Below are positions 1 through 64,000 of a stretch of 64,000 nucleotides of DNA, in pieces. The notes beneath the pieces are model-generated. The model made no database searches. It was not told the DNA's origin and saw nothing but the letters and a program-made list of their open reading frames with translations. The position numbers and the translations under genes are program-made. Source of the DNA: Henricia sp. BOLD:AAB3569 (lineage: Eukaryota > Echinodermata > Asteroidea > Spinulosida > Echinasteridae); NCBI GenBank assembly GCA_037783545.1, contig JBBELK010000517.1:434001-498000 (forward strand). Direction: 5' to 3'. Each line of letters opens with the position of its first letter. Within the stretch, counting starts at the first letter, position 1.

Positions 1-521
1 GTTTGTAAATAAAGGTGGCGTTCGATACGGATTTGAGACATGTTTAACTTCATTTCCCTGTTTTACCCGACTCATCACACCTTGCATGATCCTCCCCAGG
101 TCAGCGCTGACTCGAGGAAGCAACTCGAATGCAAATAATTGGTTCTTTAACGTCCGCAGTAGTGCTGTTTTTCCTTCGAATATTATTTTGTTATCACCAC
201 AAAGACGCGAAAATCTGAGAGATTCTGTCGTCCAAATCAACACCCATGAACCCTTCTTATGAAACCTGTTGGCAGATTTGTCTACAAATTGGAAAATACA
301 GTATGTACATAGTGTTCGTAGGACATTATTTTCCAACAAGAAGTGAAACCAACCGCAATTGACAAAAGCAACTCGCACTTCGCACTGGTTTCTATGGCTG
401 GAAATAAAACTAACTCACAAGGCCTTGTTCGGATAAATCATGTGACCTTGATTTTTTGAGAATCACGTATGCGTCTATTTCGAGCCCAAAATAGCCCAAC
501 GAAACCAGTGTGTTCCTTTAA
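1..521 (+). repeat. Interspersed repeat, copy A (starts before the window)
   Basis: Matches 49805-50750 from the first base, without the 434 bp MITE present there. Shared words include GGTGGCGTTC, GTATGTACATAGTGTTCG and TTCGGATAAAT. The rest of 1-2279 shows no exon of the NACHT gene. Confidence 0.7.
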
Positions 522-1574
522 GAGCCCAAAATACTCTTGACCATTGAGATTTTGATACCATATAATTTGTCATATTTTTCTCATTACCATTCTGTATTTG
601 TGCGGTCTCAATCCACACATTATAAAGGATATCCAGACCTCCCGACATTTAAATTCCAAAATTCCTAATCAGTCGCGTGGCCCACGCAATCTATCCATGA
701 TTGTTCATTTTGCCGAGCAGTGGTCCAATGTAATCTGCTACAGCTAGTGGCAGATTGTGTTCCACTAAGAATTCAGTAACATACACGTACACCTCAGCAT
801 TTATCACATCAAATTTTTGTGAAAAATCAGTGAATAAATTGGGCACATGTCAAACAGACTCGGCACACTAACGATGTTTCTGTGAGTTAGACGCTTTACA
901 GTCTCCACGTCCACCATGACTAATCGTGTAGTCTGCTGAACACACACTGAAATGAGCATACTGTAGCTCTCACCATGGATGCATGGCCATCATTCTTATA
1001 TTTCTGCTATGATGTTTCTTTCCCGTTGATTTTGGCATTTTCCGTTCCATATATGTTCCAAATCCACATTAAACTCCATGAAACATTGTCGTTATTTCCA
1101 ATTTTCGTCGATGGCATTGTCGCGATGATTCACACATATGCACAATACATGTCATGCCATTGATCGTCGCCCAGAAACGCGAGCTTGTGTACACAATGCA
1201 TGGTGCAGCACACAGTTCAGTACATGTAGTGGGAGGCAGAAACCAGATACGTAGGTTGGTTCGGGACCGTAACAATCGTCGGACGGCACGCTACGCATAC
1301 TGTAATCGTAGACAGAACGTTTACACTGTCTGCTGCCTTCTACGTTTGGGTTTCTTTTGTTTCCGGAAAATAAATGCATAAAAGCGGATGCTTTTTAAAC
1401 TAATTTATCTGTTCCATAAAGCTTTTTGCTTCCACGTATCCAAATTGCAAATTTCCTGTTTTCTTTCCATGGATGGTATTTTGGGGAGGAATTTTATATG
1501 ATTGTTAGGTTAGAACTTCCTAGAAAAATCTGAACAACTCTTTTAATAAATCTGCTGTGTATGATGTACGCTAG

Positions 1575-1668
1575 TTAAAGGCAGAGGCTCGTCAGCAATG
1601 CGCGCGCGCCAAATTCGTGCCACGAAATACGCAGCTCCATGCCTTTGCTGACGAGCCTGTGCCTTTAA
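1575..1668. mobile_element. Palindromic MITE with TTAA flanks, copy 1
   Basis: TTAAAGGCAGAGGCTCGTCA at the left mirrors TGACGAGCCTGTGCCTTTAA at the right. TTAA at both borders suggests a piggyBac-like insertion preference. Two longer members are at 8906-9035 and 61386-61525. Confidence 0.8.
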
Positions 1669-2279
1669 AAATTTGTAGAGGTACGGTTATTTCAGGTCAT
1701 TCAAAATGTTTAAACTCTGGTTGACAGATATTTCATGTTATTATGAAACACACGCCCCCCACCCCGCCCCCCACCCAGCTCCCCCGATACAATATTCTTT
1801 ACTTCACATTGTCTCTCTCTACTCAAGTGTACAAATAGGTATCAGCAAATACTGGTTGGGAAACCCAAATAACTGTTGGTGGTATAAGCTTGCGAGTAGC
1901 AATGCCCCTAGTTACTCGGGAATGGATATTCGCTGTATAAAGCAAGAATTTACTTTTTACCTAATACAATTGAGTAACCTTAAAACAAGAACGAAAGGGA
2001 ACTGAGCACAAGAAACAGCGGCAAATCACACTTTAATTTAACATTGTCAGTCCAAGAAACCCGACAAACTTAGATGTTGGTGCAATCATCGCCCCCCAAA
2101 AAAACCACTCAACCAAAAAAGTAAACAATGAATGCTTCTTTTTCCGCAATTTCACTTTTTGTGCACAATTTCATAAAATGGATGATTTCATGGTGAAAAC
2201 GCTGTTGACTGGCCAACCATAATCACTCATTGTGTGAGTAAGACATCTGTGCATTTGTATGCAAATTGCTTGAACAAAC

Positions 2280-2409
2280 CTCGTTGTGCATGCTTCCTAC
2301 GAGGTCGTACAGGATCAGCATACGTTCCTTACGCTCCCCCAAGTTCCTCTCAATGGCCATTGCCTTCTCCAGGACTGTGAAGCAGCTTTTCAGTTGACCA
2401 GCCTGCATA
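2280..2409 (-). CDS. Left gene exon 19, last coding exon inside the window
   Basis: 130 bp, L-MQAGQLKSCFTVLEKAMAIE to GSMHNE, ending at a GTTTGT donor in phase 0. The acceptor is CCTTAG rather than the ATGCAG seven bases downstream, because only the former avoids an immediate stop. 'A..CF..LEKAMAIER..G' is a TPR helix pair. No further exon is recognised between 1 and 2279. Confidence 0.85.
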
Positions 2410-5400
2410 CTAAGGAAATTAAACATTATACATATCACAGCAATACAGCATAAAAGATACGAGGTGTTTATAAAGCTTGCAATAAAATTGACTTAGCCAC
2501 TGGTCTAAGACCGGTCTTTTATAGCCGGCTATCCAACTTAGCCAGTCTCGGCTTAGTCGCTGGTTTAGCCCATTGCAATAAACCAGTCTAACTGAAGTAC
2601 GGCTGCGCCAGCCGAAAAAAAACACATAGCTCAATGGAAAGTGACGCAGCCGGCTATACATGCGTATTTCAAGCCAAACGAATGTCATCACGAAGCCACT
2701 TGATGGCACGCGTGTGGTGCAGTTATTGCAAAGAAACTGACCGCAAAAGTTATCAAATACCATTAATAATGTGCGTTCTGTTAGTCTTTTTAAAATCCAA
2801 AATTACAAGATTTAGCGCGGTGTCCAAAAATTATAGCCTGCTCCCTAATTTCTAAAAATTAGGGAGACATCGAAAATGTCTCCGTAATTCCAAATGTCCC
2901 CCTAAGTCCCCTTTTTTACCCCTAAGGTGTCTCCCTAATAACCTATTTGTAATAATAATTTAAAGGGCATTGAGACTGTGACTGCTTTCCATTGCTACCA
3001 ATAAACAACTTACAGTAGTCTAGAGACTTTCTCATACAGCAAACCCAAATCTTCCTCATTCATTGTAGGATCTGCAGCCACTTTGTCTAACTCCGCAATG
3101 TACATTTTCTCCATTGACTCCATGCTATCTGTAGCCTGTGTGAAAATATAAAAAGAATGTCATTTCCAGATGAAACTTTTAATAAGGGCATAACATGTCT
3201 AAAGAACAATGTTGGTAAACTAGTCTGCAGAAATGTTAATGACATAGAAGGTAGATGCAGCAATGCTTCAGAAAATCATTAAAATCTATGAATACGTTTT
3301 GTGTTAAATAAATTGTAAAACAATGTGTATGCACAAACAATTTTTTGAAAACCACCTTCAGTAGTTACTTTATAACAGAAAGTACCATCTTGGACAGAAA
3401 TAAATTCCGCATAAATTCATCTCGGACAGAAATAAAATGTGTTCATATCCATTGATATCAACACTAAGTTTTTTTCTTGCCAAACCATGAACTAGACTTT
3501 TGGGTCACTGCAAATGATATAATTGGTCTTTCATCTACCGGTCTCGGACTGCCAGTCTCGGTCTTGGTCTCGGACTGCCAGTTCTCGGACCGCCAGTCTC
3601 GGTCTCGGACTGCCAGCCTCTGTCAGTCTCGGTCTTGGTCTCGGACCATCAGTCTCGGTCTTGGTCTCGGACTGCCAGCCTCTGTCAGTCTCGGTCTTAG
3701 TCTCGGTCTTGGTCTCGGTCTCGGACCATCAGTCTCTGTCTTGGTCTCGGACTGTCAGCCTCTGTCAGTCTCGGTCTAGGTCTCGGTCTTGGTCTTGGTC
3801 TCGGACTGCCAGCCTCTGTCTTAGTCTCGGACTGCCAGCCTCTGTCTTGGTCTCGGACTGCCAGCCTCTGTCTTAGTCTCGGACTGCAAGCCTCTGTCTT
3901 GGTCTCGGACTGCCAGTCTCAGTCTTGGTCTCGGACTGCCAGTCTTGGACTGCCGGTCTTGGACTGCCAGTCTTAGTCTTGGTCTTGACATAAGATGCCA
4001 CCAATCAATCAGTATAGGGCTTGGGAATGTGATGTCATGCAACGTCACAATGCAGTGGTTTCCGCCATGTTGTTTGTCATCAGTAACGTGCGCGATGTAT
4101 GTTCAGCTTGTTTTATTCTCACGCGTGCAGGACGCGCGCGCCACGACATGTGGAATTTAATGACAAGGTCGTTGTTTGCGTGATATGGAATCGCGCAGGC
4201 GCCGCACGCATATCCAAACTTGACGATGCTGCACGCCAGCTCGCATAGCATCCACTCACTACCTTCAAGTATGGCGGCCCTTAGTTACCGAGAATGACGT
4301 CAATAATGGCGTCGTGACATCGATTCCCAAGCCCTATAAGCATTTCTGGATATTTTTACCTGTCGCCAGAAAGACAGCAATTCACTGCTGTAATCCTCCT
4401 TGAAGTAGTAATTGAAGACTTTCCAGTCCAGAAGAAAATCAACCAATCGCTTCTTGTCTTCAATCTTGGTCAAGTGGTGGGGATATTCCTGATTGGTCGA
4501 AAGGATCACATGTTAATAACAACAACTAAGCAACCCCAAACCCGCCAGATTTTTTTTTCTCCAAAACGTTTACTTTGAAAACACTTAAAATATGTTTGAA
4601 ACAGGTTTAATTTCATTTAGGATTATTGTTTTTGAAAAGTCAATTTTTGGTCAACTTTGACCATACTGGACCTGTCAGCACGGTGACCCTGGCCTGGACC
4701 TATCAGAAATTTCATCTTTTCTCCCCAAAGGTTACTTTGAAAATGGCCAAAATAGGTTTTAAAAATCATTTTTATATTTTATTTAGGATCATTGTTCAGA
4801 CAGTAAATTTTTGGTGGAATTTGACCATACCGTGTCAATGACCCAGGACCCGTCCAAAATTGACTTTTTTAAAAATTGACTTTTTAAATTTGATTTTATA
4901 GAATCGTTTTCGAGACATTTTCAGAAAAGTCCAATTTAGTTGAATTTGACCCTGTCACTGATGGGTGTTCATAACAAGGAGCAGTGAAAGACTAACTTTA
5001 CATTTATGTTAAATAGAGAAAGATACAAATGTGGACAAATGTCCATGAGTTTGGGAAATCTGGATGCAGTGAAAAACAACTTTGCTCCACCAGGATTCGA
5101 ACCGCGGACCTTCTGCTTGACATCCGGACGCCCTACAAATTGAGTCTCAAACACGGTATTTGCAGTTTTTCCCCACTGATTGAGAATCGATTTGCAATTG
5201 GGAATAGAGAAAGAATATAAGATGGCGAGAATTCAGCACTAGCTTTGGGCAAGAATTTCCAAACAAAGAAACATGAATGGACCCATCTGACGAGGTTTGT
5301 GTTACTGTACCTCTGCTTTGCGTTCGATATTAGCCACCTTTTCAAAGTAATCGGCCAGCTTGGCATGCCACCATTGGTACAGTGACTCGGCACTGTCACC

Positions 5401-8400
5401 TCCTGCATTGTGTACAGTAGGGCTGAAGTATCTAGCGGGAAGAAGAAACAAAAGCAACTTAAATGTTAATGATTAAAATATGAAAACTGGAAATGTATCT
5501 AAGGGGCATTTCAAAATAAGGGGCCATTCATAAAGTACGTACGCACGAAATGCTAACTTTTTAGATCCCACCTCCCCTCTGTACGCAATTTTTTGCAAGA
5601 TTTGTGACGTCATCCATTGACTTCCACGGCAGGTTTTTGCGGGGCGGCCCGCTCCTCGTTAATTTGTTACCGCCCCCCCCCCCCCCCCATTCGCACTGCC
5701 GCCCCCTAATATAACAATTTCAGTTTCCGAAAGCTTACAAAGCAAAAACCACGAAAGAAAAACAAGAAAAAGACGTAGATGCATCTTTTGTGTCCACTTA
5801 TTCTAGGAGTGCCGACGTTTATGGCTCCCCTTTGGGGTAATTTCTGACGATTTGACCCACCCATTCACTGCCCATTGATACTTCGGGAGTATTGTATTAA
5901 ATTGTTTCGTGGTGGTTTTTGTGATGTACCACTGCTAGCGGCACAAACAAAGGAATTGTAACACAATGCGATACATTAAAAGAAGCTTTGGCCTAGTTTA
6001 TTTGGTGTGCGTGTGATTATTTTTGATACTCAGTCTCTCAAATTCTACCTCAAACTTTGCTGCCGATCGTGCATCAAACTTTGCTACCGGTCGTGTGGTC
6101 GGAAATCATGCAAGTTTGGCTGCATTTTGAGAAAGTTTGCCCAAAAACCATGATTTGTTAAATATGCAATATTGATTTTTTCCGGGAAAATTGGACGGAA
6201 CTCGTCGCCGGGCAAAACAAGCATATTTTGGTCGCCAAGAGTCCAGCAAATACCTTTTTGTGTAAATCGGTAAAACTCACCAAAATTAGCTTGTTGTTTT
6301 GCATAAATTCACTTCCTACCGCGTTCGTATGAACTGCAGTTGTGCGTCGAGTTGTTTTTGTTCGATCGCGCGTGTTGCGCGTAAATGCAAGCGTGTTGTA
6401 CGCATACGCACACGACCGGGTACTTGTTACAGTACACAATTTGCTTTCAAGAGCGTGCAGTTTGCGTGTGCATGTTCCATACGTGCTATGACCAGGACGC
6501 GGGCGCGGCCGTGAGCCAGGCTCATAAGTTTTTAAGATTGACTGGGCATCTATCGCTCGTTTAAAACTGCCCACGTGATGTGCTCTTAGCCAATAGGGAT
6601 GCGTAAACTTTCTAAGGTATTTATGAATGACAAACTAAGATGAAAATACGTGGAAACGTTGAGAATACTCACTTTGCGCGAACTGCCTTGCTCAGTGACC
6701 TGTGATAGAAGTCTAATCGCCCCTCCCCGCTATCTCCAAATGGACGCAGAAACGGCTTCAAGGCACGGAACACCCTGGCCCACTTGTGGGCTGACAATGG
6801 GCCGATATCGGACGATTTCTTCTCTCGTGACTCTAAAATGTGAAAGTTCAAGACAACATAATTAGAATTCACAATTATTATGGCTGGTGGTTTATTTTCT
6901 TAATTGACAAGTCACAGTGCATTTGATGCACAAATGACATTTTTATTTTGTACATAGGGGAAACTCACAGAAACTCCAAATGCACATCTTAGCCTTAGTG
7001 GGATTCGAACCACGACCACAGATATGCAAGCAAATGAGAGCATGACAACATCCACCTGGTTATTGGACACCATACCCAATATTGTGTTCATTACTTTGCT
7101 GAGTTGCGCATGCATGCAACACGTTTAGATACACCCACCTGACTCCCCTTTCTCTCCTTTCTCATTCTCCGAGCCAGCATCACGAGGCATCAAGTTATCC
7201 TCATCACCAAGAATGGCAAGTAGTTCCGTCTCTAACAACCCGTTGTTTGAACACTCCAGCAGGCACAGAGTGGCTACCAGCATCTGACCTCCATTTTCCT
7301 CTTCAAATCGTGTCAGTACTTGCTCCAACAAGCTAGACAGACAGAAAGACACAGATTACACCATGGGGACCAAATGATTTCATCTCGGGTTCCAATCCCG
7401 ATGGGACAATATTTTTCTCACACCGAGTTTTTGGTTTCATTCAGATTGTTTTGCTCAGTTGCACAACCATACAATAGACTACCGAAGTGAATACGTCATC
7501 CTATTGTTAGGCCCGTTTCAAACATCCTGCTTGTACCGTGTAAAATTAAATTCAACTTGTTTTTTTTTTAAATTCGACACGGCACAAGCATGACGTTTGA
7601 AGCCATTTGGCTCGGCTTAAGAATACGCATGCTCGCAGCGTGCATTCGAGCAAAGAAATAATCAACAAAGAAGTGCATCAAATCAATATAATAAATATGG
7701 CGACTTACAATGGACAGAATGGAAAACGCACGTGCACAACGTCCATGACGTGCACACGACTCATCCACCATGTTGGATGTAATAAGTTCGACAGGGAGTT
7801 TGCAATTAAGTTCGACGTTTGATGCCACTGCCGTGCTTACGCCGTGCTACCGTCGCGCTAAATTTAATTTAATTCGACATGGCATAAGCGCGACGTTTGA
7901 AACAGGCTTTAGTTACCTGAGGGAGTATGCCACTGCGCCTCATAGCTAAGTTGGTAGAGTGAGGACCACATGATATCTCTCTCACCCAGTACATGTATTT
8001 AGTTTGGTTTTTTTGGTGGCAATCATATGACATTTACTTTTGTTATTTTTCCTCAGGTGTGCATCCATGGACAAAAGTTGGGTTTTAGGAAAAGACCCAA
8101 GTTACTTTACCACCGTGCCTAATACCCAGTGTTGTCGTTCTCGAGTCCGACTCGAGTCACAATTTTCGTGACGCAGACTTGACTTAAAGTCACATTGGAA
8201 AAAAGACTCGGGACTCAGACTCGACCATGACGACTCAGACTCGAACATGGTGACTCGTGATATATATTTGCATGCTTAATGCAGGATTCTTGGGAAAAAA
8301 CACACTGCAATGCATGATTATGTACACTGCCCAACCAGGAGCGCACGAGCAAGTCATCATTTCACATATTGTGTGAACGAAACTAGAGCAGATTCAGTTT

Positions 8401-11400
8401 CATTAATTTGGGGAACGAGTGACTCGTGACTCGGAGTCGAGAAAAGTGACTCATGATTCGGACTCGGACTCGAGGAAAGTGACTCGTGACTCGAGGAAAG
8501 TGACTCGTGACTCGGACTCGATTTTGGTGACTCGACTACAACACTGCTATACCTCAGCCATGTCAGCTGATAAAGCATCTGCCCAGTGTGTCAAAGGTCT
8601 GTGTTTCAAATCCCGATGAGGACCATACATGCACATGCACATGTATGATTTCTCTCATCTCATGTTTGGTTTATATTCATTCATTTATGCATTGCACATC
8701 CATGCAACACTGACAAAAGTTGGGTTCTAGGAAAACCCTAAGTGACTATATACCACTTTGCCTCATAGCTCAGCTGCCCGGAGTTTCAGAGGTCTCCAGT
8801 GTGAATCCTGACTATACAATTTTACTCCCATCTCATATTTGGTTATTATTCCTGTTGTGATTATATACACATACCAAATATGGCACAGCACACAGCCGTA
8901 ATGGCTTAAAGGCATAGGCTTGTCAGCAATGCGCGTGCGCCGAATTTGTGCCGCGAAATACACAGCTCTATAGCAAAGGCATGGAGCTGCGTATTTCGTG
9001 GCGTGCGCGCAATGCTGACGAGCCTGTGCCTTTAAATGTTCATCATTAATGTTTTAAACAAGTACCCCGGATTCCCATAAGGGTTTATGCATCAGCAATA
9101 TATAAGTAGGTTTTTTTAAATATTAAATACGACGATAATTCAAAACAAGTGTTCCCTCTGTCTTCAAGTGATTAAAATTACACCAGAAAGTACAGCAGAA
9201 ATGTTGTTGAGCACAACTCACTTGAGTAAGCCATCTGCTAAGCTGTTGATCTTATCCGACAGAGACTCAAAGAGACCAAAGACACGGAGTTCCTCGCACG
9301 CTACTGACAGCCACAAGGGATTCTGGGAGGAATCCTTACTCAGCAAGCTGGGCATCTGCTCAGCATCAAGACGCTTCTGATACTTGCCAAGGGTCTCTTT
9401 GACAATAGCCTGAGAAGGACATTGAGAAAAAATGGGGGAAAAAATGAAGAAAAAAAAGCAAAGAAAATTATTAGACAGGCCTTGATATTATAAGGCCCTT
9501 CTGGTCACTTTTTATGAAATTGGTACCTGGTCAAAATAACAAGGTACCAATTTCATAAAACCTGTTGCGCCCATTTTCTGATTAAGCATGTGCTCTTTCC
9601 ATTTCATAAAAGGGTCTGTCCACACTAATGGACCCATTTGACCAGTGTAGATAAGAAAAACAAACAAGTAAATATAACATGAAGTATTTGAAGCATGTTG
9701 TCCAATTTTGCTCCTTTACATTCTGTATCACCTATTTTCTCCAAAGAAGAGAAAATAAGCTTTCCAAAAATATATACTTTCATTGGTTATCTCAAACGAA
9801 TAAGCCGCAAGAAGCCGAGAAACATTAATAATGTGCAATTTGTGCGATCTTCAGACAAAATTTGACGGTTGAAGGGTTAAGCACCTAGCAAACAAATCTG
9901 CATGTTAACCTACCGACACAATATTTTTTCATTTTTTCCCCCCATACTTGGCAAAAAAATATCCCAGTCAGTGACAGGCAAGAGTTTTCTGCAATAGTGA
10001 CAATCATCCCAAAATAGTGACATTGGCGGTGATGGTCTTTGAAAATTTTCAAGTTGACATTTACAAGCAAAGCAGACGATTAATGCATTCAAACAAAACA
10101 GACAACAGCGTTGCACGCGCTTTATATTGGCATGCTAACAACACTAAGCTTTACGAAGTAAGGTTTGCTTGAGCAAATTTTCATGCTATGCTTCATTCAA
10201 AATATCCACTAAGCATGTTTTGTGAAATTGGCCTTAGAAACATTCTCCTAATACCTCTCGGGATGACATATCAAGCGGGGTGACGTAGACCTCCGTTGGC
10301 TTGTGGGGACGAGAGCGTAGTGTTTTGTGTTGCGGCGTCTCATCGATCATGGAGAGTATACAGCGAATCTGAGGGCTCAGTTTATCAGGTAGCCAGTTCA
10401 GAACTGTGGATTCCTTGGACTCCTCAAACTGTGGGTAAATAAATATTATTATACATGTAGTACCTCGTAATTATTCATCAAGCAGCCACGGTATTTCATT
10501 GGTCCATTTCAGCAACTTGGCCGTGTGATAGTTTTTACTATTTCTCCGCGTCTTCGAAGGTGCGCTTGACGTGCAAAAACCAGGGAGGCACTATCACACA
10601 CTTGGATCACAGCCTAGATTTGTACCTGTACAGCATGATCTTTTCAATTAAATGCACCAACAATGCATGCGTTAATTACGTGCGTACCTGTGGGGATTAG
10701 TGGTGAGCGCAGTTGTACCGGTCTATTACAAGATAAATCAAAACAACAACCGGTGGTGCTCGATCGTTTTGCGATATTAGAAATGGAGGATCAGATCCAT
10801 GAAATACCACGGCTGCCTGACAGAATACTGGGACTAGTCCCAATCATCCAACAGCTAAGGCTCATTAGTTTTTACTATATCCCATCAAACCATGTTGTAT
10901 TTGTATACAATCATACATAAGGGTGAAATTCAGAGCTGCCAACCCTCCCGGATTTTGGGGACGACATCTAGGAAAACGCGTTCATTCTGTGACTCCAAAC
11001 ACATCTAAAAATCCCCAAGGTTGTTAATTGGCAGTGCAGGAGGGTTTTTATCAGGACTCACAAAATTAGTCATTTCCCGAAGAATCTGTTTGCAAAATCA
11101 AGGAGGCTTGGCAGCTCTGGAAATGGAATGAGCAAATCTGACAAGATTTTCCTCTGGCTTTAGAGTACAAACATGCTGGTTGGTTTAGTGGTCCATTGGA
11201 TAGCTGGTTTTGATTGACAAAGGAAATTGTTCAGAGATACACATACCGTAATACCAAAATCCAATACTGGTTTTGCTCTGAACATGAGACACATGCTCAT
11301 TTGTTGTGAGCAGATATACTCCGTAGCAATTTATCTATTTATCTTATTTATTTTATTTTGGAGCATGTCTGTGTGTGGCTGAATATGCCATTAATAAAAA

Positions 11401-14400
11401 ACAAAATCAATACTAAAAAAAAAAAACCAAAACACCTACTGCCATCTGACATTTTATGAGCTATTCGTAAAAGCTACATAACACATGTCTCACAGACCCA
11501 ACAAGGTCACAAGCCTAGACAATTGGTGCAGATGAAATTTACAATGCTTCACGTGAATGGTGTGAAATTTTGGTGCTCTGTGGTGGCTAATTTGCAAAAT
11601 ATTGGCAGTTACAATTTTTTATTTTTAAAAACAGAATAAGCCTTACTTGATTGAGTGCATCGATGACAATTATCAGAGGCCTGGTGTTGGGGTTGGAGAG
11701 TGTTGCATAGGTCAGTTGACACGCTGTCTCTAGATCCTTGGGCATTGTGGTGTCCTGTGTAATAAAAACAGACAGAGCAGAAGTTAGTCGTTGACTTGAC
11801 GTGCTGAATATTAAGACTACGGTGACATGCTGGGGTTCATGGGATTGCTCAGATAAAATGGTTTATGCGGTTTGGTGTTGTTCCGTAAATTCAATGTGGT
11901 AAGCGCTATGCTACCGTAAAAATTTGTTACCAAAATACTCCAGAGACTCTTCGGAAGTACGTAGCTCTAGTGCCGGTGGCTAACTGCATCCCAATCAATA
12001 GACCTGTGCATTTTCGAATAATTTACTGTTCGAAAAATCGAATTTCATTTTCGATAGAATATTTGATATTCGATGCGTGAATTTTTTCAAAGATTTTGAC
12101 AAAAAGTTTTCCATTAAATTAATTGATTTTGGCACGTCCGAACTCACAGCTCACAGGAATACTGCAGCCTTTTTATTGCCCAATTTGTCGTCTCAAAAAA
12201 AATCTGTGCTTGAACTATACTTCATGTTGTAACTTGCATATCAGTCTCTCGCGCCTGAATAGGTTTTGCAGAAATGATCGTCGGCCCTGGTACACTGGAC
12301 TCGTGGTTGGACACAAATATGACATCAAAGCGGGCATTTCAGCAAAGGAAAAAAGTTTTTTTACTTCTTCCTAGCTGAAAGACATGTTTGGTTTGGAGTG
12401 GTCAAAGCACATAATGAATATTCGATTTGGTAAAATACTATTCGAATATTCGATGGATGATCGAATATTTGAATAATATAATCGATTTGTTAGGCACAGC
12501 CTTACCAATCAATTGATAAGCATGATGTAAACTACAGTGAAATTGACGGTTCGGTGAGTACTCTATTTAATCCCATCATGCTTCGCACGGAGGGGTATTG
12601 TTATGTCGTTTCACTTGCAGGTTACACCAAAGTTTAGGTACAAAGCAAATTAGCTTCATTCAGAACACACCGGCTCACTGTTTACATCATGTAGTGATGT
12701 AGCATCATTGACAATAATTTGTTTTATGGTCGTAAAAAAAGATAAAAATGTCACGTAATTAACTTTTAAAAAGCTTAAAAGTAACAAAAGAGGTCAAAAG
12801 TTGGGTTATACGCTTTACCAGCCGCTGCAAATAACGCGCGAGCCTCACGACTTTGTCGCAAATGATTCGCCCTTCTCCTAGCAGCTTTTAATTTGGATGT
12901 CTCACATTTTTCTGCTGTTGATTTCACTGGACGGCCCGAACCACCGAATGTTTTTCTGTTTTCTTTGGAAGAGTTGACATCATGGTTTTTCTTCACGAAT
13001 GTACCACTGGAGCAACCGACTGTTAAGACATTTCCGCGTGGAGCTATTAAAGTTAGATGTACAGACTAAAACACCTAATGACGAAATACACCCGTCGATC
13101 TGTCTCCCATACCCCTATTACATGTTCAATGCTTCGTTAGCCTACGAACCATGGCACCGGTTGCAGGGGATTATTGCCACAGGGCTTATGTCTTGTTAGC
13201 CCCTAAACTGTCCACCGTGGAAAACGATCCCATTACTCGGGCTCTCTGAATCAAAATCTTACGTTTAATTTTTGAAAAATGCTCAAAAACAGTCAAATTT
13301 TGTGGTTTCTTTTTAGAATCTTTCAGTTTATTTCGGAAAGACCTTCAGAATCATGTATGGGTCTGTTTTAACCCAAAATACCCAACAAAGTCGGTGTGTT
13401 CCTTTAAAAAGATCCAGTCACAAACTTCACTTTGCCTTTTCCATAGTTTGATTGCTGGTGATCACGTGACAAGCAAAAAATTAAAATTGACAGTCGACCT
13501 TTTCGGCGCTTCATAATCTGTGCTACAAACTGTAATATGAAATTAAACTGTCGATCAAATCTGTACAGACTATAAACAGATATAATGGTAGATCAGTTAT
13601 TAACAATAACGCTTAACTGTCTTCATCATTGGGTTTCTAACTCTGGTAGGATGTAAAACTCTACCGCTTCATATAAATGTAATCATTTCTGTTTCAGACA
13701 GTTGAGCACGTCTGCCTGTATCAGTGAGAATGAATGAAGAACAAAAGAACCAGTATGCTATACTATGGGTCTGTTTCAACCCCAAATACCCAACAAAGCC
13801 GGTGTATTTCCTTAAAAAAGATCCAGTCACAAACTTCACTTATATTAACTGCACTAGGCCTTTTCCATAGTTTGATTGCTGGTGATCATGTGACAAGCGC
13901 AAAAGCCAAATTAAAATCGACAGTCGACCTTTTCGGCGCTTCATAATCTGTGCTACAAACTGTAATCTGCAATTAAACTGTCGATCAAATCTGTACAGAC
14001 TAAACAAATATAATGGTAGATCAGTTATTAACAATTACTGTTAAAAAGGGACTCAAAATGCATGCTTTACTGTCTTCATTAGTGGGTTTCTAACTCTGTA
14101 GGATGTAAAACTCTACCGCATACATGTACCAAACCTGCCAACATTGCCGAGTAGAAAAAACGGACTGTAGTGAAACTTGCAATGGTCGAGTAGGTACAAC
14201 GGTCAAGTTGACCTAGTACTGCACCCGTTTTCATGTACACAACACATGCGGCGCGCTCAGGGAGTCAGGTCAAGTCGACCGTTCCGATTGTTACGATTTT
14301 CAACACTTTTAGCACATAAAAATCGGAACAAATATGATAAAATCAGACTAGTTGGCAGGTATGCTACCGCTTCATAAATGTACATGTAATCATTTCTGTT

Positions 14401-17400
14401 TCAGACAGTTGAGCATGTCTGCCTGTATCAGTGAGAATGAATGAAGAACAAAGGAACCAGTATGCTATACTGATACTCTTACTTGAAGGGCCGAGACTGG
14501 GGTATTTTGAAAAAGTGATACACTTCGGTAGTTTTTGAGGTTGACAATGACTTTTTCCAATCTGTTTTCTGGCGACAATCAAAATCAAAATTGACAGGCA
14601 ACTTCTTTCCTAATCATTTGGTGATTCATTATAGTACAGCTTAATTGCATCCTGAAATTAAACTGTCAATCCAATTTCTGGGGAACGGGACAAATTGTTG
14701 TTATGACAGCCCGGTTGTTTACAACAGAAGAGACTCTTAATTGCTGTCTGGTTTTATTATTAGGTTTCAAATGTGGAACGGTATAAAAGCATCGCCCACT
14801 TCATAAAAGCAGTCATTTCTGTTTCAGGCAGTTCTTTAGTGAGAGACAGACCCTACCAATGTTAAATCAACTTTCAGTAGAAAGACAGCTTTAACTGTTT
14901 GTTCGTAACTTCTGTGGAGGTTGCAAACTAGGAACAGTTTCTGCCATCTTATACCTTCAAGCTTTTGTGTGTAACCTGGTGATATGTGAATCTCTTGTGA
15001 ATAAAGAACCACTTGAGTTGACTATTTATCTTTAGAAAGCTGCTAATTTTCAACTGACATGCAACAAGTGCACTGAGGCTACAATCATCTTCAAACCCGT
15101 CAGTGAGTTTTCAAAGTACATGAACTAGCCAACGTGGACAATTTTAAAGGAGGCAGTTACAACTGTCTTGATCCAGGACGGTCAATCCCATTCGATTCCA
15201 GTCGTGTACACTCATTTCTGTCTGGAAAGCAGTGAAACCAAGACTCGAGCATGAATTCAACAGATGAGGAATTAGGTGTGTTTAATCAGAGACCACTGCA
15301 CACTATTGCCATACTTCTCTTGGGTCTTACAGGAGTTCTGATTGTGGTTCTCAATCCACTCTGCCTTGTTGCCCTCTATCGTGCCTCCGGCATTGATACT
15401 ACCACCAAGACATTCATGGCCTCACTCACCGTCTCTGATTTTTGCAGTGGAATCTGCTTCAGCATTCTCCACTTGTCTTTCTACATCACACAAAAGTGGG
15501 TGCTAGGGGAAGCTTTTTGTGTACTGTATGGAATTCTGGGAGTGCCATTTGTTACACTCAGCAGCACATCGTTACTCCTCTTAACTATCGATCGTTTTAT
15601 CGCCATTGTTTACCCTCTACGCTATCCGATCCTGATGACAGAGAAAAAGGCGAGACTTCTCGTAGCTTTGCTTTGGACAGTAACATTTGCTGTATTCATC
15701 ATCATGCATGGCATCTTTTTTCAATACAAAGTCTCAGAAGGTGGCCTACCTACATGCAAAACATACTGTGACTTCTGTTGGTACATCTACATTGGTATCT
15801 TATCAGTTCCATTTATAACTATACTTCTACTCTACACACACATTCTGAGAGTTGCCCGGAGACACGCTCGCCGCACAGCTATCCGTCAGAGTCATAATTT
15901 GAGCGATCCCAAGGAGCATCAACATGTGCCGCCGCCAATAAGTACCAAAGCCATCACCACAGTCGTTATCATAACAGGAGCTCTAGCAATCTGTTGGATC
16001 CCGTCAATCGCCTTCCTCTTTCTGGTTTCACAAGACATTATTGATTTAAATGACACTGGAAATGTTTTCACTGATGTGCTCTATATGACTAACGGTTGGT
16101 TGAATGTGGTCATCTATTACTGGAGGAACAGGGAGCTTCGGCAAGCACTGCACAGCTTGGTATTCTCACGTTGACGCTGACATTCACAGTTGGCTGAATG
16201 TGGTCATCTATTACTGGAGGAACAGGGAGCTCCAGCAAGCACTGCACAGCTTGGTATTCTCACGTTGACGCTGACATTCACAGCTGGCTGAATGTGGTCA
16301 TCTATTACTGGAGGAACAGGGAGCTCCAGCAAGCACTGCACAGCTTGGTATTCTCACGTTGACGCTGACATTCACAGCTGGCTTAATGTGGCCATCTACA
16401 TGTATTACTGGAGGAACAGGGAGCTTCGGCAAGCACTGCACAGCTTGATCTCACTGACATTCACAGCTGGCTGAATGTGACCATCTATTGCTTGATCTCA
16501 CTGACATTCACAGCTGAATGACAGAGGAATATTATCAATTACTTTGGCTTTAACATTAAATGAACATCGTGACTTGCATCTGACCAAACAAAATCAATAG
16601 TCACAACCAGTGATATAGGCTACATGTAGTTTTCTGAGATGTGACTAAAAATCAACATTCGGCAAAGTTACTGACAATTGAAGGTTGAGTCATTTACAAT
16701 ATATGTCATGGAATTTTCGTCACATCCCATTGTGGGTGACATGAGCTTGGCCGTGATTATTTTGTGTCGGTATCAATATGGAACATAACTTTTGTGTGTG
16801 ATCCCGACGGTTCTATTGCATTGGAAGAGAATCATAGGCTAACTTGAGGGTGGCTGTACATAAAAACCGGTATTGCAGATAACGGTTGTCAAGGCTTATA
16901 TATTTTTGGTGACAATAGCGCAAAAAAATGACTTTCTGAAAATACAGAGAATAGCCAAACAAGCCAGTAGAATCATTGGAGAAACCATTGATAGGAGTGT
17001 AATCGATTATACAAAATCAATCGCATCCACTTCATAGGTTTTATGTACCAATGAGATCTGGTAAAAGACTGAGGAGTCTGAAATGTCGCACTAGCAGATT
17101 TTAAAATTATTTTGTGCCCTTATCTGTTCGTGTTTTTGATGCCAGTCAGTAATTGTCTATTTCAGTGAGCCATAATGTATCATGTACGTGAAGTTAACGT
17201 GTTTTATTATAATATTTTTAGAGCTGTTGACAGTGCAATTTTCCTCGGTGGATGATAATAAATAAATAAATTGAAATATGTATGCATGCAAGAAAATATT
17301 GAAGCTTCAGATACAGAGCAAATTTACTTCTTTCAGTTTAATCCAAACAAGTCCCCAGGTCATCCAGGTCCCCAGTCGGTTTTAAACATACCGTTTAAGA

Positions 17401-20400
17401 CTGGCAAAACACACTTTTATTTCCATTCATTAATACCTTTTGTGTAAATCTGTAAAACTCCTAACATTCTTCCGCACTAAATGTCGCAGTTTGGCCATTT
17501 TGTATTTTCCTACATGCATTGTGCACGTTGTAAAATGTGTTGTGCGTCGAGTTGTTTTTGTTCAATCGTGCGTGTGGCATGCATTGCAGGCATATGCGTG
17601 CTGTACATGCACGTACACGGCCGGGTAAATACACTGCATTAAATTTGCTTCTGTGCATGTGTGGTTTTTATGTGCGTGCGCTTGTTCCATACGCGCTGAA
17701 ACTGACTAGGGCGTGGCCGCGAGCGAGGCTCAAACGTGTTTGAGACTGGCCGGGCCTTTATCGTCCATTTAAGACTGCCCACGTGACGTACTCTCAGCCA
17801 ATAGGGACGCGTAAACTGTCTAAGGTATTTATGAATGTTCTATAAAGAGCAAGAAATCTGGAAAAGAAGACACGAACTTCAAACAAAAAAATGGCAAATT
17901 GCACATCACTTTCATACCTGCCAACGTTGCCGAGTAAAAAAATCGGACTGTAGTGAAACTTGCAACGGTCGAGGTGGTACAAGGGTCGAGGTGGTACAAG
18001 GGTCGAGTTGATACAACTGTCGAGTTGGTACAACAGTCAAGTTGACCTAGTACTGCACCCGTTTCCATATACACAGCACATGCGGCGCGCGCGGGGAGTC
18101 AGGTCAAGTCCACTATTTACCAACTCGTCTCAAATACCACTTCGCCTAGCCCAGGTTGGACGTTGTTGTCTTCATTGCATTACGACCATCCGCTATGTAC
18201 CAGTAGTATGCGGTAAGGAGTCCAACCTGGGCTACACTTCGCCCAAGCGGCATCATGCGTGAATTAGTCTTGGTTCAAAGACGCCTTTCATGGTGCGCAA
18301 TCCAATTTGTCATTCATGCAGCGCGCACGCATGGTATATTATGCGATTCACTATGACAGCGCTAAGAACAGTACTGTGTGTGCGTCGTGATGTTGTAGCA
18401 ATATGCCTAGTCGCCAAGCACGGCCTCTGCATGCTGTACGCACAGCCAGTGCGTCAGAAATCCAATACCATCGGAGTTGTGCTTCGCAGTTGGGTTGTTT
18501 CTGGTACCAGTACAGTCGGTGGATAGGTGCTAGACTTAGTCAGCGTCGGCCACACGCAATGCATGGTGAATAGACTGTAAATTTGGTGTGCATGTGGTTA
18601 TGTGTACATGCGGTGCGATAAAAAAATCATGGTACTCTCGCTATTTTTGTTTTCCCTCCCATGTTTTCAAAAATCGTACTGTTCCGATTTGCAACAATTG
18701 TACTGTTACACTTAAAAATCGGAACAAATATGATAAAATCGAACTAGTTGGCAGGTATGCATTTTGTCCAAAAAATAGGCAAAGAATGTTTTGCGTACAA
18801 CTTTTGGGCATAGGCATAGGCATGCATGATTTAACTTTCAATTTTAGCCTGCCCGCTAGAAGTCATATAAACAGTAAATAATGTAGGATGGGTTGGAATC
18901 TATACACAGCTTACATTGACAACTTTCAGCTCCTTCAGAAGTCGTTTCAGAGCAGCTTCCAGATTAGGAGATCCAGGAACTGCTCCCACAAAATGGTAGA
19001 AGACGTGCCAGCCCTGTTCACCTCCACTGGTTGGTCACAAAAAGAAAAATGTAACTGTGATACAATTCATTATATGGATTTTTAACAGGGTTGTAACGAG
19101 TCTCCCTCTTCTCGAGTCCCAAGTCAAGTCAAACTGCCTACCCTGGTATCTCCTTGGTCAGCGCCTTGGACACAGTCACATCAGCCACCCTTGCCATGAT
19201 GGATGATTTGCCTGTACCAGGGCCTCCCAGCAGCAATAACGGTTTGTTGATACCGACACCGACCACGTGGTCCTTAATCTGACAAAAATTGACATTGATA
19301 ACAGCAATTATTAAAATGATTCTTGTTAGACATATCAGCAGTAAAATTTGACATAAAAAGGGTTTAAACAGTTGTAGGTAGTAAATTTTTCAAGAAATGT
19401 TGCTAATTACAAAAGAAACCTATTATTTTATAGAATTGGTCAGAAGTGGGCGTCTTTTTATGCTCAGTAATAGTAAAATCTCGAGGATAAGAACTGGAGA
19501 TTTCACACCCATGCGTAAGAAACTATTTTCTGTTTACAATGGGTGCAATATAAGTTCTCCTGCATAGTATTAAATTTTTAGTGTGAAAGAGTCAAAAGAC
19601 ATGAGGTGGACGTTTTAATTTCTCATTCTTGTGCACACATGAAAACGTACACTGAAGTGGCCAGTTATACAAGATACTCAAAAGATCGTCAAGAATAAAC
19701 ATTAATATACCTGCTCCAAGATGTCAGTTCTACCCAAGACTGATACGCTTCGGTTCTTCATGAAAGACTGGAATATAAAATAAACGTCAATGAAAAGTTA
19801 TAAAACTAGGAATGATGGTTTTGCACAAAAACAACGAACCTTGCCAAGACCACCTACATAGGAAAAAACTACATTTTGAGTACTATTGAGGGCACATTTT
19901 TAAGATACTGTGTTGCTAACACAAGAAGGGTCAATTTCATAAAACATGTTACGCTTAAAGATAGTATACATGATTGGTAAACTTTTACAAATAGTTTTAC
20001 TCCCCCTGTGTGATTGAAGATATGCATTATTAAAACCAACCTGAGCAAAAACCAGCTCCGTACTTCGTCCAACTTTTGAGAAAACAGTCAAAAACGGGTT
20101 TGTAGTCATTTCGCCCCAAAACCACTTCGCCCTGAACCATTTCGCCCTGAACCACGGCCTGTGCACGAAGTGGTTTTGGGGCAAAGTGGCATTTGGGCGA
20201 TGTAGTGTTTGGACGAAGTAATTTGGGGCGAAATGGCACTCGGGCGAAGTGGTTTGGTGCGACATGGCACTTGGGCGAAATGGTTTTTGGGCGAATTGAA
20301 TTTTCGTCTCATGAGACGAAAACTAATTGTTTTACTCATTTCTCAAAAACTATAGCACTTCAGACAAAACCATTTTAGGGGAAGTTTTCTACGGTCATCA

Positions 20401-23400
20401 TGTTTATATTCTGTAAGTTAGGCGTAAATCTGTGAACATTTCTGATTTTCGAGATTACCAATGATGTATACTGCCTTTAATCAACATTTTTGGATTAAGC
20501 ATATCACAAAAATTTGCACATCAAGCTTGTTGTTCTTTGATAGCGCATTCTATTATTTGCATTATGTTGTTACATCGTCGCAAAGCTGACATAGTGACAA
20601 ATATGCAATGGCTTTAACACTGCATATTCGTCACTATGTCAGCTTTGCGACGACATGTGAATACAGTAAATGTTAAAAATTACTCAGTTCTGTAATCCAC
20701 TGCTGACTGGAAACTGAATAATTTGCTTCCCAAACATATTTCTCGACACAAATTTTGATTGATGGATTGACAGTTTATTACTACCTCGTGGGCTTCTTTA
20801 GCTTGCTGATAGGGGTCCAGGTTGGTGGCTTCCAAAGGGTACTGCTTGCTGATTCGCTCCTTGAAGAACTCAAACACCTGTCATTAAATCAAACGGTTAT
20901 TCATATATACTGAAAACATTTTAACAATTTTTATTGGTCAAGAACTCTACATGGGCCATTTGACAGTCTAAAATAGATGACAGAGACCAATCAAAAAAAC
21001 AATTTCTCTAAAACCAAATGACATTACAATTTCCAAAATTATTTATTTTAACCACTTGTCGCCGGAGAATGTGTAAACAAGTTCTGGCAATCTACAGTAA
21101 CAGAGGCGGTTGACGAGTTAAAACGTCAGCTTTGCCGCCGTCTTCCACGGTCCACGATACATTTGTACACACAATGTTTTGAACTTCAACGGCTGTGGAT
21201 GGTCTGTCGGTGTAGCAAATCTCGCCCCGTGGCGGCCGCCCCAGAGTGTTGCAAAGTATGATCTTTTGGTGTGAATGTAGAAATGACTCTCAAGAGTCAG
21301 TATTTGTGGTGTTTGACCTGGGTCCTATTTCATAAAGCCCACTTAGAAATATTCCTAAATAAACATTCTTAACTCATGTTTTTTAAGATAGGAAAAATTA
21401 GATTTATTGTTCCTAAATCCACTTAAGAATGTTTTTAACTTTTATAAAAAAGTACCCTGGTCTTAATTAACTTTTGGCCAATCCCATCTACCTTTTGAAA
21501 CAAATTTGTTATTTTTGCAAAAAATAATCCTGGCATCAAATGGTTAATGAAATAAAAATACATTTTTTAAAAACTGGACAAAACGCTGAAAAATCTGGTG
21601 TGTTCAAATATAAGGCCAATGAAATTAGATTACTAGTTTCTCGTCAGCGCCCGCATGTGATTTTGACTCCGCACCAAAAAATTTCATTATGCCAAAATTT
21701 CATTATTCTGCAAAAAATGTGAAAAAATCAGATGCAAACTACTCCAAAGCGAAACGTTTCCATTTCAGTTGTGCAATCGTGATCTGTGTTTTGCAGCTTT
21801 TGTGTTTGTTCTTTTATAACCAGACATCTCCTTTGTCATTTCCCATGATTTTGTCATCTCATCTTGTTCCTTCAAACACAAGCTACCCGGTATAACTCGA
21901 TAGAATTGATACTGGCACCAAACCAATACTGGGCGAGTTTAGAGCTTTAAATGGCAGTTCGTGTATGTGTAAATGTTGTATTTTTCCTTAATTTAAATAA
22001 TGAAGAAATAATGAATAATGAAAAAAAAATCCCTCACCAAAATTTGATAAATGGTTGACGAGAAACTAGTAATCTAATTTCATTGGCCTAAACAGGCCAA
22101 TGTTTAAAATAACAACTTGAGAAAATTGTTTTTAAAAGAATTTATAATAACCTTGACCAAGCCAAAAACATGATGTATAGTCTGGTTTCAGGTTGTTTAC
22201 ATTAATAATAATAATAATAATAATTAATATAAAAAAACTCCGAATGCCGCAATAGGGCGACATTTCGGGAAGACTCTCCCCGGGGACCACCGAAATTTCG
22301 GCAAGAGTCACTCAAAATGACACCTTATTTTTCTACCCAAAGCTTCCAAAAATGGTTCCAGACCAAAGAGAAACAGCTCTAGTCCTAATAAAAATGGTTT
22401 TTGACCTAAAAAAAAATGGTTTTTGACACCAAACACCAAACACCAAAATGTCGCCCTATTGAGCATGTCGCCCTAATATGGCTTTTTTACACACAAAATG
22501 TCGCCCTATCCTAGCATTCATAGTTTTTGTAAAGCGCAAGCATCTAGCTAAAAGCTATTCGCCGCGCTATGGCATAGGATTATGTACATCCTTGTTTTGT
22601 TGCTTGTTACCGGAGTTGTGATATAGACTCGTAAATTTACCACTTGGTCCTGACTTCGAAAAGAAATCTTACATTTGCTCCAAGTGCCTTGTCAAGTCCC
22701 TTAAACTCCACTTTTCCTTGGTCGTCTACTCCCTCATACTGGCACTTGTAGAAATGTACTTGATTACTCTGCAAGAAAGAACGAGCACTTATTGACATTT
22801 TAGAGATCGTAGACAATTGGTAGAAACATTTTTGAAAAAAAATAAAAATCAAAGTGACAACTGATTTACTCAGTAAAACTAGTGTGATGCATGGGACTAG
22901 GGATGAATATTTACGGTTAATTCAGAAACCGGTTTGCAATTCATTCAGGTGTCGGTTAACCGTTCGGCCGACACTATAAGATTGTTGCTGGTGTTTATAA
23001 AAAAATAAGATGCATGTGCAATGTACACAATACTGCTAGGCCCCCAAAATAATCCCTAAACCTTTATCTGGTCAAAATTTTACTACAAAGTACGACCCCA
23101 TATAAATTTATTTCAGTTTCATGAAGTCATTACAAAATAACCGACTGAAAATTACTGTAAATTCTTTCAAATTGGGTTTCGTTTAAACGTTCGGCAAAAC
23201 CAGTTTTTCAAATTTTTTTGGTTAAACGGTTAATCGGTTAAACGGTTAATCGGTTAAACGGTTAATCGGTTAAACGGTTAATCGGTTAATCGGTTAAACG
23301 GTTAATCGGTTAAACGGTTAACCGTTTAAACGTTCCATCCCTACATGGGACACACTTCAGTTGACACTAGAAGCACGTATCGTGCCGTCATATGTTTTCG

Positions 23401-26400
23401 ATCGTCATGTGTTTTCGATCAGCAAACTTTACACTGATTTACCGCTGGACTGTACAAGATCCACCGTGGTTAGTGGCCGTTTTGCAAACGGTGAATCGGT
23501 CGCTTGTCTGTGCCTTTAACTTGCTGCAAATCAAATTACCTGGCATGAGTTATCTTTCAAACTTTGGAAAATTTGTATTTTCGGCTGAAGATCACTATCA
23601 CACTTTTGGACTTTTAATAAAGTCACTATAAGCAACTAACAATGGAAATTGGGCACACACCATTGTTAATAACAATAGTTTGTGCCCAATTTCCATTGTT
23701 AGTTGCTCATAGTGAGTGTATCATACGGACGTGTTCTTTTATCAAATATTCCACCAAAAGCATCCTCGGATCGCTCAGGGTCCCGTCTTTCATTCGTGCA
23801 GGATTGATTGCGTGATTGCCTTGCCAGCTGAAAGTTTATCAAATATTGTCTTCGTATGTGTATGTGTGGCTTACCCCAAATCGGTCTTTGAGCATCTGTT
23901 TCAGCATCTGCAGCTTAGCTGGTGCAATAGGGTTGACGTCCATAAAGTCTTTGTGGTAATTCTGTGGGATGTCCGACAAGAAACTGGAATCCCGTATCAT
24001 AAACAATGCTAAAGCCAATGAACAAGGACAAAAAGTACAAGAAAAACACTAAAATGTTGGAAACCAACAGGTACATGTACGTATCAACCTCGGCCCAATT
24101 TCATAAAACGTTTTCTGCTTGAACAAGTTTTAAGGGTGGATTCACACCGAGACTCTTCATGCATAAATTCAAGGTGCGTCACTTGAGAAAGACAAAAAAA
24201 CGTGAAGGGAATATGAAATGAAAAGATGCACAGAAAACCACAGACTCAACTTGGACGAAAAGTGTTTTTGGGATTTTGTGATTTTCAGTGTTATTTTACT
24301 TTAATTTCTATCCGCTCTGCTTTTCCTCATAGCAACGCGCATCAAATTTATGTGCAAAAAATATCGGTGTCAATTCAACCAAAATATACATGTAGCACAA
24401 AAATTTGCCCAAGTGCAAATGTATTTAACAATCCATTTGTAGTGCACAATGTTTTTGTAGTGCAAACAGATGATGTGGCCCGACACAATTATAAGAAAAA
24501 TGTTTCAACAAAGATTTTTTTCTTTTTTAATCAATTGATGACACCCACTTACAGTTAAAGTTGTCCTTTCTGTAAGCCCCATGCATAATCTCCATCTCCG
24601 TCACTGACAAACCGTGGATCCAGCGATAGTCAGCAGCAATGGATTCTGGGATTTCCCTTTGGTTTGGAATCCAGCCGCAGCGTTCACTGTGTGAATAATC
24701 AAGAAATTAATCTGAAGGAATTAATCTGAACCTGCCTAAAGACTACAGATAGGGGCCATCCATAAAGTACGTACAATGTAGGCATGAAATGCCGACTTTT
24801 TAGACCACCCCTCACCCCCTGTACGCATGGCGTACGCAGTGGCTCCAACCCCCTCTCCCCCATGTACGCATACGCATTCCATATACAATGTATACCTCGC
24901 CATTGGTAAGCATTGGTAAATGGTTCAGTACTACATGTATAGTGCTATATACTACTACTAGTACGATTCGCATGTCGCCTCCAAAGATTTAATGGAAAAA
25001 CCTAATTTGAGGAGTGAGAAAAATGTGAGATGTGTGAGAAAAATGTGTTTTGTACATAAGGTCTGAAGCCATGGTCAACTTTTCCATCCTTTCCTGATTT
25101 ACTAAAAGCCAAATTTCGGTTTGCGTACATACACATTGGCTTAGACACCCCCCCACCCCCTCTCCCCATACGCATGGTGTACGCAATGTCAACAACCCCC
25201 CTCCCCTCCTCCGTGCATACGTACTTTATGGATGGTTCCATACAGTACTCACCACTTGCACGGTCATGTTTAAAACGAGGCTTTCCAGGCATACATCACA
25301 TTTTACAATGGACAATAGTCAACGTCACAGCAACCGACATGGTAACGACACGAGGGACTCATTGTTCATATGCATGGAAAGCCTCGCTGTTTTACCAATA
25401 TGGCAGTATCGTGCACTACCATGCAAGTAGTGAAGAGGTACTGAAAAAGGTTTAAAATGTTATGGTCCTGGCAGGTATTCTCAATACGTATTGATTGCTT
25501 TCGATGACGTAGAACATCCGGGAATGTGTGGTGGGCAACAGTCACGCGCGTACACGCGCGCGCCAATAGACGCACATGAACACGCGTTAAAATACTCACC
25601 AGCGTATTTTCATTCGAAGATGCCGCACGCGAGCGTTGTGATACGTTCAAATTATTGAGCATGCACTCGGCTTGTAAAAACTAAAGTGCTTTTAGTTGAT
25701 CGCGATTTTTAGGCTGAAGAAATGCGTTTTTTGTCTTTCTCGATACAACAGCCATGGCGCAACAACATAAAGCAAGGTCAAGCAACAGAGGTAAGTGCAA
25801 CCAATGCGCTTTTCTTGCTCTTTTTGCCGGTTATTACTCGAGCCACGTGGGTCATGAAAAATGCCCACCAAAATGGTGGATGGAAGGGGTGACGTCACCG
25901 GAAAGCAATCAATTGCATCTAAAGCAATTATCCCACTTCAAAGGCGGTGCACCTACCATTCAAAAATGGGGATGGATGGATTATGTGACTTTGATGTTTA
26001 AAGTCCATATTTATGTACATGTAGCACGTGACTGTCCTCCAAAATGTCAACTTGTTCATTCTTTGACTGTGGAATACCATGCAGCCATATAGTGCTTTAC
26101 AAAATAATGACATTAAATACAGTGGCAATATGTTTAAATACAGCCATTCAATGAGCGGTTTTGGTTGCAGCACAGCTATAACTATTGAACATGCCTTGGG
26201 GATGAAAAGGCTGATGAAAAGGTTGTGTTATGTTCCAGGATTGTAGGCGAGTCCATCACAAGTCTATCACAAGTCCAGAGCCGATAAAATTGAACGAAGA
26301 TCCAGAGACTTGTGGTGAACTTGCTTTTTTGTGATAGACTCGACTACAACCCTGTTATGTTCACAGCATTTTTTGAAGCATATCATGCATTGATAATTAG

Positions 26401-29400
26401 AAGTAACGTCACAAATCAAAAATGGGGTTTGAAGAAAATAAAATCGGATGGTCCTCGGAATTCGAACCGAGACCTCTGCCACACCGGGCTGATGCTCTTC
26501 CAGCGGAGCTATGAGGCACAGTGATATACAGTGATATAAAGCAATTGCTATATATTCAGCCCATTGTCTGCTAGCATAAGGTACATGTAGGCCTGTGCAA
26601 AGCATGACACAACATGCATTTTTATAGTAACAAATCAAAAACGTTTTTCACTTGAAGCTCAAATGTTCAGTTGAAAACTAAACGCGGGGGTGTTTGCAAA
26701 ATGTCACATTTCACGGTGGTTTTCTGAACATACATGTAGTGCAATCTCTTCGAGGAAATTTATGACCCTGCAATTGCTATATTTAGAGAAGTTTGTACCA
26801 ACTTCTCAGTTGTTCAAATCTTGTGGCTTGTACCGGTATACAAAAACAATTTGCAGTTTGCACATGTTCAGCTCAATATCTTTTCTTTCTTGGGATCAGT
26901 TCTCCTTTAAACATGACTAAATATTGGGGGAAAAGTTGCAATGGTTCTGGTTTTTATATCCACTACACCACTTCAACCAACTGAGGTCCTTGAGATTTTA
27001 TAAGCAATGATTTGAGTGATTTTAACTGTTGCATTCATGCAACATAAGGCAACATAAGGCAACATAACCCATTAGTAATGTAAACCGGGTCTACACAGGC
27101 AAACACCTGCAAACATTTTGTTTGAAAACATCACCAAACATGTTTGCTGATGTTTTTCTGTGTGTCTACATTGGCAAACAGAAGCAAACTTCTTGAACGG
27201 TCACGTGATCACGATTGGCTGGCTCAAATCACATGACCTGAAACTGGTTCCTGATTGGTTCAGACATAAGACATGAGCAAACAGATGTTTGTCAATACAT
27301 GTAGCTGCATGTTTAAACACCGGCAAACACGGTTTGGTGAAGTTTGCTGTTGTTTGCTAATGTTTTGTGGGCTGTCCACACCTGCAAACTTTTCTGAAAA
27401 ACACGTAATGTGAAATGTGAAATGTGTGCCAGTGTAGATGGGGTTTAAAGTTATTAGTTGTTAATCTTCAAACAACATGCTACAATTATTTATCCCAACC
27501 ACCTGATAATATTCAAGAGAATTAAACAATTTTACAGTTAGTGTTGAGTACATCTCAAGAACAAAACATTTGTTGGTCAATTTTCGCATCAAGTCCAAAA
27601 GTACACGGCTATAACTTACATTTGTTGCTCAGCCTCAGAACTGACAGTTGGGAGAACTTACACCGTGTTTACACTCAAACCAGCAAAGGTGGATACAGAC
27701 CCAGCATTTTTATTGCGACCGCAAAACTGAACATTTGCCGCATTTACACAACTCTTGTTTCGGCTTCAACTCACCTTCAAAAACCGCAAAAGTCACCACT
27801 AATTGTAACAGTAGCGCATGCGTGAGCTGTTAGGTGTTGCGGCACTGGTGCCAGATTAGTCAATTAAATCTGCTACACGGCAGGTACCGCCCCAAGGACA
27901 CTCAAATTGCCGAATCTGTACTCGGGTAGCGTTTACACTACAAGCGACCTTGACGATTGCGGGGTTCAAACCCGCAATTGCGGGGTTCAACCCTACCCCA
28001 AAGGTGACTTGAAAAAGGCGAATCAGACCCGGGTCTGATCCGCCTTTTTCAATATACCATTTGCGTTTACACTTAGCGCCTACCCGGCTTCAACTCGCCT
28101 TTTTGGAAATTGCCGAGTTCGATTCGGCAAAGGCGAATCGAGTGTAAACGGGCCTTGAGTTGTGTGATTCAGTTAGTAATAAATAAAATGTGAACAGTAT
28201 TCATAATGTAGACCAGATCTTTGGTCTACTAAAAGTCAAAATAAAATTAGTTTGAAGTATCTCATTGAAGGGTTTATCCCTCTGTAGGGCTTGCTAAGCT
28301 CACGTGATAGCCAATCCCAATCTGTGAGGAACAACTGCACTACCGTGATTCAAAACTACCAGTTGGCTTCACACATGTAGCTCAATTGGTAGGGCGTCTG
28401 CATGTAATTAAGCACAAGGTCCGCGGTTCGAATCCCGGTGCAGCCAAGTTGCTTTTTACTGCATCTAGATTTCCCAAGCTCATGGACATTTGTCCTCAGT
28501 GTATCGAATTTATTCACCTCGGCGGTCCCTGGGTCATGATAATCCCTAAAAATATAATCACTTATTCATACTAAAACTTAAGCTTCAACATTATTCTTTA
28601 GTAATGTAATGTTGCTGTTTCCAATCATGTAATCTCTTATGGATTTAGTCAGGCTGTTAACCCTTCAATACAGACCATGCACAGGTATGAGCAGGGGCCA
28701 ATTTCATAAAGCTGTTAAGCAAAAAAATTTGCTTAATCCAAAATTTGTTTGCTTCATAAAAATGAGTTTTTAGCAAAATCTCATGTGATGTGTATTACAA
28801 TTGACTGGTGTTCTGCTATTTTGGCTAAAAATGCAAGTTGACATACAATTTGGACTATTAACCCATTTTTATAAAGCAAACAAATTTTGGATAAAGTAAA
28901 TTTTGTTGTTAAACAGCTTTATGAAATTGGCCCCAGTACACAAAGGGGTTGATTTCAATGGAGAAACAAAATGTGAAGTGAAAAAATATAAAAATGTTAA
29001 TTATTTACAGAGAAAACACTGCAGTGAATTCAGAACTTCCTACCCAAGGCTGGTTCTACTGGAAACAAATGCAGGGAAAGAGACGGGCTGAAACAGGAAA
29101 AGAAATGAGAAAAATACACTGATGGCCAACATTGACTGACTGAAAACTGACTTATGGAATAGACCTGAAACACTAACATAACGGTTTGTTTACATGCACG
29201 CATATCTATGGGGGAGTCTCAGGGTATCAAACGACATAAAGGCCCATTGTATCATTTGCAATGACCCAATTTTGTTTTTCATGAGTTGACAAGAAAAACC
29301 TTACTCAAAGTGTTGATAGCAATGATAACAAACACCACATGAATTTATTTCCGTCCAAAATGGTATTTCATGCTGGAAATTGACAACCGAAGGTGGTTTT

Positions 29401-32400
29401 CTAAACAAGTTCCGTGCACGGGACTTTTTAACCATTCAGTTGTACACAAAATCCATATATAGATTTTCAAGGTTTTCTGAAGCATTGATACATCTAAGTA
29501 GCTAAAATTTCTTCTAGCTAAAATTTCTTCGGGCTAAAATTTCTTCTGTCTTAGATATGTTACACTCTTATTCCACGAATCTGTAAAAAGTGTTATTTTG
29601 CAAATGATATACATAGGGCCTTTAAGGCCATAGAAAAGCATGTTAACAAACTATGACGTCATTATTTTAGGTCCATTAGGTATGTTACACGTACCCGGTA
29701 AGCAATGAATTCCCTCTCCGAATAAAAAATGTTCCATGCAAGAAACATTTTTGCAGACCTTTTTCCCTATGTTTTTTTCATAACCTCTAATTTTTCTGTT
29801 TTCAGTGATCAATGTGAACCATTTTTAAACATCAAAAGAAAGTACATGTAGAAGAATACTGTGCAATAAAACTGTACACACTAAAAATTGCTGTATTATT
29901 TTCCTGCCATATTGAGCTCGTGCCAATGACGTCATTTTGGGAGTAAAACAATGCCGCGTCGTTGTGGAAGCAATGTGCGTGCGCGTTGTGTGTGTCCATA
30001 GCGCGCGTAACGCGCTATGATGAGGCTCCCATTGGTGAACTAAACCGCGTTACGCCCACCAGAGACACACACAACGCGCACGCACATTGCTTCCACAATG
30101 ACTCGGCATTATTTGACTCCCAAAATGGCATATCGCACGTGTTCGAAAGGGGTCAATAGCAGAAAAGTCACAAGAATAAACTTTTATTGGAACTCCAAGG
30201 CACCGACCAAACGATAAACCAAAAGTGAAATGTCCAGATCACATTTTTGAACCCCTAATTTTTCTCATGGGTGTTGAGATTATAATACCATATAATTTGT
30301 CATATATTTTTCTCAGTACTATTCTGAAATTTTGCGTTCTCAATCTGTATAATTTATCTGTTTCATAAAAACCAGTGCAATAATTACACCAACCTTTTTG
30401 CTTCCACATACAAATTGGAAATTGCAAATTTCCTGTTTTGTTCCCATGGATAGTATTTTGGGGAGGTATTTTATATGATTCTTAGGTTGAAACGAAATCC
30501 ATTTTGTTGAAAAATCTGAACACGCTCTTTTAAAAAGTCTTCACAATGTTCTGAGAAAAGGCTGAAAACAAACTTGCCAATATCGAAGTCACAAATTTGT
30601 AGTGTGCAGTTTCTTTTGTTGCAAAGCATACATCAGGATCATATAGAAAACTCAAACGTTATTTTCACACAAATCACCTTCACTCTGTTAATATTGGTGC
30701 TTAAAATTATAAATTAGCTCATTCTTAAACAGAAAACATTTTTGCAGCTGAATTTTTCTGTTTGATTTCTTGACACAAATGTTGTACTTTCAGTAATCAG
30801 TGTGAAACATTTGGACACATCAAAAGAAAGTACATATAGAAAGTACATCAGGATCATAGAAAAAACGTTAGCACACATGTTATTTTCACACAAATCACCT
30901 TCACTCTGTTAATATCAAGGCTTCAAATTATAGATTACGAGCGTGATCCAATTCCGTCCCTCACGCGTGAGGGACGGAAATCAAGAGACAAATGCCTTTC
31001 CTTAGTCAACAACAAATAAAAACTAAAGTGAACCTGTTTGTTTACCTTCTACTGATGTTAATACACACCCAGTTTATCACATGTTGAAATTGATCACGCT
31101 CTTACCTCATTTGGGAACAAAAAAGAAACTAGAAATATGCCTGTATTATGTGGTGCGCCACGTCAGGGGCCGCAACACGTCAGGGACTGCACCACATGGA
31201 CAATTCATTTTCGATCGTTTGCAAATACAGCTTTGAAAGTCCTGTTATATTGATTATTTACTTCATATCACAAATCCTTTGATCCCCCGCAGTAGAAGCC
31301 ACTTGATTTAAGGCATTTAGTGAACTTTACCTGGTCAAATTGAGAAAGAACGGCATGATGTTATCTTGGTAGCATCTGTCAATCTCTCCAAGACACGTCC
31401 GTAGTGTCTCCTCGGTCGTTGTGTCCTTTGGTATACCCTGAGAAGTTTGGTTTCCAGAAAAAAAAGTTTTAAAAAGTGCAACTTTGATGGCAAAAGTACA
31501 GAGGGAAAACTGCCAAGGTTTAACATGCCCCAGAGTTTTTGCAATATCAAGATCATACAAAAGTACGACTGGTCTTAAAATTTAAGCATATGGTGAGCAG
31601 GCTATAATCGGTGTATGATTTTCAGACATGGCGCTACATACAGTTTTTTTATAAAAGAAGACTAAGAAGAGTATTGAGAAGAAAACATATGTCTATTAGT
31701 GGTATAGACTGCTCTCTGCCAAGTGCGACATTCAGGAGTGTTTGGGTGTCACCGGCTGCACACGCCAATCGACGCACACGGACATGTGTAAAAAATACCA
31801 ATCCATGCGTTTTCATTCGAAAATGTTGCATGCGCACATTGCAATACGTTCAAAATATTGAGCATGTGCTTCGCTTGTAAAAGCAAAAGTGTTTTTACTT
31901 GATCACGATGTAGCCTGAACAAAGACATTTTATTTTATTCGGCGCAACGGCCATGGTGCAACAACCAAAAGCAAAGTAAAGTAACAGAGCAGGGGTCGAA
32001 GTTAGTAATAAAAAAATCATAAGGACCAGTGAAAACATTTCATGACTCATGGAAACATTCCCTCATGCCTAATCCACAGTAAACATTTCTGCGAAGAATT
32101 CCTAGTTACCACAAACAATTCCTGATCGCTTTAGACATTTTCAGATAACTACACTTCTTTCTCCGATCTCTCTAGATATGCCCAGACACTGGTGTTGGAT
32201 CAAAAAGCAATCCCGTCCATCCTGCACTTAATGACCTTAAACCAGAAAGTATTGCAGTATCTCGGTGCCATTTTGAAAAGCACCAGTTAACCACCAAATG
32301 TTTCAGCAGGACCAGTAGAGTTCTCTAATCTACTGGTCCTTCTGACCAGCATGAAATTCAGGTTAATTTCGACCCCTGCAGAGGCACTTGTAATTTCAAC

Positions 32401-35400
32401 CAATCTGCTTATCTCACTCATTTTGCTGGCTAGTACTCGGGCCACACGAGTCAAGATTGTCAAATGACACCCAAAATGGTAGAAGGCATGACGTCACCGC
32501 AAATAGTCTATTTGATGATTTTTGTCAGTTTCGTGTAAGTTTTGTGTAAGTGCTTGCGCCATCAAGTGGCTTCGTGAGAACGTTTGTTTCGTGTGAATTA
32601 CCCGAGTATGGCATGAAATTACGCAAGTAGCCAGCTGTGTTACTTTACATTGTGTGTTTTCCAGCTGGCATAGCCGTACATGTACTTCAGTTAGACTGGT
32701 TTATTGCAATGAGCTAAACAAACTAGTGAAAGCTACGATCAGGTAGAATGGATGGCTGACTACAAATTGACAAAAGACCAATTTGTTTGCATAAAGTCAA
32801 TATTTTTGGAAACTTACCCATCTGAGATCACAGTCCACAAGGTGAAGCCGTCGCTTCTCACACCACACTCGTAGATCAGGAAACACCTTCAAAGAGAATT
32901 TTACAACAGCAAAATAACCGTGCTGTCAACATCAGCGCATTTATTTATTGTACAAACAATTTGACTTGAAAATAAATATCTTGTTTAGAGGTTGAAGTCT
33001 ATTTAGGAAGCCTAAAAGTACAAGCATGACTAACACTGTTTGCAAAGAGATAAATTCAATCTATGCCCCTTTTGTTGAGAATACACAACGCAATATTATG
33101 CTCTCTCATATGGCTAATAATAAAAAATAATAATAATTTATATTGTAAGAACTCTGGATGCAGCAATAGGGTGACAATTGGGGAAGCCTTTCCCCGGGGA
33201 CCACCGAAATTTCGGGAAGAATCACACAAATTGACACCAAATTTCTCTACCCAAAGCTTCCAAAAATGGTTACACTACAGACCTAAGAGAGAAAAATGGT
33301 TCTCGATTTAAAAAAAATGGTTTTTGACCTAAAAAAATTGTTTAAAAAAATAAATATTAGGGCGACACCAAATTGTCGCCCTATTGAGCGTGTCGCCCTA
33401 ATATAGCTTTTTTACACACAAATTGTCGCCCTATCCTAGCAAACAGAGTTTTTGCGCAAATTGCATAAAATAAATTATGTTCAAATGCGCATAACAATAC
33501 CATGTACTTACACTACAACTAAAGAACTGTTTAAAATTAAAACATACTAATTAACATACTAATTAATGGCTGGCAATGTTCGTGTTGACTTTTTTCCCAT
33601 GATGCATAGCAAAAGTATGCTTTATGCGTCAAACTCTTGGTGCCGCCTGAAATAATCACCCAAATTCTAAAGCCAAGAAAAAATGCCTGTCCTCATTGGA
33701 CTTACCGAGACTTAGACAGAATGATTCTGTCCCTACGGGTTTCCCGTAGGGACAGAAGGTACCCCTTTCATACAGTGGATTGTTGTCATTTTGCCTCGAA
33801 ATTAGAATCACACCCACCACTATTTCCAGCTAGTTGTTTCCTGTAGTGGTTTTAGATATTCTTGATTAGAAGACAAATAAAAAGCACTACTTACATTGCC
33901 GTTTTTGAATCAAAAACGTCTATTTCCGACAATCTTCGACGAAGAAATTTCTCGGTCTCCTTATCACGATAAAAACGATTGCAAACGTGTAGTTGTGCAT
34001 TGACGGACCCCAAAGAGAACGTCAAACGAAACTGTACATTGTATGCCGCGCCGTATAAAATGCGCGTGACATAAGAGCGCCACCCGTACTCTCATTGGGC
34101 CTCCGTAGATGCACACCAACTGTACGTTCGCAAAAAAAGACCACGTCGAACTTTGGCGTGACTCCACACTGTACTAGAATCGATTAGAATGGGTTTTCCT
34201 GGACACAACAAGAAATCGCAGTGTACACGTATGTTTTCATACGAAAAATGGAATCGATCTGGAATAGAATTTTGATTCTTTTTGGAATCGGAGTCGACTC
34301 CGAAAATGCTGGAGCGCCCCCAAGCGTTAAGCCTAGCCAACTTTATTTTAGCTGGTCACATCGTAACAGCAGGTTTTCTCGTCGAAGATTGTCGGAAATA
34401 GACGTTTTTTATTGAAAAACGGCAATGTAAGTAGTTCTTTTTTGTTTGTTTTCCAATCAAGAATATCTAAAACCAATGCAGTACACAACCAGCTGGAAAT
34501 ATTTGGGTGTGATTCTAATTTCGAGGCAAAATGACAACAATCCACTGTATGAAAGGAAAGCTCACTGACTAACCGAGACTATACTTCCAAATACTGAAAG
34601 CCGTCCAGATCAAACTGTACGGCTTTCAAGAACAGCATTTTTCCCCCATCAAAACCGTTGGCAAAATGGAATCTTCGTGAAATCGGCTGCAGGTGCTTAC
34701 AAAAGTTGGCGGCATCCTTACTCAAAAGCTATAGGCGCCTGGAATTGTATAGTTTCGAGAGGTTCTGTGGTTCTTATCGAGTCCTTTCTGATTTTTGTTT
34801 TACAATTTGTTTAATTGAGAGGGAGGGAAGGGGAGTTGGGTGGCAATATTTTTCGTCATCTAACGGAATTGCTGAAGAAAAAATCATACTTCATTCGTAG
34901 TTGAGACATTGGCAACGTGTAAACAACGCAATTGTCATACATGGACAATCATTTTGAGAGTAATTGGTCGATAATTAAACAGCTTGTAGGTTTTCTAACT
35001 AACTATCAATTTACAAAAATATATAAACAATTCAGAGATGCAAGCCATGAGGAAATATATCACATTTTTAACGTGTACTTGCGTCAGTGACTGTGGATTC
35101 GCCAGCGGAGCGCCGGCCGGCGGAACGGTACATGCCCACAGGCAAGAGCGAATAAATGTGAACAGCGCGCCCCTTGTCTGTACCGTGCTAGTACGTGCTG
35201 GTGGCCGAAAGAACGACTGCGCCGAGTCTACATCCGCCATCTTGAAAAGGGGAAAAATTCTACAAGACATGCCGTATGATTGCTCCTGAAAGATTCGGGT
35301 TTTACGGACGAATGTACGCCACTTTTCAGACAATTTCAGCCAGGGAGGTATGTAGAATTTTACCAAAAATAGCAATTTCCTGTAAAATGAGTAAACTAAA

Positions 35401-36148
35401 GATTCCATTTTGCCAACGGTTTTGATGGGGGGAAAAATGCTGTTCTTGAAAGCCGTACAGTTTGATCTGGACGGCTTTCAGTATTTGGAAGTATACCGAG
35501 ACGATGGGTACTTTTCCCATTTGAAGTCCAATGTGGACAGCCTGGGACGTTTTCCTCTCAGTAACTTTTCCCGAGTCCAGCAGTTAATTTTCCTGGCCAA
35601 CTGCTGCCTAGGAAAATTGACCAGTTAACTTTTCCCGAGACAATAAGTCCAATGTGGTCACATCGAGTCGGTAAAAGTGCCCTGGAAGCGTACGTCCGGG
35701 CCAAACTGCGAAGGGAATCTGCGCATGCTCTCTCACGGTCTCTGTAAAATTTTCCCTTGTCAAAAAGTCCAAATGCGGACAGCTGTAAAATATTACCATT
35801 TTTCATTTTACCATCGTCTCAGTAAAACCTCCCCAAAAACAAGTCCAATGCGGACACGGCTTAAGAGTTCGAACCAGTAAAATTTCATTTCCCGAAATAA
35901 TGCAATATTTTATAATATGAAGGTTTAAAAAAATATTAGCATACCTCTTTGACTAATATTTCTCTTTCCGCATGAAAGTCCCTGAAGGTAGAAGACACAA
36001 ATATCCTAACAGTCTTCCAGCCGGAACGTCGGATGACCAGGTTCTTTTCCTTGTTTCTCTGTATGTCGATGGTTCGGCTGACCTGGTCCCACATGGTGTT
36101 AATGTCAGCTTGGTAGCTCACTGCAGCATTGGACGATCCACATCCCAT
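2280..36148 (-). CDS. DUF4062-NACHT-TPR protein, left copy (19 exons, 3' end outside window)
   Basis: Nineteen minus-strand coding exons join in frame with GT-AG borders and matching phases, giving 823 codons from an ATG at 36148; the rest lies beyond the left edge. Order: MGCGSS start (Gly2/Cys3, a possible myristoyl/palmitoyl site); DUF4062 core with FVSSTFRDFHAERE and DLRWGIPKD (about residues 50-130); the linker GWIPNQ and SVTEMEIMHGA; Walker A GGPGTGKSS (316-324); Walker B LIIVIDALNQ (408-417); the NACHT-type C-terminal motif LDFYHRSLSKAV; then helical segments where TPRs begin. This order is that of animal TTC41-like proteins, often named TPR repeat-containing protein DDB_G0287407-like. 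In that family the P-loop NTPase is thought to act as a STAND-type molecular switch; the ligand is unknown. A polypyrimidine tract plus CAG 8 bases before the ATG could be the acceptor of a 5'-UTR intron. Alternative: another NACHT family such as NWD1 or TEP1-like, which lack this TPR context. Confidence 0.88.
3014..3135 (-). CDS. Left gene exon 18
   Basis: 122 bp, ATDSMESMEKMYIAELDKVA to KVSRL plus CT. It is helical and charged, consistent with the first TPR-like helices. Acceptor CACAG, donor GTAAGT. Confidence 0.88.
3540..3988 (+). repeat. Minisatellite of GGTCTCGGACTGCCAG / CTCTGTCTTGGTCTCGGA units
   Basis: Short words (GTCTCGGT, CTTGGTCTCGGACTGCCAG, CCTCTGTCAG) alternate in an irregular higher-order pattern for about 450 bp in the intron between exons 17 and 18. 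Open frames here are by periodicity only. Confidence 0.95.
4013..4338. mobile_element. MITE TATAGGGCTTGGGAATGTGA
   Basis: The left end TATAGGGCTTGGGAATG mirrors the right end CATCGATTCCCAAGCCCTATA. The central part has CG-rich words. It sits between a minisatellite and exon 17 of the left NACHT gene. Confidence 0.75.
4360..4488 (-). CDS. Left gene exon 17
   Basis: 43 codons, EYPHHLTKIEDKKRLVDFLL to SFWRQ, phase 0 at both ends. 'EYPHHL...L..FL.DW..F' is the standard link region before TPRs in NACHT-TPR proteins. Only about 20 bp separate its donor side from a hairpin element at 4013-4338. Confidence 0.92.
4968..5147 (-). mobile_element. tRNA-derived SINE, copy 2
   Basis: On the minus strand it reads TTTGTAGGGCGTCCGGATGT, then the B box GGTTCGAATCCTGGTGGAGC, then the body CACTGCATCCAGATTTCCC and CATGGACATTTGTCC shared with 28365-28510. 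It lies in the intron between exons 16 and 17. Confidence 0.85.
5311..5431 (-). CDS. Left gene exon 16
   Basis: 121 bp, K-YFSPTVHNAGGDSAESLYQ to NIERKAE. 'WWHAKLADYFE' matches the 'H..La.YF' helix that links the NTPase to the TPR superhelix. Acceptor GCTAG, donor GTACAG. Confidence 0.9.
6248..6630. repeat. ~400 bp interspersed family, copy 1
   Basis: Starts AATACCTTTTTGTGTAAATC and ends AAGGTATTTATGAATG (mirror-like ends). Between them are TGCGTCGAGTTGTTTTTGTT, ACACGACCGGGTACTTGT and AGCCAATAGGGATGCGTAAA. Copies 2 and 3 are at 17380-17837 and 63294-63706. Confidence 0.75.
6673..6832 (-). CDS. Left gene exon 15 (end of NACHT-associated domain)
   Basis: 160 bp. 'WARVFRALKPFLRPFG' and 'LDFYHRSLSKAV' are strongly conserved features of the C-terminal end of the NTPase module in this family. 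Both splice phases agree with the neighbouring exons. Confidence 0.92.
6990..7100 (-). mobile_element. Possible tRNA-derived SINE remnant
   Basis: On the minus strand, GTGGTTCGAATCCCACTAAG is a good B box with a plausible T-arm (GTGGG/CCCAC-like). Upstream, GGTGGATGTTGTCATGCTCT could be a worn anticodon arm. No clear A box. Confidence 0.4.
7139..7332 (-). CDS. Left gene exon 14 (winged-helix region)
   Basis: 194 bp, LLEQVLTRFEEENGGQMLVA to KGEKGES. 'ATLCLLECSNNGLLETELLAILGD' resembles the winged-helix segment that follows STAND ATPases. The 3' part is a charged, low-complexity loop (NEKGEKGE). Confidence 0.9.
7934..8137 (+). mobile_element. tRNA-derived SINE of a second family, copy 1
   Basis: Begins CCTCATAGCTAAGTTGGTAG (A-box-like). 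The body ends with ACAAAAGTTGGGTTTTAGG and AAAGACCCAAGTTACTTTAC. The B box is lost. The same body is found at 8543-8760. Confidence 0.65.
8138..8537 (+). repeat. Minisatellite of GACTCGGACTCGAGT-type words
   Basis: Two clusters (8138-8255 and 8416-8537) of GTGACTCGTGACTCGGACTC words are separated by non-repetitive sequence. The words are partly self-complementary (GACTCGAGTC). The repeat sits between two SINE copies. Confidence 0.9.
8543..8760 (+). mobile_element. tRNA-derived SINE of the second family, copy 2
   Basis: ACCTCAGCCATGTCAGCTGA then CATCTGCCCAGTGTGTCAAA, B-box-like GTTTCAAATCCCGATGAGG, and the body ACAAAAGTTGGGTTCTAGG. It is followed directly by another head of the same family at 8761. 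Confidence 0.7.
8761..8895 (+). mobile_element. tRNA-derived SINE of the second family, copy 3 (5' part)
   Basis: CCTCATAGCTCAGCTGCCCG and the B-box-like GTGTGAATCCTGACTATAC, then ACTCCCATCTCATATTTGG, corresponding to the start of the body in copies 1 and 2. It is cut off before the ACAAAAGTTGGG tail. Confidence 0.6.
8906..9035. mobile_element. Palindromic MITE with TTAA flanks, copy 2
   Basis: Ends TTAAAGGCATAGGCT and AGCCTGTGCCTTTAA. The arms share AATGCGCGTGCGC and GCAGCTC words with the other copies. The whole element is one hairpin of about 130 bp. Confidence 0.8.
9222..9409 (-). CDS. Left gene exon 13 (NTPase helical lid)
   Basis: 188 bp, AIVKETLGKYQKRLDAEQMP to DGLL. The KYxKxLD motif followed by 'NPLWLSVACEELRVFG' is the lid/helical subdomain that follows the NACHT core. 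The last two bases (AA) join exon 14 to make an asparagine codon. Confidence 0.9.
10255..10428 (-). CDS. Left gene exon 12 (NTPase sensor region)
   Basis: 58 codons. NWLPDKLSPQIRCILSMIDE is the 'WLP..LP..vr.ilS' segment (sensor 1) typical of STAND ATPases. The end, EVYVTPLDMSSRE, matches the 'l.pL...er..ii' segment. Phase 0 at both ends. Confidence 0.92.
11647..11754 (-). CDS. Left gene exon 11: Walker B of the NTPase
   Basis: 36 codons, DTTMPKDLETACQLTYATLS to PLIIVIDALNQ. The hydrophobic strand LIIVID ends in the Walker B aspartate (residue 413) and is followed by ALNQ, as in NACHT-TPR proteins. Phase 0 at both ends. Confidence 0.92.
12655..13415 (+). repeat. Interspersed repeat, copy B
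   Basis: Its first half matches the start of copy C (TGTTTACATCATGTAGTGAT, TGTCACGTAATTAAC, ATACGCTTTACCAGCCGC), its end matches the tails of A and C (CCCAACAAAGTCGGTGTGTT). An open frame at 12775-12996 (minus) with AT-hook-like GGSGRPVKS is not convincing. Confidence 0.6.
13365..14880 (+). repeat. Three tandem copies of a ~400 bp block upstream of the GPCR
   Basis: Blocks at about 13365-13762, 13763-14480 (enlarged by a 244 bp element) and, more diverged, 14481-14880 share the order: CCCAACAAAG, TTGATTGCTGGTGATCA, TGACAGTCGACC, AATTAAACTGTCGATC, then TCATTTCTGTTTCAG followed by ACAGTTGAGC. The first copy has a CACGTG E-box where the second has CATGTG. The third has a TATA-like GGTATAAAAG at about 14780. 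They may be tandem promoters or alternative 5' leader exons of the GPCR; this is inference. Confidence 0.7.
14120..14363. mobile_element. MITE with ACCTGCCAAC / GTTGGCAGGT ends, copy 1
   Basis: The terminal inverted repeats are ACCTGCCAAC near the left end and GTTGGCAGGTATG at the right. It is flanked by CTACCGC on both sides (14113-14119 and 14364-14370). The unoccupied site is visible in the neighbouring tandem block near 13663 (CTCTACCGCTTCAT), so this insertion came after that block was duplicated. The 7-8 bp duplication fits a hAT-type element. Confidence 0.8.
15251..16174 (+). CDS. Orphan class A (rhodopsin-family) GPCR, intronless, nested in intron 10
   Basis: A 307-residue seven-helix receptor on the plasma membrane, opposite in strand to its host gene. 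Visible features: N-glycosylation site NST at residue 2; TM1 with the conserved Asn in VVLNPLCLVALY; TM2 LTVSDF, where the usual LAxAD aspartate is present; the TM3 Cys in WVLGEAFC; a DRF instead of DRY box (TIDRFIAIVYPLRY); an extracellular loop 2 with CKTYCDFC that can supply the disulphide; TM6 CWIPS (CWxP type); and a TM7 NVVIYYWRN in place of NPxxY, followed by helix 8 NRELRQALHSL. The tail is very short. The pattern resembles amine/melanocortin/adenosine-like orphan receptors common in marine invertebrates; the ligand cannot be assigned. Tandem duplicated blocks lie on both sides, so the gene looks like a retro- or tandem-expanded family member. Confidence 0.9.
   Translation: MNSTDEELGVFNQRPLHTIAILLLGLTGVLIVVLNPLCLVALYRASGIDTTTKTFMASLTVSDFCSGICFSILHLSFYITQKWVLGEAFCVLYGILGVPFVTLSSTSLLLLTIDRFIAIVYPLRYPILMTEKKARLLVALLWTVTFAVFIIMHGIFFQYKVSEGGLPTCKTYCDFCWYIYIGILSVPFITILLLYTHILRVARRHARRTAIRQSHNLSDPKEHQHVPPPISTKAITTVVIITGALAICWIPSIAFLFLVSQDIIDLNDTGNVFTDVLYMTNGWLNVVIYYWRNRELRQALHSLVFSR
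16101..16520 (+). repeat. 94 bp tandem repeat of the GPCR C-terminal coding segment
   Basis: The last 74 coding bases of the GPCR plus 20 following bases repeat as near-perfect units starting at 16101, 16195, 16289 and 16383 (exact 94 bp spacing), followed by shorter pieces from 16472. Each unit re-encodes WLNVVIYYWRNRELRQALHS or close variants, but 94 is not a multiple of three and each unit carries the stop. The fourth unit has a small insertion (ATGT type) and a changed end. The extra copies form the 3' untranslated region. Confidence 0.9.
17380..17837. repeat. ~400 bp interspersed family, copy 2
   Basis: TAATACCTTTTGTGTAAATC, TGTGCGTCGAGTTGTTTTTG, CACGGCCGGGTAAATACACT and AGCCAATAGGGACGCGTAAA in the same order as copy 1. 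It adds an outer GTTTAAGACTGGC arm that is also seen in the third copy. Confidence 0.75.
17913..18759. mobile_element. MITE of the same family, copy 2, enlarged by an internal insertion
   Basis: Ends CATACCTGCCAAC and GTTGGCAGGTATG. Outer parts match copy 1 closely, including GACCTAGTACTGCACCCG and AATCGGAACAAATATG. About 550 bp of unrelated sequence (roughly 18108-18660) is inserted inside. That insert holds its own hairpin with arms GCCCAGGTTGGAC and GTCCAACCTGGGC (about 18147-18235). A short CGAGTTGGTACAA tandem lies near the left end. Confidence 0.75.
18915..19026 (-). CDS. Left gene exon 10
   Basis: 112 bp encoding GGEQGWHVFYHFVGAVPGSP and on to KELKVVN. The 'HFVGxxPGSxxxxxxLKRL' pattern is the standard strand 2/helix segment of STAND NTPases, between Walker A and Walker B. 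Donor GTAAGC opens the 7.2 kb intron that holds the GPCR. Confidence 0.92.
19142..19278 (-). CDS. Left gene exon 9: Walker A of the NTPase
   Basis: 137 bp beginning IKDHVVGVGINKPLLLLGGP. The P-loop GGPGTGKSS is complete, with the catalytic lysine at about residue 322, so nucleotide binding is likely intact. The exon ends in GG, which completes a glycine codon with exon 10. Confidence 0.93.
19711..19767 (-). CDS. Left gene exon 8 (micro-exon of 57 bp)
   Basis: 19 codons, SFMKNRSVSVLGRTDILEQ, phase 0 at both ends. The 'ALLGRxxxLEQI' type of sequence commonly leads into the Walker A strand of NACHT/AAA-like domains, which is where the next exon begins. Confidence 0.88.
20101..20310 (+). repeat. 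Short repeat of GGGCGAAATGG / CCATTTCGCCC words in both orientations
   Basis: CGCCCTGAACCATTTCGCCC on the left and GGGCGAAGTGGTTTGGTGCG on the right alternate every ~20 bp and change orientation near 20162, making one imperfect hairpin. It is followed by the palindrome TTCGTCTCATGAGACGAA. Confidence 0.85.
20574..20656. repeat. Strong 83 bp hairpin
   Basis: CGTCGCAAAGCTGACATAGT and its complement ACTATGTCAGCTTTGCGACG flank a short loop. Nothing nearby suggests a non-coding RNA gene; it is probably a very small MITE. Confidence 0.8.
20785..20877 (-). CDS. Left gene exon 7
   Basis: 31 codons, VFEFFKERISKQYPLEATNL to KEAHE, phase 0 at both ends. It is predicted to be a largely alpha-helical segment just before the NTPase. 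Acceptor GACAG, donor GTAGTA. Confidence 0.9.
22673..22768 (-). CDS. Left gene exon 6
   Basis: 32 codons, SNQVHFYKCQYEGVDDQGKV to GLDKALGAN, phase 0 at both ends, with acceptor TTGCAG and donor GTAAGA. It belongs to the linker before the P-loop. Confidence 0.9.
22898..23343. mobile_element. hAT-type MITE with 8 bp target duplication
   Basis: Ends TAGGGATGAA and TTCCATCCCTA. Identical 8 bp flanks CATGGGAC lie at 22890-22897 and 23344-23351. The right half is a tandem array of the 16 bp word GGTTAATCGGTTAAAC (23219-23327). A TAGGGATG end and 8 bp duplication are hallmarks of hAT non-autonomous elements. It lies in the intron between exons 5 and 6. Confidence 0.88.
23623..23715. repeat. Strong 93 bp hairpin
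   Basis: AGCAACTAACAATGGAAATT mirrors AATTTCCATTGTTAGTTGCT around a TAATAACA-like loop. The word AGCAACTAACAAT recurs near 47160. Confidence 0.8.
23875..24008 (-). CDS. Left gene exon 5
   Basis: 134 bp encoding LFMIRDSSFLSDIPQNYHKD to MLKDRFG. The 'FxxRD' segment is typical of the linker preceding the NTPase in this family. Acceptor CTTTAG, donor GTAAGC. The 5' phase matches the single T left by exon 4. Confidence 0.9.
24553..24686 (-). CDS. Left gene exon 4
   Basis: 134 bp encoding S-ERCGWIPNQREIPESI and on to KDNFN. It carries the family motif GWIP and the SVTEMEIMHGA segment found between DUF4062 and the NTPase. A 6.6 kb intron packed with mobile elements separates it from exon 3. Confidence 0.9.
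24752..25239. mobile_element. MITE GGGGCCATCCATAAAGTACG
   Basis: Left end GGGGCCATCCATAAAGTACG and right end CGTACTTTATGGATGG form inverted repeats, and CCCCTC-GTACGC words recur in mirrored positions. A solitary end of the same type (GGGCCATTCATAAAGTACGT) is at about 5520-5540. Confidence 0.75.
26450..26522 (-). mobile_element. tRNA-like head of the second SINE family
   Basis: On the minus strand: GCCTCATAGCTCCGCTGG, GAGCATCAGCCCGGTGTG, then a perfect T-arm CTCGG-TTCGAAT-CCGAG. The D and T arms fold but the two acceptor strands do not pair, so this is a SINE head and not a working tRNA gene. It matches the 8543 and 8761 copies (CCCGGTGTG, CCTCATAGCTC). Confidence 0.65.
27081..27449. mobile_element. 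MITE AAACCGGGTCTACAC / GTGTAGATGGGGTTT
   Basis: The inverted ends enclose many copies of the words GCAAACA and TGTTTGC (for example GGCAAACACCTGCAAAC). No coding sequence. It lies in intron 3 of the left NACHT gene. Confidence 0.7.
27661..28156. mobile_element. MITE CACCGTGTTTACACT / AGTGTAAACGGGCCTTG
   Basis: The inverted ends enclose GGCGAATC and TTGCCGAATC words in both orientations. The right arm passes without it (ACACAATTCAGTTCTCCC near 63892), so it is an insertion specific to the left arm. Confidence 0.75.
28365..28510 (+). mobile_element. tRNA-derived SINE, copy 1
   Basis: A-box region TGTAGCTCAATTGGTAGGGC and B box GGTTCGAATCCCGGTGCAGCC, then a body TTTTACTGCATCTAGATTTC and CATGGACATTTGTCC. 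The right arm of the large duplication has no insertion at this site. It shares its body with the element at 4968-5147. Confidence 0.85.
28695..28933. mobile_element. Hairpin MITE GGGCCAATTTCATAAA with 3 bp target duplication
   Basis: Starts GGGCCAATTTCATAAAGCTG and ends with the complement. It is flanked by CAG on both sides. The unoccupied site is visible in the right arm (reverse strand of GTGTACTGCTCATACC near 62819-62834). A 3 bp duplication suggests a PIF/Harbinger-type origin. Confidence 0.85.
29937..30127. repeat. 190 bp hairpin element with CG-rich arms
   Basis: CATTTTGGGAGTAAAACAAT with GGAAGCAATGTGCGTGCGCG mirrors CGCGCACGCACATTGCTTCC and ACTCCCAAAATG. The loop holds GCGCGTAACGCGC. 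It is in intron 3 of the left NACHT gene. Confidence 0.8.
31331..31437 (-). CDS. Left gene exon 3 (DUF4062)
   Basis: 107 bp encoding GIPKDTTTEETLRTCLGEID and on to FFLNLT. It ends in AG, which completes a serine codon with the first base of exon 4. One silent base (GAT for GAC) separates it from exon 3 of the right-hand copy. Confidence 0.92.
32818..32886 (-). CDS. Left gene exon 2 (DUF4062)
   Basis: Codons 69-91, from VFPDLRVWCEKRRLHL to VDCDLRW. Phase 0 on both sides, with a TTTGAAG acceptor and a GTAAGT donor. At the nucleotide level it is identical to exon 2 of the right-hand copy. VDLRWG is a hallmark of the DUF4062 family. Confidence 0.92.
33713..34571. mobile_element. Foldback element (family TAGACAG), 9 bp target duplication
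   Basis: Long inverted arms: ATACAGTGGATTGTTGTCAT near the left returns as its complement near 34535. The ends are TAGACAG and CTGACTA. It is flanked by ACCGAGACT at 33704-33712 and 34572-34580 (9 bp). It contains a short inner palindrome CCCTACGGGTTTCCCGTAGGG. The right arm of the big duplication lacks it. Confidence 0.8.
34581..35494. mobile_element. Foldback element beside the previous one, in the same target
   Basis: Ends ATACTTCCAAATACTG and CAGTATTTGGAAGTAT, with arms of about 100 bp (34581-34680 and 35395-35494). The target word ACCGAGAC occurs again at 35495-35502. The empty target, GTACCGAGACGATGG, is present in the right arm near 58710-58720 (reverse strand). The centre (about 34700-35390) shows no recognisable gene. 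Confidence 0.75.
35945..36148 (-). CDS. Left gene exon 1: acylation-type N-terminus and DUF4062 start
   Basis: Codons 1-68, ending in AAAGAG before a GTATGC donor. It begins MGCGSSNAAV, a classic context for N-myristoylation at Gly2 with palmitoylation at Cys3, and ends with the conserved DUF4062 strand-helix FVSSTFRDFHAERE. Phase 0. The protein is identical to that of the inverted copy at 57449-57652. Confidence 0.92.
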
Positions 36149-36387
36149 GGTGAAAACTGAAATAGGACAAAGTAGTTATCTATAAAAATTATATACCTAA
36201 TACATTGATTCTCGTTAATTGGTTAAAAGTAGATCATGCGACATGGATTAGTTCAACCATATCCATAAGCAAGTGAAAAAAGTCGCGCGCGTGTGCTGGG
36301 AAGCGGGTCTTCGTGTGAAGCATGCAGTGGCGTCTATGTTTACACGGACAATGCGCATTTATGGCTTGTGTACTTTGGCTCTCGGAA

Positions 36388-39300
36388 AAACTCAGTCTTG
36401 TCCTAAAATACCAGTCATTAGACACACAAAAATCAATGTATGAGTAAGCTTGTGTGGTTTTTTCGGTTCCCGAACTCATTCACTTAAACACAGATTACAT
36501 GATTGGAGAACATTTGAAAACAGGAACACGAGCATTATATAACTATAAAGAATAATGTTGATAAACTGCCTCGTAAAAATTTCAGCCACATACATGAAGT
36601 AATATATTTCACAAAACCTTGAAAATCCATGCATGTTTTTCGTGTTGAATGGTTGGTAAAAATTGTTTGAAAACAATTTTTTTAAACACCTTCAGCTGGC
36701 AATTTCTCCCACAAAGGTACCATTACAGGAAATAAAAAGCATGTGGTGTTATTTGTTACCATTGCTATCACCACTTTAGTTGGGTTTTACTTGTTAATTT
36801 AGGGCAGCTTAGGGCCAATGATTTTCCATTTCAGAAAAACAAAAATTACGTTTCAAAAATCCCAAATTCGGTTTCGGTGACACAAGCAATTTCGCATGTG
36901 AAAGTGCTGCCATTTTGTTTTGCATAAAGGGAGAAAATTCGGAAATTTGACATGGATTTTAGAGCTTCATTTTCTACCATTTAATGGGTGTCTTTTTTTA
37001 GTGTGTTTTTTGTTTTTATTACAAATTAATAATTATTACAATATATTTTGTAATTAATTATCACAAAATTAATAAAACCCTAATTAACATATTACAAATT
37101 ACGAATTAATTAAGTTAAAATTATTTGGCCCGGCCGAGCACCCAGCCAATGGATTCCCCCGCTGAGTGCCTGGCCGGCCGAGCGCCAACCATGCACTTGA
37201 CATTTATTCCCTGTGCTAACTAAGCAAAAACTAATGTAGCCTTTAAAACAGCGTTACAGTAATGAGGGCGCTTTTCATAACATCACATCACCTTTTTTGT
37301 AGCAGCGGCGCCTTAAATTTTATGGACAATTCTGCACGGAAACGGACGTATTTCAACAAGCATAACACAGCAATATTACTTGATCAATTTTTACAGCCAA
37401 ACTATTTTTGAAATGTCCTGGAACTTGTTTGCAGCATGATTATAAAATGGTTACAACTCGAAACTAAACTTAAAATCTCTTTTAAATAGCTTCAATAATA
37501 TGACAAAAATATTACACTATTGTAAAGATCATTTCTTCAGCGTCAAGATAGTACCATTACTGTACGTATAAATTTCCCTTTTGTAGGCCTATAAGAGTAT
37601 GAATTCATATTTTGTATCACTGCACGAAATGTTGTCACGCACGCGCGCGGTTGACACCGCTAATTTGTGTAGTGATGAGCTGTTGATCGAAACAAACATT
37701 AGGCCTAGGTAAAAAAAGATTATCAATTATACCTCGTTCAAGACCAATTCCAATCAAATGATGCTGAATCAAAGGCCAAACGTTTTATCATTACGACGAG
37801 GAATTTCTGTGCAGTTCCTGATCCTGTGAACGTTGACGATCGATCGTTGCATGCACGTTGCTACGTACGCAAATAAATGTATGGCACATTAGTCTGACCA
37901 CCTGCAGTTCTCAGTACTTCCAACCGGCTTAAAGAGTCTGGGTGTTATACAGTGCCCTTGCAAATTAACATTAGCTGCGTTCGTGCTGTGTACTCGTGTT
38001 AACACGAGCGGGATTGTTACCAGCTAACTTTACCCGTACCCGCAGTTCGATACGAGACGAGTGACACTGCCAATTTTTGCAAAGAAAAAACATTTGCTAA
38101 GCATTATTTACAGCCCAATTCGTGGCCAAAAGGTCAAATTCTACAAGATAATTCAAAATTTCTAAACATTAAAATCCATAACAAATAATATGATTTATCA
38201 TAACACATAAGGCCAAAAAAAAAAAAGAACTATGTTTAGCGTAAGTTGAAGTCTCCCAAAATGACACGGCTTTTTTTCGCTTTTTGGGTGTTTTGGTAAG
38301 TGCATTACCTTCCTCCATGATGAAACCAACAGGCATGTTTTTAATCGAAACACTAAAAAAAAGAAACTTTGACGCGCAGGGTTGAAATTAAGTGACGGGC
38401 GCTAACGCTAAACAGAGTTTATCCAATGGTAGCAAATAAACACCACGTTATTTTTTTCCATGTAAAATGGTAGCTTTGTGGAAGAATAAATATTTGTTAA
38501 CTGAAAGTACTTTTTAAGCAGGGTTCGCACCACCGTACACATTCTTAAAGAGGAAGAATCCCCCTTGACGAAAATCCAGCATTTAGGATTTTTTTCGATA
38601 GTCCAAACATCCCTCTTGCCGACGTGGATTTTTATTATTTTTTAATTGTCGGTTTCAAGTAGATAAATTGCAAGCAAAAGTGCGCTTTTCGAAAATGAGA
38701 TTTTCGCGATTTCTGAAACGCTCATTAGGTATTCATGATATGCGCGTGACCCCGTGACGCAATCCTGAGAAAGAGAAGTCAACACGATAGTTAGCTCCAT
38801 ACGTTTACACGCAAACAAATTGAAAAACCGTCTCTTTTAGATGGTGTTTTTTGAAGAATTTTGTTGTTCCAAAAAGCCAGAGATATGCCCAGTAGCTGCG
38901 TGGTTGTATGTTTTACCAGACACTATGAAAAAAAAAAGAGCAGAAATATTTTCTTTTCTATTACCAAGAGAGAGAAAAATGAGTCACTCATTCTATAACT
39001 TGTACGGCCGATGTTCAAACACGTGGAAACTACGCCCGCAGGGGACCGTATACACAGACCTCTGTGAATGCCGTTCGTTCCGTGACAAAACCACCCGTCG
39101 CAATGCACCAGTATTTACTTCAAAAGAGCTTCATTGTGAGCCACAATTTCATCGTTTTTTCACAAAACAGGTAATAGTAGATTGTTGTCATATTACATGA
39201 AGTGTTGTTCACGTTTTTATTTTGAATTACAAGGACAAAATAGGCATGATAAACATTCACTTCGTGTATTTTCCATTCAATACTGCACAGACCGTTTGGT

Positions 39301-40470
39301 ATGTTTCTCAGGATGACGTCAAAACCCTGTTGATAAACAAGCCAAGTGACCTCGAGCGTTTCAGAATCTCGGGTGAAGATGGTCGGAACTGCTTTACGTT
39401 TTAAGCAAAAGCCTGTCGATTTTTTGTGAAAAACAAGTTGTGATGGTGTTGTAGACACATACACCTCCATGATAAACAGAAAAACTAAAAAAATGTGGAA
39501 GGGGGGATTCTAGCTGTTTAAGCAGGTGATTTTGCTTTTGTATGGTTATAGGAACACATTGGCACTTGTTTTATTGATGCACTCGTAATTATGATTAAAG
39601 GTGCAATTAGTGCTAAATAAAGGCATTCTTATTAGACTTAATAGCACCGCATTATTGTGTTCAGCCATGTGAGGGTGCACACAGACATACATTTTGTTTT
39701 TGCACTCCGATGACTAAACGTCAAATTAGCGCTGATTAACCGCTTTCTTAAGTGGCTAAAGCACCAAATATATCTTGAATTATAATGAATTATAATAAAT
39801 AATTAATTATATATAATTATATATAATTATATATAATGATGATTATATAATGAATTCTCAATCGATCAGTGTAGGTTGGCCTTACGATCCGTGCTAAAAT
39901 TGGGTTTGCACTCTCGATAATGATTAAACCGTATTTTTGGGTGCTTCCACTGCACTTGGAAGATGTCCCAGATACTTCTACCAATCCCACAATTCTAACC
40001 TTTTGCACTCAAAATTATGATTAAATCCTGCTGGGCTCCCGGACTATACGGGACTAGATTTTGTCAGCCACGTCATAGCTTCAGTTGGACTAGAAATATA
40101 TCTGCGGGTAAAGTTAGCTGGTAACAATCCCGCTCGTATTAACACGAGTACACAGCACGAACGCAGCTAATGTTAATTTGCAAGGGCACTGTTCAACACC
40201 AAGACCCTTCAAGCCGGTGAGAAGTCCTGAGAATTGCAGGTGGTCAGACTAATGTGCCATCATTTATTTGCGTACGTAGCAACGGTCGATCATCAACGTT
40301 CACAGGATCAGGAACTGCACAGAAATTCCTCGTCGTGATGATAAAACTTTTGGCCTTTGATTCAGCATTTGACTGGAATCGGTTTTGAACGAGGTATAAT
40401 TGATAATCTTTTTTTTGTATTTTTTCCTAAGTTATAGGCCTAGTACAAAGATTTGAATGAAATTTCCTTC
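36388..40470. other. Intergenic sequence between the left gene and the giant transposon
   Basis: Not shared with the right side, so the inverted duplication stops at 36387. It contains AT-rich stretches (37010-37100) and the foldback element 37701-40442. I see no gene; an open frame at 38841-39200 has no recognisable features. Confidence 0.6.
37701..40442. mobile_element. 2.7 kb foldback element with ~345 bp inverted ends
   Basis: Sequence 37708-38051 is mirrored at 40096-40434 (for example GCAGTTCCTGATCCTGTGAA and GGTGGTCAGACTAATGTGCC). The palindromic word TAGGCCTA lies at both borders and may be the target duplication. The inner 2 kb has an AT-rich tract (39780-39850) and scattered frames, none recognisable. 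It ends 28 bp before the flank of the giant element. Confidence 0.7.
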
Positions 40471-40491
40471 TGAATCATCGGACGTTGGTAA

Positions 40492-42023
40492 AACGCGGAA
40501 CGCGGAACGTTCCGCGGAACGGAACGCGGAACGTTAATAACTGACCATGTGTGGTATTTTCGGAATCAGCGTCGAAGGGCGAGTTCAAAAATACCACTTT
40601 GGACACCGTCCGACCAAAACTGAATACTGGTCAGTTTTTTTCCAAAATGGCCGAAACTGACCATGTGTGGTATTTCCGGAATCAGCGTCGAAGGGCCAGT
40701 TCAAAAATACCACTTTGGACACCGTCCGACCAAAACTGAATAGTGGTCAGTTTTTTTCCAAAATGGCCGAAACTGACCATGTGTGGTATTTTCGGAATCA
40801 GCGAAACGCGGAACGCGGAACGGAACGCGGAACGGAACGCGGAACGTTCCGCGGAACGCGGAACGGAACGCGGAACGGAACGCGGAACGGAACGCGGAAC
40901 GTTAATAACTGACCATGTGTGGTATTTTCGGAATCAGCGTCGAAGGGCGAGTTCAAAAATACCACTTTGGACACCGTCCAACCAAAACTTAATACTGGTC
41001 AGTTTTTTTCCAAAATGGCCGAAACTGACCATGTGTGGTATTTCCGGAATCAGCGTCGAAGGGCCAGTTCAAAAATACCACTTTGGACACCGTCCGACCA
41101 AAACTGAATAGTGGTCAGTTTTTTTCCAAAATGGCCGAAACTGACCATGTGTGGTATTTTCGGAATCAGCGAAACGCGGAACGCGGAACGGAACGCGGAA
41201 CGGAACGCGGAACGTTCCGCGGAACGCGGAACGGAACGCGGAACGGAACGCGGAACGGAACGCGGAACGTTAATAACTGACCATGTGTGGTATTTTCGGA
41301 ATCAGCGTCGAAGGGCGAGTTCAAAAATACCACTTTGGACACCGTCCAACCAAAACTTAATACTGGTCAGTTTTTTTCCAAAATGGCCGAAACTGACCAT
41401 GTGTGGTATTTCCGGAATCAGCGTCGAAGGGCGAGTTCAAAAATACCACTTTGGACACCGTCCGACCAAAACTTAATACTGGTCAGTTTTTTTCCAAAAT
41501 GGCCGAAACTGACCATGTGTGGTATTTCCGGAATCAGCGTCGAAGGGCGAGTTCAAAAATACCACTTTGGACACCGTCCGACCAAAACTGAATAGTGGTC
41601 AGTTTTTTTCCAAAATGGCCGAAACTGACCATGTTTGGTATTTTCGGAATCAGCGAAACGCGGAACGCGGAACGGAACGCGGAACGGAACGCGGAACGTT
41701 CCGCGGAACGCGGAACGGAACGCGGAACGGAACGCGGAACGGAACGCGGAACGTTAATAACTGACCATGTGTGGTATTTTCGGAATCAGCGTCGAAGGGC
41801 GAGTTCAAAAATACCACTTTGGACACCGTCCGACCAAAACTGAATAGTGGTCATTTTTTTTCCAAAATGGCCGAAACTGACCATGTGTGGTATTTTCGGA
41901 ATCAGCGAAACGCGGAACGCGGAACGTTCCGCGGAACGGAACGCGGAACGGAACGCGGAACGGAACGCGGAACGATGGAACGCAAAACGGAACACGGAGC
42001 GGTGGAATGGAACGGCGGAACGC
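40492..42023 (+). repeat. Left satellite array (higher-order repeat, 116 bp and CGGAACG modules)
   Basis: Module A is 116 bp, starting ACTGACCATGTGTGGTAT and ending near TTTCCAAAATGGCCGAA. Module B is a run of CGGAACG/GGAACG words centred on the perfect palindrome CCGCGGAACGTTCCGCGG. They are ordered A-A-A(short)-B with a 368 bp period (A starts at 40551, 40667, 40919, 41035), and one unit gains an extra A (41287, 41403, 41519; 484 bp period). Module A itself folds: ACTGACCA pairs with TGGTCAGT and GTGGTATTTT with AAAATACCAC. The right part decays into GGAACGATGGAACG-type sequence by 42023. Confidence 0.95.
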
Positions 42024-43390
42024 TCACAATTAAGTAGGCCTACGTATATGTCTGGACGTGATATGAAGTCGGCGGTGGTGTTTTGGTCCGTCCATATATA
42101 ATGTCGCCTCTTTACGCATATGCGTATAGCCATTTTTATGTAGGCCTGGAGTATGTATTTTAGCGGTTTCGGCACATCATATAGGCTCCACCGACTTGAG
42201 AAACATGCTTGCGCGCCAATAGGCCGGCCTATTCATAACATTATTTCCATATAATCGTATAACGCGCGCCCGGAGAATAGACGCAAAAAATGCAACGCAA
42301 CTGCATGACGGAAACAATCGGCAAAGGTTTTACATTTAGCCTTTTGACAAGGCCTCGTGGATTTAGGCGATTTGGTGACTTGGGTCAGTCTACACACGCC
42401 GAGTGGCTCATTCACTCGGCCTATTTCGAACTGTGCAATATGTTTTATATAGTAGGCCTATGCTTTTAAAGCCAGCCGTACACCTTGCGTTCCGATTCCG
42501 TTGCGATTGCACATACGCCAAATTTCTATCATGCTCGAAATTCTGCGATTGCGTTGTGACGGACACGTACACAAAATCGTGACCACATCGCCATCGGAAC
42601 GCATCGCAAAACCCGTACACCTTGTGATGCGCGCGACTGCACAACTTGCACTATCGTGATGATCGATCCATCGCTGATCGACGTCTTGCCGACGAATTTG
42701 CACAGAACGAGCTGTGTTGTGTCTTAACCAGGCGTTTCAGGGATGCGGAATATTGGGATATTTTATTTACGGACATGCTGTTTCAAGCGATCGAGGTCAA
42801 AGTTCTGCCGCATAACTTCTGGAGCATTGTGTCGTCGTTGCAGGATAACTTTTGGAGCGTGCGAACTCGGCCAAGATCTGAGCTGTCGATGGTTGAATCG
42901 CAGCTACCGCAGAAATAATGGCCCAGTCAAGGTTCACACACGAATAGCAATTCTTGAGTAAATCTGGGAATGGTTATTGGCTGCCTCGGGATGATTCTGG
43001 TAGTTTGGTGAAAGATCGGGAAGCGCCCCGACAATTTTGGACATGTCCCAAATTGTCCGGGTGTTTCGGGAACAAATTTCAATTTTTGGTTCATTCTTGT
43101 TTAATTATTAACTAATTCTGGATATTCTTACAGAATTCTGATAAGTTTCGTAGAGTCATTCTTGAGTATTAACAGTCCAGAACCATGCTGAATCATTACG
43201 AATGTATTAAGAACTGTACGAATATTCCAAAATAACTTGCGAATATGATTCTGTAGTTTTTCGAACATCATTCGTGACAACATCGTCACATTTCGGTTTT
43301 ATTCTGTACTAAGTCGCAATCATTCGGCTTGATTCAGTCTGATTCTGCTTCCAATTCGTATTAAACTAGTTCGTGATTATTCTTATTTTG
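42024..43390. other. Interior of the giant transposon, left part, no recognisable gene
   Basis: CG-containing sequence with overlapping open frames on both strands (42408-42918) that resemble nothing known. 42475-42625 contains CGTACACCTTG direct words and may be another worn MITE. From 42960 to 43390 I see nothing definable. Confidence 0.45.
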
Positions 43391-43913
43391 TCCACTGTGC
43401 GATTTTTGCCACGAATTTCCAAAGATTAGCTACGATTTGGTACGATAACCAGAGACAATATTACCTAATCTTACCTAATCGTACCTAATCGTTTGAAATT
43501 CGTAGCAAATATCGCACAGTGGGAGGCCCGCTTTAAGCGGGCCTCCCACTGTGCGATTCTTGCCACGAATTAGGTACGATTCGGTACGATTGTGTATAGA
43601 CTTTATATACACAATCGTACCAAATCGTACCTAATTCGTGGCCAAAATCGCACAGTGGGAGGCTTCTTTTAAAGCAGGCCTCCCACTGTGCGATACGAAT
43701 TTAATACGAATTGGTACGATTAGGTACGATTGTGTGTAGAGTCTATAGGCAGTCTGCGATAATCTTACCAATTCGTGGCAAATATCGCACAGTGGGAGGC
43801 CTGCTTAAGCGGGCCTCCCACTGTGCGATTTTTGCCCCGAATTTTCTACGATTAGCTACGATTAAATTTTCGCGCTAGAAGGTGTTAACGAAGGCGTGTG
43901 AGTTATGCGCCTA

Positions 43914-44190
43914 TCAATTGTCCCCCCCCCCTCCCCCTCCCCCGCTACCCCACCTACGAGGTGGGGATTGTCACTTTTTGCGTGACAAAATACCCACCCC
44001 TGGGGCAACATTTAGGTGACAAAAATCCCCACCCTCGGGTGCAAAACATGCGCAAAAATGCACAGATACTGGGCCAAATGCCCCACCCTGGGGCATGAAA
44101 ATGTGACCAAACCCCCACCTAGGGGGTGGGGTAGCGCGGGGGGCGGGGGGGGGGGGGGGGAGAGGTGGGGGAAACAATTGATAGGTGCAT
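43914..44190. mobile_element. MITE TATGCGCCTATCAATTGTCC, nested in the cluster
   Basis: Ends TGCGCCTATCAATTG and CAATTGATAGGTGCA, with long C and G homopolymer runs beside them and ACCCCACC / GGTGGGGT inside. The G and C runs are prone to assembly error. Confidence 0.75.
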
Positions 44191-44480
44191 TATTGTTGAG
44201 ATCTTCATATATATGTCGTACTGATTCGCCATAGGTCGGGACAGGTCGCGTGTTTATTCAGATCGTGTTGATTATTGTTGACATCGTGTCGATTCTCGTG
44301 CGATTTTTGCCACGAATTTTGAACGGTTAAAGCTGGCCTCCCACTGTGCGATTTTTGCTACGAATTAGGTACGATTAACTACGATTTGGTACGATTGTGT
44401 ATACACTATACACACAATCGTAACAAATCGTACCTAATCGTACCTAATTGGCAAAAATCGCACAGTGGGAGGCCCGCTTA

Positions 44481-45440
44481 AGCCCCGGTCACAACGAACC
44501 CACAACGCATTTGTGCCACGACACGACAGAAGATTTGGGCAAATCGTGGGTCATCGGGGGTCGTCGCAAGATCGACAGTCCTAAGAAATTGTGAGCATCG
44601 TGGCATCGACTTGCCGTCGTGAGGCAAAATTGGACATGCACCTTTTTTGCTCGACGATATTTTGTGGTATCTATGTCTTGTGGCTATCGTGAGTCTGTCC
44701 TACGACAGTCTTGCGACAGTCTTGCGACTGTCGTGTGATAAATATCTTGTCGTGGGTACCAGAGGACTTTTTTTTAGTCAAACAATCTTACGACTGTCGC
44801 ACGACTGTCCTACGACTGTCTGACGACTGTCGCAGGACAGTCGTGAGACAGTTGCAAGATTGTCTTACGAATATTATATGTCGTATGAGGGCTCGCACAC
44901 GGTCTGTCGTGCGTTAGTCTTGCGTTAGTCTTGCAACATATTTTTGTTTTTTGAGGGGTATATAGCTCCGGCGAATGAACGCTTGTTGAGCGACGATTTT
45001 GTGTAGTATCTATGTCTTGTGGCTGTGGTGAGTCTGTCCTACGACAGTCTTGCGACAGTCTTGCGTTATATAGTCGGGAGACGGACGCGCGAGCGTCCCA
45101 CGAGTGACCCACGACTGTTGTGCGAGTCGCAAGACTGTCGCACGCGCATCCCACGAGTGAACCACGACCTGATCACGTGATAAACAGCCCCCGAAAATGC
45201 CCGACAACTCACGATGATCCCACGACTGTCCCACGACTGACTTGCGACACACCCACGACATAACCACGACATATCTTTTTTTTCTGTCGCGTCCCCATCG
45301 CCAAACCATCTTTAATGTGTCGTAGCCCTTGTGAGCACTTGAAATAGATTTCGGGCATGCATGTTGCAAGATCTGGCCACGAAAAATATTTTATGGGTGT
45401 ACCACGACAAAATTTCGTACGATCCGTTGTGGCCCGGGCT
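44481..45440. mobile_element. MITE AGCCCCGGTCACAACGAACC, nested in the cluster
   Basis: Left end AGCCCCGGTCACAACG and right end CGTTGTGGCCCGGGCT. The interior is a maze of CGACAGTCTTGCGACTGTCG words in both orientations, including GACGGACGCGCGAGCGTCCC. It interrupts one member of the CACTGTGCGA hairpin family. Confidence 0.75.
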
Positions 45441-45664
45441 TTAGGTACGATTTTGTACGATTGTGTACAGAGTCTATAAACAGCCTCTGGTAATCTCACC
45501 AAATCGTACCTAATCGTTGCAATTTCGTGGCAAAAATCGCAAAGTGGGAGGCCCGCTTTGAATACCGCCCCTGTTGTTTATGGCATATTCGGCAACTAAG
45601 GCCCTTTATGCCATCAACTATACGGTTTTCGCTTTAACTACACTATATTATAAACTTGAGATGA

Positions 45665-45845
45665 CGAAGAATGAGTTGCATTTTTATAAGTGGGAGGAAA
45701 ACCCCCCAGAGAAATGGCCCAGGGGAAAACCCACGCGGTAAAGTATATAGGGACTGCAAACCCAATCCACATAAGTACATACACGCCCCGGATTCGAACC
45801 GCCCCTGTCTGGCCAGTGTCCATATTGAACAACGGTCGCCTCAAC
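45665..45845 (-). mobile_element. tRNA-derived SINE-like piece joined to the LINE relic
   Basis: On the minus strand, GGTTCGAATCCGGGGCG is a good RNA polymerase III B box. It is preceded by a tRNA-like TGGCCAGACAGGGG stretch and followed by a unique tail ending CTCCCACTTATAAAAATGC. The 5' A-box part is degenerate. Confidence 0.4.
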
Positions 45846-46650
45846 TCAAATACAGTGACTGGACCCTCGAGCGAGTCCCATTCGTCTGAACTTAAACACC
45901 TATGAACGAAATTGCAGAAGAAATTAACAGCATTGTGACTAATTAAAGGGGCAGAATATAAATCCGAATAAAAATCCTTGCACTGTTTAGTCATTTCTTG
46001 TGAATTAGAAATTAAATTACCATCTTTATTTTTTAAATGTGGCATACGCTTCAGGTCATCGTTGTTGTTAATATTAAAACATTAATTTCACCGTAAATTT
46101 TCGGGCATTTAAGTATGGTGGAATTGTTGTGATAATGCTTTTTCTATATGACTCAAATAACTTAAATCGAACATCTTTAACCTTATCGCCAAAAGAAGAA
46201 TCACCGTTGTGACATTTAAGTTGGAAACTGCCGCTCGTTTTAGGCCCAATTTTCCTTTCCTACCACCAGTTTACTAAATTTTGAAATGGTGTGGTCGGAC
46301 CAAGGTAAAGCGACAATTTTACTGTGGGAACCCACAGACAACTTCTGCGACAGATAAATACGGTCGATTCTTGTCTCTTTGCTTTGTTCTTTGTTGTGCC
46401 ATGTGTATGACCTCTGGCCGGGGTTTTGTTCCCGCCAGCAGTCGACCAATTTAAAATTGTTAATTCACTTAATTCCCTATTACCGTATTCTCCCCATTTA
46501 GAATCAATAACCACTGCAGGTCTGGAAAACAATTAAAATCTCCCCCAAAACGACTGATAAGCAAAATGTATAATTCACACCCCTATTCTCTCCTATTTGT
46601 GTCATAAATGTGTGTTTTTCCTCGTACTCACGTAGCGATTCCAAACTGTC
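45845..46650 (-). pseudogene. Degraded LINE fragment (endonuclease and start of reverse-transcriptase region)
   Basis: Read on the minus strand with frame changes. GGDFNCFPDL (about 46520-46550) is the endonuclease motif GGDFN. WREQNPGQRSYTWHN, ETRIDRIYLSQ and SDH follow at 46260-46450, as in apurinic-type endonucleases of L1/Tx1-like LINEs. Then LKNKDGNLISNSQEM and KDFYSDLYS at 45950-46045 form the typical link toward the reverse transcriptase. The catalytic part is absent: the fragment ends near 45845 against an unrelated SINE-like piece. Stops and frameshifts show it is dead. Confidence 0.75.
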
Positions 46651-46979
46651 CGCCATGTTTTATTATTTGCAACTTTTACACGGTTATAGGTGACGTCATT
46701 ACACCAAGCCTTACACCAGAGACTTGCCCGGGGCAGTCTCGTGTATCACGTGGTGGCTGGAAGAACACTCCGGTGCAAGTTGATGTTACAAGGTGTAAAA
46801 ATTTCGAACGCCCCTTATATAAAGGGACTCTCTGACAAGGAACAAGGGAGTACACCCTTAGTCGGTATCCTAGGATGGCACTTCTTTCGCTCCTCAGAGA
46901 AAAATAAAACAACAATAATAATGGTGGTTTCGTTGCCTGGGAATAGACCTTTCTGGGTTTTTGCACAAATGTAGGCCTA

Positions 46980-47284
46980 CAGCGGACCTTTTGACATGTA
47001 TAGATTTGTATTCCTGATAGTATATGTAGTGCCGAAGTGTGACGTTTGCCATGGTAATTGGCTTCAAACATCATGGCTGCCAGATAAAACACCATTGTAA
47101 AAGCACAGGAAACGGTTCAGTGATTTTTAGTGTAGAGCCATATAAAGCAACCAACAATAAGCAACTAACAATAGGGTGACATATTCACTTGGGTAGTGTA
47201 TACTTTCGCTAGATGACGTTTCGCAATAACCGATATAATCGGGAACCAATCTACTAATGTCAACCAATGTCAAAGGTCCGCTGT
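46980..47284. mobile_element. MITE with ACAGCGGACCTTT ends, intact copy
   Basis: Left end ACAGCGGACCTTTTGACAT and right end ATGTCAAAGGTCCGCTGT are inverted repeats. The GGGAACCAATCTA word near the right end is shared with the copy at 55905-57083. There is no coding potential. Confidence 0.7.
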
Positions 47285-47568
47285 ATCATGCTAATTCCAC
47301 TTTGTGCGGAAACTCCAAAAGGTCCGATGCCAGCAGCACTGATACCCAATGTCTTGTCATATTACAAAGAGAGAACTAATCATTTTTATCAAGAATTTGC
47401 ATAATCAGACCACGTTCTTTTGTTCTTGAAATAACGTTCATTTTTTTATTGGCAAGACTCGTGATGTAAACAATCAAAACATGTGCGTATATACATTTAA
47501 GGATCATTGCATGTGCTTTGCAGCAGTTACATGAAAGAATGGAACATAAAAACCAAAAAAAATCTTAA

Positions 47569-48175
47569 ATACGTGCCTTTACGGTTCCCCCACAATTCAC
47601 TGCGCGCGGTACATGGGTAGTGCATGATGGGATACAAATCTAGTGCAATCGCAGAAGCGCGCACTGTGTCCGGTACACAAATGAATGTGATTCCGGAAGT
47701 GAGTGACGGTTCTCGGCTGCCTATAGAACTCATAAAACGCAGCCAATTTGTGTTTTTGACACAAATTGTATTAAATAAGTTAACTGGTAATCTAGAGCTT
47801 CAGATACAGATTCAATCTACTGTATATCTGTTTTGGGATTATATCGGTGTCTCGGGGTGGAATAATTGAGATGACTGTCACGAAGTTGACGACTACGGTA
47901 CCGCAACACAATGACCGTGCATGACGCATTGAGTGCGTGGGCGTCTTCTCGGTACACTCATTTCGTCGTGCACGGTCATTGTGTAGCGTTATCGCAGTCA
48001 TCAACTTGTGACAGTCATCTTAATTATTCCACCTCTAGATACCAATATAATTCCAAAACAGACATATAGTAGGTTTGGAGTGTACTTTTGGGAGTGTACT
48101 AGAATTGTATCCCATCATGCACTTCGTCATGTACCGCGCGCAGTGAATTGTGGGGGTACCGCAAAGGCACGTATT
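47569..48175. mobile_element. Foldback element inside the giant transposon
   Basis: Left ATACGTGCCTTTACGGT mirrors right ACCGCAAAGGCACGTAT. Inner arms CACAATGACCGTGCATGACG and GTGCACGGTCATTGTG are centred at about 47945. The arms include ATGGGTAGTGCATGATGGGA. No gene is recognised. Confidence 0.75.
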
Positions 48176-49611
48176 CCTTCAACCATCATATGGAGTGTTG
48201 ACATGAAGCAATCGTGGTGCCACGTAGTAGGAATGTTGGGTAACAACCATATATCTGTAGTTGTGATTATTTAGTATCAAAAATAGTTCAGTGGCAGTCC
48301 AAATGCAATGCATTATACACTATAAAAGTTCTTGTAATTTTACATATAAATCTGGACTGTTTTTAGATGTTAAAAATTTTAAAATACATTTAGCTGTAAT
48401 TAGTATGTATTAAGAACCAAATACACTGTAATAAAACACCGAATATGTATTTTAACACAAATAGGGCCTACGTTTAAATTACAAATTTGTAATTGTGCAT
48501 GCCGTTTGGAAAAATACAACACACTGCAAATAACTGCTGTATTTTTACATAGATATTGACTCTTATAAAAAGGTCATGATTTTTGGGCGTGAAAATGGGA
48601 TTTGTAGAAGCGAATCCTACTCGTGTGAAAGTGCACAATGACCATCCATCTACGTTGGTCATAGCCCCACTATGATTAACGTGTCTATGTCTCTGGACAA
48701 GGCATTTAAACCCAGCTGCATTGTCTACCCAAGCGATATTTGTGAAGCTGTTGCGGGGAATACCACAATCTAGCTGTAATGGGGATGTGCGCCTTGCCCG
48801 AGTAGGCAAAATAGTTTATTTTAAAGCAGCTACTTGAATGAAGATAAACCATAAATGAACTGAAAGTTTAAGTTTCAAAGTGTATGTTTCAAAAAGTCAA
48901 TATGCAGTTGCATTACATAATAACAACTTGCCAAAAGCTTTGAAGTCGAAGTTACACCACCTAAAACACCGATGTCACCAAAGGTCAAATATTGCTTGCC
49001 TAGCGAAAGTGACGTCACATCATACGCATCGTGGGCGCGCTTCATTCACTGCACATCTGACGTTCATTGCAAACTTTTTGGGGCAATATTGCATTAAATG
49101 ATTATACGGGAAGATTTAGAATTACATTTAGATTATACATGTACAATGTAAGTGCATGATTACAGCAACAAAGAAGATGAAAAGGGCGCCGGGGAAGTAG
49201 GTGAAATAAATCGGAGGTTGCACAACGGAGAAATGACGCAGCCGGAAAGATGAGATGTACAAAATTGTTTGACCAGTTCTGAATAATTTCCAGTTTAGTC
49301 TTGCGCATGGAAATACAAATGTAAAGCGAAAAAACGAAACACTCGAAATAATTTATGTTTGAAGAGGAATAGTATTAAACTTTGTATTCCTGTAATTCGT
49401 TCCGACTTTCGACGCTTCTGTAAACGATACGGGTGCCTTTTCAATTCAGTACATGTATTACCAGTCCAGAGAGACTGAGATTGCCGCGTCGGCGTGTATG
49501 CCGCGCCCATCGGTACGGTGGCGGTCATGCGGGACCAACCAGGCGAAAATGCGGGGGATGCGGTGCCAGCCACCGACCCAGCTAGGCTGTAAGGATTGCA
49601 TTGGTATTAAA

Positions 49612-50750
49612 TGGAACATCGGCTTACTGTTTACATAATGTGGCAATGTAGCATCCTTGACAATTATTTGTCGATGGTCGTTGTGAAAATAAAATTATCA
49701 AAATGTCACGTAATTAACTAACAAATTTTACAATTAACAAAAATGACAAAATAATGTTGGGCCATACGCTTTACCAGCCGTCGCTATGTATTATGTATCA
49801 TGTGTTTGTAAATAAAGGTGGCGTTCTATATTGGTCAACACGTGTTTAACCTCGTTTCCTTGTTTTCCCTGACTCATCACACCTTGCATTATCCCTCAGG
49901 TCAGCGCTGACTCGAAGAAGCAACTCGAACTCAACCTTTGGGTGTCTTTAGCGCCCGCAATAGGCCTATATACATTTTTTATGCCTATGCTGTTTTTCTT
50001 CGGATATTTTTTTATCGCCGCGAAGCGAAGACGCGAAAATCTGAGAGATTCTCTTGACCATATCAACACCCAGAAACCCTTTTTATTTTTTCTGTTGGCA
50101 GATTTTTTGTGTACAAATTGAACAATACGGTATGTACATAGTGTTCGTATGACACTATGGCTGCGTTCGGGTGTGCAGTTCTCGTTACTCGGGAGTAATG
50201 CGTGCGCATTGCACTCGGGTCACATCACGCGAACGGCAAGTCCGCAGTCCGCGTGCGCGAATGGCAATCAGTGAAGATGGACGTCTCTTGCCATCACTGC
50301 ACAAACAAATGCCGTTTCATTGCTCACAAGAAACTGAGGATATACAGGCCGTAAGTCGTGAGAACTTTTAATGCCGTCCAAAACAAACCTTAGTGAGTTG
50401 TTGTTTCAGTTATCTAGTTGACACGCCATCTTGGTACAAATCACATGATACTCGTCAGGAGTAAGAGCACTCTCCCCATTTGTTGGGGAGTACCGAGAGC
50501 ATACTCTCACTGACCCGAGTGTCGTTATTCTTGCCGTTCGCGCGCGCAGGAGTATACTCGTGTTAACACGAGTACACGCCCGAACGCAGCCTAGATGTTC
50601 GGATAAATAACGTGACCTTTTTTTTATTTTTTAAATTGCTCAAAAACGGCAACATTTTTTCCCCAGGTTTTCTTCAGTCTATTTCGGAAAAACTTTCAGA
50701 ATCATGTATGGGTCTATTTCTAGCCCAACAAAGCCGGTATGTACCTTTAA
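49612..50750 (+). repeat. Interspersed repeat, copy C
   Basis: Shares GTTTGTAAATAAAGGTGGCG, GACTCATCACACCTTGCAT and GCGCTGACTCGA with the window start (1-521), and TGTCACGTAATTAAC, ATACGCTTTACCAGCCG and CTGTTTACAT with 12655-13415. Together the three copies outline a repeat of 1 kb or more in the same orientation. There is no coding evidence. Confidence 0.7.
50159..50592. mobile_element. MITE GGCTGCGTTCGGGTGTGCAG
   Basis: Ends GGCTGCGTTCGGGTGT and ACACGCCCGAACGCAGCC. The right half holds ACTCGTGTTAACACGAGT, a perfect palindrome also present in the arms of the 37701-40442 foldback element. It is inserted inside an older repeat (49612-50750). Confidence 0.78.
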
Positions 50751-51499
50751 GGTTTTGCTATTGTTGCCTTCCCAAGTATTGAGGGTTTACCCAGGGTGTG
50801 GGCAATCAGTTAAAAAGTTAATAGAAGACTTCGAGGAAGGGGAAAACAGCGCGCGCACGCGAACCCCGCCAAGGTCAACACACTTTAGCAAAAGTTTGGT
50901 GACCTTAGCGGTGCCCGCGCGCACTGTATTCATATCACGTGAATATGGGGATGGTTTTTAATTGGCCAGCTACATTTATTTTAGCTCTAGCACTTGGCTC
51001 ATCACCCCCGCACACGTGAGATTTTGGCCACGCGAGGCCAAAATTATCAAACACGTTAGATATTTGTCTCAAGTGGCACGAGTGACCAAATGCTCACGTA
51101 AGTTGCCCGCACACGAGAGCTATCTCCTTACGCCATCGGCCACGAATGAATTTTGGCTCAGCACATAGCTCTCGTGTGCGGCGGGCTTTATGTGTACGCT
51201 TAATACCATGATACTAGCCTGCATAGCACCACACTGCGCAACGTACCACTGTAAAATATGCGATACACGTGTCACTCTCGTGTCAAATTCGGTACTGTAA
51301 CATTGCTTGTACCGTTCGAGAATTGTGAAGCAAAAATATTGTGATTTCGGGGTCATAAATCATTCACGGTGTGTGTTTTATTTTTGAATACAGAAATTCC
51401 CTAAGGTACATTGCCTCCAGTACATCGTGCTTTAGTAGTGTAGATGTACATGTACGTGTCGCTAACTTTATAGGCGAAAGTACTGTACATGCACTGAAA

Positions 51500-52197
51500 A
51501 TGGCTGTGTACATGAAGCGCAACAGGGCGCTCATGGTTGAAGAGGCTGTTTACATACTTCAACGGCCCGACATGTCAAAGGCAATTATCGCACCCCCTGT
51601 AAAACCAAAAAACGGGGAGATTTATCTGTTCGCTTGGGCCGCAGACCCTGATAAAAAAAGAAGACTGGCGTTGTGATCAGTTGCGATGGACACGGGGGTG
51701 TGAAGATGTTACCCAAAAGCAAACCTCAAGTACGCAAGTACTATCACCGAAGTGGGGAATTTACGAGGTCAGCGTACGTACCTCTTAATAATGTGGTGGC
51801 TCTCGTACTTGTCCACTACCTGGGGGATCCAACTGGGTCTGTGTTGAGTGCCAAGCAACCCCATGGCAACGCAAAAACACACACATCTCGTCCTTACATC
51901 CGTTCGTGTCCATCTGTACTTACAAACATCGCAAAAGAGGTTGGGACTAAGGACCCCCAAGCAGTATATAGGAAATTGACAAGCACAAATGTCAAACCTC
52001 AACATGTCCCTGTCCTCCATCCTAAAAGCACAGAGCAGGTTCGAAACAAATTAAAGTTCGAAAAACAGAAGGGGAGGCTTACCCATCATGATGACGAGAT
52101 TTACAACGTGTATGAGTTGAATGAGCAACTTGGGGAGTATGTCTGTCATTTGACAATAATCCCCTTCCTATTTCTTGGTCGAAATTGGTATTTTTGA
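51500..52197 (+). pseudogene. Frameshifted ORF with a CG-1-like DNA-binding segment, cut off by the right satellite array
   Basis: The reading frame starts at ATG 51500 (MAVYMKRNRALMVEEAVYIL), passes GEIYLFAWAADPDKK and changes frame twice, at an A7 run near 51653 and a G5 run near 51693. Between these runs frame three reads EDWRCDQLRWT. It resumes with VKMLPKSKPQVRKYYHRSGE and LVLVHYLGDP up to about 52150, and meets the array at 52187. The order 'K..G..YLF..K..R..DW..D..RW......LP....VRKYY......F.R..Y.......VLVHYL' resembles the CG-1 domain of CAMTA-type proteins. The downstream PHGNAKTHTSRPYIRSCPSV segment resembles uncharacterised proteins common in marine invertebrate genomes, which I associate with DNA transposons from memory only. 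It could be the DNA-binding part of this transposon's own lost transposase. Two homopolymer indels could also be sequencing errors. Confidence 0.55.
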
Positions 52198-55143
52198 ACT
52201 CGCGTTTCGACGCTGATTCCGAAAATACCACGAATGGTCAGTTTCGGCCATTTTGGAAAAAAACTGACCACTATTCAGTTTTGGTTGGACGGTGTCCAAA
52301 GTGGTATTTTTGAACTCGCCCTTCGACGCTGATTCCGGAAATACCACACATGGTCAGTTTCGGCCATTTTGGAAAAAAACTGACCAGTATTAAGTTTTGG
52401 TCGGACGGTGTCCAAAGTGGTATTTTTGAACTCGCCCTTCGACGCTGATTCCGAAAATACCACACATGGTCAGTTATTAACGTTCCGCGTTCCGTTCCGC
52501 GTTCCGTTCCGCGTTCCGCGGAACGTTCCGCGTTCCGTTCCGCGTTCCGTTCCGCGTTCCGCGTTTCGCTGATTCCGAAAATACCACACATGGTCAGTTT
52601 CGGCCATTTTGGAAAAAAACTGACCACTATTCAGTTTTGGTCGGACGGTGTCCAAAGTGGTATTTTTGAACTCGCCATTCGACGCTGATTCCGGAAATAC
52701 CACACATGGTCAGTTATTAACGTTCCGCGTTCCGTTCCGCGTTCCGTTCCGCGTTCCGCGGAACGTTCCGCGTTCCGTTCCGCGTTCCGTTCCGCGTTCC
52801 GCGTTTCGCTGATTCCGAAAATACCACACATGGTCAGTTTCGGCCATTTTGGAAAAAAACTGGCCACTATTCAGTTTTGGTCGGACGGTGTCCAAAGTGG
52901 TATTTTTGAACTCGCCCTTCGACGCTGATTCCGGAAATACCACACATGGTCAGTTTCGGCCATTTTGGAAAAAAAACTGACCAGTATTAAGTTTTGGTCG
53001 GACGGTGTCCAAAGTGGTATTTTTGAACTCGCCCTTCGACGCTGATTAACGAAAATACCACACATGGTCAGTTATTAACGTTCCGCGTTCCGTTCCGCGT
53101 TCCGTTCCGCGTTCCGCGGAACGTTCCGCGTTCCGTTCCGCGTTCCGTTCCGCGTTCCGCGTTTCGCTGATTCCGAAAATACCACACATGGTCAGTTTCG
53201 GCCATTTTGGAAAAAAACTGGCCACTATTCAGTTTTGGTCGGACGGTGTCCAAAGTGGTATTTTTGAACTCGCCCTTCGACGCTGATTCCGGAAATACCA
53301 CACATGGTCAGTTATTAACGTTCCGCGTTCCGTTCCGCGTTCCGTTCCGCGTTCCGTTCCGCGTTCCGCGGAACGTTCCGCGTTTCGCTGATTCCGAAAA
53401 TACCACACATGGTCAGTTTCGGCCATTTTGGAAAAAAACTGACCAGTATTAAGTTTTGGTCGGACAGTGTCCAAAGTGGTATTTCCGCGTTCCGTTCCGC
53501 GTACCGTTCCGCGTTCCGCGGAACGTTCCGCGTTCCGTTCCGCGTTCCGTTCCGCGTTCCGCGTTTCGCTGATTCCGAAAATACCACACATGGTCAGTTT
53601 CGGCCATTTTGGAAAAAAACTGGCCACTATTCAGTTTTGGTCGGACGGTGTCCAAAGTGGTATTTTTGAACTCGCCCTTCGACGCTGATTCCGGAAATAC
53701 CACACATGGTCAGTTTCGGCCATTTTGGAAAAAAAACTGACCAGTATTAAGTTTTGGTCGGACGGTGTCCAAAGTGGTATTTTTGAACTCGCCCTTCGAC
53801 GCTGATTCCGAAAATACCACACATGGTCAGTTATTAACGTTCCGCGTTCCGTTCCGCGTTCCGTTCCGCGTTCCGCGTTCCGTTCCGCGTTCCGTTCCGC
53901 GTTCCGCGTTTCGCTGATTCCGAAAATACCACACATGGTCAGTTTCGGCCATTTTGGAAAAAAACTGACCACTATTCAGTTTTGGTCGGACGGTGTCCAA
54001 AGTGGTATTTTTGAACTCGCCATTCGACGCTGATTCCGGAAATACCACACATGGTCAGTTATTAACGTTCCGCGTTCCGTTCCGCGTTCCGTTCCGCGTT
54101 CCGCGGAACGTTCCGCGTTCCGTTCCGCGTTCCGTTCCGCGTTCCGCGTTTCGCTGATTCCGAAAATACCACACATGGTCAGTTTCGGCCATTTTGGAAA
54201 AAAAACTGACCAGTATTAAGTTTTGGTCGGACGGTGTCCAAAGTGGTATTTTTGAACTCGCCCTTCGACGCTGATTCCGAAAATACCACACATGGTCAGT
54301 TATTAACGTTCCGCGTTCCGTTCCGCGTTCCGTTCCGCGTTCCGCGGAACGTTCCGCGTTCCGTTCCGCGTTCCGTTCCGCGTTCCGCGTTTCGCTGATT
54401 CCGAAAATACCACACATGGTCAGTTTCGGCCATTTTGGAAAAAAACTGGCCACTATTCAGTTTTGGTCGGACGGTGTCCAAAGTGGTATTTTTGAACTCG
54501 CCCTTCGACGCTGATTCCGGAAATACCACACATGGTCAGTTATTAACGTTCCGCGTTCCGTTCCGCGTTCCGTTCCGCGTTCCGCGGAACGTTCCGCGTT
54601 TCGCTGATTCCGAAAATACCACACATGGTCAGTTTCGGCCATTTTGGAAAAAAACTGACCAGTATTAAGTTTTGGTCGGACAGTGTCCAAAGTGGTATTT
54701 CCGCGTTCCGTTCCGCGTACCGTTCCGCGTTCCGCGGAACGTTCCGCGTTCCGTTCCGCGTTCCGTTCCGCGTTCCGCGTTTCGCTGATTCCGAAAATAC
54801 CACACATGGTCAGTTTCGGCCATTTTGGAAAAAAACTGGCCACTATTCAGTTTTGGTCGGACGGTGTCCAAAGTGGTATTTTTGAACTCGCCCTTCGACG
54901 CTGATTCCGGAAATACCACACATGGTCAGTTTCGGCCATTTTGGAAAAAAAACTGACCAGTATTAAGTTTTGGTCGGACGGTGTCCAAAGTGGTATTTTT
55001 GAACTGGCCCTTCGACGCTGATTCCGGAAATACCACACATGGTCAGTTATTAACGTTCCGCGTTCCGTTCCGCGGAACGTTCCGCGGAACGTTCCGTTCC
55101 GCGTTCCGCGGAACGTTCCGCGGAACGTTCCGCGTTCCGCGTT
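52187..55143 (-). repeat. Right satellite array, same family in inverted orientation
   Basis: The same modules as the left array but reverse-complemented. The basic units are about 240 bp (one A plus one shortened A and B) with extra A modules. A still larger unit is duplicated: segments beginning at 53207, 53229, 53409 and 53449 recur at 54435, 54457, 54625 and 54665, a shift of 1216-1228 bp. It is about twice the length of the left array, as unequal exchange would produce. Confidence 0.95.
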
Positions 55144-55410
55144 TTACCAACGTCCTGAATCATCAAAACAGATCATCCAAAAGGCTCTAGACCTTTATCC
55201 ACGGACGTAGGCCTATTATATTTCACGGTGCGTCCATCTTGTCTGGTTCTCCTGAAGTACGTGTCGGGGACGATCAGTCCGTCTGCGCGTCCGCGCGATA
55301 GCGCGTGTAATCTCCCGTTGAGAATCACTGTCCACGCTGCGCACTCTCTTGATCGCGCAAAGCCTGTACTAGGCTGTGACATTGTGATGGGTGTGGGTGA
55401 AAAACGGACG

Positions 55411-55768
55411 CTCCGGATCCTTCCAGATCTTCCGGATCTTCCGGATCTTTTTCAAAAATGGCTATTTAATGAACAGAAAGTGCTTAGTTTGACTTCTTAA
55501 TACGCTTCCATACCTTTTACCGCCATGTACAGGCCTTATTTTTAAAGATCCGGCGTGGAAAAAAAACCAATTTCTTTTTTCTTAGTGTCCTGCACTTCCT
55601 ACGCCTATTTCTTCGAAAATTTCACTTTGTGGATAGTCGATGTGGTGTATGATTACAAATTAGTGCAATACATGGTAATAAAAGGTATGTAAGCGTATTT
55701 AGAAGTCAAACTAGGTACTTTCTGTTCGTTAAATATCAATTTTTAACAAAGATCCGGAAGATCCGGAG
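55411..55768. mobile_element. MITE CTCCGGATC with ~100 bp arms
   Basis: CTCCGGATCCTTCCAGATCT at the left and GATCCGGAAGATCCGGAG at the right. The arms share AGAAAGTGCTTAGTTTGACT and its imperfect complement. It lies just outside the right end of the giant transposon. Confidence 0.75.
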
Positions 55769-55904
55769 GGTCCGACTTTCACAGACTGCCCATTGTGATG
55801 CACACAATGAACAATGTCAACACGGGACCAAACTTTTTTTTTTTTGCAAGCCTCGCTTTGGTTACGTTTATTTTAATAGGAGAAAAAGGAAGATGGCCGC
55901 ACCG

Positions 55905-57083
55905 TGATAAAGGTCTATAGATCTGTTCGGGGTTTTTCTCACACAATGGAATTAGCATTATATTCATGTATTTTTGGTACAGCGGACCTTTAACATACTA
56001 TGGACTAGACAGAATAATTCTGTCCCTACGGATTTCCCGTAGGGACAGAAGGTTCCTCTTTCATACAGTGGATTGTTGTCATTCTGCCTGGAAATTAGAA
56101 TCACACCCAAATATTTCCTCCTAGTTGTGTCCTACAGTGGTTTTAGATGTGCATGATTGGAAAATGATTGGAAAGAAATACTTACAATCACCGTTTTTGA
56201 AGCCAAACGTTGCTCTCACATTCAAACTCAACAGCAGTTCCTGTCGTGACCGTGTTCATACATGTGTAAATCTCGACGTGAAATCTCGCGAGAATGTACA
56301 CTAGTTGGGCCTGCCCAATGCCCAATTGCAGACGGACTGTATCAAGCCGTATCGTTAATCGGGCACAAATACATTTACACGTACGCAGTCCTTTCCGTGC
56401 CGCTAGCGCTGTACGCACTGAGGAAATGACTTGGCTGCTCTTTCCGACGGCTGTTTCATTACTTAACACTTAATGTCAACCATGTCCACTTACTAAAATG
56501 TGGACAAAAGTGTTAAGTAATGAAACAGCCGTCGGAAAGAGCAGCCAAGTCATTTCCTCAGTGCGTACAGCGCTAGCGGCACGGAAAGGACTGCGTACGT
56601 GTAAATGTATTTGTGCCCGACTAACGATAAGGCTTGATACAGTCCGTCTGCAATTGGGCATTGGGCAGGCCCAACTAGTGTACATTCTCGCGAGATTTCA
56701 CGTCGAGATTTACACATGTATGAACACGGTCACGACAGGAACTGCTGTTGAGTTTGAATGCGAGAGCAACGTTTGGCTTCAAAAACGGTGTTGTAAGTAT
56801 TTCTTTCCAATCATTTTCCAATCATGCACATCTAAAACCACTGTAGGACACAACTAGGAGGAATAATTTGGGTGTGATTCTAATTTCCAGGCAAAATGAC
56901 AACAATCCACTTGATGAAAGGAAAGCTGACTGACTAACTATGGACCGGTTCCTAATCCTATCGCTTATTGCGGAATACCATCCCTAGCGGGAACCAATCT
57001 ATAAATGTCAAAGGTCCGCTGTACCAATTTTTAATGATATGCTAATTTCATTGTGTTCGTAAACCCTGAACAGGTCTATTTTA
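55905..57083. mobile_element. MITE with ACAGCGGACCTTT ends, split by the foldback element
   Basis: The left part near 55905-55996 (TAGATCTGTTCGGGGTTT ... TACAGCGGACCTTTAACAT) is mirrored at 57000-57083 (TGTCAAAGGTCCGCTGTACC ... ACCCTGAACAGGTCTA). The foldback element 56006-56936 sits inside it. A second member without that insertion is at 46980-47284. Confidence 0.7.
56006..56936. mobile_element. Foldback element (family TAGACAG), second copy with nearly perfect arms
   Basis: Same ends as the element at 33713, and again a 9 bp flanking duplication, ACTATGGAC (55997-56005 and 56937-56945). The two arms of about 400 bp (56090-56495 and 56505-56890) are almost identical, so it could form one very long hairpin centred near 56500. 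An open frame lies in mirror image in both arms (56188-56469 minus, 56498-56857 plus), an arithmetic result of the palindrome rather than a gene. Confidence 0.8.
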
Positions 57084-57448
57084 AGATATCGGCCTACTTG
57101 TCTTCCCACATGCACTTTTGTCGCAAATGTTGCATTTCTGAGATAAATAAATGATAAAATTACTGCAGAAAGTAATGCACAAAATTACGGCGCGAGCGGT
57201 CCGTGCGTATTAAGCGCGACAACAGGAGGCGCTGCGCGCACGCGGGAATAGTTATCTTTTGCCGAAAGCCAAAGTACACAAGCCATAAATGCGCATTGTC
57301 CGTGCTTTACACGAAGACCCGCTCCCCAGCACACGCGCGCGACTTTTTTCACTTGCTTACTGAAATGTTTAAACTAATCTAACGAGAATCAATGTATTAG
57401 GTGTATAATTTTTACAGATAACTACTTTGTCCTATTTCAGTTTTCACC

Positions 57449-57652
57449 ATGGGATGTGGATCGTCCAATGCTGCAGTGAGCTACCAAGCTGACATTAACA
57501 CCATGTGGGACCAGGTCAGCCGAACCATCGACATACAGAGAAACAAGGAAAAGAACCTGGTCATACGACGTTCCGGTTGGAAGACTGTTAGGATATTTGT
57601 GTCTTCTACCTTCAGGGACTTTCATGCGGAAAGAGAAATATTAGTCAAAGAG
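57449..57652 (+). CDS. Right gene exon 1
   Basis: 68 codons from ATG to AAAGAG, then GTATGC donor. The protein is identical to left exon 1. Two silent changes are visible (glycine and isoleucine codons near residues 40-43). Confidence 0.92.
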
Positions 57653-60600
57653 GTATGCTATTTTTGTTTTAAACCTTCATATTATAGATTATATACCTCA
57701 TGCGTAGATTCCAGTCATCTGATTGGTTAAAAGTGGGGGCATTGAATCGGCTAGACCCGGCGCGTATATGCCCACCGGTCAATAGTCTTTGCCATGCCCC
57801 GGGCATAGTCATTTAGCGGGTTCCGGACGCGCGCATTACATGTGTTAGCATAGCTATAGCTGTGCACCAACTATGCAGCTGTGCGCTTCACGTAAACATT
57901 CATCAGGACGGTAATGGCGGAATCTCGACGTCATTTTGTCGTCTGTCGTAGATGATGAAGTCCTTAAGAAAGTAAGAGAAGTGGCCTACAGTGAAAACTG
58001 TGTCAGGTGAAATGTGCTACAATGTTTGCTGTAAATATACAACTTTTCTGCCGTAGACCAGCTTCCGAAATCGAAACGCGAAGGACCACTGTCATGACTG
58101 TATGATGTCTCGTTACTTTTAACCAACCAGATGACAAAAATCTACACATTCGGTATATAAAACAAATATTGACTGCTGTTTATTCGGGTCATGGTTAAGA
58201 TTATAGGCCCTCGGTGATCTCGAGCATAGTCATGGCTTCGAGATCACCTTGGGCCTATAATCTTAACCATGCCCCTCATTGCAGTCAATATTTGTATAAT
58301 ATTGCATTATTTTGGGAAAAGAAATTTTACTGTTTCAAACTCTTAAGCCGTGTCCGCATTGGACTTGTTTTTCCGGAGGTTTTACCGAGACGATGGTAAA
58401 ATGAAAAATGGTTAAATTTTACAGCTGTCCGCATTTAGACTTTTTGACAAGGGAAAATTTTACCGAGACCGTGGGAGAGCATGCGCAGATTCCCTTCGCA
58501 GTTTGACCTTCAAGGCACGGACGTACGCTTCCAGGGCGCTTTTACCGACTCGATGTGTCCGCATTGGACTTATTGTCTCAGGAAAAGTTAACTGGTCAAT
58601 TTTCCTAGGCAGCAGTTGGCCAGGAAAATTAACTGCTGGACTCGGTAAAAAAGTTACTGAGAGGAAAACGTCCTAGACTGTCCACATTGGACTTCAAATG
58701 GGGAGAGTACCCATCGTCTCGGTACGTTTTTCCAAAAAAGTCCAATGCAAACAGGCATTTTTTCTTGGCTTTAAAATTTGGGTGATTATTTCAGGCGCCA
58801 CCAAGAGTTTGACGCATAAAGCATACTTTTGGTATGCATCATGGGAAAAAAGTCAACACGAACATTGCTAGCCATTAATTAGTATGTTAATTAGTATGTT
58901 TTTATTTTAACCAGTTCTTTAGTTGTAGTGTAAGTACAGGGCGACAATTTGTGTGTAAAAAAGCTATATTAGGGCGACACGCTCAATAGGGCGACAATTT
59001 GGTGTCGCCCTAATATTTTTGAGATTAAAAACCATTTTTTAAGGTCAAAAACATTTTTTTTAAATCGAGAACCATTTTTTATTAGGTCTAGAACCGTCTC
59101 TCTTAGGTCTGTAACCATTTTTGGAAGCTTTGGGTAGAGAAATTTTGTGTCAATTTGAGTGATTCTTCCAGAAATTTCTGTGGTCCCCGGGGAAAGGCTT
59201 CCGGAAATGTCGCCCTATTGCTGCATCCAGGGCTATTACAAAATAAATTATTATTATTTTTATTATTAGCCATATGACAGAGCATAATATTGCGTTGTGT
59301 ATTCTCAACAAAAGGGGCATAGATTTAATTTATTTCTTTGCAAACGGTGTTAGTTATGATTGTACTTTTAGGCTTCCTAAATAGTCTTCAACCTCTAAAC
59401 AAGATATTTATTTTCAAGTCAAATTGTTTGTACAATAAATAAATGCGCTGATGTTGACAGCACGGTTATTTTGCTGTTTTTAAATTCTCTTTGAAGGTGT
59501 TTCCTGATCTACGAGTGTGGTGTGAGAAGCGACGGCTTCACCTTGTGGACTGTGATCTCAGATGGGTGAGTTTCCAAAAAATTTACTTTATGCAAACAAA
59601 TTGGTCTTTTGTCAATTTGTAGTCAGCCATCCATTCTACCTGATCGTAGCTTTCACTAGTTTGTTTAGCTCATTGCAATAAACCAGTCTAACTGAAGTAC
59701 ATGTACGGCTATGCCAGCTGGAAAACACACAATGTAAAGTAACACAGCTGGCTACTTGCGTAATTTCATGCCAAACTCGGGTAATTCACACCAAACAAAC
59801 GTCCTCACGAAGCCACTTGATGGCGCATGCAAAATGAGTGAGACAAGCGTATTGGTTGAATCTGCAGGGGTCGAAATTAACCTGAATTTCATGCTGGTCA
59901 GAAGGACCAGTAGATTAGAGAACTCTACTGGTCCTGCTGAAAATTTGGTGGTTAACTGGTGCTTTTCAAAATGGCACAGAGATACTGCAATACTTTCTGG
60001 TTTAAGGTCATTAAGTGCAGGATGGACGGGATTGCTTGTTGATCCAACACTAGTGTCTGGGCATATCTAGAGAGATCGGAGAAAGAAGTGTAGTTATCTG
60101 AAAATGTCTAAAGCAATCAGGAATTGTTTGTGGTAACTAGGAATTCTTCGCAGAAATGTTTACTGTGGATTAGGCATGAGGGAATGTTTCCATGAGTCAT
60201 GAAATGTTTTCACTGGTCCTAATGATTTTTTTTATTTAATTTCTACCCCTGCTCTGTTACTTTACTTTGCTTTTGGTTGTTGCACCAAGGCTGTTGCGCT
60301 GAATAAAATAAAATGTCTTTGTTCAGGCTACATCGTGATCAAGTAAAAACACTTTTGCTTTTACAAGCGAAGCACATGCTCAATATTTTGAACGTATTGC
60401 AATGTGCGCATGCAACATTTTCGAACAAAAACGCATGGATTGGTATTTTTTACACATGTCCGTGTGCGTCGATTGGCGCGTGCGGCCGGTGACACCCAAA
60501 CATTCCTGAATGTCGCACTTGGCAGAGAGCAGTCTATACCACTAATAGACATATGTTTTCTTCTCAATACTCTTCTTAGTCTTCTTTTATAAAAAAAACT

Positions 60601-63600
60601 ATATGTAGCGCCATGTCTGAAAATCATACACCGATTATAGCCTGCTCACCATATGCTTAAATTTTAAGACCAGTCTTGCTTTTGTATGATCATAATATTG
60701 CAAAAACTCTGGGGCATGTTAAACCTTGACAGTTTTCCCTGTACTTTTGCCATCAAAGTTGCACTTTTTAAAACTTTTTTTTCTGGAAACCAAAATTCTC
60801 AGGGTATACCAAAGGACACAACGACCGAGGAGACACTACGGACGTGTCTTGGAGAGATTGACAGATGCTACCAAGACAACATCATGCCGTTCTTTCTCAA
60901 TTTGACCAGGTAAAGTTCACTTAAAATGCCTTAAATCAATTGGCTTCTACTGTGGGGTGATCAAAGGATTTGTGAAATTAAGTAAATACTCACTACAACA
61001 AGACTCTCAAAGCTGTACACACCATTTGCAAAAGATCTAAAATGATTTGTCCATGTTATTATGCAGGAGTTTATTTGATGTATGTCACAGTAATGTTGAT
61101 ATCCCTAATGTGGTGCGATCCCCAACAGGGTGCAGCCCCTAATGTGGCGCAGCCCCTAACGTGGGGCGGCCCCTAACATGGGGCGGCCCCTAACGTGGGG
61201 CGGCCCCTAATGTGGCGTGGCCTGATAACGTGGGGCGGCCCCATAACGTGGTGCAGCCCCATGACGTGGTGCGGTCCCTGACGTGGCGCACCCACCCGAC
61301 GTGGCTCAGTCCCCCAACGTGGTGCGGCTGCCTAACGTGGCACGGCCCTTATGTTTTTCTATTATGGAATGTCTATTAAAAAATATTAAAGGCACAGGCT
61401 CGTCAGCAATGTGCGCGTGTAAATTCATGCTACGTAATACGCAGCTCCATAGCAAAGGCACGGAGCTGCGTATTTCGTGGCACGAATTTGGCACGCGCGC
61501 ATTGCTGACGAGCCTGTGCCTTTAAGCCCTAATATTAACAGAGTGAAGGTGATTTGTGTGAAAATAACGTGTGAGCTAAAGTTTTCTAAATGATTCTGAT
61601 GTACTTTTGATGTATTTTCAAGATGTCTCCTTTCTTTTTATGTGTCCAAATGGTTCACACTGACCATTAAAAGCATGCAGAAAAAGTATTGGTGTTGAAA
61701 TAAAAATAAAAGGTAGAAATTCAGTTTAAAAAAATCTTGCTGGGTCTTTCCATATTAACTGTGACAAATAAGGTCTTAGGTCCAAGTTCTCTTCAAATGT
61801 CTGTATTTTATCTCAAAATTAAAGGAATATCTTCAAATTTTTCCAAAAGAGTTCATCTCTCAGCAGTATACATTTCCCTAAACCCCTATGTACAAATGTT
61901 TCAAAGAACGTACCATAGATTGTACAATTGTATGTGACAAAGACAGAAAAAAATGTCACACATTGATCTGTCCTTATTACATACATGTATGCATTCATTG
62001 TACATGGGTCTTTCCACAGTATAGGGGGCATTTTGGCAACACAGACAATATTTTCAAGGAAATACCTTTGCCTGGTCTCAAAAAGAAATAATTTTAAGTT
62101 GTTCTGAAGAGATAACTTGGGCCCAAAAAAGGTTACAAATAGTGTGACAATATGCCTCTCTAAAAACCCTGTGTACAAATTTCCAATATACGCTCGTAAC
62201 CGGGACGGACACTTGTGTTACATTTTAGGCCGTCCCGGTTTGTACACAGGGTTTTTAGAAAGGCATGTTGTCACACTATTTGTTACCCTTTTTGGGCCTA
62301 TAAGTTATCTCTTCAGAACAACTGAAACTTATTTCTTTTATTTTGAGACCAGACAAAGGTATTTTCTAGAAAATATGGTCTGTGTTGCCAAAATTCCCCC
62401 TTTACCGTGGAAAGACTCACATGGACTTTTCAGGAAAGTATGTTGCTGTAATACCCTTTCGTGCAGAAGTTCTCTCCTGAGCAGTATATAGACCTTTCTT
62501 TAAATTTGATGTAAACTAAAGACATGAGCATTACCATGGAAAGACCCTGCTGTCATTTTTGTTTCTGGGAGCAGATTCGTTGCTGATGCTTTACTGAGTT
62601 TAAAAAGTGTGCTATCAACTAGTCAGTGTGAGCCATCAGTGTATTTTTCTCGGTTCTTTTCATGTTTCAGCCCGTCTCTAGTCTTTTCCTGCCATTTGTT
62701 TCCTGTACAACCAGCCTTGGGTAGGAAGTTCTGAATTCACTGCATTGTTTTCTATGTCATGATTAACATTTCATGTTTTTTCACTTCACATTTTTCCCCC
62801 ATTGAAATCAACCCCTTTGTGTACTGCTCATACCTGTGCATGGTCTGTATTTAGGGAATAAAAGTGGGTTTGGCCAGTCTTAAGACCAATTTACAAGATC
62901 ATACTTTTGTTCAAGAACTTCATCCAACAAAACATCGACAAAACATCGACAAAACATCCACGAAACATCCACGAAACATCCACGAAACATCCACGAAACA
63001 TCCACGAAACATCCACGAAACATCCACGAAACATCCACGAAACATCCACGAAACATCCACGAAACATCCACGAAACATCCACGATACATCCACGTTCAAT
63101 CTCTGGGACTTCTAGTGACCTTGAACAAGTGTGAACATCGTCATACAAATGTTGGATGGATTTCTTGAACAATGGGGCTTTAAACATACGTTTAAAACCG
63201 GCTAGGGGCTTGGACGAGTGATAATGGCCCGAGCTGCAGGCGAGGGCCATTATCAGTGTCTGCAGGACCCTGGCCGGTTTTAAACAGATTGTTTAAGACT
63301 GGCCAAACCCACTTTTATTCCCATTCATAAATACCTTTTTGTTTAAATTGGTAAAACTCACAAAAAATTCTTCGATAATCTTGTCGTTTTGCCATGTTTG
63401 CTATTGTACGTTCAAACTGCTGTGCGTGGGGTTGTTTTTCTTCAATGCGTGCGTTATGCGTAATGCAGGCATGTTGTACGTGCACGTACACGACTGGGTA
63501 CTTGTCACAGTGCACATTTTGCTTTCGGGAGCGTGCAGTTTCTGTGTGCGTGTGTGTGTTCCATAAGCACTGAATAGGGTGCGGGCACGGGCCAGGGTAC

Positions 63601-64000
63601 AATTATTTTTAAAGACTGGCCGGTCTGTATCGTCTGTTTAAGACTGGCCACGTGACGTGGTCTCAGCCAATAGGATGCGTAAACTCTCTAAGGTATTTAT
63701 AAATAAAGGGTTAACAACCTGACTAAATCGATTGAAGGATAGATTACAAGATTGGAAACAACAACATTACATAGCTAAAGAATAATGTTAAAACTAATTT
63801 TATTCTGACTTTTATTGAGCCTAATTATACCAAAGATCTGGTCTAAGTACTTTTGAATACTGTTCACATTTTATTTATTACTAACTGAAACACACAATTC
63901 AGTTCTCCCAAATGTCAGAGTTCTTGAAAGTCAAAGTTCTGAGGCTGAGCAACCAATGTACAATGTAAGTTATAGCAATGTACTTTTGGACTTGACACAT
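57449..64000 (+). CDS. DUF4062-NACHT-TPR protein, right copy (exons 1-3 visible, rest outside window)
   Basis: This is a second copy of the left-hand gene in head-to-head orientation, with start codons 21.3 kb apart. Three exons are in the window (57449-57652, 59497-59565, 60803-60909), coding for the same 126 residues plus AG: MGCGSS start, FVSSTFRDFHAERE, DLRW and GIPKD. Compared with the left copy I count only three base differences in 380 coding bases, all silent. Splice sites, the CAG before the ATG and the intron order are conserved. Intron 3 runs off the right edge, so whether the NTPase part is intact here cannot be judged. The copy may be a true paralogue or the other haplotype joined in reverse. 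Confidence 0.88.
59497..59565 (+). CDS. Right gene exon 2
   Basis: 23 codons, VFPDLRVWCEKRRLHL to DLRW, with TTTGAAG acceptor and GTGAGT donor. The sequence is identical to left exon 2; only the donor downstream differs (GTGAGT against GTAAGT). Confidence 0.92.
60803..60909 (+). CDS. Right gene exon 3
   Basis: 107 bp, GIPKDTTTEETLRTCLGEID to FFLNLT plus AG, with CTCAG acceptor and GTAAAG donor. There is one silent difference from left exon 3. Confidence 0.92.
61101..61345 (+). repeat. Minisatellite CGGCCCCTAACGTGGGG
   Basis: About a dozen units of 15-20 bp (GTGGGGCGGCCCCTAAC and variants). The left arm has only a short equivalent (GTGGTGCGCCACGTCAGGGG near 31151), so the array expanded after the two arms separated, or contracted on the left. 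Confidence 0.9.
61386..61525. mobile_element. Palindromic MITE with TTAA flanks, copy 3
   Basis: Ends TTAAAGGCACAGGCTCGTC and GACGAGCCTGTGCCTTTAA. The full-length arms make it the best preserved copy. The corresponding place in the left arm (reverse strand near 30930) lacks it. Confidence 0.82.
61740..62549. mobile_element. Foldback element CTGGGTCTTTCCATA
   Basis: Left end CTGGGTCTTTCCATA and right end ACCATGGAAAGACCCTG. A second, inner mirror (about 62006-62416) has arms such as TAGTGTGACAATATGCCTCT. It is absent from the left arm, so it is an insertion in intron 3 of the right NACHT gene. Confidence 0.7.
62852..63706. mobile_element. Composite insertion with AGGGAATAAAAGTGGGTTTG ends and an internal minisatellite
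   Basis: TAGGGAATAAAAGTGGGTTTGG at the left is mirrored by CCAAACCCACTTTTATTCCC at about 63303-63322. Its right part (63294-63706) belongs to a ~400 bp family seen also at 6248-6630 and 17380-17837. The whole insert is missing from the left arm between sites corresponding to 62850 and 63708. Confidence 0.7.
62929..63097 (+). repeat. 11 bp minisatellite AAACATCCACG
   Basis: About 15 nearly perfect copies of AAACATCCACG with a few AAACATCGAC variants at the left. It is open in every frame of one strand by periodicity, which gives artificial long frames. Confidence 0.95.

What the first reader, a model, noticed from the sequence alone, without database searches (positions are those of the whole stretch)
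40471..55164. One giant foldback transposon whose terminal inverted repeats are satellite arrays, bounded by a perfect 9 bp target duplication
Seen directly: the outer ends of the two inverted arrays are exact reverse complements (GGACGTTGGTAAAACGCGG ... CCAACGTCC), and the nine bases outside each end are identical and in direct orientation (TGAATCATC at 40471-40479 and 55156-55164). Homology between the two sides stops exactly at these points. Known: Drosophila FB and sea urchin TU elements have ends made of tandem repeats; MULEs and FB elements make 9 bp duplications. Inference: what looks like two separate satellites is a single 14.7 kb element, with complex higher-order repeats as its ends. 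I know of no described element with this module composition.
Basis: partly seen in the sequence, partly recalled or inferred. Interest (0 to 1): 0.92.

Follow-up and report, generated by a model that had tools for sequence, protein, structure and literature searches.

The report
Foldback transposon with satellite-repeat ends
A 14.7-kilobase stretch of what appears to be an animal genome looks like a single jumping gene whose two ends are mirror-image arrays of satellite repeats, a rare but already described kind of transposon; its damaged gene may carry a DNA-binding domain suited to those repeats.

Summary
TGAATCATC flanks 40480-55155 in direct orientation. The element's ends are perfect inverted repeats for 42 bp, and the tip GGACGTTGG occurs nowhere else in the window. 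Two random 9-mers of the flanking sequence match with probability about 1.2e-5.

Both arms, 1,519 and 2,978 bp, are built from the same two modules: a 116-bp unit in subtypes a and b, and a CGGAACG-type minisatellite block. These form higher-order repeats, since rearranged separately in each arm. I read it as one foldback-type cut-and-paste DNA transposon.

The kind is known. Rehavkus-1_TC of Tribolium is 9.5 kb with inverted termini holding a 164-bp satellite. Tetris and Tm1 are similar. This is most likely a new, non-autonomous member of the MULE/Rehavkus type. No catalytic domain was found, so the superfamily is inferred.

[quoted passage not shown]). CG-1 proteins bind CGCG boxes; the arms hold 119. 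That link is suggestive only. No genome was held, so other copies and empty sites are untested.

The parts
40471..40479 (+). left copy of the 9-bp target-site duplication, TGAATCATC
55156..55164 (+). right copy of the 9-bp target-site duplication, TGAATCATC
40480..40521 (+). left terminus: 42 bp exact inverted repeat (11-nt tip GGACGTTGGTA, then minisatellite)
   Evidence: GGACGTTGG occurs only at the two ends
55114..55155 (-). right terminus: 42 bp exact inverted repeat of the left end
40480..41998 (+). left arm (1,519 bp): M Ua Ub uM Ua Ub uM Ua Ua Ub uM Ub uM; U = 116-bp unit (a or b by one site, AATACTGG or AATAGTGG), u = its first 33 bp, M = CGGAACG-type block. Minisatellite degenerates at the inner edge to about 42022
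52178..55155 (-). right arm (2,978 bp), same modules in inverted orientation, with a private 1,216-bp duplication containing a chimeric 181-bp uM module; ends inward in a 66-bp decayed partial unit (52178-52243)
40491..40538 (+). terminal M block, left; first CGCG box starts at the 14th base of the element
55049..55144 (-). terminal M block, right
41999..52177 (.). core (10.2 kb): no intact gene recognised; palindromic repeat clusters, LINE-like remnant, broken transposase-like gene start
   Evidence: 78 of 78 core ORFs of 55 aa or more scanned against Pfam (recount)
51500..52176 (+). broken gene start, about 226 codons in three frame segments (frame changes at an A run and a G run), CG-1-like at its N-terminus; runs outward and is cut off by the right arm. 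Called transposase-like from recall, not from a call
46243..46464 (-). remnant like the C-terminal end of an exonuclease-endonuclease domain, read as a non-LTR retrotransposon relic
   Evidence: Pfam Exo_endo_phos E 0.0055, below cut-off; NCBIfam xth E 0.0089, below cut-off

Best explanation
40480-55155 is one foldback-type cut-and-paste DNA transposon, now non-autonomous. It inserted as a unit and made a 9-bp target duplication (shown by anatomy). Its terminal inverted repeats consist of an 11-nt tip, a CGCG-rich minisatellite block M, and higher-order repeats that alternate a 116-bp unit (subtypes a and b) with further copies of M. The likely mechanism: a transposase supplied in trans recognises the tips plus repeated subterminal sites in M, pairs the two arms and moves everything between them (inferred, by analogy with Galileo). 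The arms grow and shrink by unequal exchange or replication slippage inside each arm (inferred from private higher-order duplications). By build and duplication length it most likely belongs to the MULE/Rehavkus (foldback) type; this is inferred, since no catalytic domain was found.
For: Exact 42-bp inverted ends and a direct 9-bp duplication at those exact ends; chance per pair of 9-mers 1.17e-5. Both arms carry the same two modules: 4 of 4 uM modules on the left and 7 of 10 on the right directly follow a Ub unit. The 21 full units differ as much within an arm as between arms (means 3.21 and 3.17 differences; 2456 of 5000 label shuffles reach the observed difference), so both arms descend from one array. 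For 13 of the 21 units an identical unit exists, each time in the same arm, as expected from later local amplification. In 14 of 14 uM modules M starts with the same AAACGCGGAACG as the terminal block, so subterminal sequence is what has multiplied, as suggested for Tetris. A 9-bp duplication is the length listed for Rehavkus and several MULE groups and the commonest for Tm1. Rehavkus-1_TC has a satellite in its inverted termini.
Against: Only one copy was seen: no genome is held, and patterns from the tip and the unit found nothing in viral contigs. No DDE domain was found in 78 of 78 core ORFs of 55 aa or more, so the superfamily rests on duplication length and build. The core looks much older than the arms, so part of it may be nested later insertion or carried host DNA. 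Arm lengths differ twofold. The Mutator survey gives Rehavkus ends of 26-400 bp with a minisatellite before the 3' end only, which differs from two long repetitive arms.
Confidence: 0.85

Rival explanations
1. Composite element: two solo arms or half-elements of one foldback family inserted near each other, and a later transposition using only the outermost tips moved both arms and the 10 kb between them.
For: The core is decayed and heterogeneous (palindrome clusters, LINE-like relic), as expected of captured host DNA. Each arm has its own inner-edge decay.
Against: Neither inner edge carries the GGACGTTGG tip, so if there were two elements each must have lost its inner end. The broken transposase-like gene sits directly against the right arm, as the gene of a single element could.
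Confidence: 0.15
2. Two independent satellite arrays in inverted orientation, with a chance 9-bp match at their outer edges.
For: The arrays differ in length and each has private variants and higher-order repeats.
Against: The tip occurs only at the two outer edges and in inverted orientation. The direct duplication at exactly those points has a chance near 1e-5. Both arms share the same modules in a recurrent order.
Confidence: 0.02
3. Assembly artefact: one real array joined in inverted orientation by mis-assembly of a heterozygous genome.
For: Long inverted arrays are hard to assemble. A separate inverted repeat pair (30629-36390 with 57257-61619) flanks the region, and no reads could be checked.
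Against: The arms differ in length and in private variants, and a mis-join would not create a direct 9-bp duplication flanked by unrelated sequence.
Confidence: 0.03
4. A foldback-like element of another superfamily (P/Galileo-like or Merlin-like), in which the transposase-like fragment is an unrelated neighbour relic. This disputes only the superfamily, so it overlaps the best explanation and the odds do not add to 1.
For: Foldback build has arisen in different superfamilies; Galileo is a P-type element. No catalytic domain was found here.
Against: P-type elements make shorter duplications (recalled), and no THAP domain was found in the 78 core ORFs scanned.
Confidence: 0.12

Closest known systems
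Rehavkus-1_TC (Tribolium castaneum), Rehavkus group next to MULEs
   Same: Large element (9.5 kb) whose inverted termini hold tandem arrays of a satellite unit (164 bp, mostly five and eight monomers) (PMC10218199 passages). The Rehavkus group has 9-bp duplications (PMC6446971 passages).
   Different: One satellite unit rather than two alternating modules. The Mutator survey lists Rehavkus ends of 26-400 bp, a minisatellite before the 3' end, a PHD finger, and hosts among arthropods and annelids; no PHD finger was found here.
Tetris (Drosophila virilis)
   Same: Foldback, apparently non-autonomous, arms with about 220-bp tandem repeats, 8-10 bp duplications, 37 bp shared by outer domain and arm repeats (PMC4079207 abstract, sections 10 and 19, passages).
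   Different: Arms up to 1,735 bp with an outer domain of up to 866 bp; no apparent coding capacity; no alternating minisatellite mentioned in what I read.
Tm1 (root-knot nematodes)
   Same: Composite arms of several motifs with variable copy number and unequal arm lengths; 8-10 bp, mostly 9-bp, duplications (45 of 53 elements); Mutator/Foldback by its title (PMC3169594 passages).
   Different: Repeat unit of 13-15 bp, asymmetric end motifs; one example is 1,080 bp.
Drosophila FB/NOF and sea urchin TU
   Same: Long inverted ends made of short tandem repeats; FB makes 9-bp duplications (recalled; the Tetris paper lists a sea urchin element as a foldback).
   Different: Units of 10-31 bp or 15 bp, and 8-bp duplications for TU (recalled).
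Galileo (P superfamily)
   Same: Internally repetitive long ends with multiple transposase binding sites (PMC3688188 abstract).
   Different: P-type transposase with THAP domain; none found here.

Membership tests
Foldback-type elements (structural class) | Long terminal inverted repeats made of tandem repeats | tested here: met
   Arms of 1,519 and 2,978 bp made of shared modules
Foldback-type elements (structural class) | Target-site duplication at the tips | tested here: met
   9 bp, exact
Foldback-type elements (structural class) | Several dispersed copies sharing the ends | not testable with these tools
   No genome held; no other tip in the window
MULE superfamily | 8-11 bp target-site duplication | tested here: met
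   9 bp, or 10 if asymmetric; lengths of 8-11 in the table passages
MULE superfamily | MULE-type DDE transposase, in the element or acting in trans | tested here: inconclusive
   No DDE hit in 78 of 78 core ORFs of 55 aa or more; only a gene start with a CG-1-like N-terminus remains. A non-autonomous element need not carry one
Rehavkus | Minisatellite or satellite repeats at the termini, 9-bp duplication | tested here: met
Rehavkus | Terminal inverted repeats of 26-400 bp with a minisatellite before the 3' end (Mutator survey) | tested here: inconclusive
   Here 42 bp are exact, but repetitive arms of 1.5 and 3 kb lie at both ends; the two papers seen describe Rehavkus ends differently
Rehavkus | PHD finger in the transposase | tested here: inconclusive
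   No PHD hit in the core ORFs, but the gene is cut off before any C-terminal part
Tetris/DAIBAM | Outer domain shared with DAIBAM and TIR-220 sequence | not tested
   Sequences not in hand
Galileo (P superfamily) | THAP-type DNA-binding domain and P-type transposase | tested here: inconclusive
   No Pfam THAP hit in the core ORFs, but the element may be non-autonomous

The most novel reading that the evidence does not exclude
The element belongs to an undescribed foldback lineage whose transposase starts with a CG-1 (CAMTA-type) DNA-binding domain. The minisatellite M in its arms is an amplified array of that domain's CGCG-box binding sites, so the satellite is a transposase docking array kept by selection on transposition. 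The broken gene start is the remnant of the element's own transposase, with its catalytic part lost where the right arm now begins.
Probability: 0.3. Interest if true: 0.72.

Novelty: new member of a known kind. Interest (0 to 1): 0.45.

Why it matters
It ties two satellite arrays to a single mobile element with an insertion footprint, and it shows unit-level homogeneity between arms together with arm-specific higher-order amplification. That makes it a good case for how transposon ends become satellites. If the CG-1 and CGCG-box link holds, it would help explain why foldback ends are repetitive: the repeats would be multiplied transposase binding sites. For Galileo the THAP domain was footprinted on the ends and further sites were identified in the tandem repeats (abstract). 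I saw no such report for a foldback MULE in the one listing that bears on it (10 of 16 papers listed). A gel-shift assay with the domain and one M block would test it.

Tried and rejected
Independent satellites and chance duplication: rejected.

Empty-site paralogue inside the window: the joined 400+400-bp flanks found no unoccupied copy. A 326-bp part of the left flank has an inverted copy at 37711-38036 that stops 64 bp before the insertion point; a 44-bp part matches 50557-50599 in the core; a 99-bp part of the right flank matches 55669-55767.

Relatives of the gene start: none in viral contigs (4 pattern matches, none confirmed) or genome contigs (49 pattern matches, none confirmed); none convincing in the PDB (best E 0.69 and 0.9) or NCBIfam (only FlgE, E 0.31). 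Structure prediction from the single sequence was poor (mean pLDDT 45.3), so no fold search was made.

CG-1 caution: the first, shorter query gave E 0.078. I then lengthened it upstream to an in-frame ATG because I expected the CG-1 N-terminus there (and changed the letters at one frame change), and got E 0.0019, 18.4 bits against a cut-off of 23.5, profile 4-114 of 116. The upstream piece alone gave no hit and the downstream piece alone gave E 0.15; the unjoined frame gave only VirB8, E 0.24. Five controls (one reversed, four shuffled) gave nothing. With about 80 proteins scanned, an E of 0.0019 somewhere is expected about 0.15 times. An implausible family (Gemini_AC4_5) reached E 0.005 on another ORF, so this is weak evidence.

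CGCG-box caution: 37 and 82 vCGCGb sites in the arms against shuffle means of 7.0 (highest 16) and 16.8 (highest 29) in 500 shuffles each is not independent evidence, because one repeat unit is copied many times. The fair question is how often a 12-bp unit of such make-up holds a CGCG box: 605 of 49,294 at any GC, 531 of 8,873 at 58% GC or more, and 531 of 2,492 if two CpGs are also required. The match is therefore unremarkable to mildly surprising. The idea arose after I had seen the sequence.

Self-folding as single-stranded DNA: z -2.95 and -1.68 for two 116-bp units, -4.16 for the left terminal block, -3.59 for a uM module (4 of 4 sequences folded). The M blocks are palindrome-rich; I draw no functional conclusion.

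Paper searches that gave nothing useful: TU elements/sea urchin/foldback found only Tetris; MULE with sea urchin and tandem repeats found 0; MULE-NOF with satellite found 0.
Full report
1. Is it there? Yes. TGAATCATC stands at 40471-40479 and 55156-55164 in direct orientation. Immediately inside, the sequence is an exact inverted repeat for 42 bp. The tip GGACGTTGG and the longer ACGTTGGTAAAACG occur only at these two places in 64 kb, one on each strand. Outside the 9 bp nothing continues in the sequence printed. The left flank and the element's last base are both C, so a 10-bp duplication with an asymmetric right end cannot be excluded. Two random 9-mers from the flanking sequence match with probability 1.17e-5. 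A window-wide scan for exact ends with 8-11 bp duplications gave, in the part I could see, mostly register matches inside the arrays plus a few short or palindromic cases; its output was cut in the middle.

2. The arms. Split at the start of the 116-bp unit, the left arm reads M Ua Ub uM Ua Ub uM Ua Ua Ub uM Ub uM. The right arm, read inward, is M Ua Ub uM* uM Ub uM Ua uM Ub uM Ua Ub uM* uM Ub uM Ua Ub uM Ub uM Ua Ub and a 66-bp partial unit. U is 116-118 bp; a and b are assigned by one site, and a few units are mixed at other sites. u is the first 33 bp of U. M is a block of CGGAACG/CGGAA steps that begins AAACGCGGAACG in 14 of 14 uM modules and ends TTAAT in 11 of 14. A Ub precedes 4 of 4 uM modules on the left and 7 of 10 on the right; the other three follow uM* (two) or Ua (one). 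M* marks a 181-bp chimera of uM and the second half of U. It occurs twice, only in the right arm, 1,216 bp apart, which marks a private amplification. Tandem Repeats Finder reports, among others, periods of 368 and 484 bp on the left and 240 and 358 bp on the right. Among 21 full units (8 left, 13 right) the mean pairwise difference is 3.21 within arms and 3.17 between arms; 2456 of 5000 label shuffles reach the observed difference. For 13 of 21 units an identical unit exists, each time in the same arm. The simplest history is one ancestral higher-order array present at both ends, followed by exchange inside each arm. Both inner edges are decayed: minisatellite on the left to about 42022, and a partial unit on the right at 52178-52243.

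3. The tip. The terminus is 11 bases followed by an M block that starts with the same AAACGCGGAACG as the internal M blocks. Subterminal sequence has therefore been multiplied through the arm. Tetris shows something alike, a 37-bp stretch shared by its outer domain and its repeats.

4. The core. In the 10.2 kb between the arms I recognised no intact gene. I scanned all 78 stop-to-stop ORFs of 55 aa or more against Pfam, at E up to 1 and up to 0.1 (recount). No transposase catalytic domain appeared. A LINE-like relic (46243-46464, minus strand) matches the end of the exonuclease-endonuclease domain below cut-off (E 0.0055). Clusters of short palindromes lie at 43392-45559 and an inverted repeat at 47568-48175. 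Other sub-threshold hits (VirB8, HATPase_c_4, YEATS, an LRRK2 propeller, TILa, PDE8, MLIP, Gemini_AC4_5) look like noise.

5. The broken gene start. From an ATG at 51500 the plus strand can be read for about 226 residues in three frame segments, with a frame change at an A run near 51655 and one at a G run near 51695, up to the edge of the right arm. Read with X at the frame changes, it matches only one Pfam family, CG-1, over almost the whole domain (positions 4-114 of 116) with E 0.0019 and 18.4 bits, below the curated 23.5. A shorter first query gave E 0.078; five controls gave no hit. From memory, the fragment resembles the N-terminal part of an animal family of MULE-like proteins, just upstream of their catalytic domain; no call confirmed this. 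Two searches of the paper library (CG-1 domain with transposase; CG-1, MULE, transposase, CAMTA, any three) listed 1 and 3 papers, none of which by its title and abstract start reports a CG-1 transposase. Tm1 appears there because of a nematode locus called Cg-1.

6. A possible link. CG-1 proteins bind (A/C/G)CGCG(T/C/G) (PMC10417383 passages). The arms hold 119 such sites, 101 ACGCGG and 18 CCGCGG, most often 12 or 7 bp apart. None of the 119 lies in any of the 21 full 116-bp units, and the first starts at the 14th base of the element. The density is 24-28 per kb, against 1.4 in the flanks and 2.3 in the core. Because a repeat unit is counted many times, the fair chance that a 12-bp unit contains such a box is 1% at any composition and 6% to 21% at matched composition. 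So the link is a hypothesis. It has a precedent in Galileo, whose long ends hold repeated binding sites for the transposase's THAP domain (PMC3688188 abstract).

7. What it works like and what it is. It works like a foldback transposon: paired long ends, insertion with a 9-bp duplication, arms of variable repeat number. As to membership, duplication length and satellite-built ends fit Rehavkus and MULE-type foldbacks, although the Mutator survey gives Rehavkus shorter ends with a minisatellite on one side. The transposase criterion could not be settled, because no catalytic part was found. I therefore file it as a new, non-autonomous member of the foldback kind, most likely MULE/Rehavkus type, not as a proven Rehavkus.

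8. Limits. No genome is held, so copy number, empty sites and an autonomous partner are unknown. The organism is not identified; a rhodopsin-family receptor gene in the window fits an animal. The two frame changes lie in homopolymers and could be sequencing errors. Part of the core may have been inserted after the element landed.

Noticed in passing
30629-36390 and 57257-61619: A collinear inverted repeat pair, 92-97% identical over its five longest pieces and broken by insertions in each copy, flanks the element on both sides; two copies of another mobile element, a segmental inverted duplication, or mis-joined haplotypes.
   Followed up: partly
15236-16447: A 312-aa rhodopsin-family receptor frame (Pfam 7tm_1 E 1.2e-33); the region coding its last helix is the first of 3.7 tandem 94-bp copies at 16097-16447.
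   Followed up: partly
56058-56920: A palindrome of about 863 bp that matches its own reverse complement at 96%.
   Followed up: no
43392-45559: Cluster of short palindromes with motifs such as GGCCTCCCACTGTGCGAT inside the element's core.
   Followed up: no
47568-48175: A 608-bp inverted repeat inside the core, possibly a nested MITE; no flanking duplication of 2-11 bp at its exact ends.
   Followed up: no
18147-18234: An 88-bp stretch with 15-bp exact inverted ends and a 9-bp flanking duplication CACTTCGCC, possibly a tiny MITE.
   Followed up: no
23220-23332: About 14 copies of the 8-bp unit GGTTAAAC.
   Followed up: no
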